From contig NZ_FNCF01000002.1 of NCBI RefSeq assembly GCF_900100695.1, positions 248,001-312,000 on the forward strand: DNA of 64,000 bases, given 5' to 3'. Positions within the stretch are counted from its first letter, which is position 1; every line of letters starts with the position of its first letter. Source of the stretch: Klenkia brasiliensis. Its GTDB lineage: Bacteria; Actinomycetota; Actinomycetes; Mycobacteriales; Geodermatophilaceae. Both the position numbers and the translations under genes were made by a program. Below, piece by piece: positions 1-64,000 of the stretch. A model generated the notes under the pieces. The model had not been told where the DNA came from, searched no databases, and saw nothing but the letters and a program-made list of their open reading frames with translations.

Positions 1-51
1 GACGATCAGGGACAGGCCGAGGCCGAGGCCGGCCAGCACAGCGGTGAGCAC
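1..51 (-). CDS. LysE/ArgO-family amino acid exporter, N-terminal fragment
   Basis: Only the first 17 codons lie in the window, read leftwards from a GTG at 51. The translation VLTAVLAGLGLGLSLIV is the typical first membrane helix of LysE/ArgO exporters, which export basic amino acids across the inner membrane. The divergent LysR gene beginning 71 bases away is the usual partner of this family, which supports the call. The rest of the gene is off the left edge, so length and substrate cannot be judged. Confidence 0.6.
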   Translation of the reverse strand, partial: MLTAVLAGLGLGLSLIV

Positions 52-90
52 GGGTCCGACGCTAGGGCTGCGGGGCCGACAGTTCCGCGC

Positions 91-108
91 ACGGTTCTGC
101 AGCACCGT
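91..108. promoter_or_regulatory. Candidate LysR operator between lysE and the LysR gene
   Basis: An 18-bp near-perfect palindrome, ACGGTTCTGCAGCACCGT, is centred on CTGCAG in the 71-bp divergent gap. LysR regulators usually bind such a dyad close to their own start and control the divergent target, so this is a reasonable site for the adjacent regulator. The binding role is inferred from position and symmetry. Confidence 0.45.
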
Positions 109-122
109 AAGCTGCACTGTCG

Positions 123-989
123 ATGGACCTGGCCCAGCTGCAGGCGCTCGCCGCCGCCGTGGAGGCGGGCACCCTCGACGGTGCCGCCCGGCTGCTGCAC
201 GTCACGCCGTCGGCGGTGAGCCAGCGGCTGCGGGCGCTGGAGTCCGCCACCGGGCAGGTGCTGCTGGTGCGCAGCCGGCCCGTCGTCCCGACCGAGGCCG
301 GTGCCGCGGTGCTGCGGCTGGCCCGCCAGGTGCAGCTGCTGGTCGCCGACACCACCGCGCAGCTGGCCGGGTCCGCCACGTCGGGGCCGCCCGTGCTGCC
401 GGTGGCGGTCAATGCCGACTCGCTGGCCACCTGGTTCCTGCCCGCGGTCGCGCCGCTGGCCGACCGGGTGCAGCTCGACGTCCGGGTGGCCGACCAGACG
501 CTGACCAGCGCCCTGCTGCGCGACGGCACGGTGATGGCCGCGGTGACCGCCGACCCCGTCGCCGTCCCCGGGTGCTCGGTCACCCGGCTGGGCGCGATGA
601 CCTACCGGCCGATGGCCACCGCCGCCTTCGCCCGCACCTGGTTCGCCGGCGGCACCACCCCCGCCGAGCTGCGCCGCGCCCCGGTCGTGGTGTTCGACCG
701 CACCGACGACCTGCAGGCGGCCTACCTGAGCCGGCGCACCCACGACCGGCCGGCCCCGCCGGTGCACTTCGTGCCCGCCAGCGCCGACTACCTGACCGCC
801 GTCCGGCTCGGGCTGGGCTGGGGCATGGTGCCCGACCTGCAGACCGGGCCCGACGACGGACTGGTGGAGCTGGACCCGGCCGGGGCGGTGGACGTCGTCC
901 TGTGGTGGCAGCAGTGGAAGCTGCGCTCGCCGAGCCTGGACGGCCTCGCCGCCGCCGTCCGCTCCGCCGCCCGCGCCGCCCTGGGCTGA
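123..989 (+). CDS. LysR-family regulator of the ArgP/LysG type
   Basis: This 288-residue protein has an N-terminal winged helix-turn-helix (about residues 2-60, with the run TPSAVSQRLRALE) followed by a periplasmic-binding-protein-like effector domain. The length matches ArgP/LysG (about 290-300 residues). ArgP-type regulators sense lysine or arginine and switch on a divergent LysE/ArgO exporter, and exactly such a gene starts 71 bases away on the other strand. The ATG at 123 gives the full HTH. Effector identity is inferred from the neighbour only. Confidence 0.85.
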   Translation: MDLAQLQALAAAVEAGTLDGAARLLHVTPSAVSQRLRALESATGQVLLVRSRPVVPTEAGAAVLRLARQVQLLVADTTAQLAGSATSGPPVLPVAVNADSLATWFLPAVAPLADRVQLDVRVADQTLTSALLRDGTVMAAVTADPVAVPGCSVTRLGAMTYRPMATAAFARTWFAGGTTPAELRRAPVVVFDRTDDLQAAYLSRRTHDRPAPPVHFVPASADYLTAVRLGLGWGMVPDLQTGPDDGLVELDPAGAVDVVLWWQQWKLRSPSLDGLAAAVRSAARAALG

Positions 990-995
990 ACCGGG

Positions 996-1886
996 TCAGT
1001 CGTCGCCGGTGTGGCGGCCGGCCAGGCGGGCCAGCACGCGGCCGCCCTCGTGCTTGACCAGCAGCTTCTCCTGCGGGACGGCGACCGGGCCGCGGGTGGG
1101 CTGGCCGGCGTCGAGCTCGAACGCGGAGTCGTGCCAGGGGCAGACCAGGCAGTCGCGGCCGCGCACCTGCTCCACGGTGCCGTCGGACAGCGGCCCGCCC
1201 AGGTGCGCGCAGGCGTCGACGAACACGTCCACCCGCTCCCCGCGGCGCACCACGGCCAGCGGCACCGGCTCGCCGTTCCCCTGCCCGGACCGCCGTGCGG
1301 GCCGGCCGTCGGGCAGGTCGGCGAGCGGGCCGAGGTCGACCCAGTCGTGGGTCAGCGAGCGCGCGGCGGTGGCGGCGTGCGAGACGCCGGAGCTCTGCGC
1401 GTAGCTCATGTGCCCGCCGACCGCCGCCGAGCCGCCGGCCAGCGCCAGCCCGGCGTAGGCCAGCACCCGGCCGGCGGTTCCCGCCCCCCGCCTGCGGGCG
1501 ACCAGCGACCCGGCGTAGAGGCCCAGCGCCACGGAGTTCAGCGCGGCGTGCGCCAGCCCGACCCGGCGCACGCCCACCTCCTGCTGCGACCAGTCGGCCG
1601 AGCCGGCCATCGCGGTGGGGACGGCGGCGGCCACCCCGGTGCCGATGAGCAGGGTCGCGGCGGGTCGCAGCGGGGGGACGGCGTCCAGCAGACCGGCGGC
1701 CACCCAGCTGCCCACCGGGACCTGGGCCAGCACCGGGTGCAGCGGGTGGCCCAGCCAGGTGCCGTGCAGGGCGTCCTCGACGGCGCGCGGCCGCAGCGCG
1801 CGCTGCACGGCGGCCCGGACCGGGCGGTCGGCGCCGTCGAGGGCGGGGGAGTCGGCGATGCGGTCGAGGAATCCCAGCAGGCTCAT
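996..1886 (-). CDS. Rieske [2Fe-2S] protein with DUF2231-like membrane domain
   Basis: 296 residues. The first two thirds hold hydrophobic helices (about 52-95 and 108-160) of the DUF2231 type. The C-terminal third is a Rieske domain with the complete ligand set Cys226-x-His228 and Cys249-x-x-His252 in CAHLGG and CPWH. It therefore should bind a 2Fe-2S cluster and act in electron transfer at the membrane; the partner is unknown. It ends 6 bases from the convergent LysR gene and appears to be a single-gene unit. The family is common in actinobacteria but has no firm physiological role. Confidence 0.85.
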   Translation of the reverse strand: MSLLGFLDRIADSPALDGADRPVRAAVQRALRPRAVEDALHGTWLGHPLHPVLAQVPVGSWVAAGLLDAVPPLRPAATLLIGTGVAAAVPTAMAGSADWSQQEVGVRRVGLAHAALNSVALGLYAGSLVARRRGAGTAGRVLAYAGLALAGGSAAVGGHMSYAQSSGVSHAATAARSLTHDWVDLGPLADLPDGRPARRSGQGNGEPVPLAVVRRGERVDVFVDACAHLGGPLSDGTVEQVRGRDCLVCPWHDSAFELDAGQPTRGPVAVPQEKLLVKHEGGRVLARLAGRHTGDD

Positions 1887-1939
1887 CGGCCGGGCCTACC
1901 CGGACCTCCCGGGTTCGGAACCGTTCCGGGCGGATCCGG

Positions 1940-2836
1940 TCAGATCCCGGTGGGGGGCGGGGTGGTCAGCTCGTCCTCGTCGGTGACCGGCGGCAGGTGG
2001 TGGGCGCCGGACTCCAGCATGGTCTGCAGCCGGTCCAGCAGGCTCTCCAGCGACTCCTCGAACTCGGTGCGCGTCTCGTCGAGGGACAGCAGCGGCTGCA
2101 GCTCGGAGATGAGCGGGAACTCCACCAGGTCCAGCTGCTTGGTCGCGGGCTTGCCGTCGGGGTCGTCGTCGGGGTGCACCGAGACCCCGCGCTGGGCGAC
2201 CTCCAGCAGCAGGTGGCCGAGCAGGAAGCTGGTGTAGGCGCGGTAGGCCACCACGGCCTGGACGCTGCTGAACCCGTGGGTGTGCAGGGCCCGCAGCAGC
2301 GACTCCACCCACCTCAGGCTGCGCAACGGGGGGCGTACCCACGGCGCGGCCGGCGGACGCGTGGCGACCAGCGGGAAGAGGGCCGGGTGGGCGAGCGCGA
2401 TGCGGCGCACGCCGTGCGCCAGCCGCTGCAGGTAGTCCTGCCAGCCGAACCTGGGCTCGAAGAGCACCTCGTCGTCGGCGAACAGCTCGTCGACCACGGT
2501 GTCCACCACGCCGTCGAGCAGGTCGTCCCGGCCGGGCACGTAGCGGTAGAGGCTCATCGCCTCGACGCCCAGCGCGGACCCCAGCCGGCGCATGGTCAGC
2601 AGGGGCAGGCCGTGCGCGTCGATGTAGTCGATCGCCGCGGTGATGATCCGCTCGCGGTCCAGGGGCACCCGGGTGCCCAGGCTCGGCGGGCCGGGGGCGT
2701 CCTCGGCCGCGCGCCGACCACGGTTCTCCGGCAGGTCGGGGTCGTCCGGGTGGTCGGGTGGCTCGAGCCCGCCGTCCTGGATGCCCCCCAGCTCGGTGCC
2801 CGGTCGGTCGTCCGGGGGGGCTGGCGTGTCGGCCAC
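1940..2836 (-). CDS. TetR-family regulator (TetR_C-type C-terminus)
   Basis: 298 residues from a GTG at 2836, chosen because a strong AAGGAGG lies just upstream; a longer reading frame to 2929 has no such site. Residues 1-60 are acidic, proline-rich and probably disordered. The helix-turn-helix follows (about 60-110, with LTMRRLGSALGVEAMSLYRYV), then the ligand-binding part of the tetracycline-repressor type. The gene is divergent from csbD, and the shared upstream region carries repeated motifs (2939-3024) that could be its operators. Ligand and regulon are not visible. Confidence 0.85.
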   Translation of the reverse strand: MADTPAPPDDRPGTELGGIQDGGLEPPDHPDDPDLPENRGRRAAEDAPGPPSLGTRVPLDRERIITAAIDYIDAHGLPLLTMRRLGSALGVEAMSLYRYVPGRDDLLDGVVDTVVDELFADDEVLFEPRFGWQDYLQRLAHGVRRIALAHPALFPLVATRPPAAPWVRPPLRSLRWVESLLRALHTHGFSSVQAVVAYRAYTSFLLGHLLLEVAQRGVSVHPDDDPDGKPATKQLDLVEFPLISELQPLLSLDETRTEFEESLESLLDRLQTMLESGAHHLPPVTDEDELTTPPPTGI

Positions 2837-2938
2837 GGTCCTCCTTCGTCGGTGCTTCTCGTCGAGGTTGGCACTGCACACCGGCACCACGCACGTCGAG
2901 ACCTGGCTGTTGTGATCTGTCCCGCACATGTTTGGCCT

Positions 2939-3024
2939 GGGCGCTTACGGCGTAATGAAGGCCTGTCCGCAGGGCGCTTACGACGTAGGAACCATTGCGG
3001 ACGATCCGGTTGCGGACAGATCCG
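2939..3024. promoter_or_regulatory. Two sets of direct repeats between the TetR and csbD genes
   Basis: Two copies of GGGCGCTTACGRCGTARKRA begin at 2939 and 2972, 33 bp apart (three helical turns). The first contains the palindrome TTACGGCGTAA. Two copies of TTGCGGACNGATCCG-like sequence follow at 2995 and 3010. The stretch lies 100-160 bases before csbD and about the same distance from the divergent TetR start. The spacing suggests paired regulator sites; a role as TetR operators is an inference. Confidence 0.5.
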
Positions 3025-3102
3025 TCCCACCGGGCCCGGCGGGGACAGCCGTCCTCGCCGGAAACGGCACCACCCTGGTGCCCGACCCACGGGAGCAACG
3101 CC

Positions 3103-3273
3103 ATGAGCGGTCTCGACAAGATCAAGAACAAGGCCGAGGAGCTGGTCGGCGAGGCCAAGGAGGCCATCGGCAAGGCCACCGACAACGAGAAGCTGCAGGC
3201 CGAGGGCAAGAGCGACCAGACCTCCGCCAACACCAAGCAGGCCGGCGAGAACGTGAAGGACATCTTCAAGTAG
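3103..3273 (+). CDS. CsbD-family stress protein
   Basis: 56 residues, strongly charged, beginning MSGLDKIKNKAEELVGEAKE, the standard CsbD-like start, with the later run LQAEGKSDQ also typical. CsbD proteins are small and abundant, are induced by general stress in many bacteria, and have no defined biochemical role. The ATG at 3103 has GGGAG eight bases upstream. A perfect hairpin follows ten bases after the stop, so the gene is probably monocistronic. The divergent TetR regulator and the repeats between them may control it. Confidence 0.88.
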   Translation: MSGLDKIKNKAEELVGEAKEAIGKATDNEKLQAEGKSDQTSANTKQAGENVKDIFK

Positions 3274-3282
3274 GCCGCCTGC

Positions 3283-3309
3283 GGGCCGGGCGGCACGACC
3301 GCCCGGCCC
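3283..3309 (+). terminator. Hairpin terminator after csbD
   Basis: An 11-bp perfect stem (GGGCCGGGCGG with its complement, loop CACGA) begins ten bases after the csbD stop. There is no T-tract, which is usual for high-GC actinobacterial terminators. Confidence 0.6.
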
Positions 3310-3373
3310 GGCCGCACCACCCTCGTCCCCCCGTCCACCCCGCCCGGAGCGGGAACCCGTCCCAGGAGTGACC

Positions 3374-4021
3374 GTGTCCGTCGACCCGAACCCCCGTCCC
3401 GCCCCCGTCGCCGGCGCCCACAGCGCGCCCGCCGACACCACCGTCGCCGCCACCCCGTCCCGTCGTGACGTCGTCGCCGCCGAGAAGTCGCGCGCCGGCG
3501 GGGTCAAGATCGGCTCCGCCTTCTTCGGCTGGCTGACCGCCACGGGCATGGCCGTGCTGCTGACCGCGCTGGTCGCCGCCGCCGGCACCGCCGTCGGCCT
3601 GGCCACGGACACCTCGCTGTCCCAGGCGGCGGACGACGCCACGAACAACCCGCAAGCCGTGGGCTGGGCCGGGGGCATCGCCCTCCTGGTGATCCTGTTC
3701 CTCTCCTACTACTCCGGTGGCTACGTCGCCGGCCGCATGGCCCGCTTCCACGGCGCCCGCCAGGGCATCGCGGTCTGGGTCTGGGCCGTCGTCGTCGCCG
3801 TCGTCGTCGCGGTGCTGGCCGCCGTCGCCGGCAACCAGTACGACGTGCTGGGCCAGCTCAACGCCTTCCCGCGGCTGCCCGTCAACGAGGGTGACCTGAG
3901 CACCACCGCGCTCATCGTGGCGCTGGTCGTCGCCGGTGTCGCCCTGGTCGGGTCGGTCCTCGGTGGCCTGGCCGGCATGCGGTTCCACCGCAAGGTCGAC
4001 CGCGCCGGGCTCGGCGACTGA
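3374..4021 (+). CDS. Four-helix membrane protein of unknown function
   Basis: 215 residues from a GTG at 3374, preceded by AGGAG at five-base spacing; an in-frame GTG at 3368 overlaps that ribosome site and is less likely. A polar N-terminal tail of about 50 residues is followed by four hydrophobic segments, at about 55-80, 100-120, 135-155 and 180-200. The second ends in SGGYVAGRMARF, a glycine-rich turn seen in small integral membrane proteins of the TIGR04086/YrzE kind. No catalytic motif is visible. It follows csbD by 100 bases, with a terminator between them, and may be another stress-linked envelope protein. Confidence 0.7.
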   Translation: MSVDPNPRPAPVAGAHSAPADTTVAATPSRRDVVAAEKSRAGGVKIGSAFFGWLTATGMAVLLTALVAAAGTAVGLATDTSLSQAADDATNNPQAVGWAGGIALLVILFLSYYSGGYVAGRMARFHGARQGIAVWVWAVVVAVVVAVLAAVAGNQYDVLGQLNAFPRLPVNEGDLSTTALIVALVVAGVALVGSVLGGLAGMRFHRKVDRAGLGD

Positions 4022-4040
4022 CCTCCCCGCACCGTGCCTC

Positions 4041-4081
4041 GCGGCCCGGTCCGACCCCTGCCCCGGGTCGGACCGGGCCGC
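4041..4081. terminator. Bidirectional terminator hairpin
   Basis: A perfect 17-bp stem (GCGGCCCGGTCCGACCC and its complement, loop CTGCCCC) sits between two convergent genes, 20 bases after one stop and 8 bases from the other. It can serve both transcripts. Confidence 0.75.
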
Positions 4082-4088
4082 TGGCGTC

Positions 4089-5078
4089 CTACCGGAAGTT
4101 CGCCTGGATGCGGCGCAGCAGGAACTCCCCGGCGGTGATCGGTGCCTCGCCCGCGGTCTCGATGACCGCGTCCTTGTCCGCCTGGGCGAAGTAGGCGATG
4201 GAGAACCGGGGGTCCAGCGACTGCCCGGGGCCGGGTGCCGCGACCCGGTGGAAGTTCGACGGCAGCCGCCCGCCCGACCACCGCTCGAGCATGTCCCCGA
4301 TGTTGCAGGTGATGGCGTCGTCGGTCGCCGGGACCGGCGTCCAGGCGTAGCCGTCGTCGGTCGGCCGGGCCGCCTCGGCGCCGGGCAGCACCTGCAGGCC
4401 GTCCTGGCCGGCCCGTTGGAAGAGCAGGGTCAGGCAGTCGAAGTCGGTGTGCGCACCCGCCCGCCAGGTGCCCGGGGTGCCGACCAGCTCGGCCGGGAAG
4501 GCCATGTAGTGGATCAGCCGCAGGCACGACTGGTACTGCGGGTTGGCCGGGTCGTGGACGCCGGCGAAGAAGTCCCGCGGCAGCCCGAGGACGTCGGCGA
4601 AGCAGGACAGCACTGTCATCGCGACCTCGTGGCAGTGCGCCTCGAAGGCCAGCACCGTGCCGCGGAAGCCGGCCACCTCGTCCTCGGCGGGCCAGAGACC
4701 GTCCATGTGCGGCCGGGTCAGCTGCCAGGACTCCTTCTGGTCCGGCGTCCCGACCGACGGGCGCACCTGGGACTTGAACTCGTAGCCGGCGTTGAGGCCC
4801 TTCTTGAGCGGGTAGCGCGCCTTGACCTCGGCCGGCAGCGCGAAGAACGCCCGGGCCGCGGCGAAGGCGGCGTCGACCTCGGCGGGGGTGATGCCGTGGT
4901 CGACGACCTGGAAGAAGCCGATGTCGGTCGCGGCCGACCACAGCTGCTCGGTGACCTCGGCGCGGCGGGCGCCCAGGTCGGCCAGGGAGATGCGGCGGAC
5001 CTCGCGGTCGGCCGTCAGGGTGCCGGGCGCACCCATCCGGGACTCGCGGGCCAGCTCGGACAGGGTGGGCGTGCTCAT
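4089..5078 (-). CDS. 2-oxoglutarate/Fe(II) oxygenase, isopenicillin N synthase-like
   Basis: 329 residues. The C-terminal half carries the iron-binding HxD in GAHTDFDCLTLLFQ, the distal His in LPSNFHRV, and RFSIAYF, the R-x-S motif that holds 2-oxoglutarate. The N-terminal DIOX_N-like part begins near residue 20. The protein should hydroxylate or oxidatively modify a small molecule in the cytoplasm; the substrate cannot be read from sequence and nothing nearby suggests an antibiotic cluster. ATG 5078 was preferred to an upstream in-frame start at 5159 because homology-like sequence begins at MSTPTLSELA. Confidence 0.85.
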   Translation of the reverse strand: MSTPTLSELARESRMGAPGTLTADREVRRISLADLGARRAEVTEQLWSAATDIGFFQVVDHGITPAEVDAAFAAARAFFALPAEVKARYPLKKGLNAGYEFKSQVRPSVGTPDQKESWQLTRPHMDGLWPAEDEVAGFRGTVLAFEAHCHEVAMTVLSCFADVLGLPRDFFAGVHDPANPQYQSCLRLIHYMAFPAELVGTPGTWRAGAHTDFDCLTLLFQRAGQDGLQVLPGAEAARPTDDGYAWTPVPATDDAITCNIGDMLERWSGGRLPSNFHRVAAPGPGQSLDPRFSIAYFAQADKDAVIETAGEAPITAGEFLLRRIQANFR

Positions 5079-5260
5079 GGTGGGACCCCCGAGGGGTGGC
5101 CGCACGGCAGCTGCCGCGGCTCTGCGGCCCATTCGAGCCGGGTGGACCGACCCGGGCAAGGGCCCGCGACCAGACGTAACCCAGGCTTCACACCGGCAGG
5201 TCTGGTTGGCTGGTCGGCGAGCGCCGGGACCACCCCGGCACCCGCACCCGAGGAGCCCCC

Positions 5261-5638
5261 GTGGCCGAGCTGACCCGCCCCGACGTCGAGCCCCCCACCG
5301 GCCCGGCCCCCGACGACCTGGTGGTCGAGGACCTGGTCGTCGGCGAGGGCGCCGAGGCCACCGCCGGCAGCCTGGTGTCCGCGCACTACGTCGGCGTCAC
5401 CCACGACGGCGGCGAGCAGTTCGACGCCTCCTGGGACCGCGGCGACCCGCTGGAGTTCCGGCTCGGCGTCGGCATGGTCATCTCCGGCTGGGACGAGGGC
5501 ATCGCCGGCATGAAGGTCGGCGGCCGCCGCCGGCTCACCATCCCGCCGCACATGGCCTACGGCGACCGCGGCGCCGGCGGCGTCATCAAGCCCGGCGCCA
5601 CCCTGGTCTTCGTCGTCGACCTGGTCGGCGTCCGTTGA
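5261..5638 (+). CDS. FKBP-type peptidyl-prolyl cis-trans isomerase
   Basis: 125 residues, a single FKBP domain without signal peptide. Visible hallmarks include VSAHYVGVTHDGGEQFDASW, VISGWDEGIAGMKVGGRR and IPPHMAYGDRGAGG, which form the FK506-binding pocket and flap loops. It should catalyse proline isomerisation during protein folding in the cytoplasm. It starts at GTG 5261 after GAGGAG, and a strong hairpin follows the stop. Confidence 0.92.
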   Translation: MAELTRPDVEPPTGPAPDDLVVEDLVVGEGAEATAGSLVSAHYVGVTHDGGEQFDASWDRGDPLEFRLGVGMVISGWDEGIAGMKVGGRRRLTIPPHMAYGDRGAGGVIKPGATLVFVVDLVGVR

Positions 5639-5640
5639 CC

Positions 5641-5680
5641 CACCCCGCCCCGCCCGGGAACACCGGGCGGGGCCGGGGTG
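5641..5680 (+). terminator. Hairpin terminator after the FKBP gene
   Basis: Arms of 17 and 18 bases pair almost completely, with one bulged G and the loop GAACA, three bases after the FKBP stop and 11 bases before the next start. It probably ends the FKBP transcript, though it may also fold in the leader of the next gene. Confidence 0.65.
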
Positions 5681-5691
5681 TTGGGCCGCGC

Positions 5692-6384
5692 GTGAAGGTG
5701 GAGATCTGGTCCGACGTCGTCTGCCCGTGGTGCTACATCGGCAAGCGCCGGTTCGAGACCGCCCTGTCGCGGTTCGAGCACGCCGACCAGGTCGAGGTGG
5801 TCTGGCGCAGCTTCCAGCTCGACCCCTCCGTCGCCGAGGGCGACGTGCACCCCACCCTGCCGGCGCTGGCCCGCAAGTACGGCCGCTCCGAGGACGAGAT
5901 GCGCCAGCAGATGACCTCGCTGGACGCACTGGCCCTGCGCGAGGGCCTGCACTACGACCTGGCCAACGGCGTCAGCGGCAACACCCTGCTCGCCCACCAG
6001 CTCATCCACCTGGCCGCCGAGCACGGCCTGCAGGACGCGATGAAGGAGCGCCTGCTGCACGCCCACTTCGAGCAGCAGGTGTCGGTCTTCGACCTGGATT
6101 CGCTGGTGGGCCTGGGCGCCGAGGTCGGCCTGGACGCCGACGAGGTGCGCGCCGCGCTCACCGACCGCCGGTTCCTGCCCGCCGTGCGCGAGGACATCGC
6201 CACCGCGCAGGCGCTCGGCGCCACCGGCGTCCCCTTCTTCGTCGTCGACCGCACCTACGGTGCCGCCGGCGCCCAGGACCCGTCGGTGCTGCTGCAGCTG
6301 CTCGAGCGGGCCTGGGCCGACAGCCACCCGCTGGCCACCGTGCCGCCGGCCGCCGGTTGCGAGGGCGACAGCTGCACCGTGTGA
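5692..6384 (+). CDS. DsbA-family oxidoreductase (FrnE-like)
   Basis: 230 residues with a thioredoxin-fold N-terminus containing the redox motif CPWC in SDVVCPWCYIGKRRFE, a helical insertion, and the cis-proline region GATGVPFFVVD near residue 180. This is the cytoplasmic FrnE/HCCA-isomerase-like branch of DsbA, implicated in thiol-disulfide exchange and polyketide or stress biology. The C-terminus ends in a CxxxxC pair (GCEGDSC), seen in several FrnE proteins. GTG 5692 is the only start that keeps the leading strand of the fold. The physiological substrate is unknown. Confidence 0.85.
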   Translation: MKVEIWSDVVCPWCYIGKRRFETALSRFEHADQVEVVWRSFQLDPSVAEGDVHPTLPALARKYGRSEDEMRQQMTSLDALALREGLHYDLANGVSGNTLLAHQLIHLAAEHGLQDAMKERLLHAHFEQQVSVFDLDSLVGLGAEVGLDADEVRAALTDRRFLPAVREDIATAQALGATGVPFFVVDRTYGAAGAQDPSVLLQLLERAWADSHPLATVPPAAGCEGDSCTV

Positions 6385-6530
6385 CCCGGCCGCCGCTGGC
6401 CGAGCTCTCATCCGAGCACCGCTCGGGCGCCGTCCGGCGACTGGCAGGTGCCCCGGTGCCGGAGGTGCAGAGCACCGTGGGCGACGTCGTCGTGCGCTAC
6501 CCGTACGAGGTCGGCCGCTTCCGGTTCTGA
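6381..6530 (+). CDS. Possible small protein coupled to the DsbA-like gene
   Basis: A 49-codon frame starts at a GTG overlapping the preceding stop (GTGTGA arrangement). Almost every codon ends in G or C, as in real genes here. The product is basic and ends VVVRYPYEVGRFRF. No family is recognised, and composition bias alone can create such frames in this genome. The overlap suggests translational coupling if the gene is real. Confidence 0.3.
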   Translation: MTRPPLAELSSEHRSGAVRRLAGAPVPEVQSTVGDVVVRYPYEVGRFRF

Positions 6531-6550
6531 GCTGCGGGTAGGGCAGGGTC

Positions 6551-7315
6551 GTGCTGAACCGTGCCGACCCCTTCCCCGACCGGCCCGGCCCGGTCGTCGT
6601 CCTGCTCCCGGCCTTCCCGCTGGACCACCGCCTGTGGGACGACGTCGCGGCCCTGCTGCCGGCCCCGCTGCGGCCGGTGGCCGTCGACCTGCCCGGCCTG
6701 GGGTCCCCCGCCGGGGGTGAGCCCTCGCTCGAGCTCGCCGTCGACGGCGTCCTCGAGCTGCTGGACGAGCTCGGCGCCGACCGGGCAGTGGTGGCCGGGC
6801 TCTCGACCGGCGGCTACGTGGCGGCGATGCTGGCCGGCCGGGCGCCGGAGCGGGTGGCCGCGCTGGCGCTGTGCGACACCACCACCGAGGTGGGCCCGCC
6901 CGACGTCCCCGCCGACCGGCTGGCCGTCGCCGACGACCTGGAGCAGCACGGCATCGGGGCGGTGATGGACTCCGTGGCCGAGGGCCTCGGCCCGCACGCC
7001 GGCCCCGAGCTGGCCGAGCGGGTCGCCACGATGATCCGCTCGCAGGACCCGGCCGCCGTGGCGTGGGTCTGCCGCGCGCTGGCCGCCCGGCCGGACACCT
7101 CGGCCGCCGTCCGGGACCTCCCGGCCCCGGTGCTGCTGCTGTTCGGGGAGCACGACGAGCCCACCCCGCCGGAGCAGCGGCTGGCCCGGCTCCGGGCGCT
7201 GCGCCCGGACGCGACCGCCGTGGTCGTCCCGGGGTCGGGGCACCTCACCGCGCTGGAGGCCCCGGCCGAGGTGGCCGGGGCGCTCGCGGACCTCGCGCGC
7301 CGGGCCGTCGGCTAG
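6551..7315 (+). CDS. Alpha/beta-hydrolase
   Basis: 254 residues. The nucleophile elbow GLSTGGYVA gives the catalytic Ser, the acid is likely the Asp in FGEHDEPTPP, and the His lies in VPGSGHLTALEAP. The oxyanion strand is PVVVLLPAFPLDHRLWDDV. It resembles the esterase/lactonase-like hydrolases that open 3-oxoadipate enol lactone or cleave C-C bonds, but no pathway partner is adjacent, so the substrate is open. It starts at GTG 6551 and converges on the small acidic gene, overlapping it by four bases. Confidence 0.85.
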   Translation: MLNRADPFPDRPGPVVVLLPAFPLDHRLWDDVAALLPAPLRPVAVDLPGLGSPAGGEPSLELAVDGVLELLDELGADRAVVAGLSTGGYVAAMLAGRAPERVAALALCDTTTEVGPPDVPADRLAVADDLEQHGIGAVMDSVAEGLGPHAGPELAERVATMIRSQDPAAVAWVCRALAARPDTSAAVRDLPAPVLLLFGEHDEPTPPEQRLARLRALRPDATAVVVPGSGHLTALEAPAEVAGALADLARRAVG

Positions 7316-7509
7316 CCCGGGGGCTCCTGCTCGGTCAGCTGCTCGTCGGCCTCGCCGGCGGGGTCGCCGGACAGCTCGTCCTCGCCGGCGGCGAGCTCGT
7401 CGTCCTGCGCGGAGGCCAAGTCGGCGCCCTCGGCGACGGCGCCGGGGTCGGCCTGGGTGGTGCGGGGGTCGGCGGCGGGGTCGGGGACGTCGGGGTCGGT
7501 GACGGTCAT
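7312..7509 (-). CDS. Small acidic protein of unknown function
   Basis: 65 residues beginning MTVTDPDVPDPAADP, very rich in Asp, Glu, Pro and Ala with no Cys and no hydrophobic core. It is probably intrinsically disordered. The ATG at 7509 is divergent from the PEP carboxykinase gene, and the gap between them carries paired dyads. The biased composition also fits a chance frame, so the call is moderate. Confidence 0.45.
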   Translation of the reverse strand: MTVTDPDVPDPAADPRTTQADPGAVAEGADLASAQDDELAAGEDELSGDPAGEADEQLTEQEPPG

Positions 7510-7552
7510 GCCGGGCGTCGTGCCCGCCGTGCGCCGACGTCAACCGAGCCCA

Positions 7553-7597
7553 AGACGTCTGGGACGTCTGCCACCGGACAAGACGTCAGATACGTCT
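7553..7597. promoter_or_regulatory. Two tandem dyad operators upstream of pckG
   Basis: Two 17-bp inverted repeats, AGACGTC-TGG-GACGTCT (7553-7569) and AGACGT-CAGAT-ACGTCT (7581-7597), have centres 28 bp apart. They lie about 95-140 bases before pckG and 45-90 bases from the divergent small gene. Their similarity and spacing suggest cooperative binding by one dimeric regulator, probably acting on pckG. No regulator gene is adjacent. Confidence 0.6.
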
Positions 7598-7690
7598 CAC
7601 CCGGAAAACCTGTCCGCGGCCCAGCTCCGGCGCTAGCCTCGTCCGATCGCACCAGCGCCGGGGCGAGCTCCGCACCGGCGGCAACGATGG

Positions 7691-9517
7691 ATGGAGACGC
7701 CCGTGACGTCCGTGGCCACCCCCGGTCTGGAGAACGCCCCCACCACCCACTCCCGGCTGCTGGCCTGGGTGGCCGAGATGGCGGAGCTGACCACCCCGGA
7801 CCGCGTGGTGTGGGTGGACGGCAGCGACGAGGAGTGGACCCGGCTCACCGAGCAGCTGGTCGCCGCCGGCACCTTCACCCGGCTGGCCGCCAAGCCCAAC
7901 TCCTTCCTGGCCCAGTCCGACCCCAGCGACGTCGCCCGGGTCGAGGACCGCACCTACATCTGCTCGGTCGACGAGGCCGACGCCGGCCCCACCAACAACT
8001 GGATGGACCCGGCCGAGATGAAGTCGGTCATGACCGAGCTGTACCGCGGCTGCATGCGCGGCCGCACGATGTACGTCATCCCCTTCTGCATGGGCCCCAT
8101 CGACGCCGAGTCGCCGATGTTCGGCGTCGAGCTCACCGACTCCGAGTACGTCGTGGTCTCCATGCGCGTCATGGCCCGCATCGGCACCGCGGCCCTGCAG
8201 GCCCTGGGCGAGGACCGGCCCTTCGTGCCGGCCATGCACTCGCTCGGCGCGCCGCTGGAGCCCGGGCAGGCCGACGTCGCGTGGCCGTGCAGCACCACGA
8301 AGTACATCGTGCAGTTCCCCGAGGAGCGGATGATCTGGTCCTACGGGTCCGGCTACGGCGGCAACGCCCTGCTCGGGAAGAAGTGCTACTCGCTGCGGAT
8401 CGCCTCGGTCATGGCCCGCGACGAGGGCTGGCTCGCCGAGCACATGCTCATCCTCAAGCTGACCAGCCCCGAGAAGAAGGTGCACTACATCGCCGCGGCG
8501 TTCCCCAGCGCCTGCGGGAAGACCAACCTGGCCATGCTCGAGCCGACCATCCCCGGGTGGGAGGTCGAGACCCTGGGCGACGACATCGCCTGGATGCGGT
8601 TCGGCGAGGACGGCCGGCTCTACGCGCTCAACCCCGAGTTCGGCCTGTTCGGCGTCGCGCCGGGCACCGGCTGGGACACCAACCCCAACGCCATGCGCAC
8701 CATCGACCAGGGCAACTCGGTGTTCACCAACGTCGCGCTCACCGACGACGGCGACGTCTGGTGGGAGGGCATGACCGAGGAGCCGCCGGCCCACCTCACC
8801 GACTGGAAGGGCCGCGACTGGACCCCGGACTCCGACGAGCCCTCCAGCCACCCGAACAGCCGGTTCTGCACCCCGATCACCCAGTGCCCGATCTTGGCGC
8901 CGGAGTGGGACGACCCGAAGGGCGTGCCGATCTCGGCGATCCTGTTCGGCGGCCGCCGCAAGACCACCATCCCGCTGGTCACCCAGGCCCGGGACTGGAA
9001 CCACGGCGTGTTCATGGGCGCGACGCTGTCCTCGGAGACCACCGCAGCCGCCACCGGCGCCGTCGGCGTCATCCGCCGCGACCCGTTCGCCATGCTGCCC
9101 TTCATCGGCTACAACGCCGGTGACTACTTCAACCACTGGGTGGAGACCGGCAAGTCCGCCGACGCCACCAAGCTGCCGGCGATCTTCTACGTCAACTGGT
9201 TCCGCCGGGACGCCGACGGCGGCTTCCTCTGGCCGGGCTTCGGCGAGAACTCCCGCGTGCTCAAGTGGGTCGTCGAGCGCCTGGAGGGCACCGCCTCGGC
9301 GGTGGAGACCCCGGTCGGCCACGTGCCCACGCCCGCGTCCCTCGACGTCGAGGGCCTGGGCATGACCGACGAGCAGGTGGAGGCCGCGCTCGCGGTGCGC
9401 CCGGAGGAGTGGCGGGAGGAGATCCCGCAGATCACCGAGTGGTTCGACAAGTTCGGCGACAAGCTGCCCACGACGATGTGGGACGAGCTGGAGATCCTCA
9501 AGAGCCGCCTCGCCTGA
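7691..9517 (+). CDS. pckG: Phosphoenolpyruvate carboxykinase (GTP)
   Basis: 608 residues, the usual length of GTP-dependent PEPCK. It interconverts oxaloacetate and PEP using GTP, the entry to gluconeogenesis. The P-loop with the reactive cysteine reads [12 protein letters not shown] (about residues 270-281). The substrate and metal motifs [11 protein letters not shown] and [12 protein letters not shown] are also present. ATG 7691 gives the standard N-terminus. It is transcribed alone, behind two tandem dyads that point to regulation by carbon source. Confidence 0.96.
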
Positions 9518-9544
9518 CCCGGGCGGTCCCAGTAGGTTCCGTGC

Positions 9545-10069
9545 ATGCGGCACCTGTTCGGGATCGTGCTGGGCGCCGTCCTCGTCGCGGTCGCCTCCGC
9601 CGTCCTGCTGTTCGGGGTCGGCGAGGTGGCCGGGCGGGACGGCGGGACGAGCACCACGGGGCTGGTGCTCGTCACCGCGGCCGGGGTGCTGTTCGGCCTG
9701 CTGGCCGCGCTGCGCCGGATGTCCCCGCTGGCCCCGCTGGTCGGCGGGCTCGCCCTGCTCGCCGCCGGCGTGGGTGCCTGGGTGCGACCGGCCTTCTACG
9801 CCGGCGTGGACACCGGCGTCGACCAGCTGCAGGTGGGTCTGCCCGCCGGCCTGCAGGGCGGCACCGCGCTGCTGCTCGGGGCCCTGCTCGTCGTCGTCGG
9901 CCTGCTGCCCGGCGGCCGGCGGCGGGCCCGACGGGACGACGACGAGGACGACGACGGGTTCACCGCCGTACCCGACGGTCAGCCGCAGGCCTGGCGCTCG
10001 CCGGAGGCCGGTACGAACGCCTACCCGCGGGCCGAGCCCTACCAGCGTCCGCCGCTGCCGCCGTCCTGA
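9545..10069 (+). CDS. Membrane protein of unknown function
   Basis: 174 residues with four predicted helices (about 3-25, 38-57, 63-82 and 104-124), followed by a polar tail with a DDDEDDD patch and proline-rich end. The layout suggests a small integral membrane protein with a cytoplasmic C-terminal tail. No family was recognised. It follows pckG by 27 bases and precedes the MFS gene by 80. Confidence 0.7.
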   Translation: MRHLFGIVLGAVLVAVASAVLLFGVGEVAGRDGGTSTTGLVLVTAAGVLFGLLAALRRMSPLAPLVGGLALLAAGVGAWVRPAFYAGVDTGVDQLQVGLPAGLQGGTALLLGALLVVVGLLPGGRRRARRDDDEDDDGFTAVPDGQPQAWRSPEAGTNAYPRAEPYQRPPLPPS

Positions 10070-10149
10070 CCCTCGTGCGGGCACCGGGCCCGCGCGGCGG
10101 TTAGCGTCGGGGCCCGCACACCGCCGACCCCGCCGGAGGCCACCTCCCC

Positions 10150-11364
10150 GTGCCCAACCCGTACCTGCACGTGCTGCGCACGCCGCACGTGCTGCCGATG
10201 GTGGCGGCGGCGTTCATCGGGCGTCTGCCGCTGTCGATGATCGGGCTGGGCAGCGTGCTGCTGGTCCAGGACTACACCGGCTCCTACGGCCTGGGCGGCG
10301 GCGTGGCCGCGGCCGGGGCGGTGGCCACCGCGATCAGCGGACCGGTGCTGGGCCGGCTGGCCGACACCGTCGGCCAGCGGCGGGTGCTGCTGCCGGTGCT
10401 CGCGGTGTTCGTGCTGGCCGGGTTCGGGTTCCTGTTCTCCGTGCGCGAGGGCTGGCCGCTGTGGCTGGTGTTCGCCACCGCCGCCCTGGCGGGGGCCTGC
10501 ATCCCGCCGGTCGGGTCGATGATCCGGGTCCGCTGGACCCACCTGCTGCGCGGCACGCCGCGGCTGCCCACCGCCCTGGCCATGGAGTCGGTGGTCGACG
10601 AGTTCGTCTTCATCGTCGGCCCGGTGCTGGTCACCTTCCTGTCCACCACCGGGCACACCACCTCGGGCGTGGTCACCGCCTTCACCCTCGCCGTCGTCGG
10701 CAGCCTGGCCTTCGCCGCGCAGGGCCGCACCGAGCCCCCGGCGCACGGGCACGAGGCCCGGCAGGGCCCCTCGGCGATGCGCACGCCCGGGCTGCGGGTG
10801 CTGTTCGTCGTCGGGCTGGCGGTCGGCACGATGCTGGGCACGCTGGAGATCGCGCTGGTGGCCTTCGCCGACCAGGTCGGCGCCAAGCCCTACTCGGGCG
10901 TGCTCATCGCCGCGCTGGCCGTCGGCTCGATGGTGTCGGGCATCGGCTGGGGCACCGTGCACTTCCGGTCCCCGGTGCGCCGGCGGCTGCTCGTGGTGCT
11001 GGCGGTCTTCGTCGTGACCAGCCTGCCGCTGGTGGTCGTCGGCGACCTCTGGCTGATGATCCCGTTCGTCGTGCTCGCCGGGCTGGCGGTGTCCCCGTCG
11101 CTGATCAGCGCCTTCACCCTGGCCGAGGTGCTGGTCCCGAGGTCGGCGGTGACCGAGGCCTTCACCTGGATCGGCACCGCGCTGGCGATCGGGGTCGCGC
11201 TGGGGGCCTCGGTGTCGGGCAAGGTGGTGGACGTGGTCGGCGCCAACGCCGCGTTCCTGGTCGCGACCACCGCGGCGGCCGGCGCCGGCGTCGTGGTGGC
11301 CCTCTTCCAGCGGCTGTTGGTCGTCCCTGCCGAGCACGCCGGGGACCCCGCGCTCGCCCGCTGA
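10150..11364 (+). CDS. Major facilitator superfamily transporter
   Basis: 404 residues with twelve hydrophobic segments. The loop between helices 2 and 3 carries GRLADTVGQRR, the MFS motif A (G-x-L-a-D-r-x-G-r-r), and its symmetric echo is weaker. Such 12-helix transporters of the YbfB/MdtG type usually export drugs or metabolites by proton antiport. The substrate is not evident. The start is GTG 10150. Confidence 0.85.
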   Translation: MPNPYLHVLRTPHVLPMVAAAFIGRLPLSMIGLGSVLLVQDYTGSYGLGGGVAAAGAVATAISGPVLGRLADTVGQRRVLLPVLAVFVLAGFGFLFSVREGWPLWLVFATAALAGACIPPVGSMIRVRWTHLLRGTPRLPTALAMESVVDEFVFIVGPVLVTFLSTTGHTTSGVVTAFTLAVVGSLAFAAQGRTEPPAHGHEARQGPSAMRTPGLRVLFVVGLAVGTMLGTLEIALVAFADQVGAKPYSGVLIAALAVGSMVSGIGWGTVHFRSPVRRRLLVVLAVFVVTSLPLVVVGDLWLMIPFVVLAGLAVSPSLISAFTLAEVLVPRSAVTEAFTWIGTALAIGVALGASVSGKVVDVVGANAAFLVATTAAAGAGVVVALFQRLLVVPAEHAGDPALAR

Positions 11365-11396
11365 GAGAAAGTGCACCAATCCGGTGTGGTTGGTTG

Positions 11397-11413
11397 CACC
11401 GGGGAGCCCGGTG
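11397..11413 (+). terminator. Short hairpin after the MFS gene
   Basis: CACCGGG-GAG-CCCGGTG, a perfect 7-bp stem with a three-base loop, lies 33 bases after the MFS stop and 17 bases before the leader peptide start. It could end the MFS transcript or belong to the promoter region of the next unit. Confidence 0.4.
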
Positions 11414-11429
11414 TGGTGTCCTCTTCCGC

Positions 11430-11510
11430 GTGACGTACTCGCTCGAGCTGCACCGGAGGTCCGCCGTGGACCTGCTGCGTGTCGCCAGCGCGCTGTGTCC
11501 GGGCTGCTGA
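11430..11510 (+). CDS. Cysteine-containing leader peptide upstream of cysteine dioxygenase
   Basis: A 26-codon frame from GTG 11430 ends VDLLRVASALCPGC, with two Cys codons (TGT, TGC) just before the stop. Actinobacterial leader peptides of this pattern (R-x-x-V-D-L-x-R-V-A-S-A-x-C) are known before sulfur genes, and Cys-codon attenuation has been shown in mycobacteria. A 6-bp stem GGGCTG/CAGCCC (11501-11506 with 11519-11524) overlaps the stop, so a ribosome paused at the Cys codons would mask it. The dioxygenase start is 79 bases downstream. Confidence 0.7.
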   Translation: MTYSLELHRRSAVDLLRVASALCPGC

Positions 11511-11589
11511 CCACACCCCAGCCCCGACCCCCGTCACCCCGCCGCGCGGACCCCTGCGTCCCGCCGCGCCCCCTCCTGGAGACACCCCC

Positions 11590-12135
11590 GTGACCAGCAC
11601 CGTGCTGCCCACCGCCCTGACCACCCCCGCCGAGGCCCCCGCCGGCGCCGCCGCCCTGGCCGTGGCCCTCGCCATCCGCACCGACCTGTGGGCCGACCGG
11701 GTCGAGTACCGCGAGGAGTCCCGCTGGACCTCGCTGCTCGAGCCCGCCGACGTCGCCCACGCCCTGGACGCCTCGCTGCACGCCGAGCTGCACGACGCGC
11801 AGATCTGGCTGCTGTCCTGGCTGCCCGGCCAGGGCACCCCGCTGCACGACCACGGCGCCTCCGCCGGGGCCTTCGCCGTCGCCCGCGGCACGCTGACCGA
11901 GCGGGTCGTCGCCCGCGGCACCGGCCCGACCGCCCGGCAGAGCACCGCCGACCTGGTCGCCGGCCGGGTGCGCTTCTTCGGCGCGCACTACGTGCACCAG
12001 GTGGTCAACACCCTGCACGAGCCGGCGGTGAGCGTGCACGTCTACGCCCCCCGGCTCACGCTGATGAACACCTACCGGGTCGACGGCGGCCAGCTGGTCC
12101 GCACCGGCACCGAGCGCGCCGGGGTGGACTGGTGA
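11590..12135 (+). CDS. Cysteine dioxygenase-type cupin protein
   Basis: 181 residues, a cupin with iron ligands His86 and His88 in LHDHGAS and probably His136 in GAHYVHQV. Cysteine dioxygenase oxidises L-cysteine to cysteine sulfinate with O2, disposing of excess thiol. The preceding leader peptide tracks Cys, and the overlapping rhodanese gene handles sulfane sulfur, both supporting a cysteine substrate. The start is GTG 11590. Related cupins can use 3-mercaptopropionate instead, so the substrate is likely rather than certain. Confidence 0.82.
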   Translation: MTSTVLPTALTTPAEAPAGAAALAVALAIRTDLWADRVEYREESRWTSLLEPADVAHALDASLHAELHDAQIWLLSWLPGQGTPLHDHGASAGAFAVARGTLTERVVARGTGPTARQSTADLVAGRVRFFGAHYVHQVVNTLHEPAVSVHVYAPRLTLMNTYRVDGGQLVRTGTERAGVDW

Positions 12136-12566
12136 CCGCCCTCCTCGAGCCCGCCCGCACCCGCCCGGCCGGCGCGGTCTCGGTCGACGACCTGCTCGCC
12201 GCCGCGCGGGCCCGCATCGACCGGGTGACCCCGCTGCAGGCCGCGGCCCGCGTCGCCGCCGGCGGCCTGCTGGTGGACATCCGCCCTGCGGCCCAGCGTC
12301 ATCGCGAGGGCTGGGTGGCCGGCGCGCTGGTCGTCGAGCGCAACGTGCTGGAGTGGCGCTTCGACCCGGCCAGCGACGCCCGGCTGCCCGAGGCCACCGG
12401 CTACGACGTCGACGTCGTCGTGCTCTGCTCGGAGGGCTACACCTCCAGCCTGGCCGCGGACGCGCTGCGCTCGATCGGGCTCTCCACCGCCACCGACGTG
12501 GTCGGCGGTTTCCACGCCTGGGTGGCCGCCGGACTGCCGTACGTCCGTGGGCACGGGGTGTCCTGA
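12132..12566 (+). CDS. Rhodanese-like sulfurtransferase
   Basis: 144 residues with one rhodanese domain. The active loop is CSEGYTS with Cys99, and the flanking strands LLVDIRPAAQRHREG and VVGGFHAWVAAGLP are the usual rhodanese landmarks. It should carry a persulfide and pass sulfur to cyanide, thiols or another acceptor. Its GTG overlaps the stop of the dioxygenase gene by four bases, so the two are co-translated and likely form a cysteine and sulfane-sulfur disposal unit. Confidence 0.85.
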   Translation: MTALLEPARTRPAGAVSVDDLLAAARARIDRVTPLQAAARVAAGGLLVDIRPAAQRHREGWVAGALVVERNVLEWRFDPASDARLPEATGYDVDVVVLCSEGYTSSLAADALRSIGLSTATDVVGGFHAWVAAGLPYVRGHGVS

Positions 12567-12651
12567 CCCACGGTGAGCAGCTGACCCCTCGTGCGGGGGA
12601 GATCACCGGTTCGGGCTGCAGTTCCGGACGACGTCGTTCGACAATGCGTCC

Positions 12652-13467
12652 GTGACGACCTCGAGCCTGGTGGGCGCCCTGCGCGGTGCGCTGGCCGGCG
12701 TGCCCGGCAACGGGTCGCTCGAGGTCCACTTCCAGCCGGTCGTGGGCATCGCCGACGGTGACCCGCTGGGTGCCGAGGCGCTGGTGCGCTGGTGCCACCC
12801 CCGGCTCGGCCTGCTGCCGCCGGACACCTTCGTGCCGGTGGCGGAGCGCGCGGGCCTGGGCCGGCGTCTGGACGCCGCCGTGCTCCAGCTGGCCCTGGGC
12901 CAGCTGGCGGCCTGGGACGCCGCGGGCATCCGGGTGCACCGGGTGGGCGTCAACCTCGGCCGCACCAGCCTGCACTCGCCCGAGCTGGTCGGCACCGTGC
13001 AGCGGGCCTGCGAGCGGGCCGGGGTGCTCCCCGACCGGTTGATGCTGGAGGTCGTGGAGCACGACGAGCTGACCCTGACCCCGGCCCGGCTGGCTGCGGT
13101 GCAGGCCCTGGCCGACGCCGACATCACGCTCGCCCTCGACGACTTCGGCGCCGGCCACGCCGGGGTGGGCCTGCTCGGGCGGCTGCCGTTCGGCGTGCTG
13201 AAGGCCGACCGCTCGCTGCTGCCGGGCCCGCACCGCACCGCCGCCGCGCAGGCCCCCGACGCCCGCCGGGTGCTCGCCGGGGTGGTCGCGCTGGCCGCCG
13301 CGGTCGGGGTCGAGGTCACCGCCGAGGGCGTCGAGACCCCGGCGCACCGCGAGCTGGTGGCCGAGCTCGGCGTCCCGCACGCCCAGGGCTGGCTGTACTC
13401 CCGCGCGCTGCCCGCCCCCGCCTTCGCCGCGTGGTGGCGGCAGCGGGTGTCCGCGCTCGCCGCCTGA
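12652..13467 (+). CDS. EAL-domain protein, probable c-di-GMP phosphodiesterase
   Basis: 271 residues, a stand-alone EAL domain with no sensor module. The signature reads GAEALVRW, the metal-binding region DDFGAGHAG, and the loop AEGVETPAH contains the essential Glu. These are the residues needed for hydrolysing cyclic di-GMP to pGpG, so activity is plausible. It has no transmembrane segment and is probably cytosolic. The start is GTG 12652. Confidence 0.87.
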   Translation: MTTSSLVGALRGALAGVPGNGSLEVHFQPVVGIADGDPLGAEALVRWCHPRLGLLPPDTFVPVAERAGLGRRLDAAVLQLALGQLAAWDAAGIRVHRVGVNLGRTSLHSPELVGTVQRACERAGVLPDRLMLEVVEHDELTLTPARLAAVQALADADITLALDDFGAGHAGVGLLGRLPFGVLKADRSLLPGPHRTAAAQAPDARRVLAGVVALAAAVGVEVTAEGVETPAHRELVAELGVPHAQGWLYSRALPAPAFAAWWRQRVSALAA

Positions 13468-13477
13468 CCCTGGCAGG

Positions 13478-14146
13478 GTGGGCCCGGTGACCCGGTCCCG
13501 GCCCGCCGCCGGGGGCGGCCGGCTCGTGCTGGTGCCCCCCGCCCGCGTGGAGCGCTGGCTGGACAACGCCGCCGCCCGGCACGGGTCCTTCACCGACGTC
13601 CGTCCCGACGCCGACGGGGTGACCGTGACCTGCGCGGACGGCGCGGAGCTCCGCCTGGCGCCGCCCTTCGGGTGGACCGGTCCCGGCCCGGCCGCGCTGA
13701 CCCGGCTGGGCACCGCGGCCCGCTCCGCGCACCGGGTCGCGGTGCTGCTGGTGCGGCGCGGCCGGTGGGCGGTGGGCGTCTTCGACGGCGGCGACCTGGT
13801 GGTGTCGAAGGTGGACGCCCGGCAGGTGCAGGGCCGCACCGCGGCGGGCGGGTGGTCCCAGCAGCGCTTCGCCCGGCGCCGGGCGAACCAGACCGATGCC
13901 GTGGTGGAGCACGCGGTGGAGACCGCCGTCCGGGTGCTGCTGCCGCACGCCGGGTCCTGCGCGGCCCTGGCCACCGGCGGCGACCGGGGCCTGGTGGACG
14001 ACGTCCTGGCCGACCGCCGGCTCGCGCCGCTGGCGGCGCTGCGCCGGCTGGAGCCGGTGGAGGTGGGGGAGCCCACCAAGCAGGAGCTGCTGACCACCCC
14101 CGACCGTTTCCGCGCCGTCCGGGTGGTGGTCACCGACCCGGGCTGA
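13478..14146 (+). CDS. acVLRF1-type release factor / peptidyl-tRNA hydrolase
   Basis: 222 residues with the eRF1-like central core. The run GRTAAGGWSQQRFARRR corresponds to the GGQ-like catalytic loop of Vms1/VLRF1 proteins, which release nascent chains from peptidyl-tRNA on stalled 60S or 50S subunits. Actinobacterial single-domain members form the acVLRF1 group. It should act in ribosome rescue in the cytoplasm. The GTG at 13478 starts 10 bases after the EAL stop; GTG 13487 is an alternative. No other ribosome-rescue gene is adjacent. Confidence 0.8.
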   Translation: MGPVTRSRPAAGGGRLVLVPPARVERWLDNAAARHGSFTDVRPDADGVTVTCADGAELRLAPPFGWTGPGPAALTRLGTAARSAHRVAVLLVRRGRWAVGVFDGGDLVVSKVDARQVQGRTAAGGWSQQRFARRRANQTDAVVEHAVETAVRVLLPHAGSCAALATGGDRGLVDDVLADRRLAPLAALRRLEPVEVGEPTKQELLTTPDRFRAVRVVVTDPG

Positions 14147-14242
14147 GGTCACAGCGAGACCGTCGGGTCCTGGAGTGGATTCGGCCTCCGACCTGCCGAT
14201 CCTCCACCCGGGTCCGGTGGTCGGGCGGCGGAGGAGGTCGGG

Positions 14243-15694
14243 GTGGCGCGCAACGCAACGGTGGCGGCGGGTGCTCCCCTGCTCGTGGGCGCGGCGGTGG
14301 TGCTCGGCGCCCCGACCTGGCTGGTGCTGTCCGCGGCCGGGCTGCTGGCCCTCCTGGTCGTGGCCGCCGTCCGGGCCCCGGCCGGTCCCGTGGCCGGCCC
14401 CGATGACCTCGCCCGGGCGCTGTCCCGCGGTGACCTGACCGCGGCGGGCGGGTCGTCGCTGGACGACGCGGTCGGCGAGCTGGGGGAGCGGCTGCGGCCG
14501 CTGGCCGCCGAGGCGGAGCTGCTGGGCGTGGCCGGGCAGATCATGGCCGACGCCGGCAGCACCATCGCCGCCGGGACGCGGGAGACCTCCGCCGCCGCGG
14601 CGGACATCACCGGGTCCGCCCACCAGGTGTCGGCCAAGGTCGGCGCGATGGCCGCGGCCGGCGAGCAGATGCAGGCCGCGATCGGCGAGATCGCGCGCAA
14701 CGCCCAGGAGGCGGCCGGCGCCGCGACGGTCGGCGTGCAGGCGGTGGCCCGGGCGGCGGACCTGATGGTCGCCCTCGACCGCTCCAGCGTGAGCATCGGC
14801 GACGTCGTGAAGACCATCTCCGCCATCGCCGAGCAGACCAACCTGCTGGCGCTCAACGCCACCATCGAGGCGGCCCGGGCCGGCGACGCGGGCAAGGGCT
14901 TCGCCGTGGTGGCCACCGAGGTCAAGGACCTGGCCCAGGAGTCGGCCCGGGCGACCGAGCGGATCGCCGCGACCGTCGAGCGGATCCGCCAGGAGTCCTC
15001 GGCGGCGGCCGACGCGGTCGCCGAGGTGCGCGAGGTGGTGGCGCGGATGAGCGAGTACCAGCAGTCCATCGCCACCGCCGTGGAGGAGCAGACGGCGACG
15101 ACGGGCGAGCTGACCTCGGCGACGTCGGCGGTGTCGGTGGAGACCGCCACCATCGTGTCGGCCATCGAGACCATCGCCGGCCACGCGGCCGGTGCGTCGG
15201 TGCAGGCCGGCCGCAACGAGGCCGCCGTGCACGAGCTGCAGCGGATCACCCAGCGGGTCGACCGGGTGCTGGGCGGCATCCGGCTGCGCGAGGCCCCCGT
15301 CGAGCCGGGCACCTGGCGGATGACGTGGGACCACGCCGCGCGCCGGCTGGACTTCGTGCAGTCGGGCAGCTTCACCCTCGAGCAGATGCGCGCCTTCGAG
15401 CGGGACTTCCGCACCGCGCTGGCCGACCCGCCCGCCCAGTTCATGATCCTCGCCGACATGCGCGCGATGGCCCCGTCGCCGCCGGACGTGCAGGCGGTCC
15501 AGGAGGCCACCATGGGGCTGGCCTTCGAGAAGGGCATGGCGTTCTCGGTCGGGGTGCTGGACAACCCCCTGCTGGCGATGCAGATGCAGCGCTCGACCGA
15601 GGCCAGCGGCGCGCCCATCGACTGGGCCAGCTCGGTCGAGGAGGCCATGCGCCTGTTCGGCGCTCACCGGGCGGCCCACCCGATCAGGGGCTGA
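14243..15694 (+). CDS. Methyl-accepting chemotaxis protein with extra C-terminal domain
   Basis: 483 residues. Two membrane helices (about 3-20 and 24-44) are joined by a very short loop, so there is no periplasmic sensor domain. The signalling coiled coil holds the conserved hairpin tip around [18 protein letters not shown]. After residue 350 an extra domain of about 130 residues follows, resembling a SpoIIAA/STAS-like fold ([26 protein letters not shown]). It probably senses a cytoplasmic or membrane state rather than an external ligand. No che genes are in the window. Confidence 0.85.
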
Positions 15695-15709
15695 GCGGGC
15701 CGCCCGGTG
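15665..15709. terminator. Bidirectional terminator between the chemoreceptor and thiolase genes
   Basis: CACCGGGCGGCCC (15665-15677) pairs perfectly with 15697-15709 around a 19-base loop. The stem begins inside the last codons of the chemoreceptor gene and ends three bases before the thiolase stop. Confidence 0.55.
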
Positions 15710-15711
15710 GG

Positions 15712-16854
15712 TCAGAGCAGCTCGAGGATGGTGGCGTTGGCCTGGCCGCCGCCCTCGCACATGGTCTGCAGGCCGTAGCGGATCCCGTTGTCGCGCATGT
15801 GGTGGACCATCGTGGTCATGATGCGGGCGCCCGAGGCGCCCAGCGGGTGACCCAGGGCGATGGCCCCGCCGACCGGGTTGAGCGCCTTCTCGTCGGCGCC
15901 GATGTCGGCCAGCCAGGCCAGCGGGACCGAGGCGAAGGCCTCGTTGACCTCGAAGACGCCGATCTCGTCCAGCCGCAGGCCGGAGCGGTCGAGCACCTTC
16001 TTGGTGGCCGGGATCGGCGCGGTCAGCATGATCACCGGGTCGTCGGCGGCCAGCGCCACGCTGTGCACCCGGGCGATCGGGGTCATGCCCAGCTCGGTGG
16101 CCTTCTCGCCGGTCATCATCAGCAGCGCGGCCGAGCCGTCGGAGATCTGGCTGGCGTTGCCGGCGCTGACCACGCCGTCGGCCTGGAACGGGGTCTTCAG
16201 CCCGGCGAGGGCCTCGACGGTGCCGCCGCGGCGGACGCCCTCGTCGGCGCCCACCCGGCCCTCGGGGGCGTCGACCGGGGCGAGCTGGGCGTCGAAGCGG
16301 CCCTCGTCCTGGGCGGCCGCGGCGCGCTCGTGCGAGCGGAGGGCGAACTCGTCGAGCTGGGTGCGCGAGAGGCCCCACCGCTGGGCGATCATCTCGGCGC
16401 CGATGCCCTGGTTGGGGGAGACCCCGTCGTAGCGCTCCTGGAACCGCGGGCCCATCGGGTCCTGGTTGCCCCGCGAGGAGCCCATGGGCACCCGGGACAT
16501 CGACTCGATGCCGCCGGCGACGACGACGTCGTAGTGCCCGGCCACGAGGCCGGCCGCGGCGAAGTGCACGGCCTGCTGGGAGGAGCCGCACTGCCGGTCG
16601 ACGGTGGTGCCGGGGACCGACTCGGGCCAGCCCGCGGCGAGCACCGCGGTGCGGGCGATGTCGAAGGTCTGCTCGCCGCTCTGGGAGACGCAGCCCCACA
16701 CCACGTCGTCGACCAGGGCGGGGTCGAGGCCGGCGCGGCCCACGAGGCTCTGCAGCACGTGCGCGGACAGGTCGGCGGGGTGGACGCCGGACAGGCCGCC
16801 GTTCCGCTTGCCGACGGGGGTGCGCACGGCCTCGACGATGACTGCGTCGCGCAT
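15712..16854 (-). CDS. Acetyl-CoA C-acyltransferase (thiolase)
   Basis: 380 residues with the nucleophilic Cys89 in DRQCGSSQQAVH, the GHP motif in AIALGHPLGASGAR and the second Cys in MCEGGGQANA. It carries out thiolytic cleavage or condensation of acyl-CoAs in beta-oxidation or related pathways. The sequence looks like the steroid/fatty-acid branch annotated as acetyl-CoA acetyltransferase in actinobacteria; exact chain length is uncertain. The ATG is at 16854. It is transcribed alone. Confidence 0.9.
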   Translation of the reverse strand: MRDAVIVEAVRTPVGKRNGGLSGVHPADLSAHVLQSLVGRAGLDPALVDDVVWGCVSQSGEQTFDIARTAVLAAGWPESVPGTTVDRQCGSSQQAVHFAAAGLVAGHYDVVVAGGIESMSRVPMGSSRGNQDPMGPRFQERYDGVSPNQGIGAEMIAQRWGLSRTQLDEFALRSHERAAAAQDEGRFDAQLAPVDAPEGRVGADEGVRRGGTVEALAGLKTPFQADGVVSAGNASQISDGSAALLMMTGEKATELGMTPIARVHSVALAADDPVIMLTAPIPATKKVLDRSGLRLDEIGVFEVNEAFASVPLAWLADIGADEKALNPVGGAIALGHPLGASGARIMTTMVHHMRDNGIRYGLQTMCEGGGQANATILELL

Positions 16855-17052
16855 CCGGCGACTCCTCTCGTGGAGCGCCGGCTCCGCTGCCGGCGCTGGA
16901 ACGGTCAGGCCTGACTGTAGACCCGCCCCGGCGCACCGTCACCCACCCCGACCTGTGCGGTCGCCGTCATCCGGTCGGTACCTCGGCATCACAGGGACGG
17001 CACACCAGTTGCACAGGATCGGGTTGCCCACGACCCGACCCGGAGGAGTCCC

Positions 17053-17901
17053 GTGTCCTACGTCGACCCACCCACCTTCGTCACGAAGATGATCGACGCC
17101 GGCCAGTCCAAGGTGCTGATGTCCACCCGCGACACCGTCATCCGGGCCTTCATGGCTGGTGCGATCCTGGCCCTGGCTGCCGCCTTCGCGGTGACCATCA
17201 CGGTGCAGACCGGCAACCCGCTGCTCGGTGCGCTGCTGTTCCCGGTCGGCTTCTCGCTGATCTACCTGATGGGCTTCGACCTGCTCACCGGGGTCTTCAC
17301 CCTGGTGCCCCTGGCGCTGCTGGACAAGCGGCCGGGGGTCACCTGGCGCAGCATGCTGCGCAACTGGGGTCTGGTGTTCCTCGGCAACCTGCTCGGCGCG
17401 CTCACCGTCGCGCTGATGATGGCGGTGGTCGTCACCACCGGCTTCTCCACCGGGCCGGACGAGGTCGGCGCCAGGCTGGGCGAGATCGGGCACGACCGCA
17501 CCGTCGGCTACGCCGAGGCCGGCGCCGGCGGGATGCTGACCCTGTTCATCCGCGGGGTGCTGTGCAACTGGATGGTCTCCACCGGCGTGGTCGCCGCGAT
17601 GATGTCGACCAGTGTGCCCGGCAAGGTGATGGCGATGTGGATGCCGATCATCATCTTCTTCTACATGGGCTTCGAGCACTCCGTGGTCAACATGTTCCTG
17701 TTCCCCATCGGCCTGTTCCTCGGCGCAGACTTCACCCTGGGCGACTACATCCTGTGGAACGAGCTGCCGACCGTCCTCGGGAACCTGGTGGGCGGTCTGA
17801 CGTTCGTCGGGCTGACCCTGTACGCCACCTACGCCCGCACCGGCAGCAAGCGCGATCCGGCCCCCAGCACGACCGACGACCGCAGCCCGGCTGCGGTCTG
17901 A
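17053..17901 (+). CDS. Formate/nitrite (FNT) family channel
   Basis: 282 residues with six hydrophobic helices. The start SYVDPPTFVTKMIDAGQSK is the usual FNT N-terminus before the first helix. FNT pentamers move small monovalent anions such as formate, nitrite or hydrosulfide. The cyanase gene begins 17 bases downstream, so the physiological cargo may be cyanate or bicarbonate-linked anions; that is inference from context. The first codon is GTG 17053 after GGAGGAG. Confidence 0.9.
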   Translation: MSYVDPPTFVTKMIDAGQSKVLMSTRDTVIRAFMAGAILALAAAFAVTITVQTGNPLLGALLFPVGFSLIYLMGFDLLTGVFTLVPLALLDKRPGVTWRSMLRNWGLVFLGNLLGALTVALMMAVVVTTGFSTGPDEVGARLGEIGHDRTVGYAEAGAGGMLTLFIRGVLCNWMVSTGVVAAMMSTSVPGKVMAMWMPIIIFFYMGFEHSVVNMFLFPIGLFLGADFTLGDYILWNELPTVLGNLVGGLTFVGLTLYATYARTGSKRDPAPSTTDDRSPAAV

Positions 17902-17918
17902 GACGCGAGGAGAGCACC

Positions 17919-18368
17919 GTGAGCATCCTGATGACCAAGGCCGAGGCCGCCGACCACGTGCGCACCGCCCGGGTGCGCAAGGGCCTGACCTGGACGGCGA
18001 TCGCCGACGAGCTGGGCACCCCGGTGGTCTGGACGACCGCGGCGCTGCTCGGCCAGCACCCCGTCCCCGGCGAGGTGGCGCAGCGGGCCGGCGCGTTCCT
18101 CGACCTCGACGAGGCGGTCGTCGAGGCGCTGCAGCTGCAGCCGTACCGCACCGCCGACCCGGCGCTGCGGAGCGACCCGACGATCTACCGGCTGCACGAG
18201 GCCCTGGCCGTGTACGGCCCGGCCCTCAAGGAGCTGATCCACGAGGAGTTCGGCGACGGGATCATGAGCGCCATCAACTTCAAGGTCGACATCACCCGGC
18301 GCCCCGACCCGGGGGGTGCCCGCGTGGTGATCACCCTCGACGGCAAGTTCCTGGACTACGCCTGGTGA
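17919..18368 (+). CDS. cynS: Cyanate hydratase (cyanase)
   Basis: 149 residues, close to the usual 147-156. Cyanase turns cyanate and bicarbonate into ammonia and CO2. The active-site set is complete: Arg91 and Glu94 in YRLHEALAVYG and Ser117 in GDGIMSAINF, matching E. coli Arg96, Glu99 and Ser122. The N-terminal half is the helical bundle. GTG 17919 follows GAGGAG. It sits right behind the FNT channel and probably shares its message, giving an uptake-and-detoxification or nitrogen-scavenging pair. Confidence 0.95.
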   Translation: MSILMTKAEAADHVRTARVRKGLTWTAIADELGTPVVWTTAALLGQHPVPGEVAQRAGAFLDLDEAVVEALQLQPYRTADPALRSDPTIYRLHEALAVYGPALKELIHEEFGDGIMSAINFKVDITRRPDPGGARVVITLDGKFLDYAW

Positions 18369-18420
18369 CCGCGACGCGGACCAGCTGACCGCCGGCGCAG
18401 CCGATCGGTCGAGGGAGCTC

Positions 18421-18451
18421 GAGCCGGTCGGTGGATGCCACCGGCCGGCTC
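18421..18451 (+). terminator. Terminator-like inverted repeat after cynS
   Basis: GAGCCGGTCGGTGG and CCACCGGCCGGCTC pair over 14 bases with one G-T mismatch around the loop ATG, 53 bases after the cynS stop and 20 before the next remnant. Confidence 0.5.
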
Positions 18452-18470
18452 GGCCCGCCAGGGTCGGGGC

Positions 18471-19262
18471 ATGGCTCTGATCGAGGTGCGCGGACTGCGC
18501 AAGACCTACGGCCGCACGGTCGCGGTGGACTCGCTGGACCTGGACGTCGCCGAGGGGCAGGTGGTCGGCGTCCTGGGCCCCAACGGGGCGGGCACGACCA
18601 CCACCGTCGAGTGCGTCGCCGGTCTGACCCGCCCCGACGCCGGCACCGTGACCGTCGCCGGGCACGTGCCCTGGCGTGACCGCGGCGCGGTCACCCGGCT
18701 GCTCGGCGTCCAGCTGCAGAGCTCGGGCCTGCCGGCCGAGCTCACCGCCCGGGAGGCGGTGCAGCTGGTCGCCGCCTGCCACGACGACCCGGTCGACCCC
18801 GACGAGCTGACCACCGGCCTGGACCCCGAGGCCCGCCGGCAGACCTGGGACCTGGTCCGCGACGTCCGCGACGCCGGGACGACGGTCGTGCCGGTCACCC
18901 ACCTCATGGAGGAGGCCCAGCAGCTGTGCGACCGGGTCACGGTGGTGGCCGGTGGCCGGGTGGCCCCGACCAGCTGGTCGCCGCGCTGCGGGCCGCGGCG
19001 GCAGGTGAGTCGGTGCTCTCGCCCGCGGTGGCCACCCAGGTGGTGTCCCGGCTGCGCGGGGAGACCGGTGGCGGGCTGACCGACCGGGAGCTGGCGGTGC
19101 TGCGGCTGGTCGCGCAGGGCACCCCGAACCGGGCGATCGCGGCGTCGCTGTTCGTCAGCGAGGCCACGGTGACGACGCGCCTCGGGCACGTGCAGCAAGC
19201 TCGGCGCCGCCGACCCCGCCGCGGCCGTGGCCACCGCCTACCAGCGAGGCATCCTGCTCTGA
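18471..19262 (+). pseudogene. Remnant: ABC transporter ATPase fused to a LuxR-type response regulator tail
   Basis: The first part reads as an ABC ATPase but Walker A is GPNGAGTTTT, lacking the essential Lys, and the stretch between the Q-loop (QLQSSG) and TTGLDPEARR is missing, so the LSGGQ signature and Walker B are gone. Near 18960 the frame changes and a response-regulator C-terminus begins (PDQLVAALRAAAAGE, then the HTH with LTDRELAVLRLVAQG). A further frameshift near 19195 restores KLGAADPAAAVATAY before the TGA at 19260. Such ATPases often lie with permease, kinase and regulator genes, so the locus looks like the collapsed remains of one operon. Confidence 0.8.
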
Positions 19263-20002
19263 CCCGCGACCGCGTCCAGCAGGTCGGCGCGGGCGGTGGC
19301 CAGTGACGGGCCGTACCAGGTCAGCTGCCGGCCGCTGACCAGCGCGGTCGCCCGGCCGGGGAAGGCCTCGGGCCCGTCGTCGGCGGTGAAGACGTAGGGC
19401 TCGTCGGGCAGCAGCACCAGCTCGGCGTCGACCGCGGCCGGGTCGGCCTGCGGGTAGCGCTCGGCGGTGACGGCGTTGGTGCAGCCCAGCCGGGCCAGCA
19501 GGTCGCCGGTGAAGGTGCGCGCGCCCACCCACATCCACGGGTCGCGCCAGATCGCCACGGCCACCCGCGGGCCGCGCCCGGGCGGCGGCGCCCAGGCCTG
19601 CTCGGCGGCGGTCAGCCAGGCGGGTGCCGGCACCTGCAGGACGTCGACGAGGAGCCGGCGCATCGAGGCGAAGGCGTCGTCCAGGGTCTCGATCCGGGTC
19701 ACCCAGACCGGGATTCCGGCCTCCCGCAGCCGGCGGACGTCGAGCTCCCGGTTCTCCTCCTGGTTGGCCACCACGAGGTCGGGTGCCAGCTCGCGGACCG
19801 CGGCCAGGGAGGGGTTCTTGGTGCCGCGCACCCGCGCGACGTCGAGGTCGGCCGGGTGGGTGCACCAGTCGGTCGCGCCCACCAGCCGGTCGGGGACGGT
19901 GACCGCCAGCGCCTCGGTCAGCGACGGGACGAGGGAGACCACCCGCCGCGGCGGGTGCGGGAGCGGTACGGGGTGCCCCAGGTCGTCGTGCAGGGCGGTC
20001 AC
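19238..20002 (-). CDS. BtuF-like helical-backbone metal receptor
   Basis: 254 residues resembling periplasmic binding protein family III (TroA/BtuF superfamily): RVVSLVPSLTEAL near the N-terminus, DLVVANQEENRE at the end of the first lobe, and a second lobe from about 130. There is no signal peptide or lipobox, so unlike transport BtuF it would stay in the cytoplasm. Its GTG overlaps the stop of the marR gene by four bases, placing it in the icmF-marR operon; since IcmF needs B12, a corrinoid-binding role is an attractive inference. The tail overlaps the neighbouring remnant by 25 bases. Confidence 0.75.
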   Translation of the reverse strand: MTALHDDLGHPVPLPHPPRRVVSLVPSLTEALAVTVPDRLVGATDWCTHPADLDVARVRGTKNPSLAAVRELAPDLVVANQEENRELDVRRLREAGIPVWVTRIETLDDAFASMRRLLVDVLQVPAPAWLTAAEQAWAPPPGRGPRVAVAIWRDPWMWVGARTFTGDLLARLGCTNAVTAERYPQADPAAVDAELVLLPDEPYVFTADDGPEAFPGRATALVSGRQLTWYGPSLATARADLLDAVAGQSRMPRW

Positions 20003-20484
20003 CCCAGGTCGCCGGCGTCGGCGCGCAGCTCGCGGAGGACGTCGACCAGGTCGCGCACCCTCTCCGGGGCCAGGCCGGGGCGGGTGAAGACCTCGGCGTT
20101 GAGGGCGTCGGTGGCCTTGGCCGCCAGCCGCCGGCCCTCGTCGGTGACCGAGACGACCACCACCCGGCCGTCGGACGGCGAGGGCCGCCGCACCACCAGC
20201 TCGGCCGCCTCCAGCCGCTGCGCCGCGTTGGTGACCGACGCCGGGTGCACCTGCAGCAGGGCGCCGGCCCGCGTCATGGGCAGCGAGCCCTCGCGGGTGA
20301 AGGACAGCAGCTGCAGCAGCTCGTAGCGGGCGAAGGTGAGCCCGAGGGGGCGCAGCACGGCGTCCACCCGGGCCTGCACGATCGCCTGCGCCCGCATGAT
20401 CGAGGTGACGGCGAGCATCCCGGGGGTGGCGTCGTCCCACCCCCGGGCCGACCACTGCCGCCCGGCCTCCTCGATCGGGTCCAT
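19999..20484 (-). CDS. MarR-family regulator
   Basis: 161 residues with the winged helix-turn-helix at about 45-110 (LTFARYELLQLLSF, HPASVTNAAQRLEAAELV) and wing residues RRPSPSDGRVVVVSVTDEG, classical for MarR. ATG 20484 overlaps the icmF stop (ATGA), so it is co-translated with the mutase. It is therefore the prime candidate for binding the inverted repeat before icmF and responding to an acyl-CoA or related ligand. The ligand is not visible. Confidence 0.88.
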   Translation of the reverse strand: MDPIEEAGRQWSARGWDDATPGMLAVTSIMRAQAIVQARVDAVLRPLGLTFARYELLQLLSFTREGSLPMTRAGALLQVHPASVTNAAQRLEAAELVVRRPSPSDGRVVVVSVTDEGRRLAAKATDALNAEVFTRPGLAPERVRDLVDVLRELRADAGDLG

Positions 20485-23400
20485 CAGACGTTGCGCCGGT
20501 ACTGGCCGCCGACCTCGAAGAACGCGTCGCTGATCTGGCCCAGCGAGCAGACCCGGACGGCGTCCATCAGCGCGGCGAAGACGTTGCCGCCGTGCATGGC
20601 GGCGTCCTGCAGCGCCGACAGCGCGGCCGGCGCCTCCGTGGCGTGCCGGGCGTGGAAGTCGGCCAGCCGCCGCAGCTGCGACTGCTTCTCCTCCTCGGTG
20701 GCCCGGGCCAGCTCCACGGTCTGCGGCGCCTCCTCGGCGGCGTGCGGGTCCAGGAAGGTGTTCACCCCGACGATGGGCAGCGAGCCGTCGTGCTTGCGGT
20801 GCTCGTAGAGCATCGACTCGTCCTGGATCCGGCCGCGCTGGTAGCCGGTCTCCATGGCGCCCAGCACGCCGCCGCGCTCGGCGATCCGGTCGAACTCGGC
20901 GAGCACGGCCTCCTCGACCAGGTCGGTGAGCTCGTCGACGACGAAGGAGCCCTGCAGCGGGTTCTCGTTCATCGCCAGGCCCCACTCCTGGTCGATGATC
21001 ATCTGGATGGCCAGCGCCCGGCGGACCGAGTGCGCCGAGGGCGTGGTGACGGCCTCGTCGTAGGCGTTGGTGTGCAGCGAGTTGGCGTTGTCGTAGATCG
21101 CGCACAGCGCCTGCAGCGAGGTGCGGATGTCGTTGAAGTCCATCTCCTGCGCGTGCAGCGACCGGCCCGAGGTCTGCACGTGGTACTTCAGCTGCTGGGC
21201 CCGCGGGTTGGCCCCGTAGCGCTCCTTCATCGCCACCGCCCAGATCCGGCGGGCGACCCGGCCGATGACGGTGTACTCGGCGTCCATGCCGTTGGAGAAG
21301 AAGAAGCTCAGGTTGGGCGCGAAGTCGTCGATGGACATGCCGCGCGCCAGGTAGGCCTCGACGTAGGTGAACCCGTTGGCCAGGGTGAAGGCGAGCTGGC
21401 TGATGGGGTTCGCCCCGGCCTCGGCGATGTGGTAGCCCGAGATCGAGACCGAGTAGAAGTTGCGCACCTTCTCGGCGATGAACCACTCCTGGATGTCGGC
21501 CATGCAGCGCAGCGCGAACTCCGTGGAGAAGATGCAGGTGTTCTGGCCCTGGTCCTCCTTGAGGATGTCGGCCTGCACCGTGCCGCGGACGTTGCCCAGC
21601 ACCCACGCCCGCACCTCGGCCGGGTCCTCGTCGGGGTGGGCGGCCAGCCGCTGGTCGATCGCGGTGTTGAGGAACATCGCGAGGATCGCGGGGGCGGGGC
21701 CGTTGATCGTCATCGACACCGAGGTGGACGGCGAGCACAGGTCGAACCCGTCGTAGAGCACCTGCATGTCCTCGAGCGTGGCGATCGAGACGCCCGAGGT
21801 GCCGACCTTGCCGTAGACGTCCGGGCGCGGGTCGGGGTCGCGGCCGTAGAGGGTGACCGAGTCGAACGCGGTCGACAGCCGGGTCGCCGGCTGGCCCTCG
21901 GACAGCAGCTGGAAGCGCCGGTTGGTGCGGAACGCGTCGCCCTCGCCGGCGAACATGCGGGCGGGTGCCTCGCCGTCGCGCTTGAACGGGAAGACGCCGG
22001 CGGTGTAGGGGAACCGGCCGGGCACGTTCTCCGAGCGCAGCCAGCCGACGAGCTGGCCGTGGTCGTCGGTGCGCGGCAGCGACACCCGCCGCACCGTGTT
22101 GCCCGACAGGGTCTCCCGGGTCAGCGGGACGGCGATCTCCCGGCCCCGGACCGTGTAGGTGTACTCGTCGCCGGAGTAGTCGGCCACGAGCTGCGGCCAC
22201 TCGTCGAGCAGGTGCACGGTGCCCGGGAGCAGGTCGATGCCGTCGGCCCTCCTGCGGGCGGCCTCGGCGGCGTCGCCGTCCAGCAGCCCCGCCGCCGTCC
22301 GCAGGTGCTGGCGGTCGCGGGCGAGGGCGGCCTGCTCGGCCGTCGTGCGGTGGTAGCCGCGCACGGTGTCGGCGACGTCGGCCAGGTACCGGGACCGGGA
22401 CGACGGGACGACGCTGGTCAGCCCGGTGGAGGCCATGACGTCGACCGTCGGCAGCACGCCGGTGGCCAGCGACAGCCCCTTGCCGGCCAGCAGCTTCTTC
22501 AGCTCCTGGAACAGCGCGGTGACCCCGTCGTCGTTGAACCGGGCGGCGCTGGTGCCGAAGACCGGCATGGTCTCCCAGCTCTGGCCGAACGCCTCGCGGT
22601 TGCGCACCAGCTGGCGGGCGACGTCGCGGCGGGCGTCCTCGGCGCCGCGGCGCTCGTACTTGTTCACGGCGACGACGTCGGCGAAGTCGAGCATGTCGAT
22701 CTTCTCCAGCTGCGACGCGGCGCCGAACTCCGGCGTCATCACGTACAGCGAGACGTCGGAGAACGGCAGGATCGCCGCGTCGCCCTGCCCGATGCCCGGG
22801 GTCTCCACGACGACGAGGTCGAAGCCCGCGGCCTTGGTGGCGGCGATGACGGAGTCGAGGTGCTCGGGCACCTGCGCGCCGGCGGTGCGGGTGGCCAGCG
22901 AGCGGAAGAACGTCGAGCCGCGGTCGCCGGTCTCCAGGGCGTTCATCCGGATCCGGTCGCCGAGCAGTGCGCCGCCGCCGCGGCGGCGGGAGGGGTCGAC
23001 GGCGAGGACGGCGATGCGCAGCTTGTCCTCCTGGTCCAGCCGCAGCCGGCGGAGCAGCTCATCGGTGAGCGAGGACTTGCCCGACCCGCCGGTGCCGGTG
23101 ATGCCCAGGACCGGCACGTGCCGCTGCGCCGCCTCCCGGGTCACCCGCTCGGCCAGCTCGGGGTCGGCGCCGGCCTCGAGCACCGTGATGGCGCGGGCCA
23201 GGGCGGCGGGGTCGCCGGTGAGCAGGGCCTCGACGTCGGGGCCCTCGGCGGTCAGGTCGACGTCGCAGGCCGCGATGAGCTCGTTGATCATGCCGGGCAG
23301 GCCGAGGCGCTGGCCGTCCTCGGGGGCGAAGATGCGCACGCCGCGGGAGCGCAGCAGCGCGATCTCCTCGGGGACGATCACGCCGCCGCCCCCGCCGAAG

Positions 23401-23684
23401 ACCTGCACGTGGCCGGCGCCGTGCCGCGCCAGCTCCTCCACCAGGTAGGAGAAGTACTCGACGTGCCCGCCCTGGTAGGAGCTCAGCGCGATGCCCTGCG
23501 CGTCCTCCTCGAGCGCCGCCCGGACGACGGTGGCCACGCTGCGGTCGTGGCCCAGGTGGACGACCTCCGCACCCTGGCTCTGCAGCAGCCGCCGCATGAC
23601 GTTGATCGCGGCGTCGTGCCCGTCGAACAGGCTCGCGGCGGTGACGAACCGGACGGGGTTCACGGGCACGTGCAGGTCGGCCAC
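20484..23684 (-). CDS. icmF: Fused isobutyryl-CoA mutase / G-protein chaperone
   Basis: 1066 residues with the IcmF order: B12-binding domain (1-140, with DGHDAAINV, His23 the likely cobalt ligand), MeaB-like GTPase (about 190-400, P-loop GTGGSGKSS at 197-205), then the large TIM-barrel mutase part. It interconverts isobutyryl-CoA and n-butyryl-CoA with adenosylcobalamin, while its GTPase part loads and protects the cofactor. Related IcmF enzymes also act on isovaleryl or pivalyl-CoA, so substrate range is open. Operon with marR and the BtuF-like gene. The start ATG 23684 lies just after the inverted repeat. Confidence 0.95.
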   Translation of the reverse strand: MADLHVPVNPVRFVTAASLFDGHDAAINVMRRLLQSQGAEVVHLGHDRSVATVVRAALEEDAQGIALSSYQGGHVEYFSYLVEELARHGAGHVQVFGGGGGVIVPEEIALLRSRGVRIFAPEDGQRLGLPGMINELIAACDVDLTAEGPDVEALLTGDPAALARAITVLEAGADPELAERVTREAAQRHVPVLGITGTGGSGKSSLTDELLRRLRLDQEDKLRIAVLAVDPSRRRGGGALLGDRIRMNALETGDRGSTFFRSLATRTAGAQVPEHLDSVIAATKAAGFDLVVVETPGIGQGDAAILPFSDVSLYVMTPEFGAASQLEKIDMLDFADVVAVNKYERRGAEDARRDVARQLVRNREAFGQSWETMPVFGTSAARFNDDGVTALFQELKKLLAGKGLSLATGVLPTVDVMASTGLTSVVPSSRSRYLADVADTVRGYHRTTAEQAALARDRQHLRTAAGLLDGDAAEAARRRADGIDLLPGTVHLLDEWPQLVADYSGDEYTYTVRGREIAVPLTRETLSGNTVRRVSLPRTDDHGQLVGWLRSENVPGRFPYTAGVFPFKRDGEAPARMFAGEGDAFRTNRRFQLLSEGQPATRLSTAFDSVTLYGRDPDPRPDVYGKVGTSGVSIATLEDMQVLYDGFDLCSPSTSVSMTINGPAPAILAMFLNTAIDQRLAAHPDEDPAEVRAWVLGNVRGTVQADILKEDQGQNTCIFSTEFALRCMADIQEWFIAEKVRNFYSVSISGYHIAEAGANPISQLAFTLANGFTYVEAYLARGMSIDDFAPNLSFFFSNGMDAEYTVIGRVARRIWAVAMKERYGANPRAQQLKYHVQTSGRSLHAQEMDFNDIRTSLQALCAIYDNANSLHTNAYDEAVTTPSAHSVRRALAIQMIIDQEWGLAMNENPLQGSFVVDELTDLVEEAVLAEFDRIAERGGVLGAMETGYQRGRIQDESMLYEHRKHDGSLPIVGVNTFLDPHAAEEAPQTVELARATEEEKQSQLRRLADFHARHATEAPAALSALQDAAMHGGNVFAALMDAVRVCSLGQISDAFFEVGGQYRRNV

Positions 23685-23706
23685 GGGTCCTCCAGGCAGG
23701 CGATGT

Positions 23707-23750
23707 GTGGACGTCCAAGCAACCTACGCGCCGATTGCTTGGACGTCCAC
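23707..23750. promoter_or_regulatory. Paired operator before icmF
   Basis: The arms GTGGACGTCCAAGCAA (23707-23722) and TTGCTTGGACGTCCAC (23735-23750) are a perfect 16-bp inverted repeat. Each contains the palindrome GGACGTCC, and the two palindrome centres are 32 bp apart, three helical turns, on one DNA face. It lies 23-66 bases upstream of the icmF start in the only gap between the FBP-like gene and icmF. The MarR protein encoded in the same operon is the likely ligand. Confidence 0.75.
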
Positions 23751-23754
23751 GGAC

Positions 23755-24252
23755 CTAGCGCCCGACGACCTGCGCGGCGAACGCGGCCGACCGGCTGCGG
23801 AGCGCCTCGACGCGCTCGGCGACCACCTGGTCGGCGATCGCCTCGATGCCGTCGCCGGCCTCGCTGCTGGTCGGTGGCCGGCGCACGTTGGTGGAGCAGG
23901 CCAGGTCGTCGCACAGCAGCACGCCGAGGGTGTTGCCGGCCCGCCCCGACGCGCCGCCCCGTCGGGCGACGAACAGGCCCGCCCGCACGGTGAGCAGGTC
24001 GCGGCACCAGGCGCACAGGGCCTTCTTCCGCCGCCCGCCCGGCTCGGGGGCGCGCAGCAGCAGGCCGACGGGCCCGCGGTCGAGCTCCAGGACGACGTAG
24101 GCGCGCAGCGGGGCCCGGGGGTCGCGCCACCCCAGGAGGTCGAGGTGCTCCCAGGGCTGGGTGGCGAGGTCGGGGAGGACGGCGTCAGCGGCCTCGCGGC
24201 GGGAGGCGTTGACGAAGGACGCGCGGATCTGCTTCTCGGTCAGGGCGTGCAC
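23755..24252 (-). CDS. FBP C-terminal treble-clef zinc-finger protein (EF-G-binding type)
   Basis: 165 residues. The zinc site is visible as CAWCRD and, about 37 residues later, CDDLACSTNVR, the four-Cys treble clef of the FBP_C family. FusB-type members bind elongation factor G and rescue ribosomes from fusidic acid; actinobacterial homologues are presumed to bind EF-G but most are untested. The start ATG 24252 begins MHALTEKQIRASFVNASRRE, typical of this group. It lies upstream of icmF on the same strand but the operator between them suggests separate transcription. Confidence 0.85.
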   Translation of the reverse strand: MHALTEKQIRASFVNASRREAADAVLPDLATQPWEHLDLLGWRDPRAPLRAYVVLELDRGPVGLLLRAPEPGGRRKKALCAWCRDLLTVRAGLFVARRGGASGRAGNTLGVLLCDDLACSTNVRRPPTSSEAGDGIEAIADQVVAERVEALRSRSAAFAAQVVGR

Positions 24253-24539
24253 AGCTGGCTCCGGTGCGGGAGGAGGGGTGGGGGTCGTCGTCCCGCCCCG
24301 GGCGCGCTGCCGCGACCGGCCCCGCTCAGGGGTCGTCGGTCGTGCGGGTCAGCGCAGCCGGACGCGGGTCCGGCTCGGGGTCGACCAGGCCATCGCGGCC
24401 ACCTGCCTCCCCGCGGGTCCCCCCGCACTCGTGCCTTCCTCGGACCCACCCGACGCTACGCCCGGTGTCCACCCGGTTCCGGCGGTGACCACCCGGGGGT
24501 GTGGCACCGTGGACGGCACACGTCGAGCGAGGAGTGGCA
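24253..24539. other. Intergenic stretch without a supported gene
   Basis: This 287-base divergent region between the FBP-like gene and the hydroxyacyl-CoA dehydrogenase must hold both promoters. Only short frames without family features occur. CCACCCGG and CCACCCGGGGG near 24470-24500 are the only repeats noticed; no clear dyad was seen. Confidence 0.4.
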
Positions 24540-25391
24540 GTGCAGCGGATCGCAGTCATCGGTGGCGGGCAGATGGGGGCCGGCATCGCCGAGGTCAGCG
24601 CCCGGGCGGGGTGCGACGTCGTCGTCGTGGAGGCCGACGAGGCCGGTGCCGAGCGGTTCCGCGCCCGGCTGGAGAAGTCGCTGCAGCGCGCGGCGAAGTC
24701 CGGCCGGCTCTCCACCGAGGACGCCGACGCCGCGTTCGCCCGGGTCGACGTCGCCACCTCGCTCGAGGGGGCCGTGCACGCCGAGCTGGTCATCGAGGCC
24801 GCGCCCGAGGTCGAGGCGCTGAAGCTGGACCTGTTCCGCAAGCTCGACGAGATCCTGCCGCCGGAGGCGGTCCTGGCGTCGAACACCTCGTCGATCCCGC
24901 TGGTGAAGATGGCCAGCGTGACCAAGCGGCCGGACAAGGTCGTCGGCGTCCACTTCTTCAACCCCGCTCCCGTGCTGCCGCTGGTGGAGGTCGTGGCCAG
25001 CCTGCTGACCAGCGACGAGACCCTCGCCGCGGTCACCGCGTTCGCCGAGGACCAGCTCGGCAAGACCACCATCCGGTCCAAGGACCGCGCCGGGTTCATC
25101 GTCAACGCCCTGCTCATCCCCTACCTGCTGTCCGCGATCCGGATGATGGAGAGCGGCTTCGCCTCCGCCGAGGACATCGACGCCGGCATGGTGCAGGGCT
25201 GCGCCCACCCGCAGGGCCCGCTGGCGCTGGCCGACCTGATTGGTCTGGACACCACCGCGGCGGTCGCGCAGTCGATGTACGAGGAGTTCAAGGAGCCCCT
25301 CTACGCCCCGCCGCCGCTGCTGCTGCGCATGGTCGACGCCGGCCTGCTCGGCCGGAAGACCGGCCGCGGGTTCTTCCCCTACGAGCGGTAG
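24540..25391 (+). CDS. 3-hydroxyacyl-CoA dehydrogenase
   Basis: 283 residues, the short single-function type (PaaH/FadB2-like). The Rossmann motif is GGGQMGAGIAE near the N-terminus, the catalytic His and Asn-Pro lie in VGVHFFNPAPVLPLVEVV, and the C-terminal domain starts near 185 (GFIVNALLIPYL). It oxidises (3S)-3-hydroxyacyl-CoA with NAD. GTG 24540 follows GGAG at five-base spacing; a GTG two codons earlier is possible. It overlaps the convergent pabB-pabC gene by 13 bases. Confidence 0.92.
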   Translation: MQRIAVIGGGQMGAGIAEVSARAGCDVVVVEADEAGAERFRARLEKSLQRAAKSGRLSTEDADAAFARVDVATSLEGAVHAELVIEAAPEVEALKLDLFRKLDEILPPEAVLASNTSSIPLVKMASVTKRPDKVVGVHFFNPAPVLPLVEVVASLLTSDETLAAVTAFAEDQLGKTTIRSKDRAGFIVNALLIPYLLSAIRMMESGFASAEDIDAGMVQGCAHPQGPLALADLIGLDTTAAVAQSMYEEFKEPLYAPPPLLLRMVDAGLLGRKTGRGFFPYER

Positions 25392-27091
25392 ACCGCCGGG
25401 AGCCAGCCGCGCAGCGAGCTGACCAGCGCGATCTCGGCGCCGGGCAGGTCGTCGGGCGTGATGCGGCCCTCCACGAGGGTGCCGTCGGCGACCAGCCGGG
25501 CGCGCTCGACACCGGGCAGGCAGCCGCTGCCCAGCGGCGGGGTGGTCCACCGCCCGCCGAGCCGGACGGCGACGTTCGCGCGGCAGCTCTCGGTCACCTC
25601 GTCGGCGGTGTTGACCAGCAGGACGTCGTCGGCGCCCGGGTGGCGGGCCAGCCGGGTGTCGTAGGGCGCGCGCAGGGTGGTCTTGTGGTGCGGCCACGGC
25701 GCGTGCTCGTCGACCGGCTCGCCGTCCAGCGCCACGCGCACCGGGCCGGGGAACGGCGCCGGCGGCGGGAAGGTCTCGACGGCGGGCGTGCCGTCGCCGG
25801 CCACGGTCAGCCGGACCCGCAGGTCGCCGTCCAGGCCGGCCAGGGCCCGCTCGACCGCGTCGATGTCGACGGGGACGCCGAAGTAGGCCGCGGAGTCCAG
25901 CAGCCGGGCGCGGTGGCCGGGCCAGTTCCGCAGGCCGGCGGCGGTGTGCCGCATCGTCTCCAGCAGCGCGAACGCCGGGGGCGCGGCGGTGAGCACGCGG
26001 GTCTTGGCCAGCAGCTCGGCGTGCTCGGCGGCGGGGTCGGAGGACCAGGTGATGCCGCCGCCGGCGCCGTAGACCGCCGTCCCGGCCGCCCGGTCGACCA
26101 CGAGGGTGCGGATGGCGACGGAGAACCGGGCCTCCCCGGGGCCGAGGAACCCGACGGCGCCGCAGTAGACGCCCCGGGGCGAGGTCTCCAGCTCGGCGAT
26201 GACCGCCATGGACGACGCCTTGGGCGCACCGGTGACCGACCCGCACGGGAACAGCGCGGCGAGCAGCTCGACCAGGCCGGTGCCCGGGCGCAGGGTGGCC
26301 CGCACGTCGGAGGTCAGCTGGTGCACCGTGGGGTAGCGCTCGGCGGCCAGCAACCGGGTCACCCCGACGGTGCCGGTGACCGCGACGCGGGCCAGGTCGT
26401 TGCGCACCAGGTCGACGACCATTACGTTCTCGGCGCGGTCCTTGGTGCTGGCCAGCAGCGCGGCGCGGGTGGCGTCGTCCTCGGCGGTGGTGCGCCCACG
26501 GGCCGCCGTCCCCTTCATCGGCCGGACCAGCACGTCGTCGCCGGTGCGGTGCAGGAACAGCTCCGGGCTGGCGCTGGCGACGACGGTGCGCCCGGTGTCG
26601 AGGTAGCCGTTCCACGCGCCGCGCTGGGCCAGCGCGAGGTGCGCGTAGGCGGCCGGCGGGTCGGCGGGTGCCGGTCCGCGCAGCCGGGTGGTCAGGTTGA
26701 CCTGGTAGGTGTCCCCGGCGGCGATCCGCTCCCGGACGGCGGCCACCGCGGCGGCGTGCTGCTCCGGCGTCCAGTCGGGCACCCAGGGGCCGGGCGGGGG
26801 AGTGCCGGCGGCCACCGGGTCGACGGGCCGGGGTGGGTGCTCGGTGATGCCGAACCAGACCAGGTCGCCGTCCGGCTCGTGCGCGGGGAGCACGGGGTCC
26901 AGGCCCGGGGCGGCCTCGTAGGCGAGGAACCCGGCGGCCCAGCGGCCGGCGGCGACGTGCTCCTGCACCTCGCGCAGTGCGCCGGCCACCTCGGCCGGGG
27001 TGCGGGCGACGACGACGGCGACCGGTGGGTCGAAGGCCAGGGCGGTGCCGGCGACGAGGTCGTCGAACCGCGCCCAGGTGCCCTCCGCCAC
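25379..27091 (-). CDS. Aminodeoxychorismate synthase component I fused to aminodeoxychorismate lyase
   Basis: 570 residues. Residues 1-370 are a chorismate-binding enzyme (PabB), with MKGTAARG, PCGSVTGAPK and GFLGPGEARFSVAIRTL in order. From about 385 a class IV aminotransferase-fold domain follows (LLETMRHTAAGLRNW, EVTESCRANVAVRL), matching PabC. Together they convert chorismate and ammonia to 4-aminobenzoate for folate. The glutaminase partner PabA is not in the window. The PabC part is shortened compared with stand-alone lyases, as is common in such fusions. Confidence 0.9.
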   Translation of the reverse strand: MAEGTWARFDDLVAGTALAFDPPVAVVVARTPAEVAGALREVQEHVAAGRWAAGFLAYEAAPGLDPVLPAHEPDGDLVWFGITEHPPRPVDPVAAGTPPPGPWVPDWTPEQHAAAVAAVRERIAAGDTYQVNLTTRLRGPAPADPPAAYAHLALAQRGAWNGYLDTGRTVVASASPELFLHRTGDDVLVRPMKGTAARGRTTAEDDATRAALLASTKDRAENVMVVDLVRNDLARVAVTGTVGVTRLLAAERYPTVHQLTSDVRATLRPGTGLVELLAALFPCGSVTGAPKASSMAVIAELETSPRGVYCGAVGFLGPGEARFSVAIRTLVVDRAAGTAVYGAGGGITWSSDPAAEHAELLAKTRVLTAAPPAFALLETMRHTAAGLRNWPGHRARLLDSAAYFGVPVDIDAVERALAGLDGDLRVRLTVAGDGTPAVETFPPPAPFPGPVRVALDGEPVDEHAPWPHHKTTLRAPYDTRLARHPGADDVLLVNTADEVTESCRANVAVRLGGRWTTPPLGSGCLPGVERARLVADGTLVEGRITPDDLPGAEIALVSSLRGWLPAVYRS

Positions 27092-27115
27092 CCCGTCATC
27101 GTCGCCGACGGGGGC

Positions 27116-27211
27116 CTAGAGCTGGGGGCGGGGGCGGCGCAGGGGCCAGCGGAACGGCGGGGTGCCCGGGCGTGCGGGCACCGGCGGGGCGGGACGGCGG
27201 GGTGTGGTCAT
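27116..27211 (-). CDS. Possible small Pro/Arg-rich protein
   Basis: A 31-codon frame from ATG 27211 encodes MTTPRRPAPPVPARPGTPPF followed by more Arg and Pro. It sits alone between pabB and the TetR gene. No family is recognised; composition bias makes chance frames common here, so this is tentative. Confidence 0.3.
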   Translation of the reverse strand: MTTPRRPAPPVPARPGTPPFRWPLRRPRPQL

Positions 27212-27226
27212 GCCTCACCGTCCCAT

Positions 27227-27248
27227 ACTTGCTTGCTGGCATGCAAGT
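27227..27248. promoter_or_regulatory. TetR operator
   Basis: A 22-bp dyad, ACTTGCTTGC-TG-GCATGCAAGT, with outer arms ACTTGC/GCAAGT and inner GC/GC pairs, lies 24 bases before the TetR start. A palindrome of this size right at a TetR promoter is the expected autoregulatory site. Confidence 0.7.
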
Positions 27249-27271
27249 AACCTGGGTGCGAGACTGCCGGG

Positions 27272-27886
27272 GTGGTCGAGCAGGTGCGCCGGACGCAGCA
27301 GCAGCGCCGCGCCGAGACCGGGCGCCGGGTGCTCGACGCCGCCGTCGCGCTGATCGCGGAGAAGGGGTCGCGGGCGGTCACCCTCGCCGAGGTCGGGGAG
27401 GCCGCCGGGTACAGCCGGGGGATCGTGCACGCGCACTTCGGCAGCCGGGAGCAGCTGCTGGCCGCGGTGGTGCGGGACGCGCAGCGCTTCGACGTCCCCG
27501 AGGCCGCCGGCTCCGGGCTGGACCGGCTGGCCGCCCTGGTGCGCGCCTACCTGGCCAACCTGGCCCTGCGGGGGCCGGCGATCGGGGCGTTCCTGCTCAT
27601 GTGGGCCGAGTCGCGGGCCTCGGACCCCGTGCTCGGCCCGCTGTTCGCCGAGCGCGACCGGTCCTTCCGCGCCGACCTGGCCGCGGTGGTGCGGGCCGGT
27701 GTGGCGGACGGGTCCGTCCGCGCCGACGCCGACCCCGAGGCCGTCGCCATCCTCCTGCTGGGGGCGCTGCGGGGGATCGGCATGCAGCACGCGGGGTCGG
27801 CCGGCGCGGTCGTGGGTGACGGGCTCATCGAGCAGACGGTCGTGGTGCTGGTGAACGGCCTGGGCTCGGGGGCCGAACCGGCGTAA
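27272..27886 (+). CDS. TetR-family regulator
   Basis: 204 residues. The N-terminal helix-turn-helix spans about 10-57 (GRRVLDAAVALIAEKGSRAV, SRGIVHAHFGSREQLL) and the rest is the helical ligand domain (from DRLAALVRAYL). It starts at GTG 27272, 24 bases after a 22-bp dyad it probably binds itself. The next gene starts 12 bases after its stop, so it may be co-transcribed with the HelD-like helicase, but no target is certain. Confidence 0.87.
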   Translation: MVEQVRRTQQQRRAETGRRVLDAAVALIAEKGSRAVTLAEVGEAAGYSRGIVHAHFGSREQLLAAVVRDAQRFDVPEAAGSGLDRLAALVRAYLANLALRGPAIGAFLLMWAESRASDPVLGPLFAERDRSFRADLAAVVRAGVADGSVRADADPEAVAILLLGALRGIGMQHAGSAGAVVGDGLIEQTVVVLVNGLGSGAEPA

Positions 27887-27898
27887 CGTCCTCCGACC

Positions 27899-29854
27899 GT
27901 GTCCGACGCCGTCCTCGAAGCCGAACGTGCGCACCTCGACCTCGCCGCCGCCTGTCTGACCGACATGCGCGCGGCCACCGTGGCCACCGCCGACGCCGGC
28001 GTCGATGCCTGGGCCTCCGAGCGCCTGGGCGCCGCCCGCGCCGAGCGGCTGCGCAGCCTGGCCGCCGACCCCGGCGCGCCACCGTTCTTCGGCCGCACCG
28101 ACACCCCCGCCGAGACCTTCCACATCGGCCGCCGGCACGTGCGCGACGCGGCCGGCGACCCGGTGGTCATCGACTGGCGCGCGCCGATGAGCCGGCCGTT
28201 CTACCAGGCCAGCGCCGCCGACCCGCAGGGCCTGGTCCGCCGCCGCAGGTTCGGGTTCGCCGACGGCGTGCTGACCTCCTACGAGGACGAGTCGCTCTCG
28301 GCCGACGACGGGCCGTCGGCCCTGCTGCGCGAGGAGATCGAGCGGCCGCGCTCGGGGCCGATGCGCGACATCGTGGCCACCATCCAGCCCGACCAGGACG
28401 ACATCGTGCGCGCCCCGCTGACCGAGTCGATCTGCGTGCAGGGCGCCCCCGGCACCGGCAAGACCGCCGTCGGGCTGCACCGCGCGGCCTACCTGCTCTA
28501 CACGCACGGCGAGCAGCTCTCCCGCACCGGCGTGCTGGTCGTCGGGCCCAACCGCGCCTTCCTGCGCTACATCGAGCAGGTGCTGCCCGCCCTCGGCGAG
28601 GTCGAGGTCGACCAGGCCACCGTCGCCGACCTCACCGACCGGGTGCCGGTGCGCGCCGAGGACCCCGACGACGTCGCCGTGCTCAAGGGCGATGCCCGGC
28701 TGGCCGAGGTGCTGCACCGCGCGCTGTGGCGCCGGGTCACCAAGCCGCGCGACTCGGTGCAGGTGCCGCTGAGCGGACGGCGGTACCGGATCCCGGAGGA
28801 GCGGCTCAAGCGGTACGTCGACGACCTGCGGCGGGCCGGCATCTCCTACGGCGCCGGCCGGGAGCGGCTGGCGCTGTCGCTGGCCGAGGACGCCCGGCGG
28901 CAGAAGGAGGAGGTCGGCGGCAGCCCGACGGACGCCGAGACGCGGCGCTGCGCCCGCTCGGCCGAGGTCCGCGCGTTCTGCGACGAGCACTGGCCGGCCG
29001 TGGACGCCGCCGCGCTGGTCGCCGAGGTGCTCGCCGACCCGTCGGTGGGCCGCGGCGTGCTCACCGACGCCGAGCAGGGCCTGCTGCGCCGCGCCCCTGC
29101 CCGCTCGGTGCGGGCCACCCGCTGGACGGCGGCCGACGCGGTGCTCGTCGACGAGGTCGCCGGGCTGCTGGAGCGGACGCCGGGCTACGGGCACGTGGTG
29201 GTCGACGAGGCGCAGGACCTCTCCCCGATGCAGTGCCGGGCGGTGGCGCGCCGGCTCGCCGCGGGGTCGCTGACCGTGCTCGGCGACCTGGCGCAGGCCA
29301 CGAGCCCGTGGTCGGTCGCCGACTGGTCGGCCACGCTGGCGGCCCTGGGCCGGCCGGGCACGTCGGTGCGGCCGCTGACGACCGGTTACCGGGTGCCGGC
29401 GGAGGTGCTGGAGTTCGCGAACCGGCTGCTGCCGGTGCTGGTGCCCGGTCTCGCGCCGGCCACCGCGGTCCGCTCGGAGCCGGGGTCGCTGCAGGTCCGG
29501 CCCGTGGCGGTGCTCGCCGAGCCGCTGGCCGAGGTGGTCGCCTCCGTCGGGCCGGGGTCGGTCGGGGTCGTGTGCGCCGACGCCGAGGTGGACGCGCTGG
29601 TGGCCGCGCTGGCCGCGCAGGGCGTCGAGGCCGCGGCGCTGGCCGACGACGGCAGCGAGCCGGCGCCGGTCGCCGTCGTCCCCGCGACCCTGGTCAAGGG
29701 CCTGGAGTTCGACCACGTGGTGGTCGTGGAGCCCGCGGCGATCGTGGCCGCCGAACCCCGGGGGCTGCACCGGCTGTACGTGGCGCTGACCCGGGCGGTG
29801 AGCAGCCTGGTGGTGCTGCACCGCGGCGAGCTGCCGGACCTGCTGGCCGCCTGA
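27899..29854 (+). CDS. HelD-like superfamily 1 helicase
   Basis: 651 residues of the UvrD/HelD class. Walker A is QGAPGTGKTAVGLHRAAYLL (about residue 181), Walker B is VVVDEAQDLSPMQ (about 435), and the C-terminal motifs include LTTGYRVPAEVLEFA and LYVALTRAVSSLVVLH. The N-terminal 130 residues form an antiparallel coiled coil plus IDWRAPMSRPFYQA, diagnostic of HelD, which removes stalled RNA polymerase from DNA; the actinobacterial HelR protects against rifampicin. Slightly shorter than HelR (about 700-750), so specific resistance is only a possibility. The start is GTG 27899. Confidence 0.88.
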   Translation: MSDAVLEAERAHLDLAAACLTDMRAATVATADAGVDAWASERLGAARAERLRSLAADPGAPPFFGRTDTPAETFHIGRRHVRDAAGDPVVIDWRAPMSRPFYQASAADPQGLVRRRRFGFADGVLTSYEDESLSADDGPSALLREEIERPRSGPMRDIVATIQPDQDDIVRAPLTESICVQGAPGTGKTAVGLHRAAYLLYTHGEQLSRTGVLVVGPNRAFLRYIEQVLPALGEVEVDQATVADLTDRVPVRAEDPDDVAVLKGDARLAEVLHRALWRRVTKPRDSVQVPLSGRRYRIPEERLKRYVDDLRRAGISYGAGRERLALSLAEDARRQKEEVGGSPTDAETRRCARSAEVRAFCDEHWPAVDAAALVAEVLADPSVGRGVLTDAEQGLLRRAPARSVRATRWTAADAVLVDEVAGLLERTPGYGHVVVDEAQDLSPMQCRAVARRLAAGSLTVLGDLAQATSPWSVADWSATLAALGRPGTSVRPLTTGYRVPAEVLEFANRLLPVLVPGLAPATAVRSEPGSLQVRPVAVLAEPLAEVVASVGPGSVGVVCADAEVDALVAALAAQGVEAAALADDGSEPAPVAVVPATLVKGLEFDHVVVVEPAAIVAAEPRGLHRLYVALTRAVSSLVVLHRGELPDLLAA

Positions 29855-29875
29855 GGTCTCACTAGGGTCTCGATC

Positions 29876-30730
29876 ATGGCCAAGAAGACGGTGTCGGTGC
29901 GCGAGGTCCTGCGAGCCCCGTCGGGTGCCGTCTCGCTGGCCGACATCGACCCGCGGGACACCCCGTCGGCGCCGGGCGACAAGGACGCCACCAAGGCGCA
30001 GCTGGCCGCCGACGGCGCCGAGCTGGCGGTGCTGCAGGAGAAGCTCTACGCCGAGGGCGCCACGGGCGGCACCCGCCGGGTGCTGCTGGTGCTGCAGGGC
30101 ATGGACACCAGCGGCAAGGGCGGGGTCATCGAGCACGTCGCCGGGTCGGTGAACCCGCAGGGCCTGGCCATCACCAGCTTCAAGAAGCCCACGCCGGAGG
30201 AGCTGCGGCACGGGTTCCTCTGGCGGGTCCGGCGGGCGGTCCCGGCGCCGGGGCTGATCGGGGTGTTCGACCGCTCGCACTACGAGGACGTGCTCATCGG
30301 CCGGGTGCGCGAGCTGGCCACCCCGGCGGTCATCGAGCGGCGGTACCGGGAGATCGTCCGGTTCGAGGACCAGCTGGCCGAGTCCGGCGTGACGATCGTG
30401 AAGTGCATGCTGCACGTGTCGAAGTGGGAGCAGAAGCAGCGCCTGCTGGCCCGCCTGGACGACTCGACCAAGCGCTGGAAGTTCAACCCCGGCGACATCG
30501 ACGAGCGCGCGCTGTGGGACCAGTACCAGCGCGCCTACGAGATCGCCGTCGAGCGCACCTCGACGCAGACCAACCCCTGGTACGTCGTGCCCTCGGACCG
30601 CAAGTGGTACCGGAACTGGGCCATCGGCCGGCTGCTGCTGGAGGCGGTGCAGGACCTGGACCCGCGCTTCCCGCCCGCCGACTACGACGTCGCCGCCCAG
30701 CGCGACCGCCTCATCGACGAGGCCGACTGA
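29876..30730 (+). CDS. Polyphosphate kinase 2 family protein
   Basis: 284 residues, one PPK2 domain. Walker A is GMDTSGKGG (75-83), the Walker B region is FDRSHYEDVL (131-140), and the lid follows with RRYREIVRFEDQL. PPK2 enzymes phosphorylate nucleotides from polyphosphate; the single-domain length fits class I or III, with ADP or AMP as acceptor. The ATG at 29876 lies 21 bases after the helicase stop, perhaps on one transcript. Confidence 0.92.
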   Translation: MAKKTVSVREVLRAPSGAVSLADIDPRDTPSAPGDKDATKAQLAADGAELAVLQEKLYAEGATGGTRRVLLVLQGMDTSGKGGVIEHVAGSVNPQGLAITSFKKPTPEELRHGFLWRVRRAVPAPGLIGVFDRSHYEDVLIGRVRELATPAVIERRYREIVRFEDQLAESGVTIVKCMLHVSKWEQKQRLLARLDDSTKRWKFNPGDIDERALWDQYQRAYEIAVERTSTQTNPWYVVPSDRKWYRNWAIGRLLLEAVQDLDPRFPPADYDVAAQRDRLIDEAD

Positions 30731-30743
30731 CCCCGGGGCGTCG

Positions 30744-31316
30744 CTAGACGCGGTCGAGGGCCTGGTGCGGCCCGGGCGGCAGCTCGACGGTGATCGGGTC
30801 ACCGCAGCGGACGACACCGCCCGCCGCGACCACTCCCATGATGCCGGCCCTGCGCTGGAGGACGCCCTGGTCGTCGCGGGACACCACCGCGCCCAGGAGC
30901 CCGGGCCGGAAGTCGTCGATCTGCCGGCACGGGTTGCGCAACCCGGTCACCTCGATCGCGGCCCCGCTCGGGAACACCAGCGTCGTCCGTCGGGGCAGGG
31001 CGAGCAGGTCGATGCCCCGCGTCGTCACGTTCTCCCCGAGGTGGCCCGGTTCCAGGTCGTACCCCGTGGTGCGGAGCTCGTCGTGCAGCTCGGCGTGGAT
31101 CAGGTGGACCTGCCGCAGGTTGGGCTGGGTGGGGTCGGCAGCCACCCGTGACCGGTGCTGGACGGTCACCCCGGCGTGGGCATCCCCTCGGACACCGAGC
31201 CCCTCCAGCAGGGTGATGTCGTCGACCGTGCGTTTCGAGAAGCGGTGGCTGTGGTCGAGCGCCACGGCGACGACCCGTCCTGACGAGGGCACCGCTGCAG
31301 TGTGGCAGCCGGCCAT
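30744..31316 (-). CDS. MOSC-domain protein
   Basis: 190 residues with the MOSC core: GVRGDAHAG at the N-terminus, LRQVHLIHAELHDEL, GHLGENVTTRGIDLLALP and the FRPGLLGAVVSRD region. The usual cysteine lies in GLRNPCRQIDDF. MOSC domains bind or transfer sulfur for molybdenum cofactor or molybdoenzymes such as YiiM. ATG 31316 is preceded by GGAGG nine bases upstream; an in-frame ATG at 31391 is less likely. It converges on the ppk2 gene; a molybdenum enzyme (xanthine dehydrogenase) is encoded 8 kb away. Confidence 0.85.
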   Translation of the reverse strand: MAGCHTAAVPSSGRVVAVALDHSHRFSKRTVDDITLLEGLGVRGDAHAGVTVQHRSRVAADPTQPNLRQVHLIHAELHDELRTTGYDLEPGHLGENVTTRGIDLLALPRRTTLVFPSGAAIEVTGLRNPCRQIDDFRPGLLGAVVSRDDQGVLQRRAGIMGVVAAGGVVRCGDPITVELPPGPHQALDRV

Positions 31317-31421
31317 CCCCCTGGACCTCCGCCCGCGTCCTGCATGGTCACCTGCAGTCGGCTCGTTCGGCCGCCTGACCTGTGGATTCACCGTGCCGGC
31401 GGGCGCCTGCCGCGGTAGACT

Positions 31422-31437
31422 TCGAACACCTGATCGA
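31422..31437 (+). promoter_or_regulatory. Near-consensus SOS (LexA) box before the DUF222/HNH gene
   Basis: TCGAAC-ACCT-GATCGA differs from the actinobacterial LexA box TCGAAC-N4-GTTCGA at one base. It starts right after a TAGACT -10-like hexamer (31416-31421) and 23 bases before the start codon. Several 13E12/DUF222 genes of Mycobacterium tuberculosis are LexA targets, which makes the match more meaningful. CACCTG-N6-CAGGTG overlaps it as a second dyad. Confidence 0.6.
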
Positions 31438-31459
31438 ACAGGTGGGGGGAGGTGTCGCA

Positions 31460-32857
31460 GTGGGTCTGGACGAGACGCAGCCCTGGGCGCCCGAACCCCT
31501 CGCGCCCGGTGCCCTCGGCGCCGACCGCCGACCAGCCCTCTCCCCGATGGCCGCCGCCTCGCGGCAGCCCGACCCGCCGCCCGCCGATGTCTGCGCGGCG
31601 ATCGAGGCGGTGCTCGCCGCGGCCGCGACCCCGCTGGACGGCGGGACGACCGCGGCGCAGCTGCTGGACCGGGCCCGTGGCCTGGCGCGGCTGGTCAACC
31701 TGGCGCAGGCCGAGCTGGCGCGCACCGTCGCCCACGCCGAGTCGGTGGATGCCGCCTACGCCGACGGGTTGACCGGGATGAAGCCCTGGCTGCGCGGCCA
31801 CACCGCCGCCACCGGACCGGAAGCTGCTGCGGTGCTCGCTGCGGGCCGGTTGGCGCGGCGGATGCCGGCCGTCGGTTCCGGTGCGGCGGTGGGCGGGATC
31901 AGTGCCGGGCAGCTGGCGGTGATCGGCCGGATCCTCACCGACGACGTCTGGGCCACCGGCGACGCCCTCGGCGCCGACCTGCCCGCCCTGGATGCTCTGG
32001 TCGCGCACACCGCGGTGCACGCGCCCCGCACGCTGGCCGATGTGTGCCGGCGGATCGCCGACGCCCTGGACCCCGACGGGCCGCCACCGGTCGACCCCAC
32101 CGAGGGTCGGGGCCTGCGGATCACCCGCCGGGCCGACGGGTCACGCGCCATCCGTGGGCAGCTCGATGCCGGTGGTGGCGAGCAGGTGGAGGCCGCGCTG
32201 GAGGCCATCGCCGCTGCCGGGCGGTGCGAGGGTGACCTGCGCTCCCGCGACCAGCGCGCCGCCGATGCGCTGGTGCAGCTTGCTGCGTTGCACCTGGCCG
32301 CCGGTGACCTGCCCATGCTGCGCACGGCCAAGCCCCAGGTGACGGCGTTGATCCAGCTGGAGGACCTGGCCGACCCCGACACCCGCCCGGCCGCCACCCG
32401 CCTGGGCTCCGGGGCGACGGCGTCGAACACGGTGGCCCGGCAGGCGGCCTGCGACGGTGACGTCGCCCGCATCCTGCTCGGCCCCGCCGGCCTGCCCCTG
32501 GACGTCGGCCGCGCCCACCGGCTGGTGCCGGCGCACATCCGCCGCGCCGCGGAGGTGCGGGACGGCGGCTGCGTGTTCACCGGCTGCCGCGCCCCCGCCT
32601 GGTGGTGCGACGCCCACCACCTCATCCACTGGATCCACGGCGGGGCCACCAGCCTCGAGAACACCGCCTTGGTGTGCGAACGGCACCACACCCAGGTCCA
32701 CCACGGCTACCGCCTGCAGTGGGACCCCGACGACCGGTGCTGGCGCACCTACCGACCCGACGGCCGGGAGATCATCACCGGCGTCCTCACCGACACCACC
32801 GGCCAACCCATCGACCACCAACAAGCACCCGACCGGCCCCTGTTCGACCGCAGCTGA
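31460..32857 (+). CDS. DUF222 / HNH endonuclease (13E12 family)
   Basis: 465 residues. The long N-terminal part is DUF222 (about 40-340). The C-terminal HNH site is clear: GCVFTGCRAPAWWCDAHHLI, then HWIHGGATSLENTALVCERHH with the conserved Asn and final His. These proteins are multicopy in high-GC actinobacteria; whether they cut DNA in repair, defence or as selfish elements is unsettled. GTG 31460 lies behind GGGGGAGG. A near-perfect LexA box overlaps the promoter, so damage induction is likely. Confidence 0.9.
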   Translation: MGLDETQPWAPEPLAPGALGADRRPALSPMAAASRQPDPPPADVCAAIEAVLAAAATPLDGGTTAAQLLDRARGLARLVNLAQAELARTVAHAESVDAAYADGLTGMKPWLRGHTAATGPEAAAVLAAGRLARRMPAVGSGAAVGGISAGQLAVIGRILTDDVWATGDALGADLPALDALVAHTAVHAPRTLADVCRRIADALDPDGPPPVDPTEGRGLRITRRADGSRAIRGQLDAGGGEQVEAALEAIAAAGRCEGDLRSRDQRAADALVQLAALHLAAGDLPMLRTAKPQVTALIQLEDLADPDTRPAATRLGSGATASNTVARQAACDGDVARILLGPAGLPLDVGRAHRLVPAHIRRAAEVRDGGCVFTGCRAPAWWCDAHHLIHWIHGGATSLENTALVCERHHTQVHHGYRLQWDPDDRCWRTYRPDGREIITGVLTDTTGQPIDHQQAPDRPLFDRS

Positions 32858-32884
32858 CAGCCCGGAGCGAAGCTCCACCCTGCG

Positions 32885-34135
32885 TCAGTGCTGCGCTGTC
32901 GCGCTCGGCCACAGCCGGGGGACCGGCACGGACCGCACCTCGCGGCTGAGGGTGACCACCAGCGCCGTCCCCAGCAGTGCGACCAGGAGGACGACGGTGG
33001 CGCCCCGGCCGCCGAGGTGCTCCAGGGCCAGGCCGCCCAGCAGCGGGGCCAGCGGCATCACCGCCATCGACAGGAAGGTCGAGCTCGCGTCGACCCGGCC
33101 CTGCAGCGACGCCGGGGTGATGGCGATCCGGTAGGCGGCGATGCCCGCGTTGCTGGCCGGGAGCAGCAGGAGCACGGCGAACAGGGCGGCGGCGGCCACG
33201 GCCGGGTGGGCCCAGAACAGCAGTGGGACCAGCGGGAGACCCGCCGTCCACGCCAGGGCCACGGTCAGCCGGCCGGTGGCGACCCGGGCGATCAGCCACG
33301 GGGCGGCGACGGCGCCGACGATGCCGCCCACCCCGGCGGCGGCGTTGACCAGCCCGATCTCCGCCGGGTGCGCGCCCTCGTCCACCAGTCGGAGCACCAC
33401 CACGAACAGCAGGGCGTTCAGCGCCAGGTTCACCAGGGCCGCCCAGGTCAGCAGCACCCGGAAGAACGGCCGGGCCAGCACGAAGCGCACCCCTTCGGCC
33501 AGGTCGGCGCCCACCCGCGGGCGTGGGCCGGGGTGGTCGGGTGCGGACAGGTCGGTGCGGATCTGGCTCAGCGTCAGGCAGGACACCGCGAAGGTCAGCG
33601 CGTTGACGGCGAACGGCAGCCAGCGGGTCACCGCGAACAGGAGGCCGCCGAGCGGGCCGCCGAGCAGCCCGGCGAGGTGCTCGCGGGCCTCGTTCTGGCT
33701 CAGCGCCGTGGGCAGGTCCTCGGTGCGGACGACCGAGCGGACGGCCGAGAGCTGCGCCGGCCCGAACACGCCGGCGGCCACCCCCACGACCCCAGCGACG
33801 ACGGCCAGGTGCCCGACCGTCAGGTGGCCCGTCGCCCCCGCCACGGCCAGCGACGAGTAGCTCACCGCACCCGTCGCGGACGACCCCAGCATCAGCCGGC
33901 GGCGGTGCAGCCGGTCGGCCAGCACCCCCGCCGGCAGCAGCGCGGCCACGGTGCCGACCAGGTAGGCGGCCTCGACGGCGGCGGCCTGCACCGCCGACCC
34001 GGTGAGCCCGTAGGTCAGCAGCGGGAAGACGAACAGGCTCATCCGGCTGCCGAGGGCGCTGATCGTCTCCCCGACCCAGAGCACGGTGAAGTCGCGGTTG
34101 CGGACGAGGGATCGATAGCCGGGCACATCGCGCAC
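32885..34135 (-). CDS. MFS exporter divergent from an ArsR regulator
   Basis: About 416 residues, twelve hydrophobic helices, beginning GYRSLVRNRDFTVLWVGETIS, a typical start of MFS family members related to enterobactin and macrolide exporters (MFS_3). Motif A-like residues lie in LADRLHRRRLM. It probably exports a drug or metabolite. The start is uncertain (GTG 34135 or 34126; neither has a clear ribosome site). It is divergent from the ArsR-like gene with a dyad between them, so the repressor probably controls this pump. Confidence 0.82.
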   Translation of the reverse strand: MRDVPGYRSLVRNRDFTVLWVGETISALGSRMSLFVFPLLTYGLTGSAVQAAAVEAAYLVGTVAALLPAGVLADRLHRRRLMLGSSATGAVSYSSLAVAGATGHLTVGHLAVVAGVVGVAAGVFGPAQLSAVRSVVRTEDLPTALSQNEAREHLAGLLGGPLGGLLFAVTRWLPFAVNALTFAVSCLTLSQIRTDLSAPDHPGPRPRVGADLAEGVRFVLARPFFRVLLTWAALVNLALNALLFVVVLRLVDEGAHPAEIGLVNAAAGVGGIVGAVAAPWLIARVATGRLTVALAWTAGLPLVPLLFWAHPAVAAAALFAVLLLLPASNAGIAAYRIAITPASLQGRVDASSTFLSMAVMPLAPLLGGLALEHLGGRGATVVLLVALLGTALVVTLSREVRSVPVPRLWPSATAQH

Positions 34136-34141
34136 GCTAGC

Positions 34142-34163
34142 TTGCGCAAGAGTACGTGCGCAA
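34142..34163. promoter_or_regulatory. Operator between the MFS and ArsR-like genes
   Basis: TTGCGC-N10-GCGCAA, a 22-bp dyad with perfect 6-bp arms, occupies the 58-base gap between the two divergent starts. It is well placed to regulate both genes through the ArsR-like protein. Confidence 0.65.
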
Positions 34164-34193
34164 TAAGACGTGTGGTCCCGGTACGCTCCGCCG

Positions 34194-34766
34194 GTGAGCG
34201 AGGAGCGGGCACCCGCCCAGCCGGTGCGCGACCCGACCGTGCTGCGGGGGCTGGCCCACCCGGTGCGGGCGCGGATCGTCGACGAGATGTACGCGACCGG
34301 GCCGGTCCGGGCGGCCGACGTGGCCCGCGACCTGGGCATCCCGGCCAACCAGGCCAGCTTCCACCTGCGCCAGCTCGCCAAGTACGGGCTGGTCGAGGAG
34401 GCCCCGGACGCCGGGCGCGATCGCCGCGACCGGGTCTGGCAGCTGACGGCGCAGACCGGGCTGAGCATCGACGTCGGCGACCTCGCGGCCCTCCCCGGTG
34501 GTCAGGCGGCCGTGGACGTGTGGCGGCAGCAGGCCAGCGCGTGGGCGCACGGGGTGGTCGACGCCGCCTACCACCGCGAACCCGACGACGCGGTCACCGT
34601 GCACATCGCCACGTCGACGGTGCGGCTGACCAAGGACGAGGCCGCCCGGATGGCGGCCGAGCTCGACGACGTCGTCCAGACCTGGGCGGACCGGACCCGG
34701 GGGCGGGACGGCGACCGGTCCACCTACGCCCTGCTCAGCGTGCTGCAGCCCTACCCGGAGAGCTGA
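34194..34766 (+). CDS. ArsR-type winged-helix regulator
   Basis: 190 residues. The HTH_20/ArsR-like domain covers 12-75 (TVLRGLAHPVRARIVDEMY, ANQASFHLRQLAKYGLVEE). The C-terminal 90 residues are helical and of the kind found in YdfL/MFS-linked repressors. No metal-binding Cys cluster is seen, so a drug-like ligand is more likely than a metal. GTG 34194 was chosen; GTG 34170 would add eight residues. The stop lies two bases before the displaced guanine deaminase remnant at the island edge. Confidence 0.85.
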   Translation: MSEERAPAQPVRDPTVLRGLAHPVRARIVDEMYATGPVRAADVARDLGIPANQASFHLRQLAKYGLVEEAPDAGRDRRDRVWQLTAQTGLSIDVGDLAALPGGQAAVDVWRQQASAWAHGVVDAAYHREPDDAVTVHIATSTVRLTKDEAARMAAELDDVVQTWADRTRGRDGDRSTYALLSVLQPYPES

Positions 34767-34811
34767 TCAGCCGCGGATGCGCGTGCCGTGCCCGTAGCCG
34801 CCGGCAAGGTC
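34767..34811 (-). repeat. Displaced 3' end of guanine deaminase gene (left island boundary)
   Basis: Read leftwards this stretch encodes DLAGGYGHGTRIRG and TGA, against DVAGVWVDGTRIRG and TAG at the true gene end (37025-37069); 9 of 14 residues agree. At the DNA level 34769-34789 matches 37027-37047 at 20 of 21 positions in direct orientation. This is what remains when an element inserts into a gene's 3' end and supplies a replacement end. Confidence 0.65.
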
Positions 34812-35151
34812 GGACATCGGGTGCGACCGGGAGCCGGTCCGGAAGGCACTGAAGGTTTCGTGTCGCATTGCCTCGACCGCGCCCCGTTGCCGAAACGACT
34901 GGCGGCTCCTGCGTGCAGCGCCCGTGCCGCCCTAGCTTCATGCGCGTGCGCCAAAGACCAGTTTGGCGGGCGCCAGCATTTCGTCCTGGCGCCTCGCCTA
35001 AGTCTCACCTCAAGTCGCTCGTGGCCGGAAACGGCCACCGTCAGGAAATCGACGCTGTTCGACGAGCAGGCGGCAGTCCATCTGGCCACGATCGGGTGAC
35101 CTGCGAAGTCGTGAAGGAGTGCTAGGTTGTGGAGGACTCGATTGGAGCTTT
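34790..35151. other. Island leader: no supported gene, three stable hairpins
   Basis: No frame here shows family features. Three hairpins occur in a row: GCCAAA/TTTGGC (34950-34967), GGCGCCAG/CTGGCGCC with a nine-base loop (34969-34993), and GTGGCCG-GAAA-CGGCCAC (35021-35038), a perfect 7-bp stem capped by a GNRA tetraloop. They could be a 5' leader, a small RNA or protein-binding DNA dyads for the downstream module. The promoter of the module should also lie here but no clear -10/-35 pair was identified. Confidence 0.45.
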
Positions 35152-35943
35152 GTGAGCCTGACTTTTGGCGACCACGACGACGTCGTCTTTGGGCGCGCGC
35201 CGTTAGTAAGCGTTTTGTGTCAGGTTACATTTCCCCCGGTCCTGTCCCTGATGACAGCCGTGGGCATCGCTGGGTTTCAGACAGCGGTGCGGAGCGTGTA
35301 CCCAACTTTGCTGCCCGCTGAGCAATCTACGGACATCGCCTTCGGCCCGCAGTCACTTGACATCAAGCAAGGTGCACCCGTGTGGAGGATGGTTGATGAG
35401 GGCGGCCAATGGACGCTGGGAATATCGGCCGCCTTTGTCTCCCTAGAGACGCCGAACTACACGAATATCGATGAGTTCTTGGAGCGCGTCTCATTCGTTT
35501 TGAAGGCTTTGCGTCGTACGATCCGGCCGGCTGAAAGCAATCGGATCGGGCTTCGAAAGATTAACGTTATCGACGCCGACGAGTACGCCAACGACCTCGG
35601 CCAGCTTGCAACGATTGTCCGGCGAGACCTACTAGGGCCTCTCGGCGTGTCGTCTTTCCCGGCGAAAATTTCAGCAAACTTCTCTCAGCTCGAATTTGCA
35701 GATAGCTTCAATAGTCTCGTTGCACGGTACGGGCTTGGTACGAAAGACGGCCGTGACGGGTTCGTGCTGGACCTCGACTATTCAACCGAACAGCCATATA
35801 CAGTCGATGGTGATCGCGGTTTGCTCGATCTGCTTCGCTACTTCAGCGACGGCATGACCAGTTTCTTTCATTGGTCAATCACCGAAGAGTATAAGAAGCG
35901 ACTTGAACCCTCGGCCCGTTCTGAGTGGAAGAGTGCGGAATGA
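35152..35943 (+). CDS. TIGR04255-family-like protein
   Basis: 263 residues from GTG 35152, which has GGAG four bases upstream; a GTG at 35119 overlaps its own ribosome site. The order matches TIGR04255: APLVSVLCQVTFPPV near the N-terminus, a beta-rich middle (PVWRMVDEGGQWTLGISAAF), RIGLRKINVID near 135, and the C-terminal FHWSITEEYKKRLEP. The family is sporadic across bacteria and has no known function. No catalytic motif, signal peptide or membrane helix is seen. Its stop overlaps the antitoxin start (ATGA), so it is built into the toxin-antitoxin operon. GC is low. Confidence 0.65.
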   Translation: MSLTFGDHDDVVFGRAPLVSVLCQVTFPPVLSLMTAVGIAGFQTAVRSVYPTLLPAEQSTDIAFGPQSLDIKQGAPVWRMVDEGGQWTLGISAAFVSLETPNYTNIDEFLERVSFVLKALRRTIRPAESNRIGLRKINVIDADEYANDLGQLATIVRRDLLGPLGVSSFPAKISANFSQLEFADSFNSLVARYGLGTKDGRDGFVLDLDYSTEQPYTVDGDRGLLDLLRYFSDGMTSFFHWSITEEYKKRLEPSARSEWKSAE

Positions 35944-36446
35944 CGGTACTGATTGAGTCTCCGACGACGTTCACGGAAGGGGTGTCGGATCGGCTGACTC
36001 GAATTCGTCAAGGCGGAACCACGATAGAAAGTGGTCACACGGGGGCGGTCTCAGCCGCCCTGATCAAACGAGCCGAGATGGCTCAAAAGCATCAGGGGTC
36101 CGGTGCAATGCAGCGGACCGTCCTTCTGGGTATTCTGCTGGCGCGTCTTGAGGGTGTTCCGTTTGAGGCGTGTGCGGCGCTCCTCGACGTGCGACCTGCG
36201 CGTTTGGCCAAGATGATGCATGGCGACGAGCAAATCCCGGGCAATCGGGTTGCGCGGTGGGAGGCACTAGCCGTAGCCCTCGACAACCTTCATAGCGTCC
36301 TCCGGCAGGACGCGACTTGGAGGTGGCTAAGCACGCAGATGTCTGCGTTGGGTGGTCAGAGTCCGTACTCGGTAATGCTAAGGCGCGGCGGAGCAGAACG
36401 GGTTCGAGACCTGACCGCCTCGTATCGCGATCCAAGCTTCACATAA
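35940..36446 (+). CDS. Xre/MbcA/ParS-type antitoxin
   Basis: 168 residues from ATG 35940, preceded by GGAAGAG at six bases. The middle (about 60-110: GILLARLEGVPFEACAALL, VRPARLAKMMHGDE) is an Xre-like helix-turn-helix. The C-terminal part (WRWLSTQMSALGGQSPYSV, GGAERVRDLTASY) matches the toxin-binding domain formerly DUF2384. Such proteins neutralise RES toxins and repress their own promoter. It overlaps the TIGR04255-like gene by four bases and ends two bases before the toxin GTG, so all three should be translated together. Confidence 0.8.
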   Translation: MTVLIESPTTFTEGVSDRLTRIRQGGTTIESGHTGAVSAALIKRAEMAQKHQGSGAMQRTVLLGILLARLEGVPFEACAALLDVRPARLAKMMHGDEQIPGNRVARWEALAVALDNLHSVLRQDATWRWLSTQMSALGGQSPYSVMLRRGGAERVRDLTASYRDPSFT

Positions 36447-36448
36447 CG

Positions 36449-37003
36449 GTGGTCGCGCCAATATCTCCATCAGAGTGGTCTCCGGGAAAAATCCGCGCAT
36501 ACAAATGGGTCAACTCGTCGTCCTCGTATGATGCCGACAGTCCTTGGTTTGGTGTTGGACGGTTCGGCGACGGGTCCGGGAAAACGCTTTACGTTGCGGA
36601 ATCCGACACTGGTGCGGTTGCTGAGTTCCTTCGGCGGCATCCCGAATTTGCGGAGCTTCAGGACGCCTTGGCGATTCGACTCTACGAGATCGATCTTGAT
36701 GTCGTCGGCCGCTGTCTGGACGTGCGAACCGCAGCTGGTCAGACTGCAGCTCGGGTATCACTCGACCGTCTTGTGTCCTCGGAGGACGATGAGGTTGCGC
36801 GTTACCGCGAGAGTCGTCAACTGGCGACCCAAGCGCAGGGCGAAGGCTTCACCGGTATCGCTTATCCGTCGGCCGCCGCAATGTGGGCATGTTGGAATCT
36901 TGTTCTGTTCAACGATCCATCCACCACGACTTGGCAGAGTCGCGCGTGCAGAGAGATTCCAGTGCCAAAGGTCGACCCTGCGAACGTTCGATTTCTAGGG
37001 TAA
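36449..37003 (+). CDS. RES-domain toxin
   Basis: About 184 residues. RES-family landmarks are present in order: AYKW near the start, WFGVGRFGDGSGKTLYVAES (Arg and Gly-rich NAD-site strand), AVAEFLRRHPEF with the key Glu, and GIAYPSAAAMWACWNLVLF with the conserved Ser. RES toxins such as MbcT and the Pseudomonas enzyme destroy cellular NAD+. The start is not certain: GTG 36449 lies two bases after the antitoxin stop and lacks its own ribosome site, consistent with coupling. It is followed within 21 bases by the convergent guanine deaminase gene. Confidence 0.83.
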   Translation: MVAPISPSEWSPGKIRAYKWVNSSSSYDADSPWFGVGRFGDGSGKTLYVAESDTGAVAEFLRRHPEFAELQDALAIRLYEIDLDVVGRCLDVRTAAGQTAARVSLDRLVSSEDDEVARYRESRQLATQAQGEGFTGIAYPSAAAMWACWNLVLFNDPSTTTWQSRACREIPVPKVDPANVRFLG

Positions 37004-37024
37004 CGAGGACTGGGATTCTTCCGC

Positions 37025-37069
37025 CTAGCCGCGGATGCGGGTGCCGTCGACCCAGACGCCGGCGACGTC
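37025..37069 (-). repeat. Guanine deaminase 3' end (right island boundary)
   Basis: This 45-base end of the guanine deaminase gene (DVAGVWVDGTRIRG and TAG) is the partner of the remnant at 34767-34811. The best matching core, 37027-37047, is a 20/21 direct repeat and is the probable attachment-site core. Confidence 0.6.
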
Positions 37070-38272
37070 CGCCGGGCCGCCGAGGGCGAAGACCTTCGCC
37101 AACGCGTCGTCGGGGCCGGCGGCCGAGCGCAGGACGACGTCCAGGGTCGAACCCTCCGGCGGGCGCAGCCAGACCGCGTCGAAGCGCATGCCGACCGACA
37201 GGTGGCCGACCTGGTCGCCGAGCCCGAGTGCGTCGGCGCCCGCTGCGGTCGCCAGGTGCAGCAGGTCCGCCGGGGTCAGCGGCAGGCCCTCGGCGCCCAG
37301 CAGCTGCTGGGCGAAGTAGGCCTGCAGCCCCTCCTTGAGCAGCGAGAACCCGGTGCCGGCCCCGACGTCGGAGCCCAGCGCCACCCGGACGCCGGCCGCG
37401 CGGTGCCGGCGCAGCGGGAACAGACCGCTGCCCAGCGCGGCGTTGGACGTCGGGCAGTGCGCCACCGCCGTCCCGCGCAGCGCGAGCACGTCCAGCTCGC
37501 CGTCGGTGGGGTGAACGTCGTGGGCCAGCACCGAGCGCGGCCCGAGCAGCGCCCGCTCGTCGTAGCTGTCCACGTAGCCGCCGTGCAGCTGCTCGACGGC
37601 GGCCACCTCGGCCAGGTTCTCGTTGACGTGGGAGGTGAAGACGGCGCCGTCCAGCTCCTGCAACAGCGCCGCGCAGGACTCGAGCAGCTCCGCCGAGCAG
37701 GACAACGAGAACCGCGGCGTGACCGCGTACCGCGACCGGCCGACCCCGTGCCACCTGGCGGCCAGCTCCCGGCCCTCCCGGAGGGCCCGCGCGGGGTCGG
37801 TCAGCAGCTCGGCGGGCAGCAGCCGGTCGCTGACCACCAGCCCCGACGTCACCCGCAGCCCGACCCGCGCGGCCTCGGTGAACAGCGCGTCCACCGCGGT
37901 GGCGAAGTGCGAGCCGAAGACCAGTGCGGTCGTCGTCCCTGCGCGGACCAGGCCGTCGACGAACTCGGTGGCGACCGCGGCCGCGTAGGCGGGCGCGGCG
38001 AGCTTGCACTCCTCGGGCAGCGCGCACCGGTCCAGCCAGTCCAGCAGCGGCATGCCCAGCCCGCCGATCGCCCGGACCTGCGGGTAGTGCACGTGCGTGT
38101 CCACCAGCCCGGGGAGCACCACGCCACCGCGCAGGTCGACGTCCGCGGCGGGGAAGTCCTGCGCCGGGCCGCGGGCCACGACCACGCCGTCCTCGACCTG
38201 CAGCACCCCGTCGAGCGTGCGCAGCTCCCCGGCGACCGGGGTGTCGAGGAACGTGCCGCGGACCAGCGTCAC
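37025..38272 (-). CDS. guaD: Guanine deaminase
   Basis: 415 residues of the amidohydrolase superfamily. Metal ligands are seen in LVDTHVHYPQ, FTSHVNENLAEV, SVLAHDVHPT and GSDVGAG; the PLLDWLDR run and CKLAAPAYA follow the guanine deaminase pattern. It converts guanine to xanthine, the substrate of the xanthine dehydrogenase encoded upstream in the same operon. GTG 38272 overlaps the xdhC stop by four bases. Its last 45 bases are duplicated at the far side of the island. Confidence 0.93.
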   Translation of the reverse strand: MTLVRGTFLDTPVAGELRTLDGVLQVEDGVVVARGPAQDFPAADVDLRGGVVLPGLVDTHVHYPQVRAIGGLGMPLLDWLDRCALPEECKLAAPAYAAAVATEFVDGLVRAGTTTALVFGSHFATAVDALFTEAARVGLRVTSGLVVSDRLLPAELLTDPARALREGRELAARWHGVGRSRYAVTPRFSLSCSAELLESCAALLQELDGAVFTSHVNENLAEVAAVEQLHGGYVDSYDERALLGPRSVLAHDVHPTDGELDVLALRGTAVAHCPTSNAALGSGLFPLRRHRAAGVRVALGSDVGAGTGFSLLKEGLQAYFAQQLLGAEGLPLTPADLLHLATAAGADALGLGDQVGHLSVGMRFDAVWLRPPEGSTLDVVLRSAAGPDDALAKVFALGGPADVAGVWVDGTRIRG

Positions 38273-39066
38273 GAGGGCACGCGGGCGACCGCGCCGAGCA
38301 GCGCGGCGGCCACGCCCACCGCGATCACGGCGGGGTCCTTGCCGGTGAGCTCCGGCAGCCCGATGGGGCAGGTGATCCGGTCGGGGTCGGGCGCGCCGTC
38401 GGCGACCAGGGTGCGCCGGAACCGGGCCCACTTGCCGGCCGAGCCGATCAGCCCGATCGAGGCCAGGCCCGGCGTGCGGAGGGCGGCGTCGCACAGCGCG
38501 GCGTCCTCGGCGTGGTCGTGCGTCATCACCAGCACGTGGCTGCCCGCGGGCAGCTCGGCCAGCACCAGCTCGGGCAGCACCGGCACCTGGTGCACGTGCA
38601 CCTCGGCGACGGCGTCGTCCAGCACGGCCAGGCGCTCGGGGGTCAGCTGACCGGGCCGGGAGTCGACGAGGTGCAGGTCCAGGTCGTGCCGGGCCAGGAT
38701 CCGGGCCAGCTCGAGCCCGACGTGGCCGATCCCGAACACCGCCACCGACGGGACGACGGGCAGCGGCTCCAGCAGCAGCCCGACCTCGCCGCCGCAGCAC
38801 TGCACGCCGTGCCGGTAGGGCGCCTTGTCCGACAGCGCGAGCTCCACCAGCTCGGTGGCCCCGCCGGTGGCCAGCAGCTCCCGGGCCCGCTCGACGGCGA
38901 CCGCCTCCAGGTTGCCGCCGCCCACCGTGCCGTGCAGCTGCGTGGCGGTGACCACCATCTTGGCGCCGGCCTCCCGCGGGGAGTGGCCGCGCACGGTCGC
39001 CACGGTGACCAGCACGCCCGCCTCCCGGCGCTCCCGCAGCGCCCGCACGGCGCGGTCCCAGCGCAT
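38269..39066 (-). CDS. xdhC: Xanthine dehydrogenase accessory protein XdhC
   Basis: 265 residues. The N-terminal XdhC/CoxI domain holds TVRGHSPREAGAKMVV, GTVGGGNLEAVAVERA and CCGGEVGLLLEPLP. The C-terminal Rossmann domain starts near 130 with VFGIGHVGLELARIL. XdhC binds molybdenum cofactor, helps its sulfuration and inserts it into XdhB. ATG 39066 overlaps the xdhB stop (ATGA), so the genes are translationally coupled. Confidence 0.93.
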   Translation of the reverse strand: MRWDRAVRALRERREAGVLVTVATVRGHSPREAGAKMVVTATQLHGTVGGGNLEAVAVERARELLATGGATELVELALSDKAPYRHGVQCCGGEVGLLLEPLPVVPSVAVFGIGHVGLELARILARHDLDLHLVDSRPGQLTPERLAVLDDAVAEVHVHQVPVLPELVLAELPAGSHVLVMTHDHAEDAALCDAALRTPGLASIGLIGSAGKWARFRRTLVADGAPDPDRITCPIGLPELTGKDPAVIAVGVAAALLGAVARVPS

Positions 39067-41480
39067 CAGGCCTGGCCCAGGACGCGCTCGGACTCCGGCC
39101 GGATCGGCGGGCCCTGCGGCTGGGGCGGCGCAGAACCGCCGTCGCGCACGTGCGCGCCCTCGGCGGCCCGGGCGGCCTCGACCGCCCAGAACACCGCCTC
39201 CGGGGTGGCCGGGGAGGCCAGGTCGACGCTGGTGCCCGCCGGCCCGAAGGCGGCGGCGGCCTGGCGCAGTGCCTCGCGGACGGAGAACGCCAGCATGAGC
39301 GGCGGCTCACCGACCGCCTTGGCGCCGTAGACCGCGCCGTCCTCGTGGGCGGCGTCCAGCAGCGAGACCCGGAAGTCCTCGGGCATCTCCGAGAAGCTCG
39401 GCAGCTTGTACGTCGACGCCGACGACGTGGTGATCTTCCCGGTGCGCTCGTCCCAGCGCAGGTCCTCCAGGGTCAGCCACCCCACGCCCTGCACGAACCC
39501 GCCCTCGACCTGGCCGAGGTCGACCAGCGGGGACAGCGAATCACCGACGTCGTGCACGATGTCCACCCGCCGCACCCGGTAGGCGCCGGTGAACCCGTCG
39601 ACCTCGACCTCGGCGGCGGCCACCCCGTAGGCGAAGTACTTGAACGGCTCGCCGCGCATCGCCGCGGAGTCCCAGTGCAGGCCCTCGGTCCGGTAGAAGC
39701 CGGCCGCCCACAGCTGCACCCGCGAGAAGTAGGCCAGCCGGACGACGTCCTCCCACGGCAGCGAGGGCCCGTCGGCGTCCAGCCCGCGCACCCGGCCGTC
39801 GACGAACCGGACGTCGGCCGCCGGCACGTGCAGCTCCTCGGCCGCGACCTGCGCCAGCCGGCCCAGGATCTGCTCGCAGGCGTTCTTCACCGCGCCGCCG
39901 TTGAGGTCCGCGCCCGAGCTCGCCGCGGTCGCCGAGGTGTTGGGCACCTTGTCGGTGCGGGTGGGCGCCAGCCGCACCCGCGACAGCGGGACGCCGAGAG
40001 CGGTGGCCGCGACCTGCAGCATCTTGGTGTGCAGGCCCTGGCCCATCTCGGTGCCGCCGTGGGTGATGAGCACCGAGCCGTCCTTGTAGACGTGCACCAG
40101 CGCCCCGCCCTGGTTGAAGGCGGTGAAGTTGAACGAGATGCCGAACTTCACCGGGGTGATCGCCAGCCCGCGCTTCACGTGGGCCGACGACGCGTTGAAC
40201 GCCTCGACGGAGGCCGTCCGGGCGGAGAAGTCCGAGGAGTCCAGCACCTGCTGCCAGGCGGTGGCGAGCCGGTCGGCGTGCCGCACCGGCTGGCCGTAGG
40301 GCGTGTCCTGGCCCGCTGCGTAGAAGTTCCGTCGGCGCAGCTCCTCGGCGGTGAACCCGAGGGTGGGGGCGCAGCGGCCCAGCACGTCCTCGATCACCAG
40401 CATGCCCTGGGGCCCGCCGAACCCGCGGAACGCCGTCTGCGACGTCTTGTTGGTCCTGGCGATCCGGCCGTTCACCCGCACCGCGGGGATCCAGTACGCG
40501 TTGTCGATGTGGCACAGCGCCCGGGCCAGCACCGGCTCGGACAGGTCCAGGCTCCAGCCGCCGTCCGAGGTCAGCGTGGCGTCCAGCGCGGTCAGCCGGC
40601 CGTCGTCGTCGAACCCGACCCGCCACTGGGCCAGGAACCCGTGCCGCTTCCCGGTCATCGTGATGTCCTGCGCGCGGTTCAGGCGCAGCCGCACGGGCCG
40701 GCCGGTCAGCCGGGCGCCGAGGGCGGCGATCGCGGCCAGGCCGTGCGGCTGCATCTCCTTGCCGCCGAACCCGCCGCCCATCCGCAGGCACTGCACGGTG
40801 ACCTCGCTGCTGGCCAGGCCCAGCACGTGCGCGACGATCTCCTGCGTCTCGGTGGGGTGCTGGGTGCTCGACTGCACGAACACCTGGCCGTCCTCGTCGA
40901 CCTGGGCCAGCGCGCAGTGCGTCTCCAGGTAGAAGTGCTCCTGGCCGGCGAACTCGAACTCGCCGCTGAACACGTGCGCCGACCCGGCGAGCGCCTCCTC
41001 GACGTCCGGGCCGCGCAGCAGGGTCGGCTGCCCGCCCTGGAAGGACTCCGCGGCGACCGCGTCGCGCACGGTGACCACCGCCGGCAGCTCCTCGACGTCC
41101 ACCTCGACGGCGACCGCGCCGAGCCGGGCGGCCTCCAGCGTCTCGCCGAGCACCCAGGCCACCGCGTGGCCGAAGAACATGACCTCGTCGGGGAACAGCG
41201 GCTCGTCGTGCTTGACCCCGGCGTCGTTGACGCCGGGGACGTCGGCCGCGGTGAGCACCCGGACCACCCCGGGGACGTCGGTCGCGGCGTCGGTGCGGAC
41301 GGCGGTGACCCGCGCGTGCGCGGCGAGCACCTGCACCGGCCACGCGTGCAGCACGCCCTTCGTGCGGCCGACCAGGTCGTCGGTGTAGAGCGCCCGCCCG
41401 GTGACGTGCAGCGCCGCGGCCTCGTGCGGGACGGCGGCGCCGACGACGGCGCCGAGCGGGCGTTCGGACAGCGCACTCAT
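39066..41480 (-). CDS. xdhB: Xanthine dehydrogenase, molybdopterin-binding subunit
   Basis: 804 residues, the usual length. The N-terminal a/b hammerhead domain (GRALYTDDLVGRTKGVLHAW) leads to the two molybdopterin-binding domains with QEHFYLETHCALA, RMGGGFGGKEMQ, FRGFGGPQGM and GTEMGQGLHTKM; the Glu of GEPPLMLAFS near the end is the likely catalytic base. It oxidises hypoxanthine and xanthine to urate. The start overlaps the xdhA stop by four bases. Substrate is supported by the guanine deaminase gene in the operon. Confidence 0.95.
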   Translation of the reverse strand: MSALSERPLGAVVGAAVPHEAAALHVTGRALYTDDLVGRTKGVLHAWPVQVLAAHARVTAVRTDAATDVPGVVRVLTAADVPGVNDAGVKHDEPLFPDEVMFFGHAVAWVLGETLEAARLGAVAVEVDVEELPAVVTVRDAVAAESFQGGQPTLLRGPDVEEALAGSAHVFSGEFEFAGQEHFYLETHCALAQVDEDGQVFVQSSTQHPTETQEIVAHVLGLASSEVTVQCLRMGGGFGGKEMQPHGLAAIAALGARLTGRPVRLRLNRAQDITMTGKRHGFLAQWRVGFDDDGRLTALDATLTSDGGWSLDLSEPVLARALCHIDNAYWIPAVRVNGRIARTNKTSQTAFRGFGGPQGMLVIEDVLGRCAPTLGFTAEELRRRNFYAAGQDTPYGQPVRHADRLATAWQQVLDSSDFSARTASVEAFNASSAHVKRGLAITPVKFGISFNFTAFNQGGALVHVYKDGSVLITHGGTEMGQGLHTKMLQVAATALGVPLSRVRLAPTRTDKVPNTSATAASSGADLNGGAVKNACEQILGRLAQVAAEELHVPAADVRFVDGRVRGLDADGPSLPWEDVVRLAYFSRVQLWAAGFYRTEGLHWDSAAMRGEPFKYFAYGVAAAEVEVDGFTGAYRVRRVDIVHDVGDSLSPLVDLGQVEGGFVQGVGWLTLEDLRWDERTGKITTSSASTYKLPSFSEMPEDFRVSLLDAAHEDGAVYGAKAVGEPPLMLAFSVREALRQAAAAFGPAGTSVDLASPATPEAVFWAVEAARAAEGAHVRDGGSAPPQPQGPPIRPESERVLGQA

Positions 41481-42880
41481 GCCGGCACCTCCGCTGCGGC
41501 GATCTTGAGCAGGGACTGCCGGAGCATCGCCCGCCGGTAGGCGGCGCTGGCCCGGTGGTCGTCGAGCGGGGTGCCCTCGCCGGCCAGCACGTCGGCGGCC
41601 GCGGCGACGTCGGGCCACCGCGCGCCGACCAGGGCCTCCTCCGTGGCCCGGGCGCGGATCGGGGTGGCGGCCACCCCGCCCAGCCCGATCGTCGCCCGGG
41701 TGACCTCGCCGTCCACGACGTCCACCCCGACGGCGACGGCGACGCTGGAGATGTCGTCGAACCGCCGCTTGGCGATCTTGGTGAACCCGACCAGCCCGGG
41801 TTGCGGCTGCGGGATGCGGACGGCGCGGATCAGCTCGCCCGCCGTGCGCACGCTGCGCCGGTAGCCGGTGAAGTAGTCGGCCAGGGCCACCTCGCGCTCG
41901 CCGGCGGCCGAGACCAGCACCAGCGAGGCGTCCAGGGCCAGCAGGACGGGGGCGGCGTCGCCGATGGGGGAGCCGGTGCCCAGGTTGCCGCCCAGCGTCG
42001 CGCCGTTGCGGATCAGCACGGAGGCGAACTGCGGGAGCAGCAGGTCCAGCAGCGGGACGGCGCCGTCCAGCCGTGCGGCCACCTCGCTGAGGGTGACGGC
42101 GGCACCGATCTCGACCACCTCGTCGGTGACCGAGACCCCGTGCAGCTCCGGCAGCCGGTCGATCGCGACGACCTGCCGGGCGCGCAGGCCGCGCAGGTTG
42201 ACCTCGACGCCGTGGTCGGTCGAGCCGGCGACGACGACGGCGTCGGGGTGCTCGGCCAGCAGCGCCAGCGCGGCGGGCAGGTCGGCCGGGCGGGCGAACC
42301 CGGGGACGTCGGTCGGGGTCGCGGCGGGTGCGGGACGGGTCTGCCGGCCGGCCAGCGCGTCGTCGGCGTCCGGGGCGGCCAGGGCGTAGGCCGCGTCGCG
42401 GATGGGCCGGTAGCCGGTGCAGCGGCAGAGGTTGCCCGACAGGGCGTGCAGGTCGAACCCGTTGGCGCCGTGCTCGGGCGTGGGCTCGCCCGGGGCGCGG
42501 TCGGGCCGGTAGAACTCCGCGGCCATCGAGCAGACGAACCCCGGCGTGCAGTAGCCGCACTGCGAACCGCCGCGCACCGCCATCTCGTGCTGGACCGGGT
42601 GCAGGTCGTCGGGGGTGCCCAGGCCCTCGGCGGTGACCACCTCCTGGCCGTCGAGCGCCAGCACCGGGACCAGGCAGGCGTTCAGCGCCGTCCAGCGGGT
42701 GGGCGTCGTCGTCCCGGGGCGGGCGACGAGCACCGAGCAGGCCCCGCACTCGCCCTCGGCGCACCCCTCCTTGGCACCGACCAGGCCCGACTCCCGCAGC
42801 CAGTCCAGCGCGGTGGTGTGCGCGGGGACGCCGTCCAGGGGGACGGTGCGCCCGTTCACGGTCAGGCTCGGGGACGGCAT
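41477..42880 (-). CDS. xdhA: Xanthine dehydrogenase, small subunit (2Fe-2S and FAD)
   Basis: 467 residues. Both iron-sulfur clusters are visible: CAEGECGACSVL (plant-type ferredoxin) and CGYCTPGF with CRCTGYRPI. From about 190 the FAD-binding domain follows (VVAGSTDHGVEVNL, GATLGGNLGTGSPIGDAAP). It passes electrons from the molybdenum centre to NAD. It is the first gene of the purine-degradation operon xdhA-xdhB-xdhC-guaD. ATG 42880; a regulator is not adjacent. Confidence 0.95.
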   Translation of the reverse strand: MPSPSLTVNGRTVPLDGVPAHTTALDWLRESGLVGAKEGCAEGECGACSVLVARPGTTTPTRWTALNACLVPVLALDGQEVVTAEGLGTPDDLHPVQHEMAVRGGSQCGYCTPGFVCSMAAEFYRPDRAPGEPTPEHGANGFDLHALSGNLCRCTGYRPIRDAAYALAAPDADDALAGRQTRPAPAATPTDVPGFARPADLPAALALLAEHPDAVVVAGSTDHGVEVNLRGLRARQVVAIDRLPELHGVSVTDEVVEIGAAVTLSEVAARLDGAVPLLDLLLPQFASVLIRNGATLGGNLGTGSPIGDAAPVLLALDASLVLVSAAGEREVALADYFTGYRRSVRTAGELIRAVRIPQPQPGLVGFTKIAKRRFDDISSVAVAVGVDVVDGEVTRATIGLGGVAATPIRARATEEALVGARWPDVAAAADVLAGEGTPLDDHRASAAYRRAMLRQSLLKIAAAEVPA

Positions 42881-43022
42881 GCGGGGTGCTCCTCGGGGTC
42901 GGTGCGGGGCTCCAGGGTGCACTGTGCAGGTTGCGGGCAGGTCTCGGTCGTGCGCCGGAGGGTTGTGGAACGCGCGTGTCCTTGATCGGATGACGGTCCC
43001 CGACCTGCACGGAGGCACGTCG

Positions 43023-45353
43023 ATGAGCGCGGCCCGACGGATCGGCACGCTGGCGAAGCTCCTGGGTGCCGTCGTGCTGGCCGGGGTGCTGGTCGCCGCC
43101 GTCCTGTTCCCGGTGGTCGGGGGGCTCGGGCTCACCGCGCGGGACTCCGCGTCGCTGCTGGACGCGCTGCCCGTCGAGCTCACCGACCGCACCCCGCCGG
43201 GCAACACCGTCGTCCTCGCGGCCAACGGCGAGGTGGTCACCGGGTTCTACGACGAAAACCGCGCGCCGGTGCCGGCCGACCGCATCGCGCCGGTGATGAA
43301 GCAGGCGATGGTGGCCATCGAGGACGCCCGCTTCTACTCCCACAACGGGCTGGACGTGCAGGGCACGCTGCGTGCCGCGGTGACGAACGTGGTGGCCGGC
43401 GACGTGCAGGAGGGCGGGTCGACGCTGACCCAGCAGCTGGTCAAGCAGACCCTGCTGCAGACCGCGCGGACGCCCGCGGAGGCCACCGCCGCCACCGAGC
43501 AGACGCTGGAGCGCAAGCTGCGCGAGGCCCGGCTCGCCCTGGCGCTGGAGGAGACCTACTCCAAGGACGAGATCCTCACCCGCTACCTGAACATCGTGTA
43601 CTTCGGCCAGAACGCCTACGGCGTGCAGGCCGCCGCCCGCATCTACTTCTCCGTCGACGCCGCCGACCTGACCCTGCCGCAGGCCGCGATGCTGGCCGGC
43701 CTGGCGCAGAGCCCCACCAACGACGACCCGACGGTCAACCCCGACGCCGCGACCACCCGCCGTGACCAGGTGCTGGACCGGATGGCCGCGCAGGGCATGG
43801 TCACCCCTGCCGACGCCGCGGCCGCGCAGGCCACCCCGCTGGGGCTGGTGCTCGGCGCGGCCCCGCCGCGCGGCTGCGTGCAGGCCTCGGTCGGCGCGTT
43901 CGTCTGCGACTACGTGCAGCGCTACCTGACCCAGACCCTGGGCATCAGCCAAGAGCAGCTGGACAACGACGGGCTGACCATCCAGACCACGCTGGACCCC
44001 GACCTGCAGCGCGCCGGGGACGCCGCGGTGCTGCAGACCCTGCCGATGGGCGACTCGCTGGCCGGCATGTTCACCGCCGTCGAGCCGGGCACCGGGCACC
44101 TGCTGGCGATGAGCGTCAACCGGGTCTTCGGCTACGACCCGGCCGACCCGGCGCAGGAGTCCTACAACCTCAACGTCGCGGCCAGCCAGGGCTCCGGGTC
44201 GACCTACAAGGTGTTCACCGCCGCCGCGGCCCTGGCCCGGCAGTACTCGCAGTACTACACGCTGACCACCGGCGACCCCTACACCTCGCGGGTCTACCGC
44301 GACGGCGGCGAGCCCTACGACGTGGAGAACGCCGGCCGCTACTCGCCGACGCTGGACCTCGCGACCGCCCTCTACCAGTCCTCCAACACCTACTTCCTGG
44401 CGCTGGAGGACGCACTCGGCAGCGTGGAGGAGCCGGTGCGGATGGCCGAGGCGGCGGGGCTGTTCCAGTTCAGCGACCCCGGCCTGCCGCAGCAGATCAT
44501 CGACGAGAACCGCGGCTCGTTCACCTTCGGCGCCGAGGCCACCAGCCCGCTGGCGCTGGCCAGCGCCTACTCCACCTTCGCCGCCAGCGGCACCCGCTGC
44601 CTGGTCACCCCGGTGACCGCCGTCCTCGACCGCACCGGCGCCCCGCTGACCGGCGCCGACGGCGCGCCCGTCGTCCGCGGCGACCAGTGCACGCCGGGCG
44701 CGATCAACCCGGGCGTGGCCACCACGATGAACCAGATCCTGCGCCGCGACGTCGAGCCCGGGAACCCGGGCCAGACCGGGTCGCGCGCCTACGTCGCCGG
44801 CCACCAGATCGCGGGCAAGACCGGCACCTCGCAGGACAACTTCTCGGCCGCCTTCGTCGGCTACACCCCCGAGATCACCGCCAGCGTCATGGTGCTCAAC
44901 CCCAAGCAGAACCAGGACGTCGGCGGTTTCGGCGGCAACAAGCCGGCCACCATCTGGCGGGCGGCGATGGCGCCGATCCTCGAGGCCCGGGGGAGCGGTG
45001 AGTTCCCGCCCGCCGACCCGGTGGTGGTCAACGGCAACACCCGGGCGGTGCCCGGCTGCGGCTCGGTCTCGGCGTGCCGCTCGGCGCTCACGTCGGCCGG
45101 GTTCGTCCCGCAGACGGTCACGGTCAACGGCAGCAGCCCGTCGGGGTCGCTGCTGGGCACCAGCCCGCCGGCCGGGGGCCGCGCCGTGGTGGGCCAGGTG
45201 GTCACCATCCGGGTCAGCAACGGCGCCTCCTACGTGCCGCCGGCGCCGGCACCCGCGCCGGCCCCCGCACCCGGGCCGGCGCCGGGACCGGCCCCGCCGC
45301 CGGGGGTGCCGGTCCCGGGCCTGCCGGTGATCCCGGGGCTGCCGACCAACTAG
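43023..45353 (+). CDS. Class A penicillin-binding protein with PASTA domain
   Basis: 776 residues. One membrane helix (about 12-34) is followed by the transglycosylase domain with the catalytic Glu in AIEDARFYSHNG, then QEGGSTLTQQLVKQ. The transpeptidase has SxxK in GSGSTYKVF, SSN and the KTGT motif in AGKTGTSQ. One PASTA domain (about 670-735) and a Pro/Ala tail end the protein. It polymerises and cross-links peptidoglycan outside the membrane. ATG 43023 follows GGAGG; an upstream in-frame ATG lies before that site. Close to PonA1/PonA2 of mycobacteria. Confidence 0.93.
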   Translation: MSAARRIGTLAKLLGAVVLAGVLVAAVLFPVVGGLGLTARDSASLLDALPVELTDRTPPGNTVVLAANGEVVTGFYDENRAPVPADRIAPVMKQAMVAIEDARFYSHNGLDVQGTLRAAVTNVVAGDVQEGGSTLTQQLVKQTLLQTARTPAEATAATEQTLERKLREARLALALEETYSKDEILTRYLNIVYFGQNAYGVQAAARIYFSVDAADLTLPQAAMLAGLAQSPTNDDPTVNPDAATTRRDQVLDRMAAQGMVTPADAAAAQATPLGLVLGAAPPRGCVQASVGAFVCDYVQRYLTQTLGISQEQLDNDGLTIQTTLDPDLQRAGDAAVLQTLPMGDSLAGMFTAVEPGTGHLLAMSVNRVFGYDPADPAQESYNLNVAASQGSGSTYKVFTAAAALARQYSQYYTLTTGDPYTSRVYRDGGEPYDVENAGRYSPTLDLATALYQSSNTYFLALEDALGSVEEPVRMAEAAGLFQFSDPGLPQQIIDENRGSFTFGAEATSPLALASAYSTFAASGTRCLVTPVTAVLDRTGAPLTGADGAPVVRGDQCTPGAINPGVATTMNQILRRDVEPGNPGQTGSRAYVAGHQIAGKTGTSQDNFSAAFVGYTPEITASVMVLNPKQNQDVGGFGGNKPATIWRAAMAPILEARGSGEFPPADPVVVNGNTRAVPGCGSVSACRSALTSAGFVPQTVTVNGSSPSGSLLGTSPPAGGRAVVGQVVTIRVSNGASYVPPAPAPAPAPAPGPAPGPAPPPGVPVPGLPVIPGLPTN

Positions 45354-47164
45354 CTCGTGTGGTGGACGGCGGCCGGCTCGCTGACCGGGGTGGGGATGCC
45401 CTCGTAGCGGGCCTTGAGCTGCAGCGCCAGGTACAGGGAGTAGTGCCGGGACTGGTGCAGGTTGCCGCCGTGCATCCACAGCTGCGGGACGGCGGTGGGC
45501 TTCCACATGTTGCGCTGCTCGCCCTCCCACGGGCCGGGGTCCTTGGTGGTGTCCGAGCCCAGGCCCCAGACCTTGCCCACCCGGTCGGCGGTCTCGGCGT
45601 CGACGAGGTCGGCGATCCAGCCGTTCATCGAGTTGTAGCCGGTGGCGTAGACGACCAGGTCGGCCGGCAGCTCGGTGCCGTCCTCGAGCACGACGGCGTC
45701 CTCGGTCAGCTCGCGCACCTGGCCGCCGACCAGCTTCACCGACCCGTTCGCGATGAGCTCGGAGGCACCCACGTCGATGTAGTAGCCCGAGCCCCGGCGC
45801 AGGTACTTGAGGAACAGCCCGGAGTCGTCGTCGCCGAAGTCGAGGGCGAACCCGGCCTTCTCGAGGCGGGAGTAGAACTCGGCGTCGTCGATGCGGATCT
45901 GGTCGTAGAGCGGCTTCTGGAACTCGCCCATGATCCGGTAGGGCAGCGAGGCGAAGGTCAGGTCGGCCTTGTGCGTGGTCATCCCGTTGGCCACGGCGCT
46001 CTCGGAGTACAGGCCCTCCATGGTGCCCATCAGGGACTTGCTGGTGACGATGTGCGTCGAGCTGCGCTGCACCATCGTGACGTCGGCGCCGTGCTCCCAC
46101 AGCGCCGCGCAGATGTCGTGGGCGGAGTTGTTGGAGCCGACGACGACCACCTTCTTGTCCCGGTACTGCTCCGGCCCGGGGTGCTGCGAGCTGTGCTGCT
46201 GTTCGCCGCGGAAGCGGTCCATGCCCGGGAACTGCGGCATGCGGGCCTTGCCGCTCATGCCGGTGGCGAACACCAGCTGGGTGGGGTGCAGCGTCAGCCG
46301 CTCGCCGTCCCGGGTGAGCTCGACGGTCCAGGTGCCAACGGCCTCGTCGAACGACGCCGACTCGACCGTCGTGGAGCTCCAGTAGATCAGCTCCATGACC
46401 TTGACGTACATCTCCAGCCAGTCGCCGATCTTGTCCTTCGGCGCGAACACCGGCCAGTTCTCCGGGAACGGCAGGTAGGGCAGGTGGTCGTACCAGACCG
46501 GGTCGTGCAGGCACAGCGACTTGTAGCGGCTGCGCCACTGGTCACCGGGCCGGGCGTGCCGGTCCACCACGATCGTGGGGACGTCGAGCTGGCGCAGCCG
46601 GGCACCGAGGGCGATCCCGCCCTGGCCGCCGCCGATGACCAGCACGTAGGGCTGCCGGCTGTACCCCAGCTCGGCGGCCTCGGCGTCGCGGCGCTCCAGC
46701 CAGGTCTGCCGGTCCTTGTTCGCGCCGTGCTCGGCGCCCATGGGCCGGTCGCGGCCCGCCTTCTCCTCGTGGCCGGTGAGCTCGTAGAGCGTCGTCAGCA
46801 AGGTCCACGCCTTGCCGTCGGTCAGCCGTAGGTGGCCGCGGCCGCGCCCGACCGAGGTCTCGAAGTGGATCCACGCCTCGTCGACGCCGTCGGCGCCGGT
46901 GGGCTCCTCGCCCTCGGTGACCCGGAACCCGGTCGGGTCCACCCGGTCCAGCACCTCGGTCAGCCGGGCGCGGACGGCGTCGCGGCCCTCGGCGGTGGTG
47001 ATGTTCCAGGTGAAGGCGATCAGGTCCCGCCAGAAGCAGGTCGGGGCGAACAGCTCGACGGCGGCGTCCACGTCGCGGGCGGTGAGCGCGGCCTGGAAGT
47101 CCTCGAGCCAGGCGGTCACCCGCCCGGCCGGGGTGTCGGTGGGCCGTTCCAGGGTCTGGGTCAT
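45350..47164 (-). CDS. Flavin-containing monooxygenase with N-terminal SnoaL-like domain
   Basis: 604 residues. Residues 1-150 form a SnoaL/NTF2-like fold (WLEDFQAALTARDVDAAVEL, DLIAFTWNITTAEGR). The FAD-binding motif GGGQGGIALGARLR begins near 180, the NADPH site GSNNSAHDICAALWE near 365, and ATGYNSMNGW near the end is the usual C-terminal FMO signature. It should oxygenate a heteroatom or carbonyl. ATG 47164 has GGAGG upstream. It is divergent from a GAF regulator that probably controls it; the substrate is unknown. Confidence 0.9.
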   Translation of the reverse strand: MTQTLERPTDTPAGRVTAWLEDFQAALTARDVDAAVELFAPTCFWRDLIAFTWNITTAEGRDAVRARLTEVLDRVDPTGFRVTEGEEPTGADGVDEAWIHFETSVGRGRGHLRLTDGKAWTLLTTLYELTGHEEKAGRDRPMGAEHGANKDRQTWLERRDAEAAELGYSRQPYVLVIGGGQGGIALGARLRQLDVPTIVVDRHARPGDQWRSRYKSLCLHDPVWYDHLPYLPFPENWPVFAPKDKIGDWLEMYVKVMELIYWSSTTVESASFDEAVGTWTVELTRDGERLTLHPTQLVFATGMSGKARMPQFPGMDRFRGEQQHSSQHPGPEQYRDKKVVVVGSNNSAHDICAALWEHGADVTMVQRSSTHIVTSKSLMGTMEGLYSESAVANGMTTHKADLTFASLPYRIMGEFQKPLYDQIRIDDAEFYSRLEKAGFALDFGDDDSGLFLKYLRRGSGYYIDVGASELIANGSVKLVGGQVRELTEDAVVLEDGTELPADLVVYATGYNSMNGWIADLVDAETADRVGKVWGLGSDTTKDPGPWEGEQRNMWKPTAVPQLWMHGGNLHQSRHYSLYLALQLKARYEGIPTPVSEPAAVHHTS

Positions 47165-47286
47165 GCCGGTGCCTCCTCGCACGGGCGGCCTCGTCGCCGC
47201 CCGCGCCCACCCCACACCCGCCCGGGACGCAGCGGCAGGGTTGCAGGGGGTTGCGTGATCCGTGGTCCAGGTCACACGCTGGGGTG

Positions 47287-48453
47287 GTGCCCCGGCCGCT
47301 GATCGACGCATCGTGGCGGCGGGTGGCCGCCGCCGGCGTCGACCCCGGCGGCACCGCGGGCCCGGCCGTGCTGCCCGACGCGGAGGTGTCCCGCCGGGTT
47401 GTCACCGGCCCGCTGGCCCCGATGCTGCCGGTGCTGCGCGACCGCCTCGAGCCGGTCGCCCGGGCCTGCGGCCAGCTGGTCGTCGTCACCGGCACCGACG
47501 GGCGGGTGCTGTGGCAGGGCGGGGCCCCGGAGGTGCGGCGGCGGGCCGACGGCCTGGGCTTCGTGCCCGGTGCCGCCTGGGACGAGCCGACCGTGGGCAC
47601 CAACGCCATCGGCACCTGCCTGGTGCTGGGCACCCCGGTCGGCGTGCACGGCGGCGAGCACTACGTCGACGGCCACCAGCAGTGGACCTGCGCGGCCGCC
47701 CCGCTGCGCGACCCGGTGGGCGGGGGCCTGCTCGGCGTCGTCGACCTGTCCGGGCCGGCCCGCACGGCCCACCCCGGTGCCCTGGCGCTGGTGTCGGCGG
47801 TCGCCGCGCTGGCCGAGCACGAGGTGCGGGCCGCGCACGACCGGGTGCTGGAGCAGCTGCGCCGGGTGGCCGGGCCGCTGCTGGCCCGGGTGGACGGCCG
47901 CGCGCTGGTGCTGGCCCCCGACGGCGCGACCGCGGCGGCCACCGGGTTCGCCGGCCCGGCGCGGGTCGTCCTGCCGGCCGGCCTGGACGGCGGGGCGGTG
48001 GTGCTGCCGGGGCTGGGTGCCTGCCGGGTGGAGCCGCTGCCCGGTGGCTGGCTGGTCCGGCTCGACGACGCCGAGCCCGGCAGCGCCACCGGTGCGGTGC
48101 TGGACCTGTCCGGCGACCGGCCGGTGCTGCGGGTCAGCACCCCGACCGGCTCGTGGACCGACGTGCTCGGGCTGCGGCACGCCGAGATCCTGCTGGCCCT
48201 GGCGGGTGCCCCGGGGGGCCGCAGCGCCGGCGAGCTGGCCGACGACCTGTTCGCCGACCCCACCCGCACGGTCACCGTGCGGGCCGAGGTGTCGCGGCTG
48301 CGACGCACGGTCGGGCCGCTGCTGGCCGCGCGGCCCTACCGCTTCGCCGAGGGCGTCACGGTGCAGGTGCGCCGTCCGGCCGGTCGGCTGCTGCCGGGGT
48401 CGGTGGCCCCGGTGGTGCTCCGCGCGCGAGCCGCTCGTCCAGCGCCTGCGTGA
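47287..48453 (+). CDS. GAF-domain transcriptional regulator (AcoR-like without AAA domain)
   Basis: 388 residues. A GAF domain around 95-165 reads DEPTVGTNAIGTCLVLGTPV and GEHYVDGHQQWTCAAAPLRD, the pattern of acetoin/alkanol-type sigma54 activators. The AAA+ and FIS domains are absent; instead a winged-helix-like C-terminus (about 295-370, RHAEILLALAGAPGG, TVRAEVSRLRRTVGPL) is present. It is divergent from the monooxygenase gene, 122 bases away, and is probably its activator. GTG 47287 or 47284. Its 3' end overlaps the convergent YihY gene by 98 bases. Confidence 0.8.
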   Translation: MPRPLIDASWRRVAAAGVDPGGTAGPAVLPDAEVSRRVVTGPLAPMLPVLRDRLEPVARACGQLVVVTGTDGRVLWQGGAPEVRRRADGLGFVPGAAWDEPTVGTNAIGTCLVLGTPVGVHGGEHYVDGHQQWTCAAAPLRDPVGGGLLGVVDLSGPARTAHPGALALVSAVAALAEHEVRAAHDRVLEQLRRVAGPLLARVDGRALVLAPDGATAAATGFAGPARVVLPAGLDGGAVVLPGLGACRVEPLPGGWLVRLDDAEPGSATGAVLDLSGDRPVLRVSTPTGSWTDVLGLRHAEILLALAGAPGGRSAGELADDLFADPTRTVTVRAEVSRLRRTVGPLLAARPYRFAEGVTVQVRRPAGRLLPGSVAPVVLRARAARPAPA

Positions 48454-49243
48454 GCAGCCACCCCGCGATCACCACCAGGTGCAGCACGAACAGCCACAGC
48501 CCGATCGCGACCACGCCGCCGACGACGTCCAGCCCGCCGAACGGCGCCCCGAGGGCGAACGGCAGCCGCAGGAACAGCACGAACCCCTGCAGGAACCCCG
48601 ACAGCGACGCGGCGGTGAAGAAGGCGCCGACCAGGATCGCCCGCCACCGCAGCATCCCCGGGGCGACCACCCGGAAGCCCCACACCAGCGGGACGGCGAG
48701 GGCGAACAGCACCGTGTAGAAGCCCACCGCGATCGACCCGACGCGGCCCCAGAACCCGTGCTCCTGCAGGTCGGCGAGCACCGGGACGACGCCGAGCACG
48801 GCCAGCAGCAGGAACGGGGCGACCACCAGCAGGGGGACGACGGCCAGCCGGCCGCGCCACCCGGTGAAGCTGTCCTCCTGGCCGGTGAACCGCAGCAGCG
48901 CCCGGCGCAGGCCCTCGCCCCAGAAGGTCATCGGCAGCAGCGCCAGCACCCCGCCGAGCCAGGTCAGCGTGGTGCCCGCCGCGGCGAGCGCGGCCAGCGC
49001 GTCGGGGGCGCCGAGCTGGTCGGGCAGCACCTGGCCGAGGGTGTCCAGGTAGCCGCGCACGGTGCCCGGCGAGGTCAGCAGCGAGGTCAGGCCCAGCGCG
49101 AGCAGCAGCAGCGGGACGACGGAGATGCCGGCGTAGAAGGTGAGCCCGGCGGCGATCAGCGACAGGTCGCGGCCGCGCAGCCCGCGGCGGACGGAGCGCA
49201 GCAGCCCGCGGGTCTCGGAACGCCATCGGGTCACCGGGCCCAC
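48356..49243 (-). CDS. YihY/BrkB-family membrane protein
   Basis: 295 residues with six hydrophobic helices. The N-terminal amphipathic part and DLSLIAAGLTFYAGISVVPL, LLTQALDE at the end of the last helix are typical of YihY (formerly RNase BN). These proteins are of unknown function, possibly transport or envelope-related. A proline-rich tail follows. Its 3' end overlaps the GAF regulator by 98 bases on the opposite strand. Confidence 0.88.
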   Translation of the reverse strand: MGPVTRWRSETRGLLRSVRRGLRGRDLSLIAAGLTFYAGISVVPLLLLALGLTSLLTSPGTVRGYLDTLGQVLPDQLGAPDALAALAAAGTTLTWLGGVLALLPMTFWGEGLRRALLRFTGQEDSFTGWRGRLAVVPLLVVAPFLLLAVLGVVPVLADLQEHGFWGRVGSIAVGFYTVLFALAVPLVWGFRVVAPGMLRWRAILVGAFFTAASLSGFLQGFVLFLRLPFALGAPFGGLDVVGGVVAIGLWLFVLHLVVIAGWLLTQALDERLARGAPPGPPTPAAADRPDGAPAP

Positions 49244-49272
49244 TCCACCACCCCGCGCGCGGCGGCGCCCGG

Positions 49273-51303
49273 TCAGCCGAGCACGACCTCCCCGGAGAAG
49301 CCGGTGACCTCCACCTCGCCGGACGCCGACACCGCGACGGTGACCTCGTCGGCGCCGATCCGCAGCCCCTCCACCCGCAGCGCACCCAGCGGCGCCGGGC
49401 GCAGCGGGGCGACCTCCAGCCGCCCGGCCGGGACGTCGGGCCGCAGCCCGAGCACCGCGGTGAGGACGGCGACGGGGGCAGCGGCCGACCAGGCCTGCGG
49501 GCGGCAGGACGCCGGGTAGGCCAGCGCCCGCCGGACCTCGGTGGCCGGGTCACCGGCGAACAGCTCCGGCAACCGCTGGTCGAAGGACTCCCCGGCGGCG
49601 AGCACCCCACGGGCCAGCGAGGCCGCGGGGGCGGCGTGGCCGTCGCGGGCCAGCCCGGTCAGCGCGATCGCGGTGTCGTGCGGCCAGACCGAGCCGCAGT
49701 GGTAGGTCAGCGGTCCGTAGCCGCCGGCCGTGGTGGCCATCGTGCGCAGCCCGAACCCGGAGTCCAGGGCGGGGGAGCCGAGCCGGGCGGCGACCTGGGC
49801 GGACTCGTCGGCGTCCAGCAGCCCGGTGCCCAGCAGGTGGCCCATGTTGGAGGCGGGTGCGTCCACCGGGACCTTGGCGCCGTCCAGCGCGATCGCCGGG
49901 TAGCGGCCCTCGTCGTCGCCGACCCAGAAGGCGTCGCGGAACCGGCCCCGCAGGTCGGCGGCCCGGTCCCGCCAGCGCTGGGCGCCGGGCCGGCCGAAGG
50001 CCTCCAGCAGCGCGGCGCCCCCGAGGGCGGCCTCGTAGGCGTAGGCCTGCGCCTCGCACAGCGCGATCGGTCCGTCGGCGATCCGGCCGTCGACGAAGCG
50101 CACCGAGTCGTGGCTGTCCTTCCAGCCCTGGTTGGCCAGGCCGGTGCCGGTGCGGTCCAGGTACTCCAGGAACCCGTCGCCGTCGGGGTCGGCGTCGGTG
50201 GCCAGCCACCCCAGTGCCCGCTCCAGCGGGTGCAGCAGGGCCTCGACCTCCGCCGCGGGCAGGCCCCACCGCCAGGCGTCGTGCAGCAGGCAGACCCACA
50301 GCGGGGTGGCGTCGACGGTGCCGAAGTAGACCGGCGGCAGGAACGGGGTGACCCCCTCCTCCGCGACCGGGGGACGGCGGATCTCGTGCAGGATCTTGCC
50401 CGGCTCCTCCCCGGTCGCGTCGTCGCGGCGGGCGCCCTGGCGGGCAGCCAGGGCGCGCAGCGTGCCGCCGGCCAGCTCGGTGCCCAGCGGCAGCAGCAGC
50501 CGCGCCGTCCAGAGGCTGTCGCGGCCGAACAGGGTGAGGTACCAGGGCGCCCCGGCGGCGGTGAAGACGTCGTCGGGCTCGGTGGTGGTGACCATCCGCA
50601 GCCCGGCCAGGTCCTCCAGCGACTGCGTCAGCAGCGGGGCCAGCCGGGAGTCGTCGCAGGTCACCCGGGGGGTCGACCAGGTGGACGGCGTGGGTGCGGC
50701 GGCGGTGACCCCGCCGGGGTCGACGACCGTCACCGACCAGTCCAGGCAGACCTCGCCGCGGGCCGGGACCTCGACGGTCCAGCTCAGCCGGCCGGAGTCG
50801 CCCACCGCCTCCAGCCCCGGGACGGCGACGGCGACGCCGCGGCCGGTCCAGCCCTCGCCGTCGGGGGCGACCAGCGGGCGCCGGTGCCCGCTCTTGACCT
50901 CCTCCACGGTGGCCAGGTCGGTGGCCAGGGTGAGGACCACCTCGGCGTGCACCGGCCGGGCCGCGGTGGACACCAGGCGCAGGGTCTCGGCCAGGCCGTC
51001 GGGGCCCAGCACCCGGGTGGTCTCCAGCCGCAGCGTCGGGTCCGGGCCGGGGTCGCCGAGGCCGCGCAGCACGGCGACGTGCCGGCTGGTGCCGGTGCCC
51101 GTGGCGCCGCCGCCGATGCCGTCGGGACGCCGGCCGGCCACCGTCACCCCGACCTCCGACAGCACCCGGACGTCACCGCAGTAGACGCCCTCGGCGCCCT
51201 GGCCGCGGACCGCGCCGTCGCTGGCCGACAACACGCTCACCGGTGCCCGCAGGCACACGTCGAGCTCGTGCACGGTCGGCTGGAGGCCCGGGTCGCTCGT
51301 CAT
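49273..51303 (-). CDS. Glycogen-debranching-enzyme-like glycoside hydrolase
   Basis: 676 residues. The N-terminal GDE_N_bis-type beta domain covers about 10-200 and the C-terminal (alpha/alpha)6 GH family 13/15-like barrel includes PWYLTLFGRDSLWTARLLLP, NQGWKDSHDSV and YHCGSVWPHDTAIA. These are the active-site regions of amylo-alpha-1,6-glucosidase-like enzymes. It has no signal peptide. It is divergent from the LacI regulator of the sugar ABC system, and shared LacI-like sites lie in the gap, so it probably processes the imported oligosaccharide. The exact bond cleaved is not known. Confidence 0.87.
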   Translation of the reverse strand: MTSDPGLQPTVHELDVCLRAPVSVLSASDGAVRGQGAEGVYCGDVRVLSEVGVTVAGRRPDGIGGGATGTGTSRHVAVLRGLGDPGPDPTLRLETTRVLGPDGLAETLRLVSTAARPVHAEVVLTLATDLATVEEVKSGHRRPLVAPDGEGWTGRGVAVAVPGLEAVGDSGRLSWTVEVPARGEVCLDWSVTVVDPGGVTAAAPTPSTWSTPRVTCDDSRLAPLLTQSLEDLAGLRMVTTTEPDDVFTAAGAPWYLTLFGRDSLWTARLLLPLGTELAGGTLRALAARQGARRDDATGEEPGKILHEIRRPPVAEEGVTPFLPPVYFGTVDATPLWVCLLHDAWRWGLPAAEVEALLHPLERALGWLATDADPDGDGFLEYLDRTGTGLANQGWKDSHDSVRFVDGRIADGPIALCEAQAYAYEAALGGAALLEAFGRPGAQRWRDRAADLRGRFRDAFWVGDDEGRYPAIALDGAKVPVDAPASNMGHLLGTGLLDADESAQVAARLGSPALDSGFGLRTMATTAGGYGPLTYHCGSVWPHDTAIALTGLARDGHAAPAASLARGVLAAGESFDQRLPELFAGDPATEVRRALAYPASCRPQAWSAAAPVAVLTAVLGLRPDVPAGRLEVAPLRPAPLGALRVEGLRIGADEVTVAVSASGEVEVTGFSGEVVLG

Positions 51304-51413
51304 TCGACCGATCCAACCCGATCACTGCGGCGACGCACAAGCCGGGTCCAGAGCCGACTTGACATCGGCCGTGCGGCGGCGCACTGTGCCAGCCATCACT
51401 TTGGATCGGTCAA
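51304..51413. promoter_or_regulatory. Paired LacI-type operators
   Basis: GACCGATCCAA occurs at 51306-51316 and in inverted orientation at 51401-51411, each within a dyad close to TTTGGATCGGTCAAA. One copy directly abuts the debranching-enzyme start, and the other ends 20 bases before the LacI start. Their positions suggest one repressor controls both directions, perhaps by looping. Confidence 0.65.
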
Positions 51414-51430
51414 ATCGAGGGAGGTGCGAG

Positions 51431-52501
51431 GTGGACCCTGACGACGGCGTCGAGCGCCCGACCCTGGCCAGCGTGGCAGCCCTCGCCCAGGTCTCGAAGC
51501 AGACCGTCAGCAACGTGCTCAACGCCCCGCACCTGGTCAGCGGGGCCACCCTGGACCGGGTCCGCGCGGTCATCGACGAGGTCGGCTACCGCCCGCTGCG
51601 GGCCGCCCAGCAGATGCGCAGCCACCGCTCCCAGCTGATCGGCATCCGCATCGACCCGGTGCGCGAGGGCCTGGGCGGCATCGTCCTCGACCAGTTCCTG
51701 CACGCCCTCACCCGCAGCGCCGAGGAGTCCGGCCACCGGATGGTGCTGTTCACCGCCGACGGCGCCGAGGGCGAGGTGGCGGCCTACGACGAGCTGGTCG
51801 CGGGCTTCGCCGTCGACGCCTTCGTGCTCACCGGCACCTCCCACGGCGACCCCCGCACCGCCTGGCTGCGCCGACGCCGGCTGCCGGTGGCCAGCTTCGG
51901 CCGGCCCTGGGACGACCCGACCGGGCGCAGCTGGGTGGACACCGACGGCGCAGCCGGCACCCGTGCGGCGACCGAGCACCTGGTGGCGCAGGGCCACACC
52001 CGGATCGCCTTCCTGGGCTGGCCGGTGGGCTCGGGCACCGGCGACGACCGGCGGTCGGGCTGGCTGGGCGCGATGGCCTCGGCCGGCCTGCCCGTCGCCG
52101 GCCTGGACGCCGGCCTCCCCGACGACCCCGCCGTCGCCCAGGCCGCGGCCCTGGGGCTGCTGGCCGCCCGCGGCGTCACCGCGCTGGTCTGCGCCTCGGA
52201 CTCCCTCGCGCTCGGCGCGCTCGGCGCGGTGCAGGAGCTGGGCCGCCGGCCGGGCGCCGACGTCGGCGTCGTCGGCTTCGACGACAGCCCGGTGGCCGCG
52301 GCGATCGGGCTGTCCTCGGTCGCCCAGCCCGTCGCCGCCGCGGCCGCGGCCTGCATCGACCTGCTGCGCGCCCAGCTGGACCCCGGACCCGGGGACGACG
52401 TCGACGAGCCGGTGCTGCTCGCCCCCCGGCTGGTGGTGCGGGCGTCGTCGGAGCGCGGCGGCCCGCAGGCCGTCGTCCCCCCGGTCCTGCCGGCCCCCTG
52501 A
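51431..52501 (+). CDS. LacI-family regulator
   Basis: 356 residues. The N-terminal headpiece reads PTLASVAALAQVSKQTVSNV followed by the hinge helix AAQQMRSHRSQ, then a periplasmic-binding-like effector domain. LacI regulators of this type bind a sugar. GTG 51431 follows GGAGG. It precedes the ABC importer genes by 52 bases and is divergent from the glycosidase, with matching operator sites on both sides of the gap. Confidence 0.92.
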   Translation: MDPDDGVERPTLASVAALAQVSKQTVSNVLNAPHLVSGATLDRVRAVIDEVGYRPLRAAQQMRSHRSQLIGIRIDPVREGLGGIVLDQFLHALTRSAEESGHRMVLFTADGAEGEVAAYDELVAGFAVDAFVLTGTSHGDPRTAWLRRRRLPVASFGRPWDDPTGRSWVDTDGAAGTRAATEHLVAQGHTRIAFLGWPVGSGTGDDRRSGWLGAMASAGLPVAGLDAGLPDDPAVAQAAALGLLAARGVTALVCASDSLALGALGAVQELGRRPGADVGVVGFDDSPVAAAIGLSSVAQPVAAAAAACIDLLRAQLDPGPGDDVDEPVLLAPRLVVRASSERGGPQAVVPPVLPAP

Positions 52502-52553
52502 ACCCCCGACCGGCGGCACCGCGCCGCCGGCCACCTCGACGAGGAGGAACCCC

Positions 52554-53792
52554 GTGAGATCCCCGATCCGACGGTCCGCGCAGGCGGCGGTCGCCGTCGC
52601 CACGCTGTCCCTGGCCGCCGCGTGCGGCGGCGGGTTCGACGACGGCGCCCAGCAGCAGGAGTCCGGCAGCGCCTCGCTGACCATGCTCATCGCCAGCTCC
52701 GGCGACGCCGAGACCCAGGCCGTGCAGGAGCAGGTCGACGCCTACGAGCAGCAGTCGGGCAACACCGTCGAGGTCCAGGTGGCCGCCGACCTGTCGCAGG
52801 AGCTCGCGCAGGGCTTCGCCGGCGGCAACCCGCCGGACGTGTTCTACCTCGACGCCAGCCGGCTGGCCGACCAGGCCGACGCGGGCAACCTGTTCCCCTA
52901 CGTGGACCAGGTCGACGACGCCGACGACTTCTACCCGAACCTCCTCGACGCCTTCACCTACCAGGGCACGCAGTACTGCCTGCCCAAGGACTTCTCCACC
53001 CTCGCGCTGGAGATCAACGACGCCGCGTGGTCGGCGGCCGGGCTGACCGAGGCCGACTACCCGACCACCTGGGACCAGCTGGCGTCGGTGGCGCAGCGGC
53101 TGACCACCGGGGGGCAGACCGGCCTGGTCGTCAACGCGACCCGGGACCGGGTCGGGGCGTTCATGGTCGAGGGCGGGGGCTGGTTCCTGTCCGAGGACGG
53201 CAGCGAGGTCACCGCGGACAGCCCGGAGAACCTCGAGGCGCTGCAGTACTTGCAGACCAACCTGCAGTCCGGCAGCTTCAGCTTCCCCGGCGACGTCGAC
53301 GCCGGTGACGGCGTGGAGGCCCTGGGCACCGGCAAGGCCGCGATGACCATCGAGGGCAACTGGCTGGTCGGCGGCATGGCCAACGACTACCCCGACGTCG
53401 GCTACACCGTCGTCCCGCTGCCCGAGGGCCCCGGTGGCCCGGGCACCCTGTCGTTCACCAACTGCCTGGCGGTGGCCTCCGACAGCGACGCGCAGGACGC
53501 TGCGGTCGACCTCGCCACCTACCTGACCGGCGGCGACGCGATGACCGCGCTGACCCAGGACACCGGCGTGCTGCCCTCGCGCCAGTCGCTGGCCGACGCC
53601 TACCTGGAGCAGTTCCCCGAGCGCGAGGCCTACATCGCCGGGGCCGACTACGCGCAGGGCCCGGTCAACGCCCCGGGCGTGGAGCCGGTGCTGCAGGACT
53701 TCGACAGCCAGCTCGGCTCCGTCGAGACCGGTGACCCGGCCGAGATCCTGCAGTCCACCCAGACCAACCTCGAGCAGGCGATCGGCGGATGA
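52554..53792 (+). CDS. Sugar ABC transporter, substrate-binding lipoprotein
   Basis: 412 residues with an N-terminal lipoprotein signal ending LSLAAACGGG, the Cys being the lipid site. The mature protein is an extracellular solute-binding protein family 1 (MalE-like): YDELV-type hinge regions, GGNPPDVFYLDASRLAD, GKAAMTIEGNWLVGG. It captures an oligosaccharide or glycoside outside the cell. GTG 52554 follows GAGGAGG. First of three importer genes. Confidence 0.92.
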   Translation: MRSPIRRSAQAAVAVATLSLAAACGGGFDDGAQQQESGSASLTMLIASSGDAETQAVQEQVDAYEQQSGNTVEVQVAADLSQELAQGFAGGNPPDVFYLDASRLADQADAGNLFPYVDQVDDADDFYPNLLDAFTYQGTQYCLPKDFSTLALEINDAAWSAAGLTEADYPTTWDQLASVAQRLTTGGQTGLVVNATRDRVGAFMVEGGGWFLSEDGSEVTADSPENLEALQYLQTNLQSGSFSFPGDVDAGDGVEALGTGKAAMTIEGNWLVGGMANDYPDVGYTVVPLPEGPGGPGTLSFTNCLAVASDSDAQDAAVDLATYLTGGDAMTALTQDTGVLPSRQSLADAYLEQFPEREAYIAGADYAQGPVNAPGVEPVLQDFDSQLGSVETGDPAEILQSTQTNLEQAIGG

Positions 53793-54943
53793 CCGCCGCC
53801 CCGGCCCCCGCGGGGGGCCTGCGGACGCGGCCCCTGCGGGGGTCGGGGGCGCCCGGCGCCTCGCGCGCGGGGCAGGGCCGGGCGGGCTGGGCCTTCGCCA
53901 CCCCGCAGGCCGTGCTGATCGGGCTGTTCGTGCTCATCCCGATCCTCATGGCGTTCTGGGTGAGCCTGACCGACTGGCGCGGCCGCGGGTCGCCGTTCAG
54001 CGGCTCGGTGGGCTTCGTCGGGTTCGACAACTACGCGGCGATCCTCACCGAGCCGGGTCTGGCCCGGCAGGACTTCATGACCGCGCTGCGCAACAACGCC
54101 TGGTACGTGCTGCTGGTGGTGCCGCTGCAGACGGCGATCGCGCTGGGCCTCGCACTGGTGCTGAACTCGCGGATCCGGGCGAAGGGGTTCTTCCGGACCG
54201 CCTTCTACTTCCCGACCGTGACCAGCTCGGTGGCCATCAGCCTGGTCTTCATCTTCCTGTTCACCGGCGGCGGCGCGGTCAATGCACTGCTCGGGGTGTT
54301 CGGGATCGACGGGCCGAACTGGTTCAGCGACAGCCGCGGGCTGCTGCACCTGGTCGGCGACGGGCTCGGGCTGTGGGACTCGGCGAACCCGCCGGCGGCG
54401 CTGACCTCCGGCGGCCCGGCCGGGCTGACCTGGTGGGACTGGCTGTCCGGGCCGTCGATCGCGCTGGCCGCGCTCATCCTGCTGGTGGTCTGGACGTCGG
54501 CCGGCGGCTACATGCTGATGTTCCTGGCGGCGCTGCAGGACGTGCCCGCCGACGTGCGGGAGGCCGCCGTCATGGACGGCGCCAACCGGTGGCAGCGGTT
54601 CCGCGCCGTGACGTTGCCGGCGCTGCGGCCCACCCTGTTCCTGGTCACCACGCTGGGCCTGATCGGCACCTGGCAGGTGTTCGACCAGGTGTACCTGATC
54701 AGCCAGGGCAACCCGGCGAAGACGACCCTGACGCCGGCCTACCTCAGCTACACCTCGGCGTTCGAGGTCGGGCAGTGGGGCCGGGCCGCGGCGATGTCGT
54801 TCGTGCTGTTCGCGATCATCGTCGTGCTCACCACGCTGCAGCGGTTCCTCATGCGCGACAAGGACGCCGCCGCCGAGAGGAAGGCGGCCCGGGCGGCCGC
54901 CCGGCGGCGCACGTCCACGACCTTCTTCCACGCGGACCGGTGA
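53789..54943 (+). CDS. Sugar ABC transporter permease (MalF-like)
   Basis: 384 residues with six or seven helices. The EAA loop is visible as DVREAAVMDGANRWQRFRAV, the contact to the ATPase. An extra loop between helices near 160-230 (NWFSDSRGLLHLVGDG) is of the MalF type. ATG 53789 overlaps the stop of the binding protein gene (ATGA). Confidence 0.92.
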   Translation: MTAAPAPAGGLRTRPLRGSGAPGASRAGQGRAGWAFATPQAVLIGLFVLIPILMAFWVSLTDWRGRGSPFSGSVGFVGFDNYAAILTEPGLARQDFMTALRNNAWYVLLVVPLQTAIALGLALVLNSRIRAKGFFRTAFYFPTVTSSVAISLVFIFLFTGGGAVNALLGVFGIDGPNWFSDSRGLLHLVGDGLGLWDSANPPAALTSGGPAGLTWWDWLSGPSIALAALILLVVWTSAGGYMLMFLAALQDVPADVREAAVMDGANRWQRFRAVTLPALRPTLFLVTTLGLIGTWQVFDQVYLISQGNPAKTTLTPAYLSYTSAFEVGQWGRAAAMSFVLFAIIVVLTTLQRFLMRDKDAAAERKAARAAARRRTSTTFFHADR

Positions 54944-54950
54944 GGCAGCC

Positions 54951-55838
54951 ATGACCGCCGCCCTCGAGACACCCCCTGTCCGGACCCCCGCCCCCGCGCC
55001 GGCCCGCCGTCGCCGGTTCCCCGTGGGCCGGTTCCTCGCCTACGCGGTGCTGGTGTTCTTCGCGCTGGTCTACGTCTACCCCTTCGTCATCCAGGTGGTG
55101 ACGTCGTTCAAGACCAACAGCGACGCGACGAACTCCCCGCTGTCGCTGCTGCCCGACCCGGTGACCACGGCGGCGTTCGGCCGGCTGTTCGACACCGACT
55201 TCGCCCTCTGGGGCTTCAACTCGGTGTGGGTGTCGCTGCTGGTCACCCTCGGCCGGGTGTTCCTGTGCTCGCTGGCCGGCTACGCCCTGGCGCGGCTGCG
55301 CTTCCGCGGCCGCTCGGCGCTGTTCACCGCCGTCCTGGCGGTCATGGCGGTGCCCAGCGTCGTGCTGCTGATCCCGAAGTTCCTGGTGCTCAACCAGCTC
55401 GGCATCTACGACACCCCGGTCGCGCTGTTCCTGCCGCTGGTCGCCGACGCCGCGGGCGTGTTCATCATGAAGCAGTTCTTCGAGAGCGTGCCGGCCTCGA
55501 TCGAGGAGGCGGCCCGCATCGACGGCGCGGGCACCTTCCGGATCTTCTGGTCGGTGGTGCTGCCGATGGCCCGCCCGGCCCTGATCACGCTGACCATCCT
55601 CAGCTTCCAGGCGTCGTGGAACGAGCTGCCGCACTTCATCGTGGCCAGCCAGGACCGCGACCTCTACACGCTGACCAAGGGCGTGGCGACGCTGACCACC
55701 GGCCAGCTCGGGTCGGGCAACCAGTTCCCGCTCACCCTGGGCGCGGCGCTGCTGATGACCCTGCCGGTGGCCGTGGTGTTCTTCGTCTTCCAGCGCTACT
55801 TCGTCGCCGGCGCCAACGAGGGGGCGGTGAAGGGCTAG
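54951..55838 (+). CDS. Sugar ABC transporter permease (MalG-like)
   Basis: 295 residues, six helices. The EAA loop is SIEEAARIDGAGTFRIFWSV near residue 183. It partners the MalF-like permease eight bases upstream. No ATPase gene follows, so the system probably uses a shared MsiK-type ATPase encoded elsewhere, as is common in actinobacteria. The stop overlaps the convergent alcohol dehydrogenase gene by four bases. Confidence 0.92.
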   Translation: MTAALETPPVRTPAPAPARRRRFPVGRFLAYAVLVFFALVYVYPFVIQVVTSFKTNSDATNSPLSLLPDPVTTAAFGRLFDTDFALWGFNSVWVSLLVTLGRVFLCSLAGYALARLRFRGRSALFTAVLAVMAVPSVVLLIPKFLVLNQLGIYDTPVALFLPLVADAAGVFIMKQFFESVPASIEEAARIDGAGTFRIFWSVVLPMARPALITLTILSFQASWNELPHFIVASQDRDLYTLTKGVATLTTGQLGSGNQFPLTLGAALLMTLPVAVVFFVFQRYFVAGANEGAVKG

Positions 55839-56950
55839 TCCGCGTGCACCAGCAGGCCGCGGATCGTCTCGCCCGCGGCCTGGTCGGCGAAGCCCTGGTG
55901 CAGCTGGTCCAGGGAGTACCGGCGGGTGACCAGCCGGTCGAGCTCGAGCTTCCCCTCCTCGGCCAGCCGCAGCAGCATCGGCACGTCGCGGTGGGCGTTG
56001 CAGCTGCCGAACAGCGCGCCCTGGATGCGGTGCTCGTAGGCGGTCACCCCGTTGCCCTGCAGCGACAGCGTGACGTCGGAGGCGACGTCGGCCAGGGCGG
56101 TGAGCACCAGGGTGCCGCCCTTGCCCAGGCAGCGGGCGGCCAGCCGGGTGCTCTCGGGATCGGTCGACCCCAGCGTCAGGACGACGACGTCGGCGCCGTT
56201 GCCCCAGGTCAGCTCGCGGGCCAGCGCCGCGGCCTCCTTCGAGCTCGCGACGGCATGGGTGGCGCCGACGGTGAGCGCGAACTCCCGCCGGAACGCGACC
56301 GGGTCCACCGCCACCACGTGCGAGGCACCGGCGTGCGCGGCGCCCTGCACCGCGTTGGCGCCCACCCCGCCGCAGCCCACGACCACCACGGTGTCCCCGG
56401 GCCGGGTCCCGCCGGCGTACACGGCCGAGCCCCAGCCGGTGGGGACGCTGCAGGCCATCAGCGCCGCGGTGTCCAGCGGCAGCCACGGGTGGATCTTGAT
56501 GACCGAGGCCTCGTGCAGCAGCGAGTGCCGCGCGAAGGCGCCGACCATGCAGAACGCGCCCAGCTCCTCGCCGTCCAGCCGGAAGGGCCAGGTGCCGGTC
56601 GGCAGCTGACCGGTCGCGATGGTGGCGCCCAGGTTGCACAGGTTGGACCGGCCCGAGGCGCACCAGCGGCAGGTGCCGCAGGCGGGCAGGAAGCTGGCCA
56701 CGACGTGGTCGCCGGGGGCCACCCGGCTGACCCCGGGCCCCACCGCCAGCACCCGCCCGGAGCCCTCGTGGCCGCCGACGATGGGGTACCGGCCGCCGGC
56801 GTTGGAGTGCCGGAGGTGCTCGTCGGAGTGGCACAGGCCCGCGTAGGCCATCTCCACCAGCACCTCGCCGGGGCCGGGGTCGCCGACCTCCAGCGTCACG
56901 AGCTCGTACTGACCACCCTGGCTGCGCAGCACTGCGCCGGTCGTCTCCAC
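55835..56950 (-). CDS. Zinc alcohol dehydrogenase, NDMA-dependent type
   Basis: 371 residues, MDR superfamily. Catalytic zinc ligands Cys40 and His61 with Glu62 (GGHEGSG) are present; structural zinc Cys91, 94, 97 and 105 are all there. The nucleotide-binding motif is GCGGVGANAVQ near 195. The sequence looks like the NDMA-dependent/mycothiol-linked branch found in actinobacteria, which oxidise alcohols or formaldehyde with tightly bound NAD. The substrate is unknown. ATG 56950 lies four bases from the convergently read gene group's neighbour on the same strand. Confidence 0.88.
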   Translation of the reverse strand: METTGAVLRSQGGQYELVTLEVGDPGPGEVLVEMAYAGLCHSDEHLRHSNAGGRYPIVGGHEGSGRVLAVGPGVSRVAPGDHVVASFLPACGTCRWCASGRSNLCNLGATIATGQLPTGTWPFRLDGEELGAFCMVGAFARHSLLHEASVIKIHPWLPLDTAALMACSVPTGWGSAVYAGGTRPGDTVVVVGCGGVGANAVQGAAHAGASHVVAVDPVAFRREFALTVGATHAVASSKEAAALARELTWGNGADVVVLTLGSTDPESTRLAARCLGKGGTLVLTALADVASDVTLSLQGNGVTAYEHRIQGALFGSCNAHRDVPMLLRLAEEGKLELDRLVTRRYSLDQLHQGFADQAAGETIRGLLVHAD

Positions 56951-56954
56951 CGGC

Positions 56955-58478
56955 TCATCCCAGCAGATGCCGCGCCGCGGCGTACCCGCCGAGCCCGCTG
57001 ACCGCCCCGCCGCGCACCGTCCCGCCCGAGGACGCCGACACCACGCGCGGGTGCGCGGTGCCCGCTCCCCAGCTGCCCGCCGGGTGCGCCTCGTCGGCCA
57101 CCGGCCAGGCCAGGTCGCCGTGGAAGATGTGCCCGCCCGGCATGGCCAGCGAGGCCTCGACGTCCAGCGGGGACGCGGCCTGCAGGCACGGCCGGCCCTC
57201 GGCGTCGGTGGCCAGGCACCCCGCCAGCGGCTCCTCGAGCTGGGCGTCCAGCTGGGCGACCACCCGGCGCACGGCCTCCTCGCGGGTGCCCACCGGGTCG
57301 GCGGCGAACAGCCCGGCCGGGGTGTGCAGGCCGAAGAGGGTGAGCGTGTGCAGGCCGGTGCCGCCGGTGATCGACGGGTCGGTCAGCGAGTGGCAGTACA
57401 CCTCGAACGGGATGGTGTCCGGCAGCGCCCCGGCCGCTGCCTGCGCGTACGCCGCGTCGATCTGGGAGGCGGCCTCGTCGACGTGGCAGGTGCCGCCGAA
57501 GGCCACCGAGGGGTCCAGGCCCGAGCGGGGCCGGGGCAGCCGGGTGAGCACCATGTTGACCTTGAGCTGGGCACCCTCCGGCCGCGGCCCGGGGGCGGCG
57601 CCGGTCAGCTCGTCGAGGACGGCGGGGGCGCAGCCGGCCACCACGTGCCCGGCGTCCACGGCGTGCGCCGTCCCCTCGTCGTCGGTCCAGTGCACCGTCA
57701 CCCCGTCGGCGCGGGTCTCCACGGCGGTCACGGTGGCCCGGGTGCGCAGCTCCGCCCCGGCCCGCCGGGCGGCGTCGGCCATCGCGCCGCTGACCGCGCC
57801 CATGCCGCCCACCGGCACCCGCCACAGCCCGGTGCCGTTGCCCACCAGGTGGTACAGGAAGCAGCGGCCGGCCAGGCCGTCGGCGGCGTGCACGTCGGCG
57901 AAGGTGCCGATCAGCCCGTCGGTCAGCGCCACCCCGCGGGCCACGTCGGAGTCCAGGTGGTCGGCGACCACGTCGGCCAGCGGCCGCTCGACCAGGTCGC
58001 GGTACAGCTGCGGGTCGCGCAGCCGGCCCTCCAGCTCGCCCCGGTCGAGCAGCGGCTCGACGAGGGTGGGGGAGAGGTCCTCGGCCAGGGTGGCGAGCCG
58101 GCCGTAGAGGCGCTGCCAGCCCGCCCACTCGGCGTCCGAGCCGGTCAGCGCGCGGAAGGACGCCGCGGTCGCCGTGCCCGGGTCGCGCTCGACCAGCAGC
58201 GCCCGGTCGCCCAGCAAGGTCGCCGAGCTCACCGACCGGTCGGCGAGCTCGATGCCCAGCTCGAGGTCGGTCACCAGCCGGTCGGGCAGCAGGCTGACCA
58301 GGTAGGAGTAGGCCGAGAGCCGGACGTCGACCCCGGGGAAGACCCGCTCGCTCACCGCCGCGCCGCCGAGCCCCGCCCGGCGCTCCAGGACCAGCACCGA
58401 CCGGCCCGCGCGGGCCAGGTACGCCGCGGCGACGAGCCCGTTGTGCCCTCCGCCGACCACCACCACGTCGTGACGCAT
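56955..58478 (-). CDS. Phytoene-desaturase-like FAD oxidoreductase
   Basis: 507 residues. The N-terminal FAD motif is VVVVGGGHNGLVAAAYLARAG, and the end (GGAVSGLGGYAAARHLLG) is the C-terminal FAD-binding run. The middle shows the oxidoreductase domain with GGMGAVSGAMADAARR. It belongs to the amine oxidase/phytoene desaturase group, near PYROXD2-type proteins, but no other carotenoid gene is adjacent. ATG 58478 keeps the dinucleotide-binding motif at the very start; an upstream in-frame ATG at 58523 is less likely. It is four bases from the dehydrogenase and probably shares its transcript. Confidence 0.85.
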   Translation of the reverse strand: MRHDVVVVGGGHNGLVAAAYLARAGRSVLVLERRAGLGGAAVSERVFPGVDVRLSAYSYLVSLLPDRLVTDLELGIELADRSVSSATLLGDRALLVERDPGTATAASFRALTGSDAEWAGWQRLYGRLATLAEDLSPTLVEPLLDRGELEGRLRDPQLYRDLVERPLADVVADHLDSDVARGVALTDGLIGTFADVHAADGLAGRCFLYHLVGNGTGLWRVPVGGMGAVSGAMADAARRAGAELRTRATVTAVETRADGVTVHWTDDEGTAHAVDAGHVVAGCAPAVLDELTGAAPGPRPEGAQLKVNMVLTRLPRPRSGLDPSVAFGGTCHVDEAASQIDAAYAQAAAGALPDTIPFEVYCHSLTDPSITGGTGLHTLTLFGLHTPAGLFAADPVGTREEAVRRVVAQLDAQLEEPLAGCLATDAEGRPCLQAASPLDVEASLAMPGGHIFHGDLAWPVADEAHPAGSWGAGTAHPRVVSASSGGTVRGGAVSGLGGYAAARHLLG

Positions 58479-58593
58479 CCCGGCATCCTGTCCCACCCGC
58501 AACAGGCGCAACGAGGTGGTCACGGGTTGTGAGCGTGCTCATGGCGTGTCCTCGGCGCGGGCGTGCGGAAGTCCACAAACGGAGGAGGGTGGG

Positions 58594-58622
58594 TTGTCAC
58601 GACTGGGTTACGCACCTACCGT
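58594..58622 (+). promoter_or_regulatory. Promoter for the riboswitch-NlpC/P60 transcript
   Basis: TTGTCA (58594-58599) and TACCGT (58617-58622) are separated by 17 bases, fitting a housekeeping sigma promoter. It lies about 45 bases before the riboswitch body. The rest of 58479-58593 holds the divergent gene's promoter region with no other signal noticed. Confidence 0.55.
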
Positions 58623-58667
58623 CGGGCCGTCCGGACGGATCGTTCCGCCACCCGCCAGGGGTGGCAC

Positions 58668-58843
58668 CGGCCGGACGCCGCCGAACCACGGCCGCCCCCC
58701 GCACCACACCAGCACCACCGGGGCGCGCCAGGACCGGGGACCCACCGAAGCACTGGGGTGAAGCACCGACGGCCCGCGAGGGCCCACGTGCCGGGCGACC
58801 TTCCCGCCCGAATCCGTCAGCTAACCCGGTAGGCGGCCTGTGG
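58668..58843 (+). promoter_or_regulatory. ydaO/yuaA-type c-di-AMP riboswitch
   Basis: The conserved 3' core is recognisable: GGGCGACCTTCCCGCCCGAA, then TCCGTCAGCTAACCCGGTAGGCGG, and earlier GGGGACCCA and ACTGGGGTGAAGC. These are the family landmarks that bind two c-di-AMP molecules. It sits between a promoter and a secreted cell-wall hydrolase, the classic actinobacterial arrangement. High c-di-AMP usually turns the gene off. Edges are estimated to about ten bases. Confidence 0.85.
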
Positions 58844-58866
58844 GAAGAAAGGACCACCCGCCGCAC

Positions 58867-59976
58867 ATGGCGAGTACCAGCACGGCCGCGCGCCGCCCTG
58901 CCCTCCTCCGGGGGCGTCGCGCAGCGATCACCCTCCTCGCCGCCGCCGGGGTCCTGGTGACCACCGCCCCCGCGCAGGCCGCCCCCGGCGACACCGCCGA
59001 GCCCACCACCGCCGCCGAGGCCGCCCAGCTGGTCGCCGACCGCGGGCACCAGCTCGAGGTGCTGACCGAGCAGTTCAACGACGCCCGTGTGGCGCTCGAG
59101 ACCGACCAGGCCGCCGCCACCCAGGCCGCCGCCGACGCGCAGGCCGCCCAGGCCGCCTACGACGCCGCCCGCGGCTCGGTCACCGACGTCGCCCGCACCG
59201 CCTACCAGGGCGGCAGCCAGCTCACCGGTCTGCAGACCCTGCTGTCGGCCAGCTCGGCCGGGGAGTTCGTCGAGCAGACGGCCACCCTGGACCTGCTCTC
59301 GCAGCACACCACCGACGTGCTCAGCGCGGCGCAGCAGGCCAACGAGGCCGCCGCGGCCGCCCAGCAGCAGGCCGACCAGGCCACCACCGACGCGCAGGCC
59401 CAGCTGGACGCGGTCAGCGCCCAGCAGGACCAGCTCAACGCCGAGATCGCCGACTACCAGGCGCAGTACGAGCGGCTCAACGCCGCGGAGCAGGCCGCGG
59501 TGCAGGCCAGCCACGGCGGCGGTGACACCGCCACCTCCCCCGCGTCGTCGTCGAGCTCCTCGGGCGGGTCGGACAGCTCGTCCGCGTCCGCCCCGGCCAG
59601 CACGGTGGTCGCCAACTCCGCCGCCGCGCAGACCGCCGTCGACACCGCGATGGCCCAGCGCGGCGACCCCTACGTGTGGGCCGCCTCCGGGCCGAACAGC
59701 TTCGACTGCTCGGGCCTGGTGCAGTACGCCTACGCCGCCGCCGGCATCTCGCTGCCGCACTCCAGCCGCGCCCAGGCCTCGATGGGCCAGGCCGTGTCGC
59801 GCGCCGACCTGCAGCCCGGCGACCTGGTGGCCTTCTACTCACCGGTCAGCCACATCGGCATCTACATCGGCAACGGGATGATGGTCCACGCGCCGACGTC
59901 CGGTGACGTGGTCAAGGTCGCCAGCATCGACGCGATGGGCTCCTCGCCCACGGCCTACCGCCGCCTCGCCGGCTGA
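58867..59976 (+). CDS. Secreted NlpC/P60 peptidoglycan hydrolase
   Basis: 369 residues. An Arg-rich N-terminus and a hydrophobic run ending TTAPAQA form a signal peptide (about 1-40). A coiled coil (about 45-215) is followed by a Ser-rich linker and the NlpC/P60 domain from about 258. The catalytic set is Cys281 (FDCSGLVQ), His329 (SHIGIYIG) and His341 (MVHAP). It cleaves peptide stems outside the cell, likely the D-Glu-mDAP bond as in RipA/RpfI types. ATG 58867 is assigned; GTG 58840 would add nine residues. A c-di-AMP riboswitch controls it. Confidence 0.92.
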   Translation: MASTSTAARRPALLRGRRAAITLLAAAGVLVTTAPAQAAPGDTAEPTTAAEAAQLVADRGHQLEVLTEQFNDARVALETDQAAATQAAADAQAAQAAYDAARGSVTDVARTAYQGGSQLTGLQTLLSASSAGEFVEQTATLDLLSQHTTDVLSAAQQANEAAAAAQQQADQATTDAQAQLDAVSAQQDQLNAEIADYQAQYERLNAAEQAAVQASHGGGDTATSPASSSSSSGGSDSSSASAPASTVVANSAAAQTAVDTAMAQRGDPYVWAASGPNSFDCSGLVQYAYAAAGISLPHSSRAQASMGQAVSRADLQPGDLVAFYSPVSHIGIYIGNGMMVHAPTSGDVVKVASIDAMGSSPTAYRRLAG

Positions 59977-59990
59977 CACCCGCGCAGCTC

Positions 59991-60027
59991 CGGGGCCCCG
60001 GTCACCCTCGTGGTGACCGGGGCCCCG
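59991..60027 (+). terminator. Terminator after the NlpC/P60 gene
   Basis: CGGGGCCCCGGTCACC pairs perfectly over 16 bases with its complement around the loop CTCGT, 14 bases after the stop. One of the strongest hairpins in the window. Confidence 0.75.
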
Positions 60028-60088
60028 TGCTGTGCGGGGTCGGTCACACCCGGGGACCCCGGCGGCGCCCCGGTCGTTGCTCCCGGTC

Positions 60089-60427
60089 GTGGCCAGCCTC
60101 CTCGAACCCCGGACCGTCGCCCGCGCCTTCCGCGTCGTCGCCCTCGCGGAGGCGGTGAGCTGGGGGCTCCTGCTGGCCGGCATGTTCGTCAAGTGGGTGC
60201 TGCGCACCTCCGAGCTCGGCGTGCAGATCGCCGGGCCGATCCACGGCGGGGTCTTCGTCGTCTACGTGGTGCTGGCCGTGGTGGCCTGGCGGGTGCTGCG
60301 CTGGGACATCCGGACCGGCCTGCTGGCACTGGTCGCGTCCGTGCCGCCGTTCGCCACCGTCTGGTTCGAGCGCCGGGCCGTCCGCGCCGGTCGGCTGCCG
60401 GTCGGCCGGCCGGTCGCCACCCCCTAG
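60089..60427 (+). CDS. DUF3817 small membrane protein
   Basis: 112 residues with three hydrophobic segments, reading AFRVVALAEAVSWGLLLAGM, then KWVLRTSELGVQIAGPIHG, and LRWDIRTGLLALVASVPPF. This is the DUF3817 pattern, often annotated as a YdzA-like integral membrane protein. Function unknown. GTG 60089 is preferred; longer frames lack a ribosome site. It precedes the serine hydrolase gene by 10 bases, perhaps on one message. Confidence 0.82.
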   Translation: MASLLEPRTVARAFRVVALAEAVSWGLLLAGMFVKWVLRTSELGVQIAGPIHGGVFVVYVVLAVVAWRVLRWDIRTGLLALVASVPPFATVWFERRAVRAGRLPVGRPVATP

Positions 60428-60437
60428 CCTGCGGGTC

Positions 60438-61757
60438 ATGCCCGACGTCGCCCCCACCACCGCCCGCACGCTGCTCGCCCGCACCGCCCGCGTGCAGCGC
60501 GAGGGCCGGGCCCCCGGCCTGGTCGCCGGGGTGGTGCGCGACGGCGGGCTGGCCTGGTCGGCCGGCCGCGGCGACGTCCCCGAGCCGCACGCCGACGTGC
60601 AGTTCCGGCTGGGCTCGATCAGCAAGACCGTCACCGCGGTCGCGGTGATGCGGTTGCGCGACGAGGGCCGGCTGGGGCTGGACGACCCGCTGGACCGGCA
60701 CGTCCCCGGCACCCCGCTAGGCGACCGCACCGTCGGGCAGCTGCTCTCGCACCTGGCCGGGGCCTCCAGCGAGAGCCCGGGCGGCTGGTGGGAGCGGGTG
60801 CCCGGCGGCACGCTCGAGGAGCTGCGGCTGGGTCCCGAGCACGTGGTGCTCGGCGCGGCCCGCCGGTTCCACTACTCCAACCTGGGCTTCGGCCTGCTCG
60901 GCGAGCTCGTGGCCCGCCACCGCGGCCGGCCGTGGGCCGACGCCGTCGCCGACGAGGTGCTGCGCCCGCTCGGCATGACCCGCACGACCCCGCGCCCCTC
61001 GGGCACCGCGGCGCGCGGCACCGCCGTCCACCCCTGGGCCGACGTCGTGCTGCCCGAGCCCGAGCACGACGCCGGCGTGATGGACGCCGCCGGGCAGCTG
61101 TGGGCGACGCTGACCGACCTGGGCCGCTTCGCCGCGTTCCTGCTCGGCGACACCGGCGACGTGCTCGCCCCCGCGACGCTGGCCGAGATGTGCGTGCCGG
61201 CCGGCGTGGACTCCTCCGCGGCCGGCTGGTCGGCCTACGGGCTGGGGGTGCAGGTGATGCGGGTCGACGGCGCCACCCTCGTCGGGCACGGCGGCTCGAT
61301 GCCTGGTTTCCTCGCCGGGGTGTTCGTCGACCGCGCCGAGATGGCCGGGGCGGTGATGCTGGCCAACACCACCAGCGGCCTGGACCCGCTCGTGCCCGGG
61401 CTGCTGGCCGACCTGCGCGCCGCCGAGCCGTGGGTGGGGCCGGCCTGGTCGCCGTCCCCTCCGCCGGTGCCGCTGGACGTGCTCGGCGTCTGGTTCTGGG
61501 GCCCGGCGCCCTACGTGCTGCGCGCCCAGGCCGGCGGCCTGCTGCACCTGGGCCCGCTGCCCGGCCGCGCCGGCCGGGCCAGCCGGTTCCTCCGCCGGGA
61601 CGACGGCGCATGGGTGGGTCTGGACGGCTACTTCGCGGGCGAGGTGCTGCGCATCGCCGACGACCACCTGGACCTGGCCACGTTCGTGTTCACCCGCCAG
61701 CCCTACGACCCGGCCGCGCCCGTGCCCGGCGGCGTGGACCCGGTCGGCTGGCGCTGA
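60438..61757 (+). CDS. Serine hydrolase of the class C beta-lactamase fold
   Basis: 439 residues without a clear signal peptide. The nucleophile is Ser60 in SISK (S-x-x-K), the YSN motif is Tyr146-Ser-Asn in RRFHYSNLGFGLLG, and a triad-like HGGSMPGF near 285 fits the third box. The C-terminal 100 residues are an extra lipocalin-like part (PLDVLGVWFWGPAPY). The family includes esterases, D-aminopeptidases and penicillin-recognising enzymes, so the reaction is open. Three 15-base tandem repeats cover its stop codon. Confidence 0.88.
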   Translation: MPDVAPTTARTLLARTARVQREGRAPGLVAGVVRDGGLAWSAGRGDVPEPHADVQFRLGSISKTVTAVAVMRLRDEGRLGLDDPLDRHVPGTPLGDRTVGQLLSHLAGASSESPGGWWERVPGGTLEELRLGPEHVVLGAARRFHYSNLGFGLLGELVARHRGRPWADAVADEVLRPLGMTRTTPRPSGTAARGTAVHPWADVVLPEPEHDAGVMDAAGQLWATLTDLGRFAAFLLGDTGDVLAPATLAEMCVPAGVDSSAAGWSAYGLGVQVMRVDGATLVGHGGSMPGFLAGVFVDRAEMAGAVMLANTTSGLDPLVPGLLADLRAAEPWVGPAWSPSPPPVPLDVLGVWFWGPAPYVLRAQAGGLLHLGPLPGRAGRASRFLRRDDGAWVGLDGYFAGEVLRIADDHLDLATFVFTRQPYDPAAPVPGGVDPVGWR

Positions 61758-61790
61758 GCCGGCTGGCGCTGGGCCGGCCGGCGCTGAGTC
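61746..61790 (+). repeat. 15-bp tandem repeat, three copies, across a stop codon
   Basis: Units GGCTGGCGCTGAGCC (61746), GGCTGGCGCTGGGCC (61761) and GGCCGGCGCTGAGTC (61776) follow directly. The first contains the stop of the serine hydrolase, and further in-frame stops lie outside. Such repeats can grow or shrink and would change the 3' ends of two convergent genes. Confidence 0.8.
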
Positions 61791-61793
61791 GGC

Positions 61794-62312
61794 TCAGGCG
61801 CGGTCGAGCGCGGCCAGCGTGGCGTGGGTGGCGAACCCGTAGGCCAGGTGCGGCACCACGTCGCTGGCCCAGTCGGTGGCCGACCAGGTGCGCGGGTCGC
61901 TGATGCCCAGGGCGGCCATCGGCCCGTTCGCGCCGACCAGGGCGCCCACCGTGGCGGCCAGGCCGCCGACCACCGGGGCCGGGCGGAACCCCGCGGCGCG
62001 GGCGAGCCCGGCCAGGACGCCGACCCCGACACCGGCGGCGATGCCGGTCAGGGGCCCCAACCCGGCGACGCGGTTGTCGCGGGTGTCGCCCTCGCCCGGG
62101 ATCTGCACGTGCGCCTTGTCGGCCAGTGCCTCGACGGTCTGCTCGGGGGTGTCGCTGGTCCCGCGCCCGCGCAGCACCATGTCCAGGTAGGTGACCGTGT
62201 TGAGCACCGTCGTCCCCGCGGCGCCGGCGGCTGCCCCGCGGAGCACCCACCCGCCGGTGGAGATGCCGCGCCTGCCCTTGCCCACTGCGCCCAGGGGCGT
62301 CCGCTTCGCCAT
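61794..62312 (-). CDS. Membrane protein of unknown function
   Basis: 172 residues with hydrophobic segments at about 28-45, 85-105, 112-130 and 150-165. The run NTVTYLDMVLRGRGTSDTPE and the middle KAHVQIPGEGD resemble actinobacterial integral membrane proteins without assigned role. ATG 62312 is preferred over a GTG two codons upstream. It converges on the serine hydrolase gene. Confidence 0.7.
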   Translation of the reverse strand: MAKRTPLGAVGKGRRGISTGGWVLRGAAAGAAGTTVLNTVTYLDMVLRGRGTSDTPEQTVEALADKAHVQIPGEGDTRDNRVAGLGPLTGIAAGVGVGVLAGLARAAGFRPAPVVGGLAATVGALVGANGPMAALGISDPRTWSATDWASDVVPHLAYGFATHATLAALDRA

Positions 62313-62350
62313 GGGCACCCGCTACCCGCTCCGGCGGGGGCGGGAAACGG

Positions 62351-63859
62351 TCACCAGCGGCAGACGGTGATCCGCCGGTCGGGCACCTGCCCGGTCGTGA
62401 TGAAGGTGTTCACCGGGTCGTCGACGCACGGGTCGCCGCGGCCGTAGAGCACGTGCGGCCCGTAGAGCTGCACGACCGCGGCGTCGGCCGGCCCCGCCCC
62501 GGGGACGAGGTCGCGGAAGACGTCCTCGGCCCCGACGAACGGCGTGTTCGGGTCGGTGTCGGCGTTGAGCACCATGACCGGGTACGGCGGGTCGGTGACC
62601 GGGGCCGGGCGGTCGAAGTCCGGCGTGGTCGACGAGCCGGGCCAGAACAGGCAGTCCAGGTCGCCGTAGTAGGAGCCGCCCACCCGCAGCTGGTCGATGC
62701 CCTGCTGCGCGGAGACGTCGAGCCACTCGTCGAGCACGGCCCGCGGGTCGCCGCCCTGCGGCACGACGTCGTAGTCCTGGCACTCGACGGCGTAGAACAG
62801 CGCGTCGGAGAAGCTCGGGTCGGGTCCGCCGCCGGCGGCGTTGCCGAGCTCGTCGAGGCCGGACACGTCGCCGACCAGTGCCTCGTTCAGGGCGTCGGTG
62901 AACTCCTCGCGGCTGTAGGGGTCGCTGGTCGAGGAACCGGCGGCCGCGCGCAGGGTGAGGTCGTCGACGGGGTCGCCGCCGGGCGGGGTGACCGGCGCGT
63001 CGGCCAGCCGCTCGAGCAGGGCGTCGTAGCCGGCGGCCGTGTCCCCGGGAGCGGCGTCGGCGCAGACCGGGTCGGCGTCGCAGCGGGCGAAGGTCGCCGC
63101 GAGCACGTCGTCCCCGGCCCGCGCCTGCTCGACGGCGAACAGGGGCTGGTCGGTGCTCAGGTCGACGACGCCGTCCAGCACCAGCCCGGCGACCCGCTCG
63201 GGGTGGCCGGCCGCGTAGGTCTGCACGTACTGGGTGCCGTAGCTCTCGCCGTAGAGGGTCAGCTGCGGCGCGCCCAGCCACTGCCGGAGGTCCTCGAGGT
63301 CCTCCACGGCCTGGGTGGTGGCGTAGCGGGGGGCGTCGGCGGGGTCGACGCCGGCCTCGGCGAAGCAGTCCTCGCCGAACTACGTGCTGGCCTCGGCGAA
63401 CTCGTCGCGGTCGCCGGCCGACGAGGACGCGTCGACCGGCACGTAGTAGCTGTCGTACGCGTCGTCGCAGCGGAACTCCTGGGAGAGCCCGATGCCGCGC
63501 TGGTCGAAGAACACCACGTCGAAGCCTTCGCGGACCTCGTCGGGGAAGGACTGCGTGTAGGCGTCGGCGGCGGCCAGCCCGCTGGAGCCCGGCCCGCCGG
63601 TGGCGGTGACGAGGACGCCGCGGCGCTCGCCCTCGGCGCGCAGCACGGCGAAGGTGACGTCCCAGTGCTCGCCGGCCGGGCGGGCGTGGTCCACCGGCAC
63701 CGACAGGGTCACGCAGGAGAAGTCGCCGGCGCCGGTCGAGGGTGCGCAGGGCTGCTCGTCGACGAACGCCCAGCCCTCGGGCGCCGGGGACGCCGTCCCG
63801 TCGACGCGGCAGCCGGTGAGCACCAGCGCGGCGAGCACGAGCAGGGACCGGGACCGCAC
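62351..63859 (-). pseudogene. TAP-like alpha/beta-hydrolase lipoprotein gene interrupted by an amber codon
   Basis: One continuous frame of 503 codons is broken only by TAG at 63380-63382 (codon 160). Before it: a lipoprotein signal (LLVLAALVLTGCRVDG, Cys17), then VDHARPAGEHWDVTFAV and ATGGPGSSG, FDQRGIG. After it: ALEDL-type helix, nucleophile elbow LYGESYG (about codon 206), and the TAP C-terminal domain (VLYGRGDPCVDD). Secreted tripeptidyl-aminopeptidase-like hydrolases have this layout. A single nonsense change is the simplest reading; sequencing error or readthrough cannot be excluded. Confidence 0.8.
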
Positions 63860-63870
63860 GGCGCACCCTA

Positions 63871-63888
63871 ACCGGGGAACGCCCCGGT
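63871..63888 (-). terminator. Hairpin overlapping the Lrp/AsnC gene end
   Basis: ACCGGGG-AACG-CCCCGGT, a perfect 7-bp stem, begins at the first base of the Lrp/AsnC stop codon on the minus strand and probably ends that transcript. Confidence 0.5.
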
Positions 63889-64000
63889 CAGGCCTGTGCG
63901 GCGCGCCTGAGCAGCGGGGCCATCCGGTGGTCGACGAACCGTCGCAGCGCCAGGTTGGTGTCGGTGCGCTGCACGCCCGGGATGGCCAGCACCTGCTCGC
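63888..64000 (-). CDS. Lrp/AsnC-family regulator, C-terminal fragment
   Basis: The last 36 codons of a gene entering from the right edge encode EQVLAIPGVQRTDTNLALRR and end RRAAQA. The pattern of a short helix, PGV-x-R-T-x-T, and a terminal strand is the AsnC_trans_reg domain of Lrp/AsnC proteins, which bind amino acids. The helix-turn-helix lies outside the window. Confidence 0.7.
   Translation of the reverse strand, partial: EQVLAIPGVQRTDTNLALRRFVDHRMAPLLRRAAQA

Follow-up and report, generated by a model that had tools for sequence, protein, structure and literature searches.

Does a gene for a TIGR04255 family protein that lies directly in front of an Xre-RES toxin-antitoxin (TA) pair work together with this pair, or is it just a neighbour? 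The question is raised by a locus in the 64,000 nucleotides of Klenkia brasiliensis DNA that we analysed (the window). A preliminary description had placed three genes there, in the order TIGR04255, antitoxin and RES, and the profile searches agreed with it. The first protein (T) scored 118.8 bits with TIGR04255 of NCBIfam (cut-off 30) over model positions 4-252 of 252, the second scored 28.1 bits with PF09722 Xre_MbcA_ParS_C (cut-off 24.5) and is encoded directly upstream of the third, which scored 52.6 bits with PF08808 (cut-off 23.2). The described ATGA overlap of 4 bases between the first two genes (35940-35943) and the gap of 2 bases between the last two (36447-36448) can also be read in the sequence.

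Regarding the individual genes, the reading frame of T opens at 35119, but a GTG codon behind GGAG, chosen by eye, is the likelier start. The HTH part of the antitoxin was recognised by profile alignment. The stricter NCBIfam antitoxin models NF049845 and TIGR02293 gave 23.6 of 90 and 18.8 of 57 bits, far under their cut-offs, whereas the Pfam domain was recognised, and therefore we regard this protein as a diverged antitoxin. When the RES protein was aligned with 30 other RES domains, its R38, Y48, E59 and S141 coincided with conserved columns, and R38, E59 and S141 are presumably the catalytic residues. A search of solved structures with this protein gave one unrelated match only (E 0.83), and PADLOC-DB 2.0.0 gave no match for any of the three window proteins at E up to 1.

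The three genes are the sole gene set evident among the open reading frames (ORFs) of a segment of low GC (Table 1). Its clearly different base composition had been pointed out before, and the values bear this out: GC was 0.54-0.61 in the 500-base windows starting at 35000-36500 and 0.64-0.67 in the two edge windows, against 0.70-0.79 across the remainder of 28000-44000. An imperfect direct repeat of 43 bases (34 identical) flanks this islet. The preliminary description began the module at 34769, which is indeed the first base of the repeat, although the repeat itself went unmentioned. In a congener (G421) the 43-mer occurs once (L141:2085-2127), the islet is absent and both flanks are joined; the regulator there is 92% identical to the one beside the islet. 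The islet is therefore a 2258-base insertion relative to the congener. Since the right copy is closer to the empty site than the left one, the left copy probably arrived with the incoming DNA. The arrangement of the repeats matches integration into a gene at its 3' end, and the repeat is a possible attachment site. Among the islet's ORFs we saw no recombinase, and a consensus scan of it for promoters and terminators found 0 and 0, shuffled sequences averaging 0.5 and 2.0. To the left, the islet borders on a gene with an ArsR-type HTH (HTH_20, 34170-34766), and to the right on a gene for guanine deaminase, named by eye, which faces it with its 3' end.

Table 1. Features of the inserted islet and its flanking repeat (window coordinates).
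Feature	Position	Strand	Basis
Inserted islet (2258 bases)	34769..37026	none	GC drop, ORFs, flanking direct repeat, empty site in congener L141
Left 43-base repeat copy, a version of the guanine deaminase gene 3' end	34769..34811	none	31/43 identical to empty site
T, TIGR04255 family protein, 263 aa	35152..35943	+	profile match, predicted fold; start picked by eye
Xre/MbcA/ParS-type antitoxin, 168 aa, long part before HTH, overlaps T by ATGA	35940..36446	+	Pfam match, profile alignment
RES-domain toxin, 184 aa	36449..37003	+	Pfam match, conserved residues
Right 43-base repeat copy, the guanine deaminase gene 3' end itself	37027..37069	none (gene on minus strand, stop codon 37025-37027)	38/43 identical to empty site

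Is RES a regular partner of TIGR04255? In the draw from the class, the TIGR04255 profile gave 24 matches in 23 of 394 genomes and the RES profile matched 80 of the same 394, and the two stood side by side in the window only. Further draws gave genomes with a TIGR04255 match in 31 of 396 cases for the phylum and in 4 of 112 for the family. These unseeded draws overlap and all lie within one phylum; together they held 56 distinct TIGR04255 matches, 55 of which were examined, a contig-end fragment (G633:C108) being left out. RES adjoined T in 1 of these 55 loci, namely the window itself, and therefore RES is a rare partner of T. We also ran a seeded scan, in which five T proteins (alignment A2) were compared with one genome each of 84,980 species and with viral contigs. 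It yielded 72 + 2 loci, and RES was found in 0 of the 74. Thus, the neighbourhood survey that the preliminary description had proposed did not bear out a recurrent pairing, TIGR04255-RES as a recurrent unit is rejected, and a special link between T and RES is not general.

A commoner layout was found instead, in which T is followed by an Xre-like HTH gene (H) and by a protein with a predicted MazF fold (Q). In the survey, Q lay downstream on the same strand in 29 of the 55 loci; in 21 of these H was found between them by profile, and the other 8 had no H recognised by the profile. H alone was found in 3 loci, and neither H, Q nor RES in 22, one of which (L190) ends 20 bases behind T. L013 ends before any Q could show, and the Q of L021 is on the opposite strand and was left uncounted. 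Eight of the 22 (L006-L010, L012, L017, L019) come from one genus of the same order, apparently of mycobacterial type judging by the neighbours, and 5 of these 8 adjoin a SAM-dependent methyltransferase-like gene. In the seeded scan there was an ORF in the H position in 73 of the 74 loci and a Q in 68. This last number is not a prevalence, because four of the five seed proteins come from T-H-Q plasmid loci. Of the six loci lacking Q, three stop at a contig edge (L066, L117, L137), one has a broken Q start (L136), one carries H only (L097) and one is without H (L131). Of the 72 loci in which the junction of T and H was measured, 55 show an overlap of exactly 4 bases, the same as between T and the antitoxin in the window. 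The window's genome carries another T, about 180 kb away and sharing 25% identity with the first. It belongs to a T-H-Q operon (G000:C6, L003:1724-4283), in which Q and an HTH gene occupy the places of RES and Xre. That T takes part in the function of the module, as had been proposed, thus gains indirect support from T-H-Q, with its identical overlap, and none from RES.

The H and Q genes of the related loci were bounded by a script, and the loci found first supplied the Q profiles. Residues 15-153 of the modelled Q, which has 280 aa and an extra C-terminal part, are predicted to adopt the MazF/PemK/CcdB fold. Among 54 Q proteins there was no match to the Pfam PemK-type profile at E up to 0.01; at the same threshold 53 of them had no Pfam match at all and the remaining one matched TraH_2 only (E 0.003). 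We therefore file Q under the MazF fold and not in the MazF family: it resembles these toxins in its predicted fold, but differs from them in the C-terminal addition and in the missing PemK-type match. Six of the 54 match one PHROG that bears neither name nor function, the Q profile matched no solved structure at E up to 1, and PADLOC-DB 2.0.0 gave two single weak matches among the 54 (E 0.026 and 0.056). T-H-Q points to a candidate toxin family which is predicted to have a MazF fold and which escapes recognition by Pfam.

Regarding the kinship between H and the window antitoxin, the latter taken alone scored -0.4 bits with the H profile, and so a simple profile search shows no relation. Profile-profile comparison, nevertheless, joins the two: the window antitoxin and one relative align to the H set at 94.0%. 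The winged-HTH control of this comparison has 12 rows, three of which (L142, L150, L151) look like wrong-strand translations. In the Pfam scan of 54 H proteins, the Xre-like HTH family PF20432 matched 25 and general HTH models matched more, while the toxin-binding domain PF09722 was absent among the best 25 of 30 families. The link between H and the antitoxin thus appears strengthened a little by the profile-profile alignment and weakened a little by the Pfam scan. The part before the HTH is longer in the window antitoxin than in five compared antitoxins, the other five of the set being unmeasured, and in H proteins the stretch behind the HTH is longer too. One relative of the window antitoxin was found in plasmids and none in viral contigs; the nearest one is itself an antitoxin, encoded by an Arthrobacter plasmid that has no T.

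The predicted structure of T is a two-repeat strand-helix fold (pLDDT 89.7), which resembles the catalytic domains of guanido (arginine) kinases and the TBP-like and AdoMetDC folds. These matches are middling, and naming the family of T from them was dropped. A SecB chain was looked for and is not among the structure matches listed for the model; T may nevertheless have such a fold. PADLOC-DB 2.0.0 gave no match for 66 T proteins at E up to 0.01. A literature search under the name TIGR04255 only found no paper on the family, and the name was absent from the titles found on three-part or RES toxin systems.

We lean towards reading the islet as an inserted three-gene TA module in which T is a shared third component that works through the antitoxin, like CmdC. 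By analogy with their families, the RES toxin would consume NAD+, and the antitoxin would repress the operon and block the toxin. The overlap suggests that translation of T is coupled to that of the antitoxin. T would serve two or more types of toxin, chiefly the MazF-fold Q and here RES; it may bind the antitoxin, perhaps through the extended N-terminal part, and keep it folded or stable. A signal of infection or stress would then titrate or alter T, and the resulting loss of the antitoxin would release the toxin, much as the available text of PMC11618068 reports for the chaperone CmdC in CmdTAC.

The known RES-Xre type II pairs (NatRT, MbcTA, ParST, the P. putida RES-Xre pair and GndRX), as far as they are described in the available part of PMC12457610, are alike in having a RES toxin with the R-E-S residues and an HTH-Xre/MbcA/ParS antitoxin at one locus. 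The window module differs from them in the third gene, which lies upstream of the antitoxin gene and overlaps it, and in the antitoxin being longer before the HTH than the five compared. In the available portions of PMC5105189, PMC6377645 and PMC11618068, TAC and CmdTAC likewise comprise three proteins, one of which is neither toxin nor antitoxin, and in our proposed reading both this protein and T act via the antitoxin. The third protein is SecB-like there, whereas here it is TIGR04255. On this reading, the module would be a variant of three-part TA systems with TIGR04255 as the third part.

Several observations weigh against the shared-component reading. The RES version is a singleton (1/55 and 0/74), H, Q and RES are all missing from 22 of 55 T loci, and 8 of 29 Q loci have no H recognised by profile. 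The window antitoxin scores below zero with the H profile and has its best relative beside no T, PF09722 is not among the best families of the H proteins, and no SecB chain is among the matches listed for T. Furthermore, the extension of the antitoxin rests on five comparators, H proteins being also longer behind the HTH, and the extension that confers dependence in TAC modules is C-terminal according to the available text of PMC6377645. The promoter and terminator scan of the islet was also empty.

Alternatively, the module might act selfishly, as an addiction element securing the maintenance of its own island or plasmid, with T only helping to neutralise the toxin and sensing nothing. This shares its anatomy with our preferred reading and differs in the role. 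The insertion with its flanking repeats fits it, and so do the plasmids: seven of the eight T-bearing plasmid records were fetched (H3 was left out), six of these seven loci are T-H-Q, and five of the six are on plasmids typed as conjugative or mobilizable, the sixth being on one typed as non-mobilizable. In the one phage record fetched of three (H9), the module was absent. However, some T-H-Q loci adjoin restriction-modification genes, which points to defence, as far as flanks lacking a control can. PADLOC on 121 of 123 flanking ORFs (2 were dropped) gave 149 families, the best 25 consisting of mad2 (4 members) and methyltransferase models (2 or 3 each); we claim no enrichment of defence genes, because the ORFs had been selected on length and lacked a control set. 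All in all, we consider an addiction element unlikely, while leaving it some weight.

Rather less probable is that an ordinary two-gene Xre-RES pair recombined behind an uninvolved TIGR04255 gene. Besides the solitary window case among the 55 loci, the 22 loci where T stands apart from H, Q and RES, and the failure of the H profile on the antitoxin alone, this would agree with the window RES having no relatives in plasmids, phages or viral contigs and, besides itself, four weak ones in 384 genomes (E 1.5e-5 to 8.3e-4). Nevertheless, a chance neighbour is at odds with the recurrent 4-base overlap between T and an HTH gene, with the T-H-Q layout tying T to a TA-like pair, with the alignment of the antitoxin and its relative to the H set, and with the islet showing no other gene set. 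Slightly more doubtful still is that T is an enzyme or a ligand-binding regulator and not a chaperone-like safeguard. This would draw on the fold resemblances given above and on a nucleotide or ligand site, possibly made up of the invariant R, D and Y of T, by which the antitoxin would be modified or gated.

If T is indeed a shared third component, a wider and more tentative idea, which we would hold as possible, is that TIGR04255 forms a class of controllers of three-part TA systems, occurring in at least 7 phyla by record title, which serve chemically different toxins and sense infection or stress through the two-repeat fold. Their partners would be the MazF-fold toxin, the NAD+-acting RES toxin and perhaps more among the loci L197-L201, L209 and L210, which belong to the 22 and carry another two-gene set behind a diverged TIGR04255 gene. 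The tie to TA-like operons across phyla gives the family a testable role, and the window module is a candidate case of three-part control over a RES toxin. According to the available text of PMC11535050, no RES TA system has been implicated in immunity, the RES toxin NatT made no difference across >50 phages and it is not clear what RES toxins do physiologically. This argues against phage defence for one RES toxin, and, if T senses phage, the module would bear on the last of these points.

We also noticed some minor features of the loci. On the minus strand of the window, 37025-46538 holds a probable purine degradation cluster with guanine deaminase, XdhC-like and xanthine dehydrogenase-like genes, all named by eye. 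In four T-H-Q loci (L093, L098, L106, L111), type I/III DNA methyltransferase-like genes come directly after the operon, and in L178, L185, L211 and L213 T is followed by a short gene of ~115-145 aa missed by the H profile and then by a short or cut Q-like gene. The two nameless genes behind the diverged TIGR04255 genes, the first of which frequently contains an EWHxxGxDLE-like stretch, are perhaps a further TIGR04255 module. Finally, on a Rhizobium plasmid (L059) the TIGR04255 gene lies beside genes annotated as multiubiquitin, ThiF and DUF6527.
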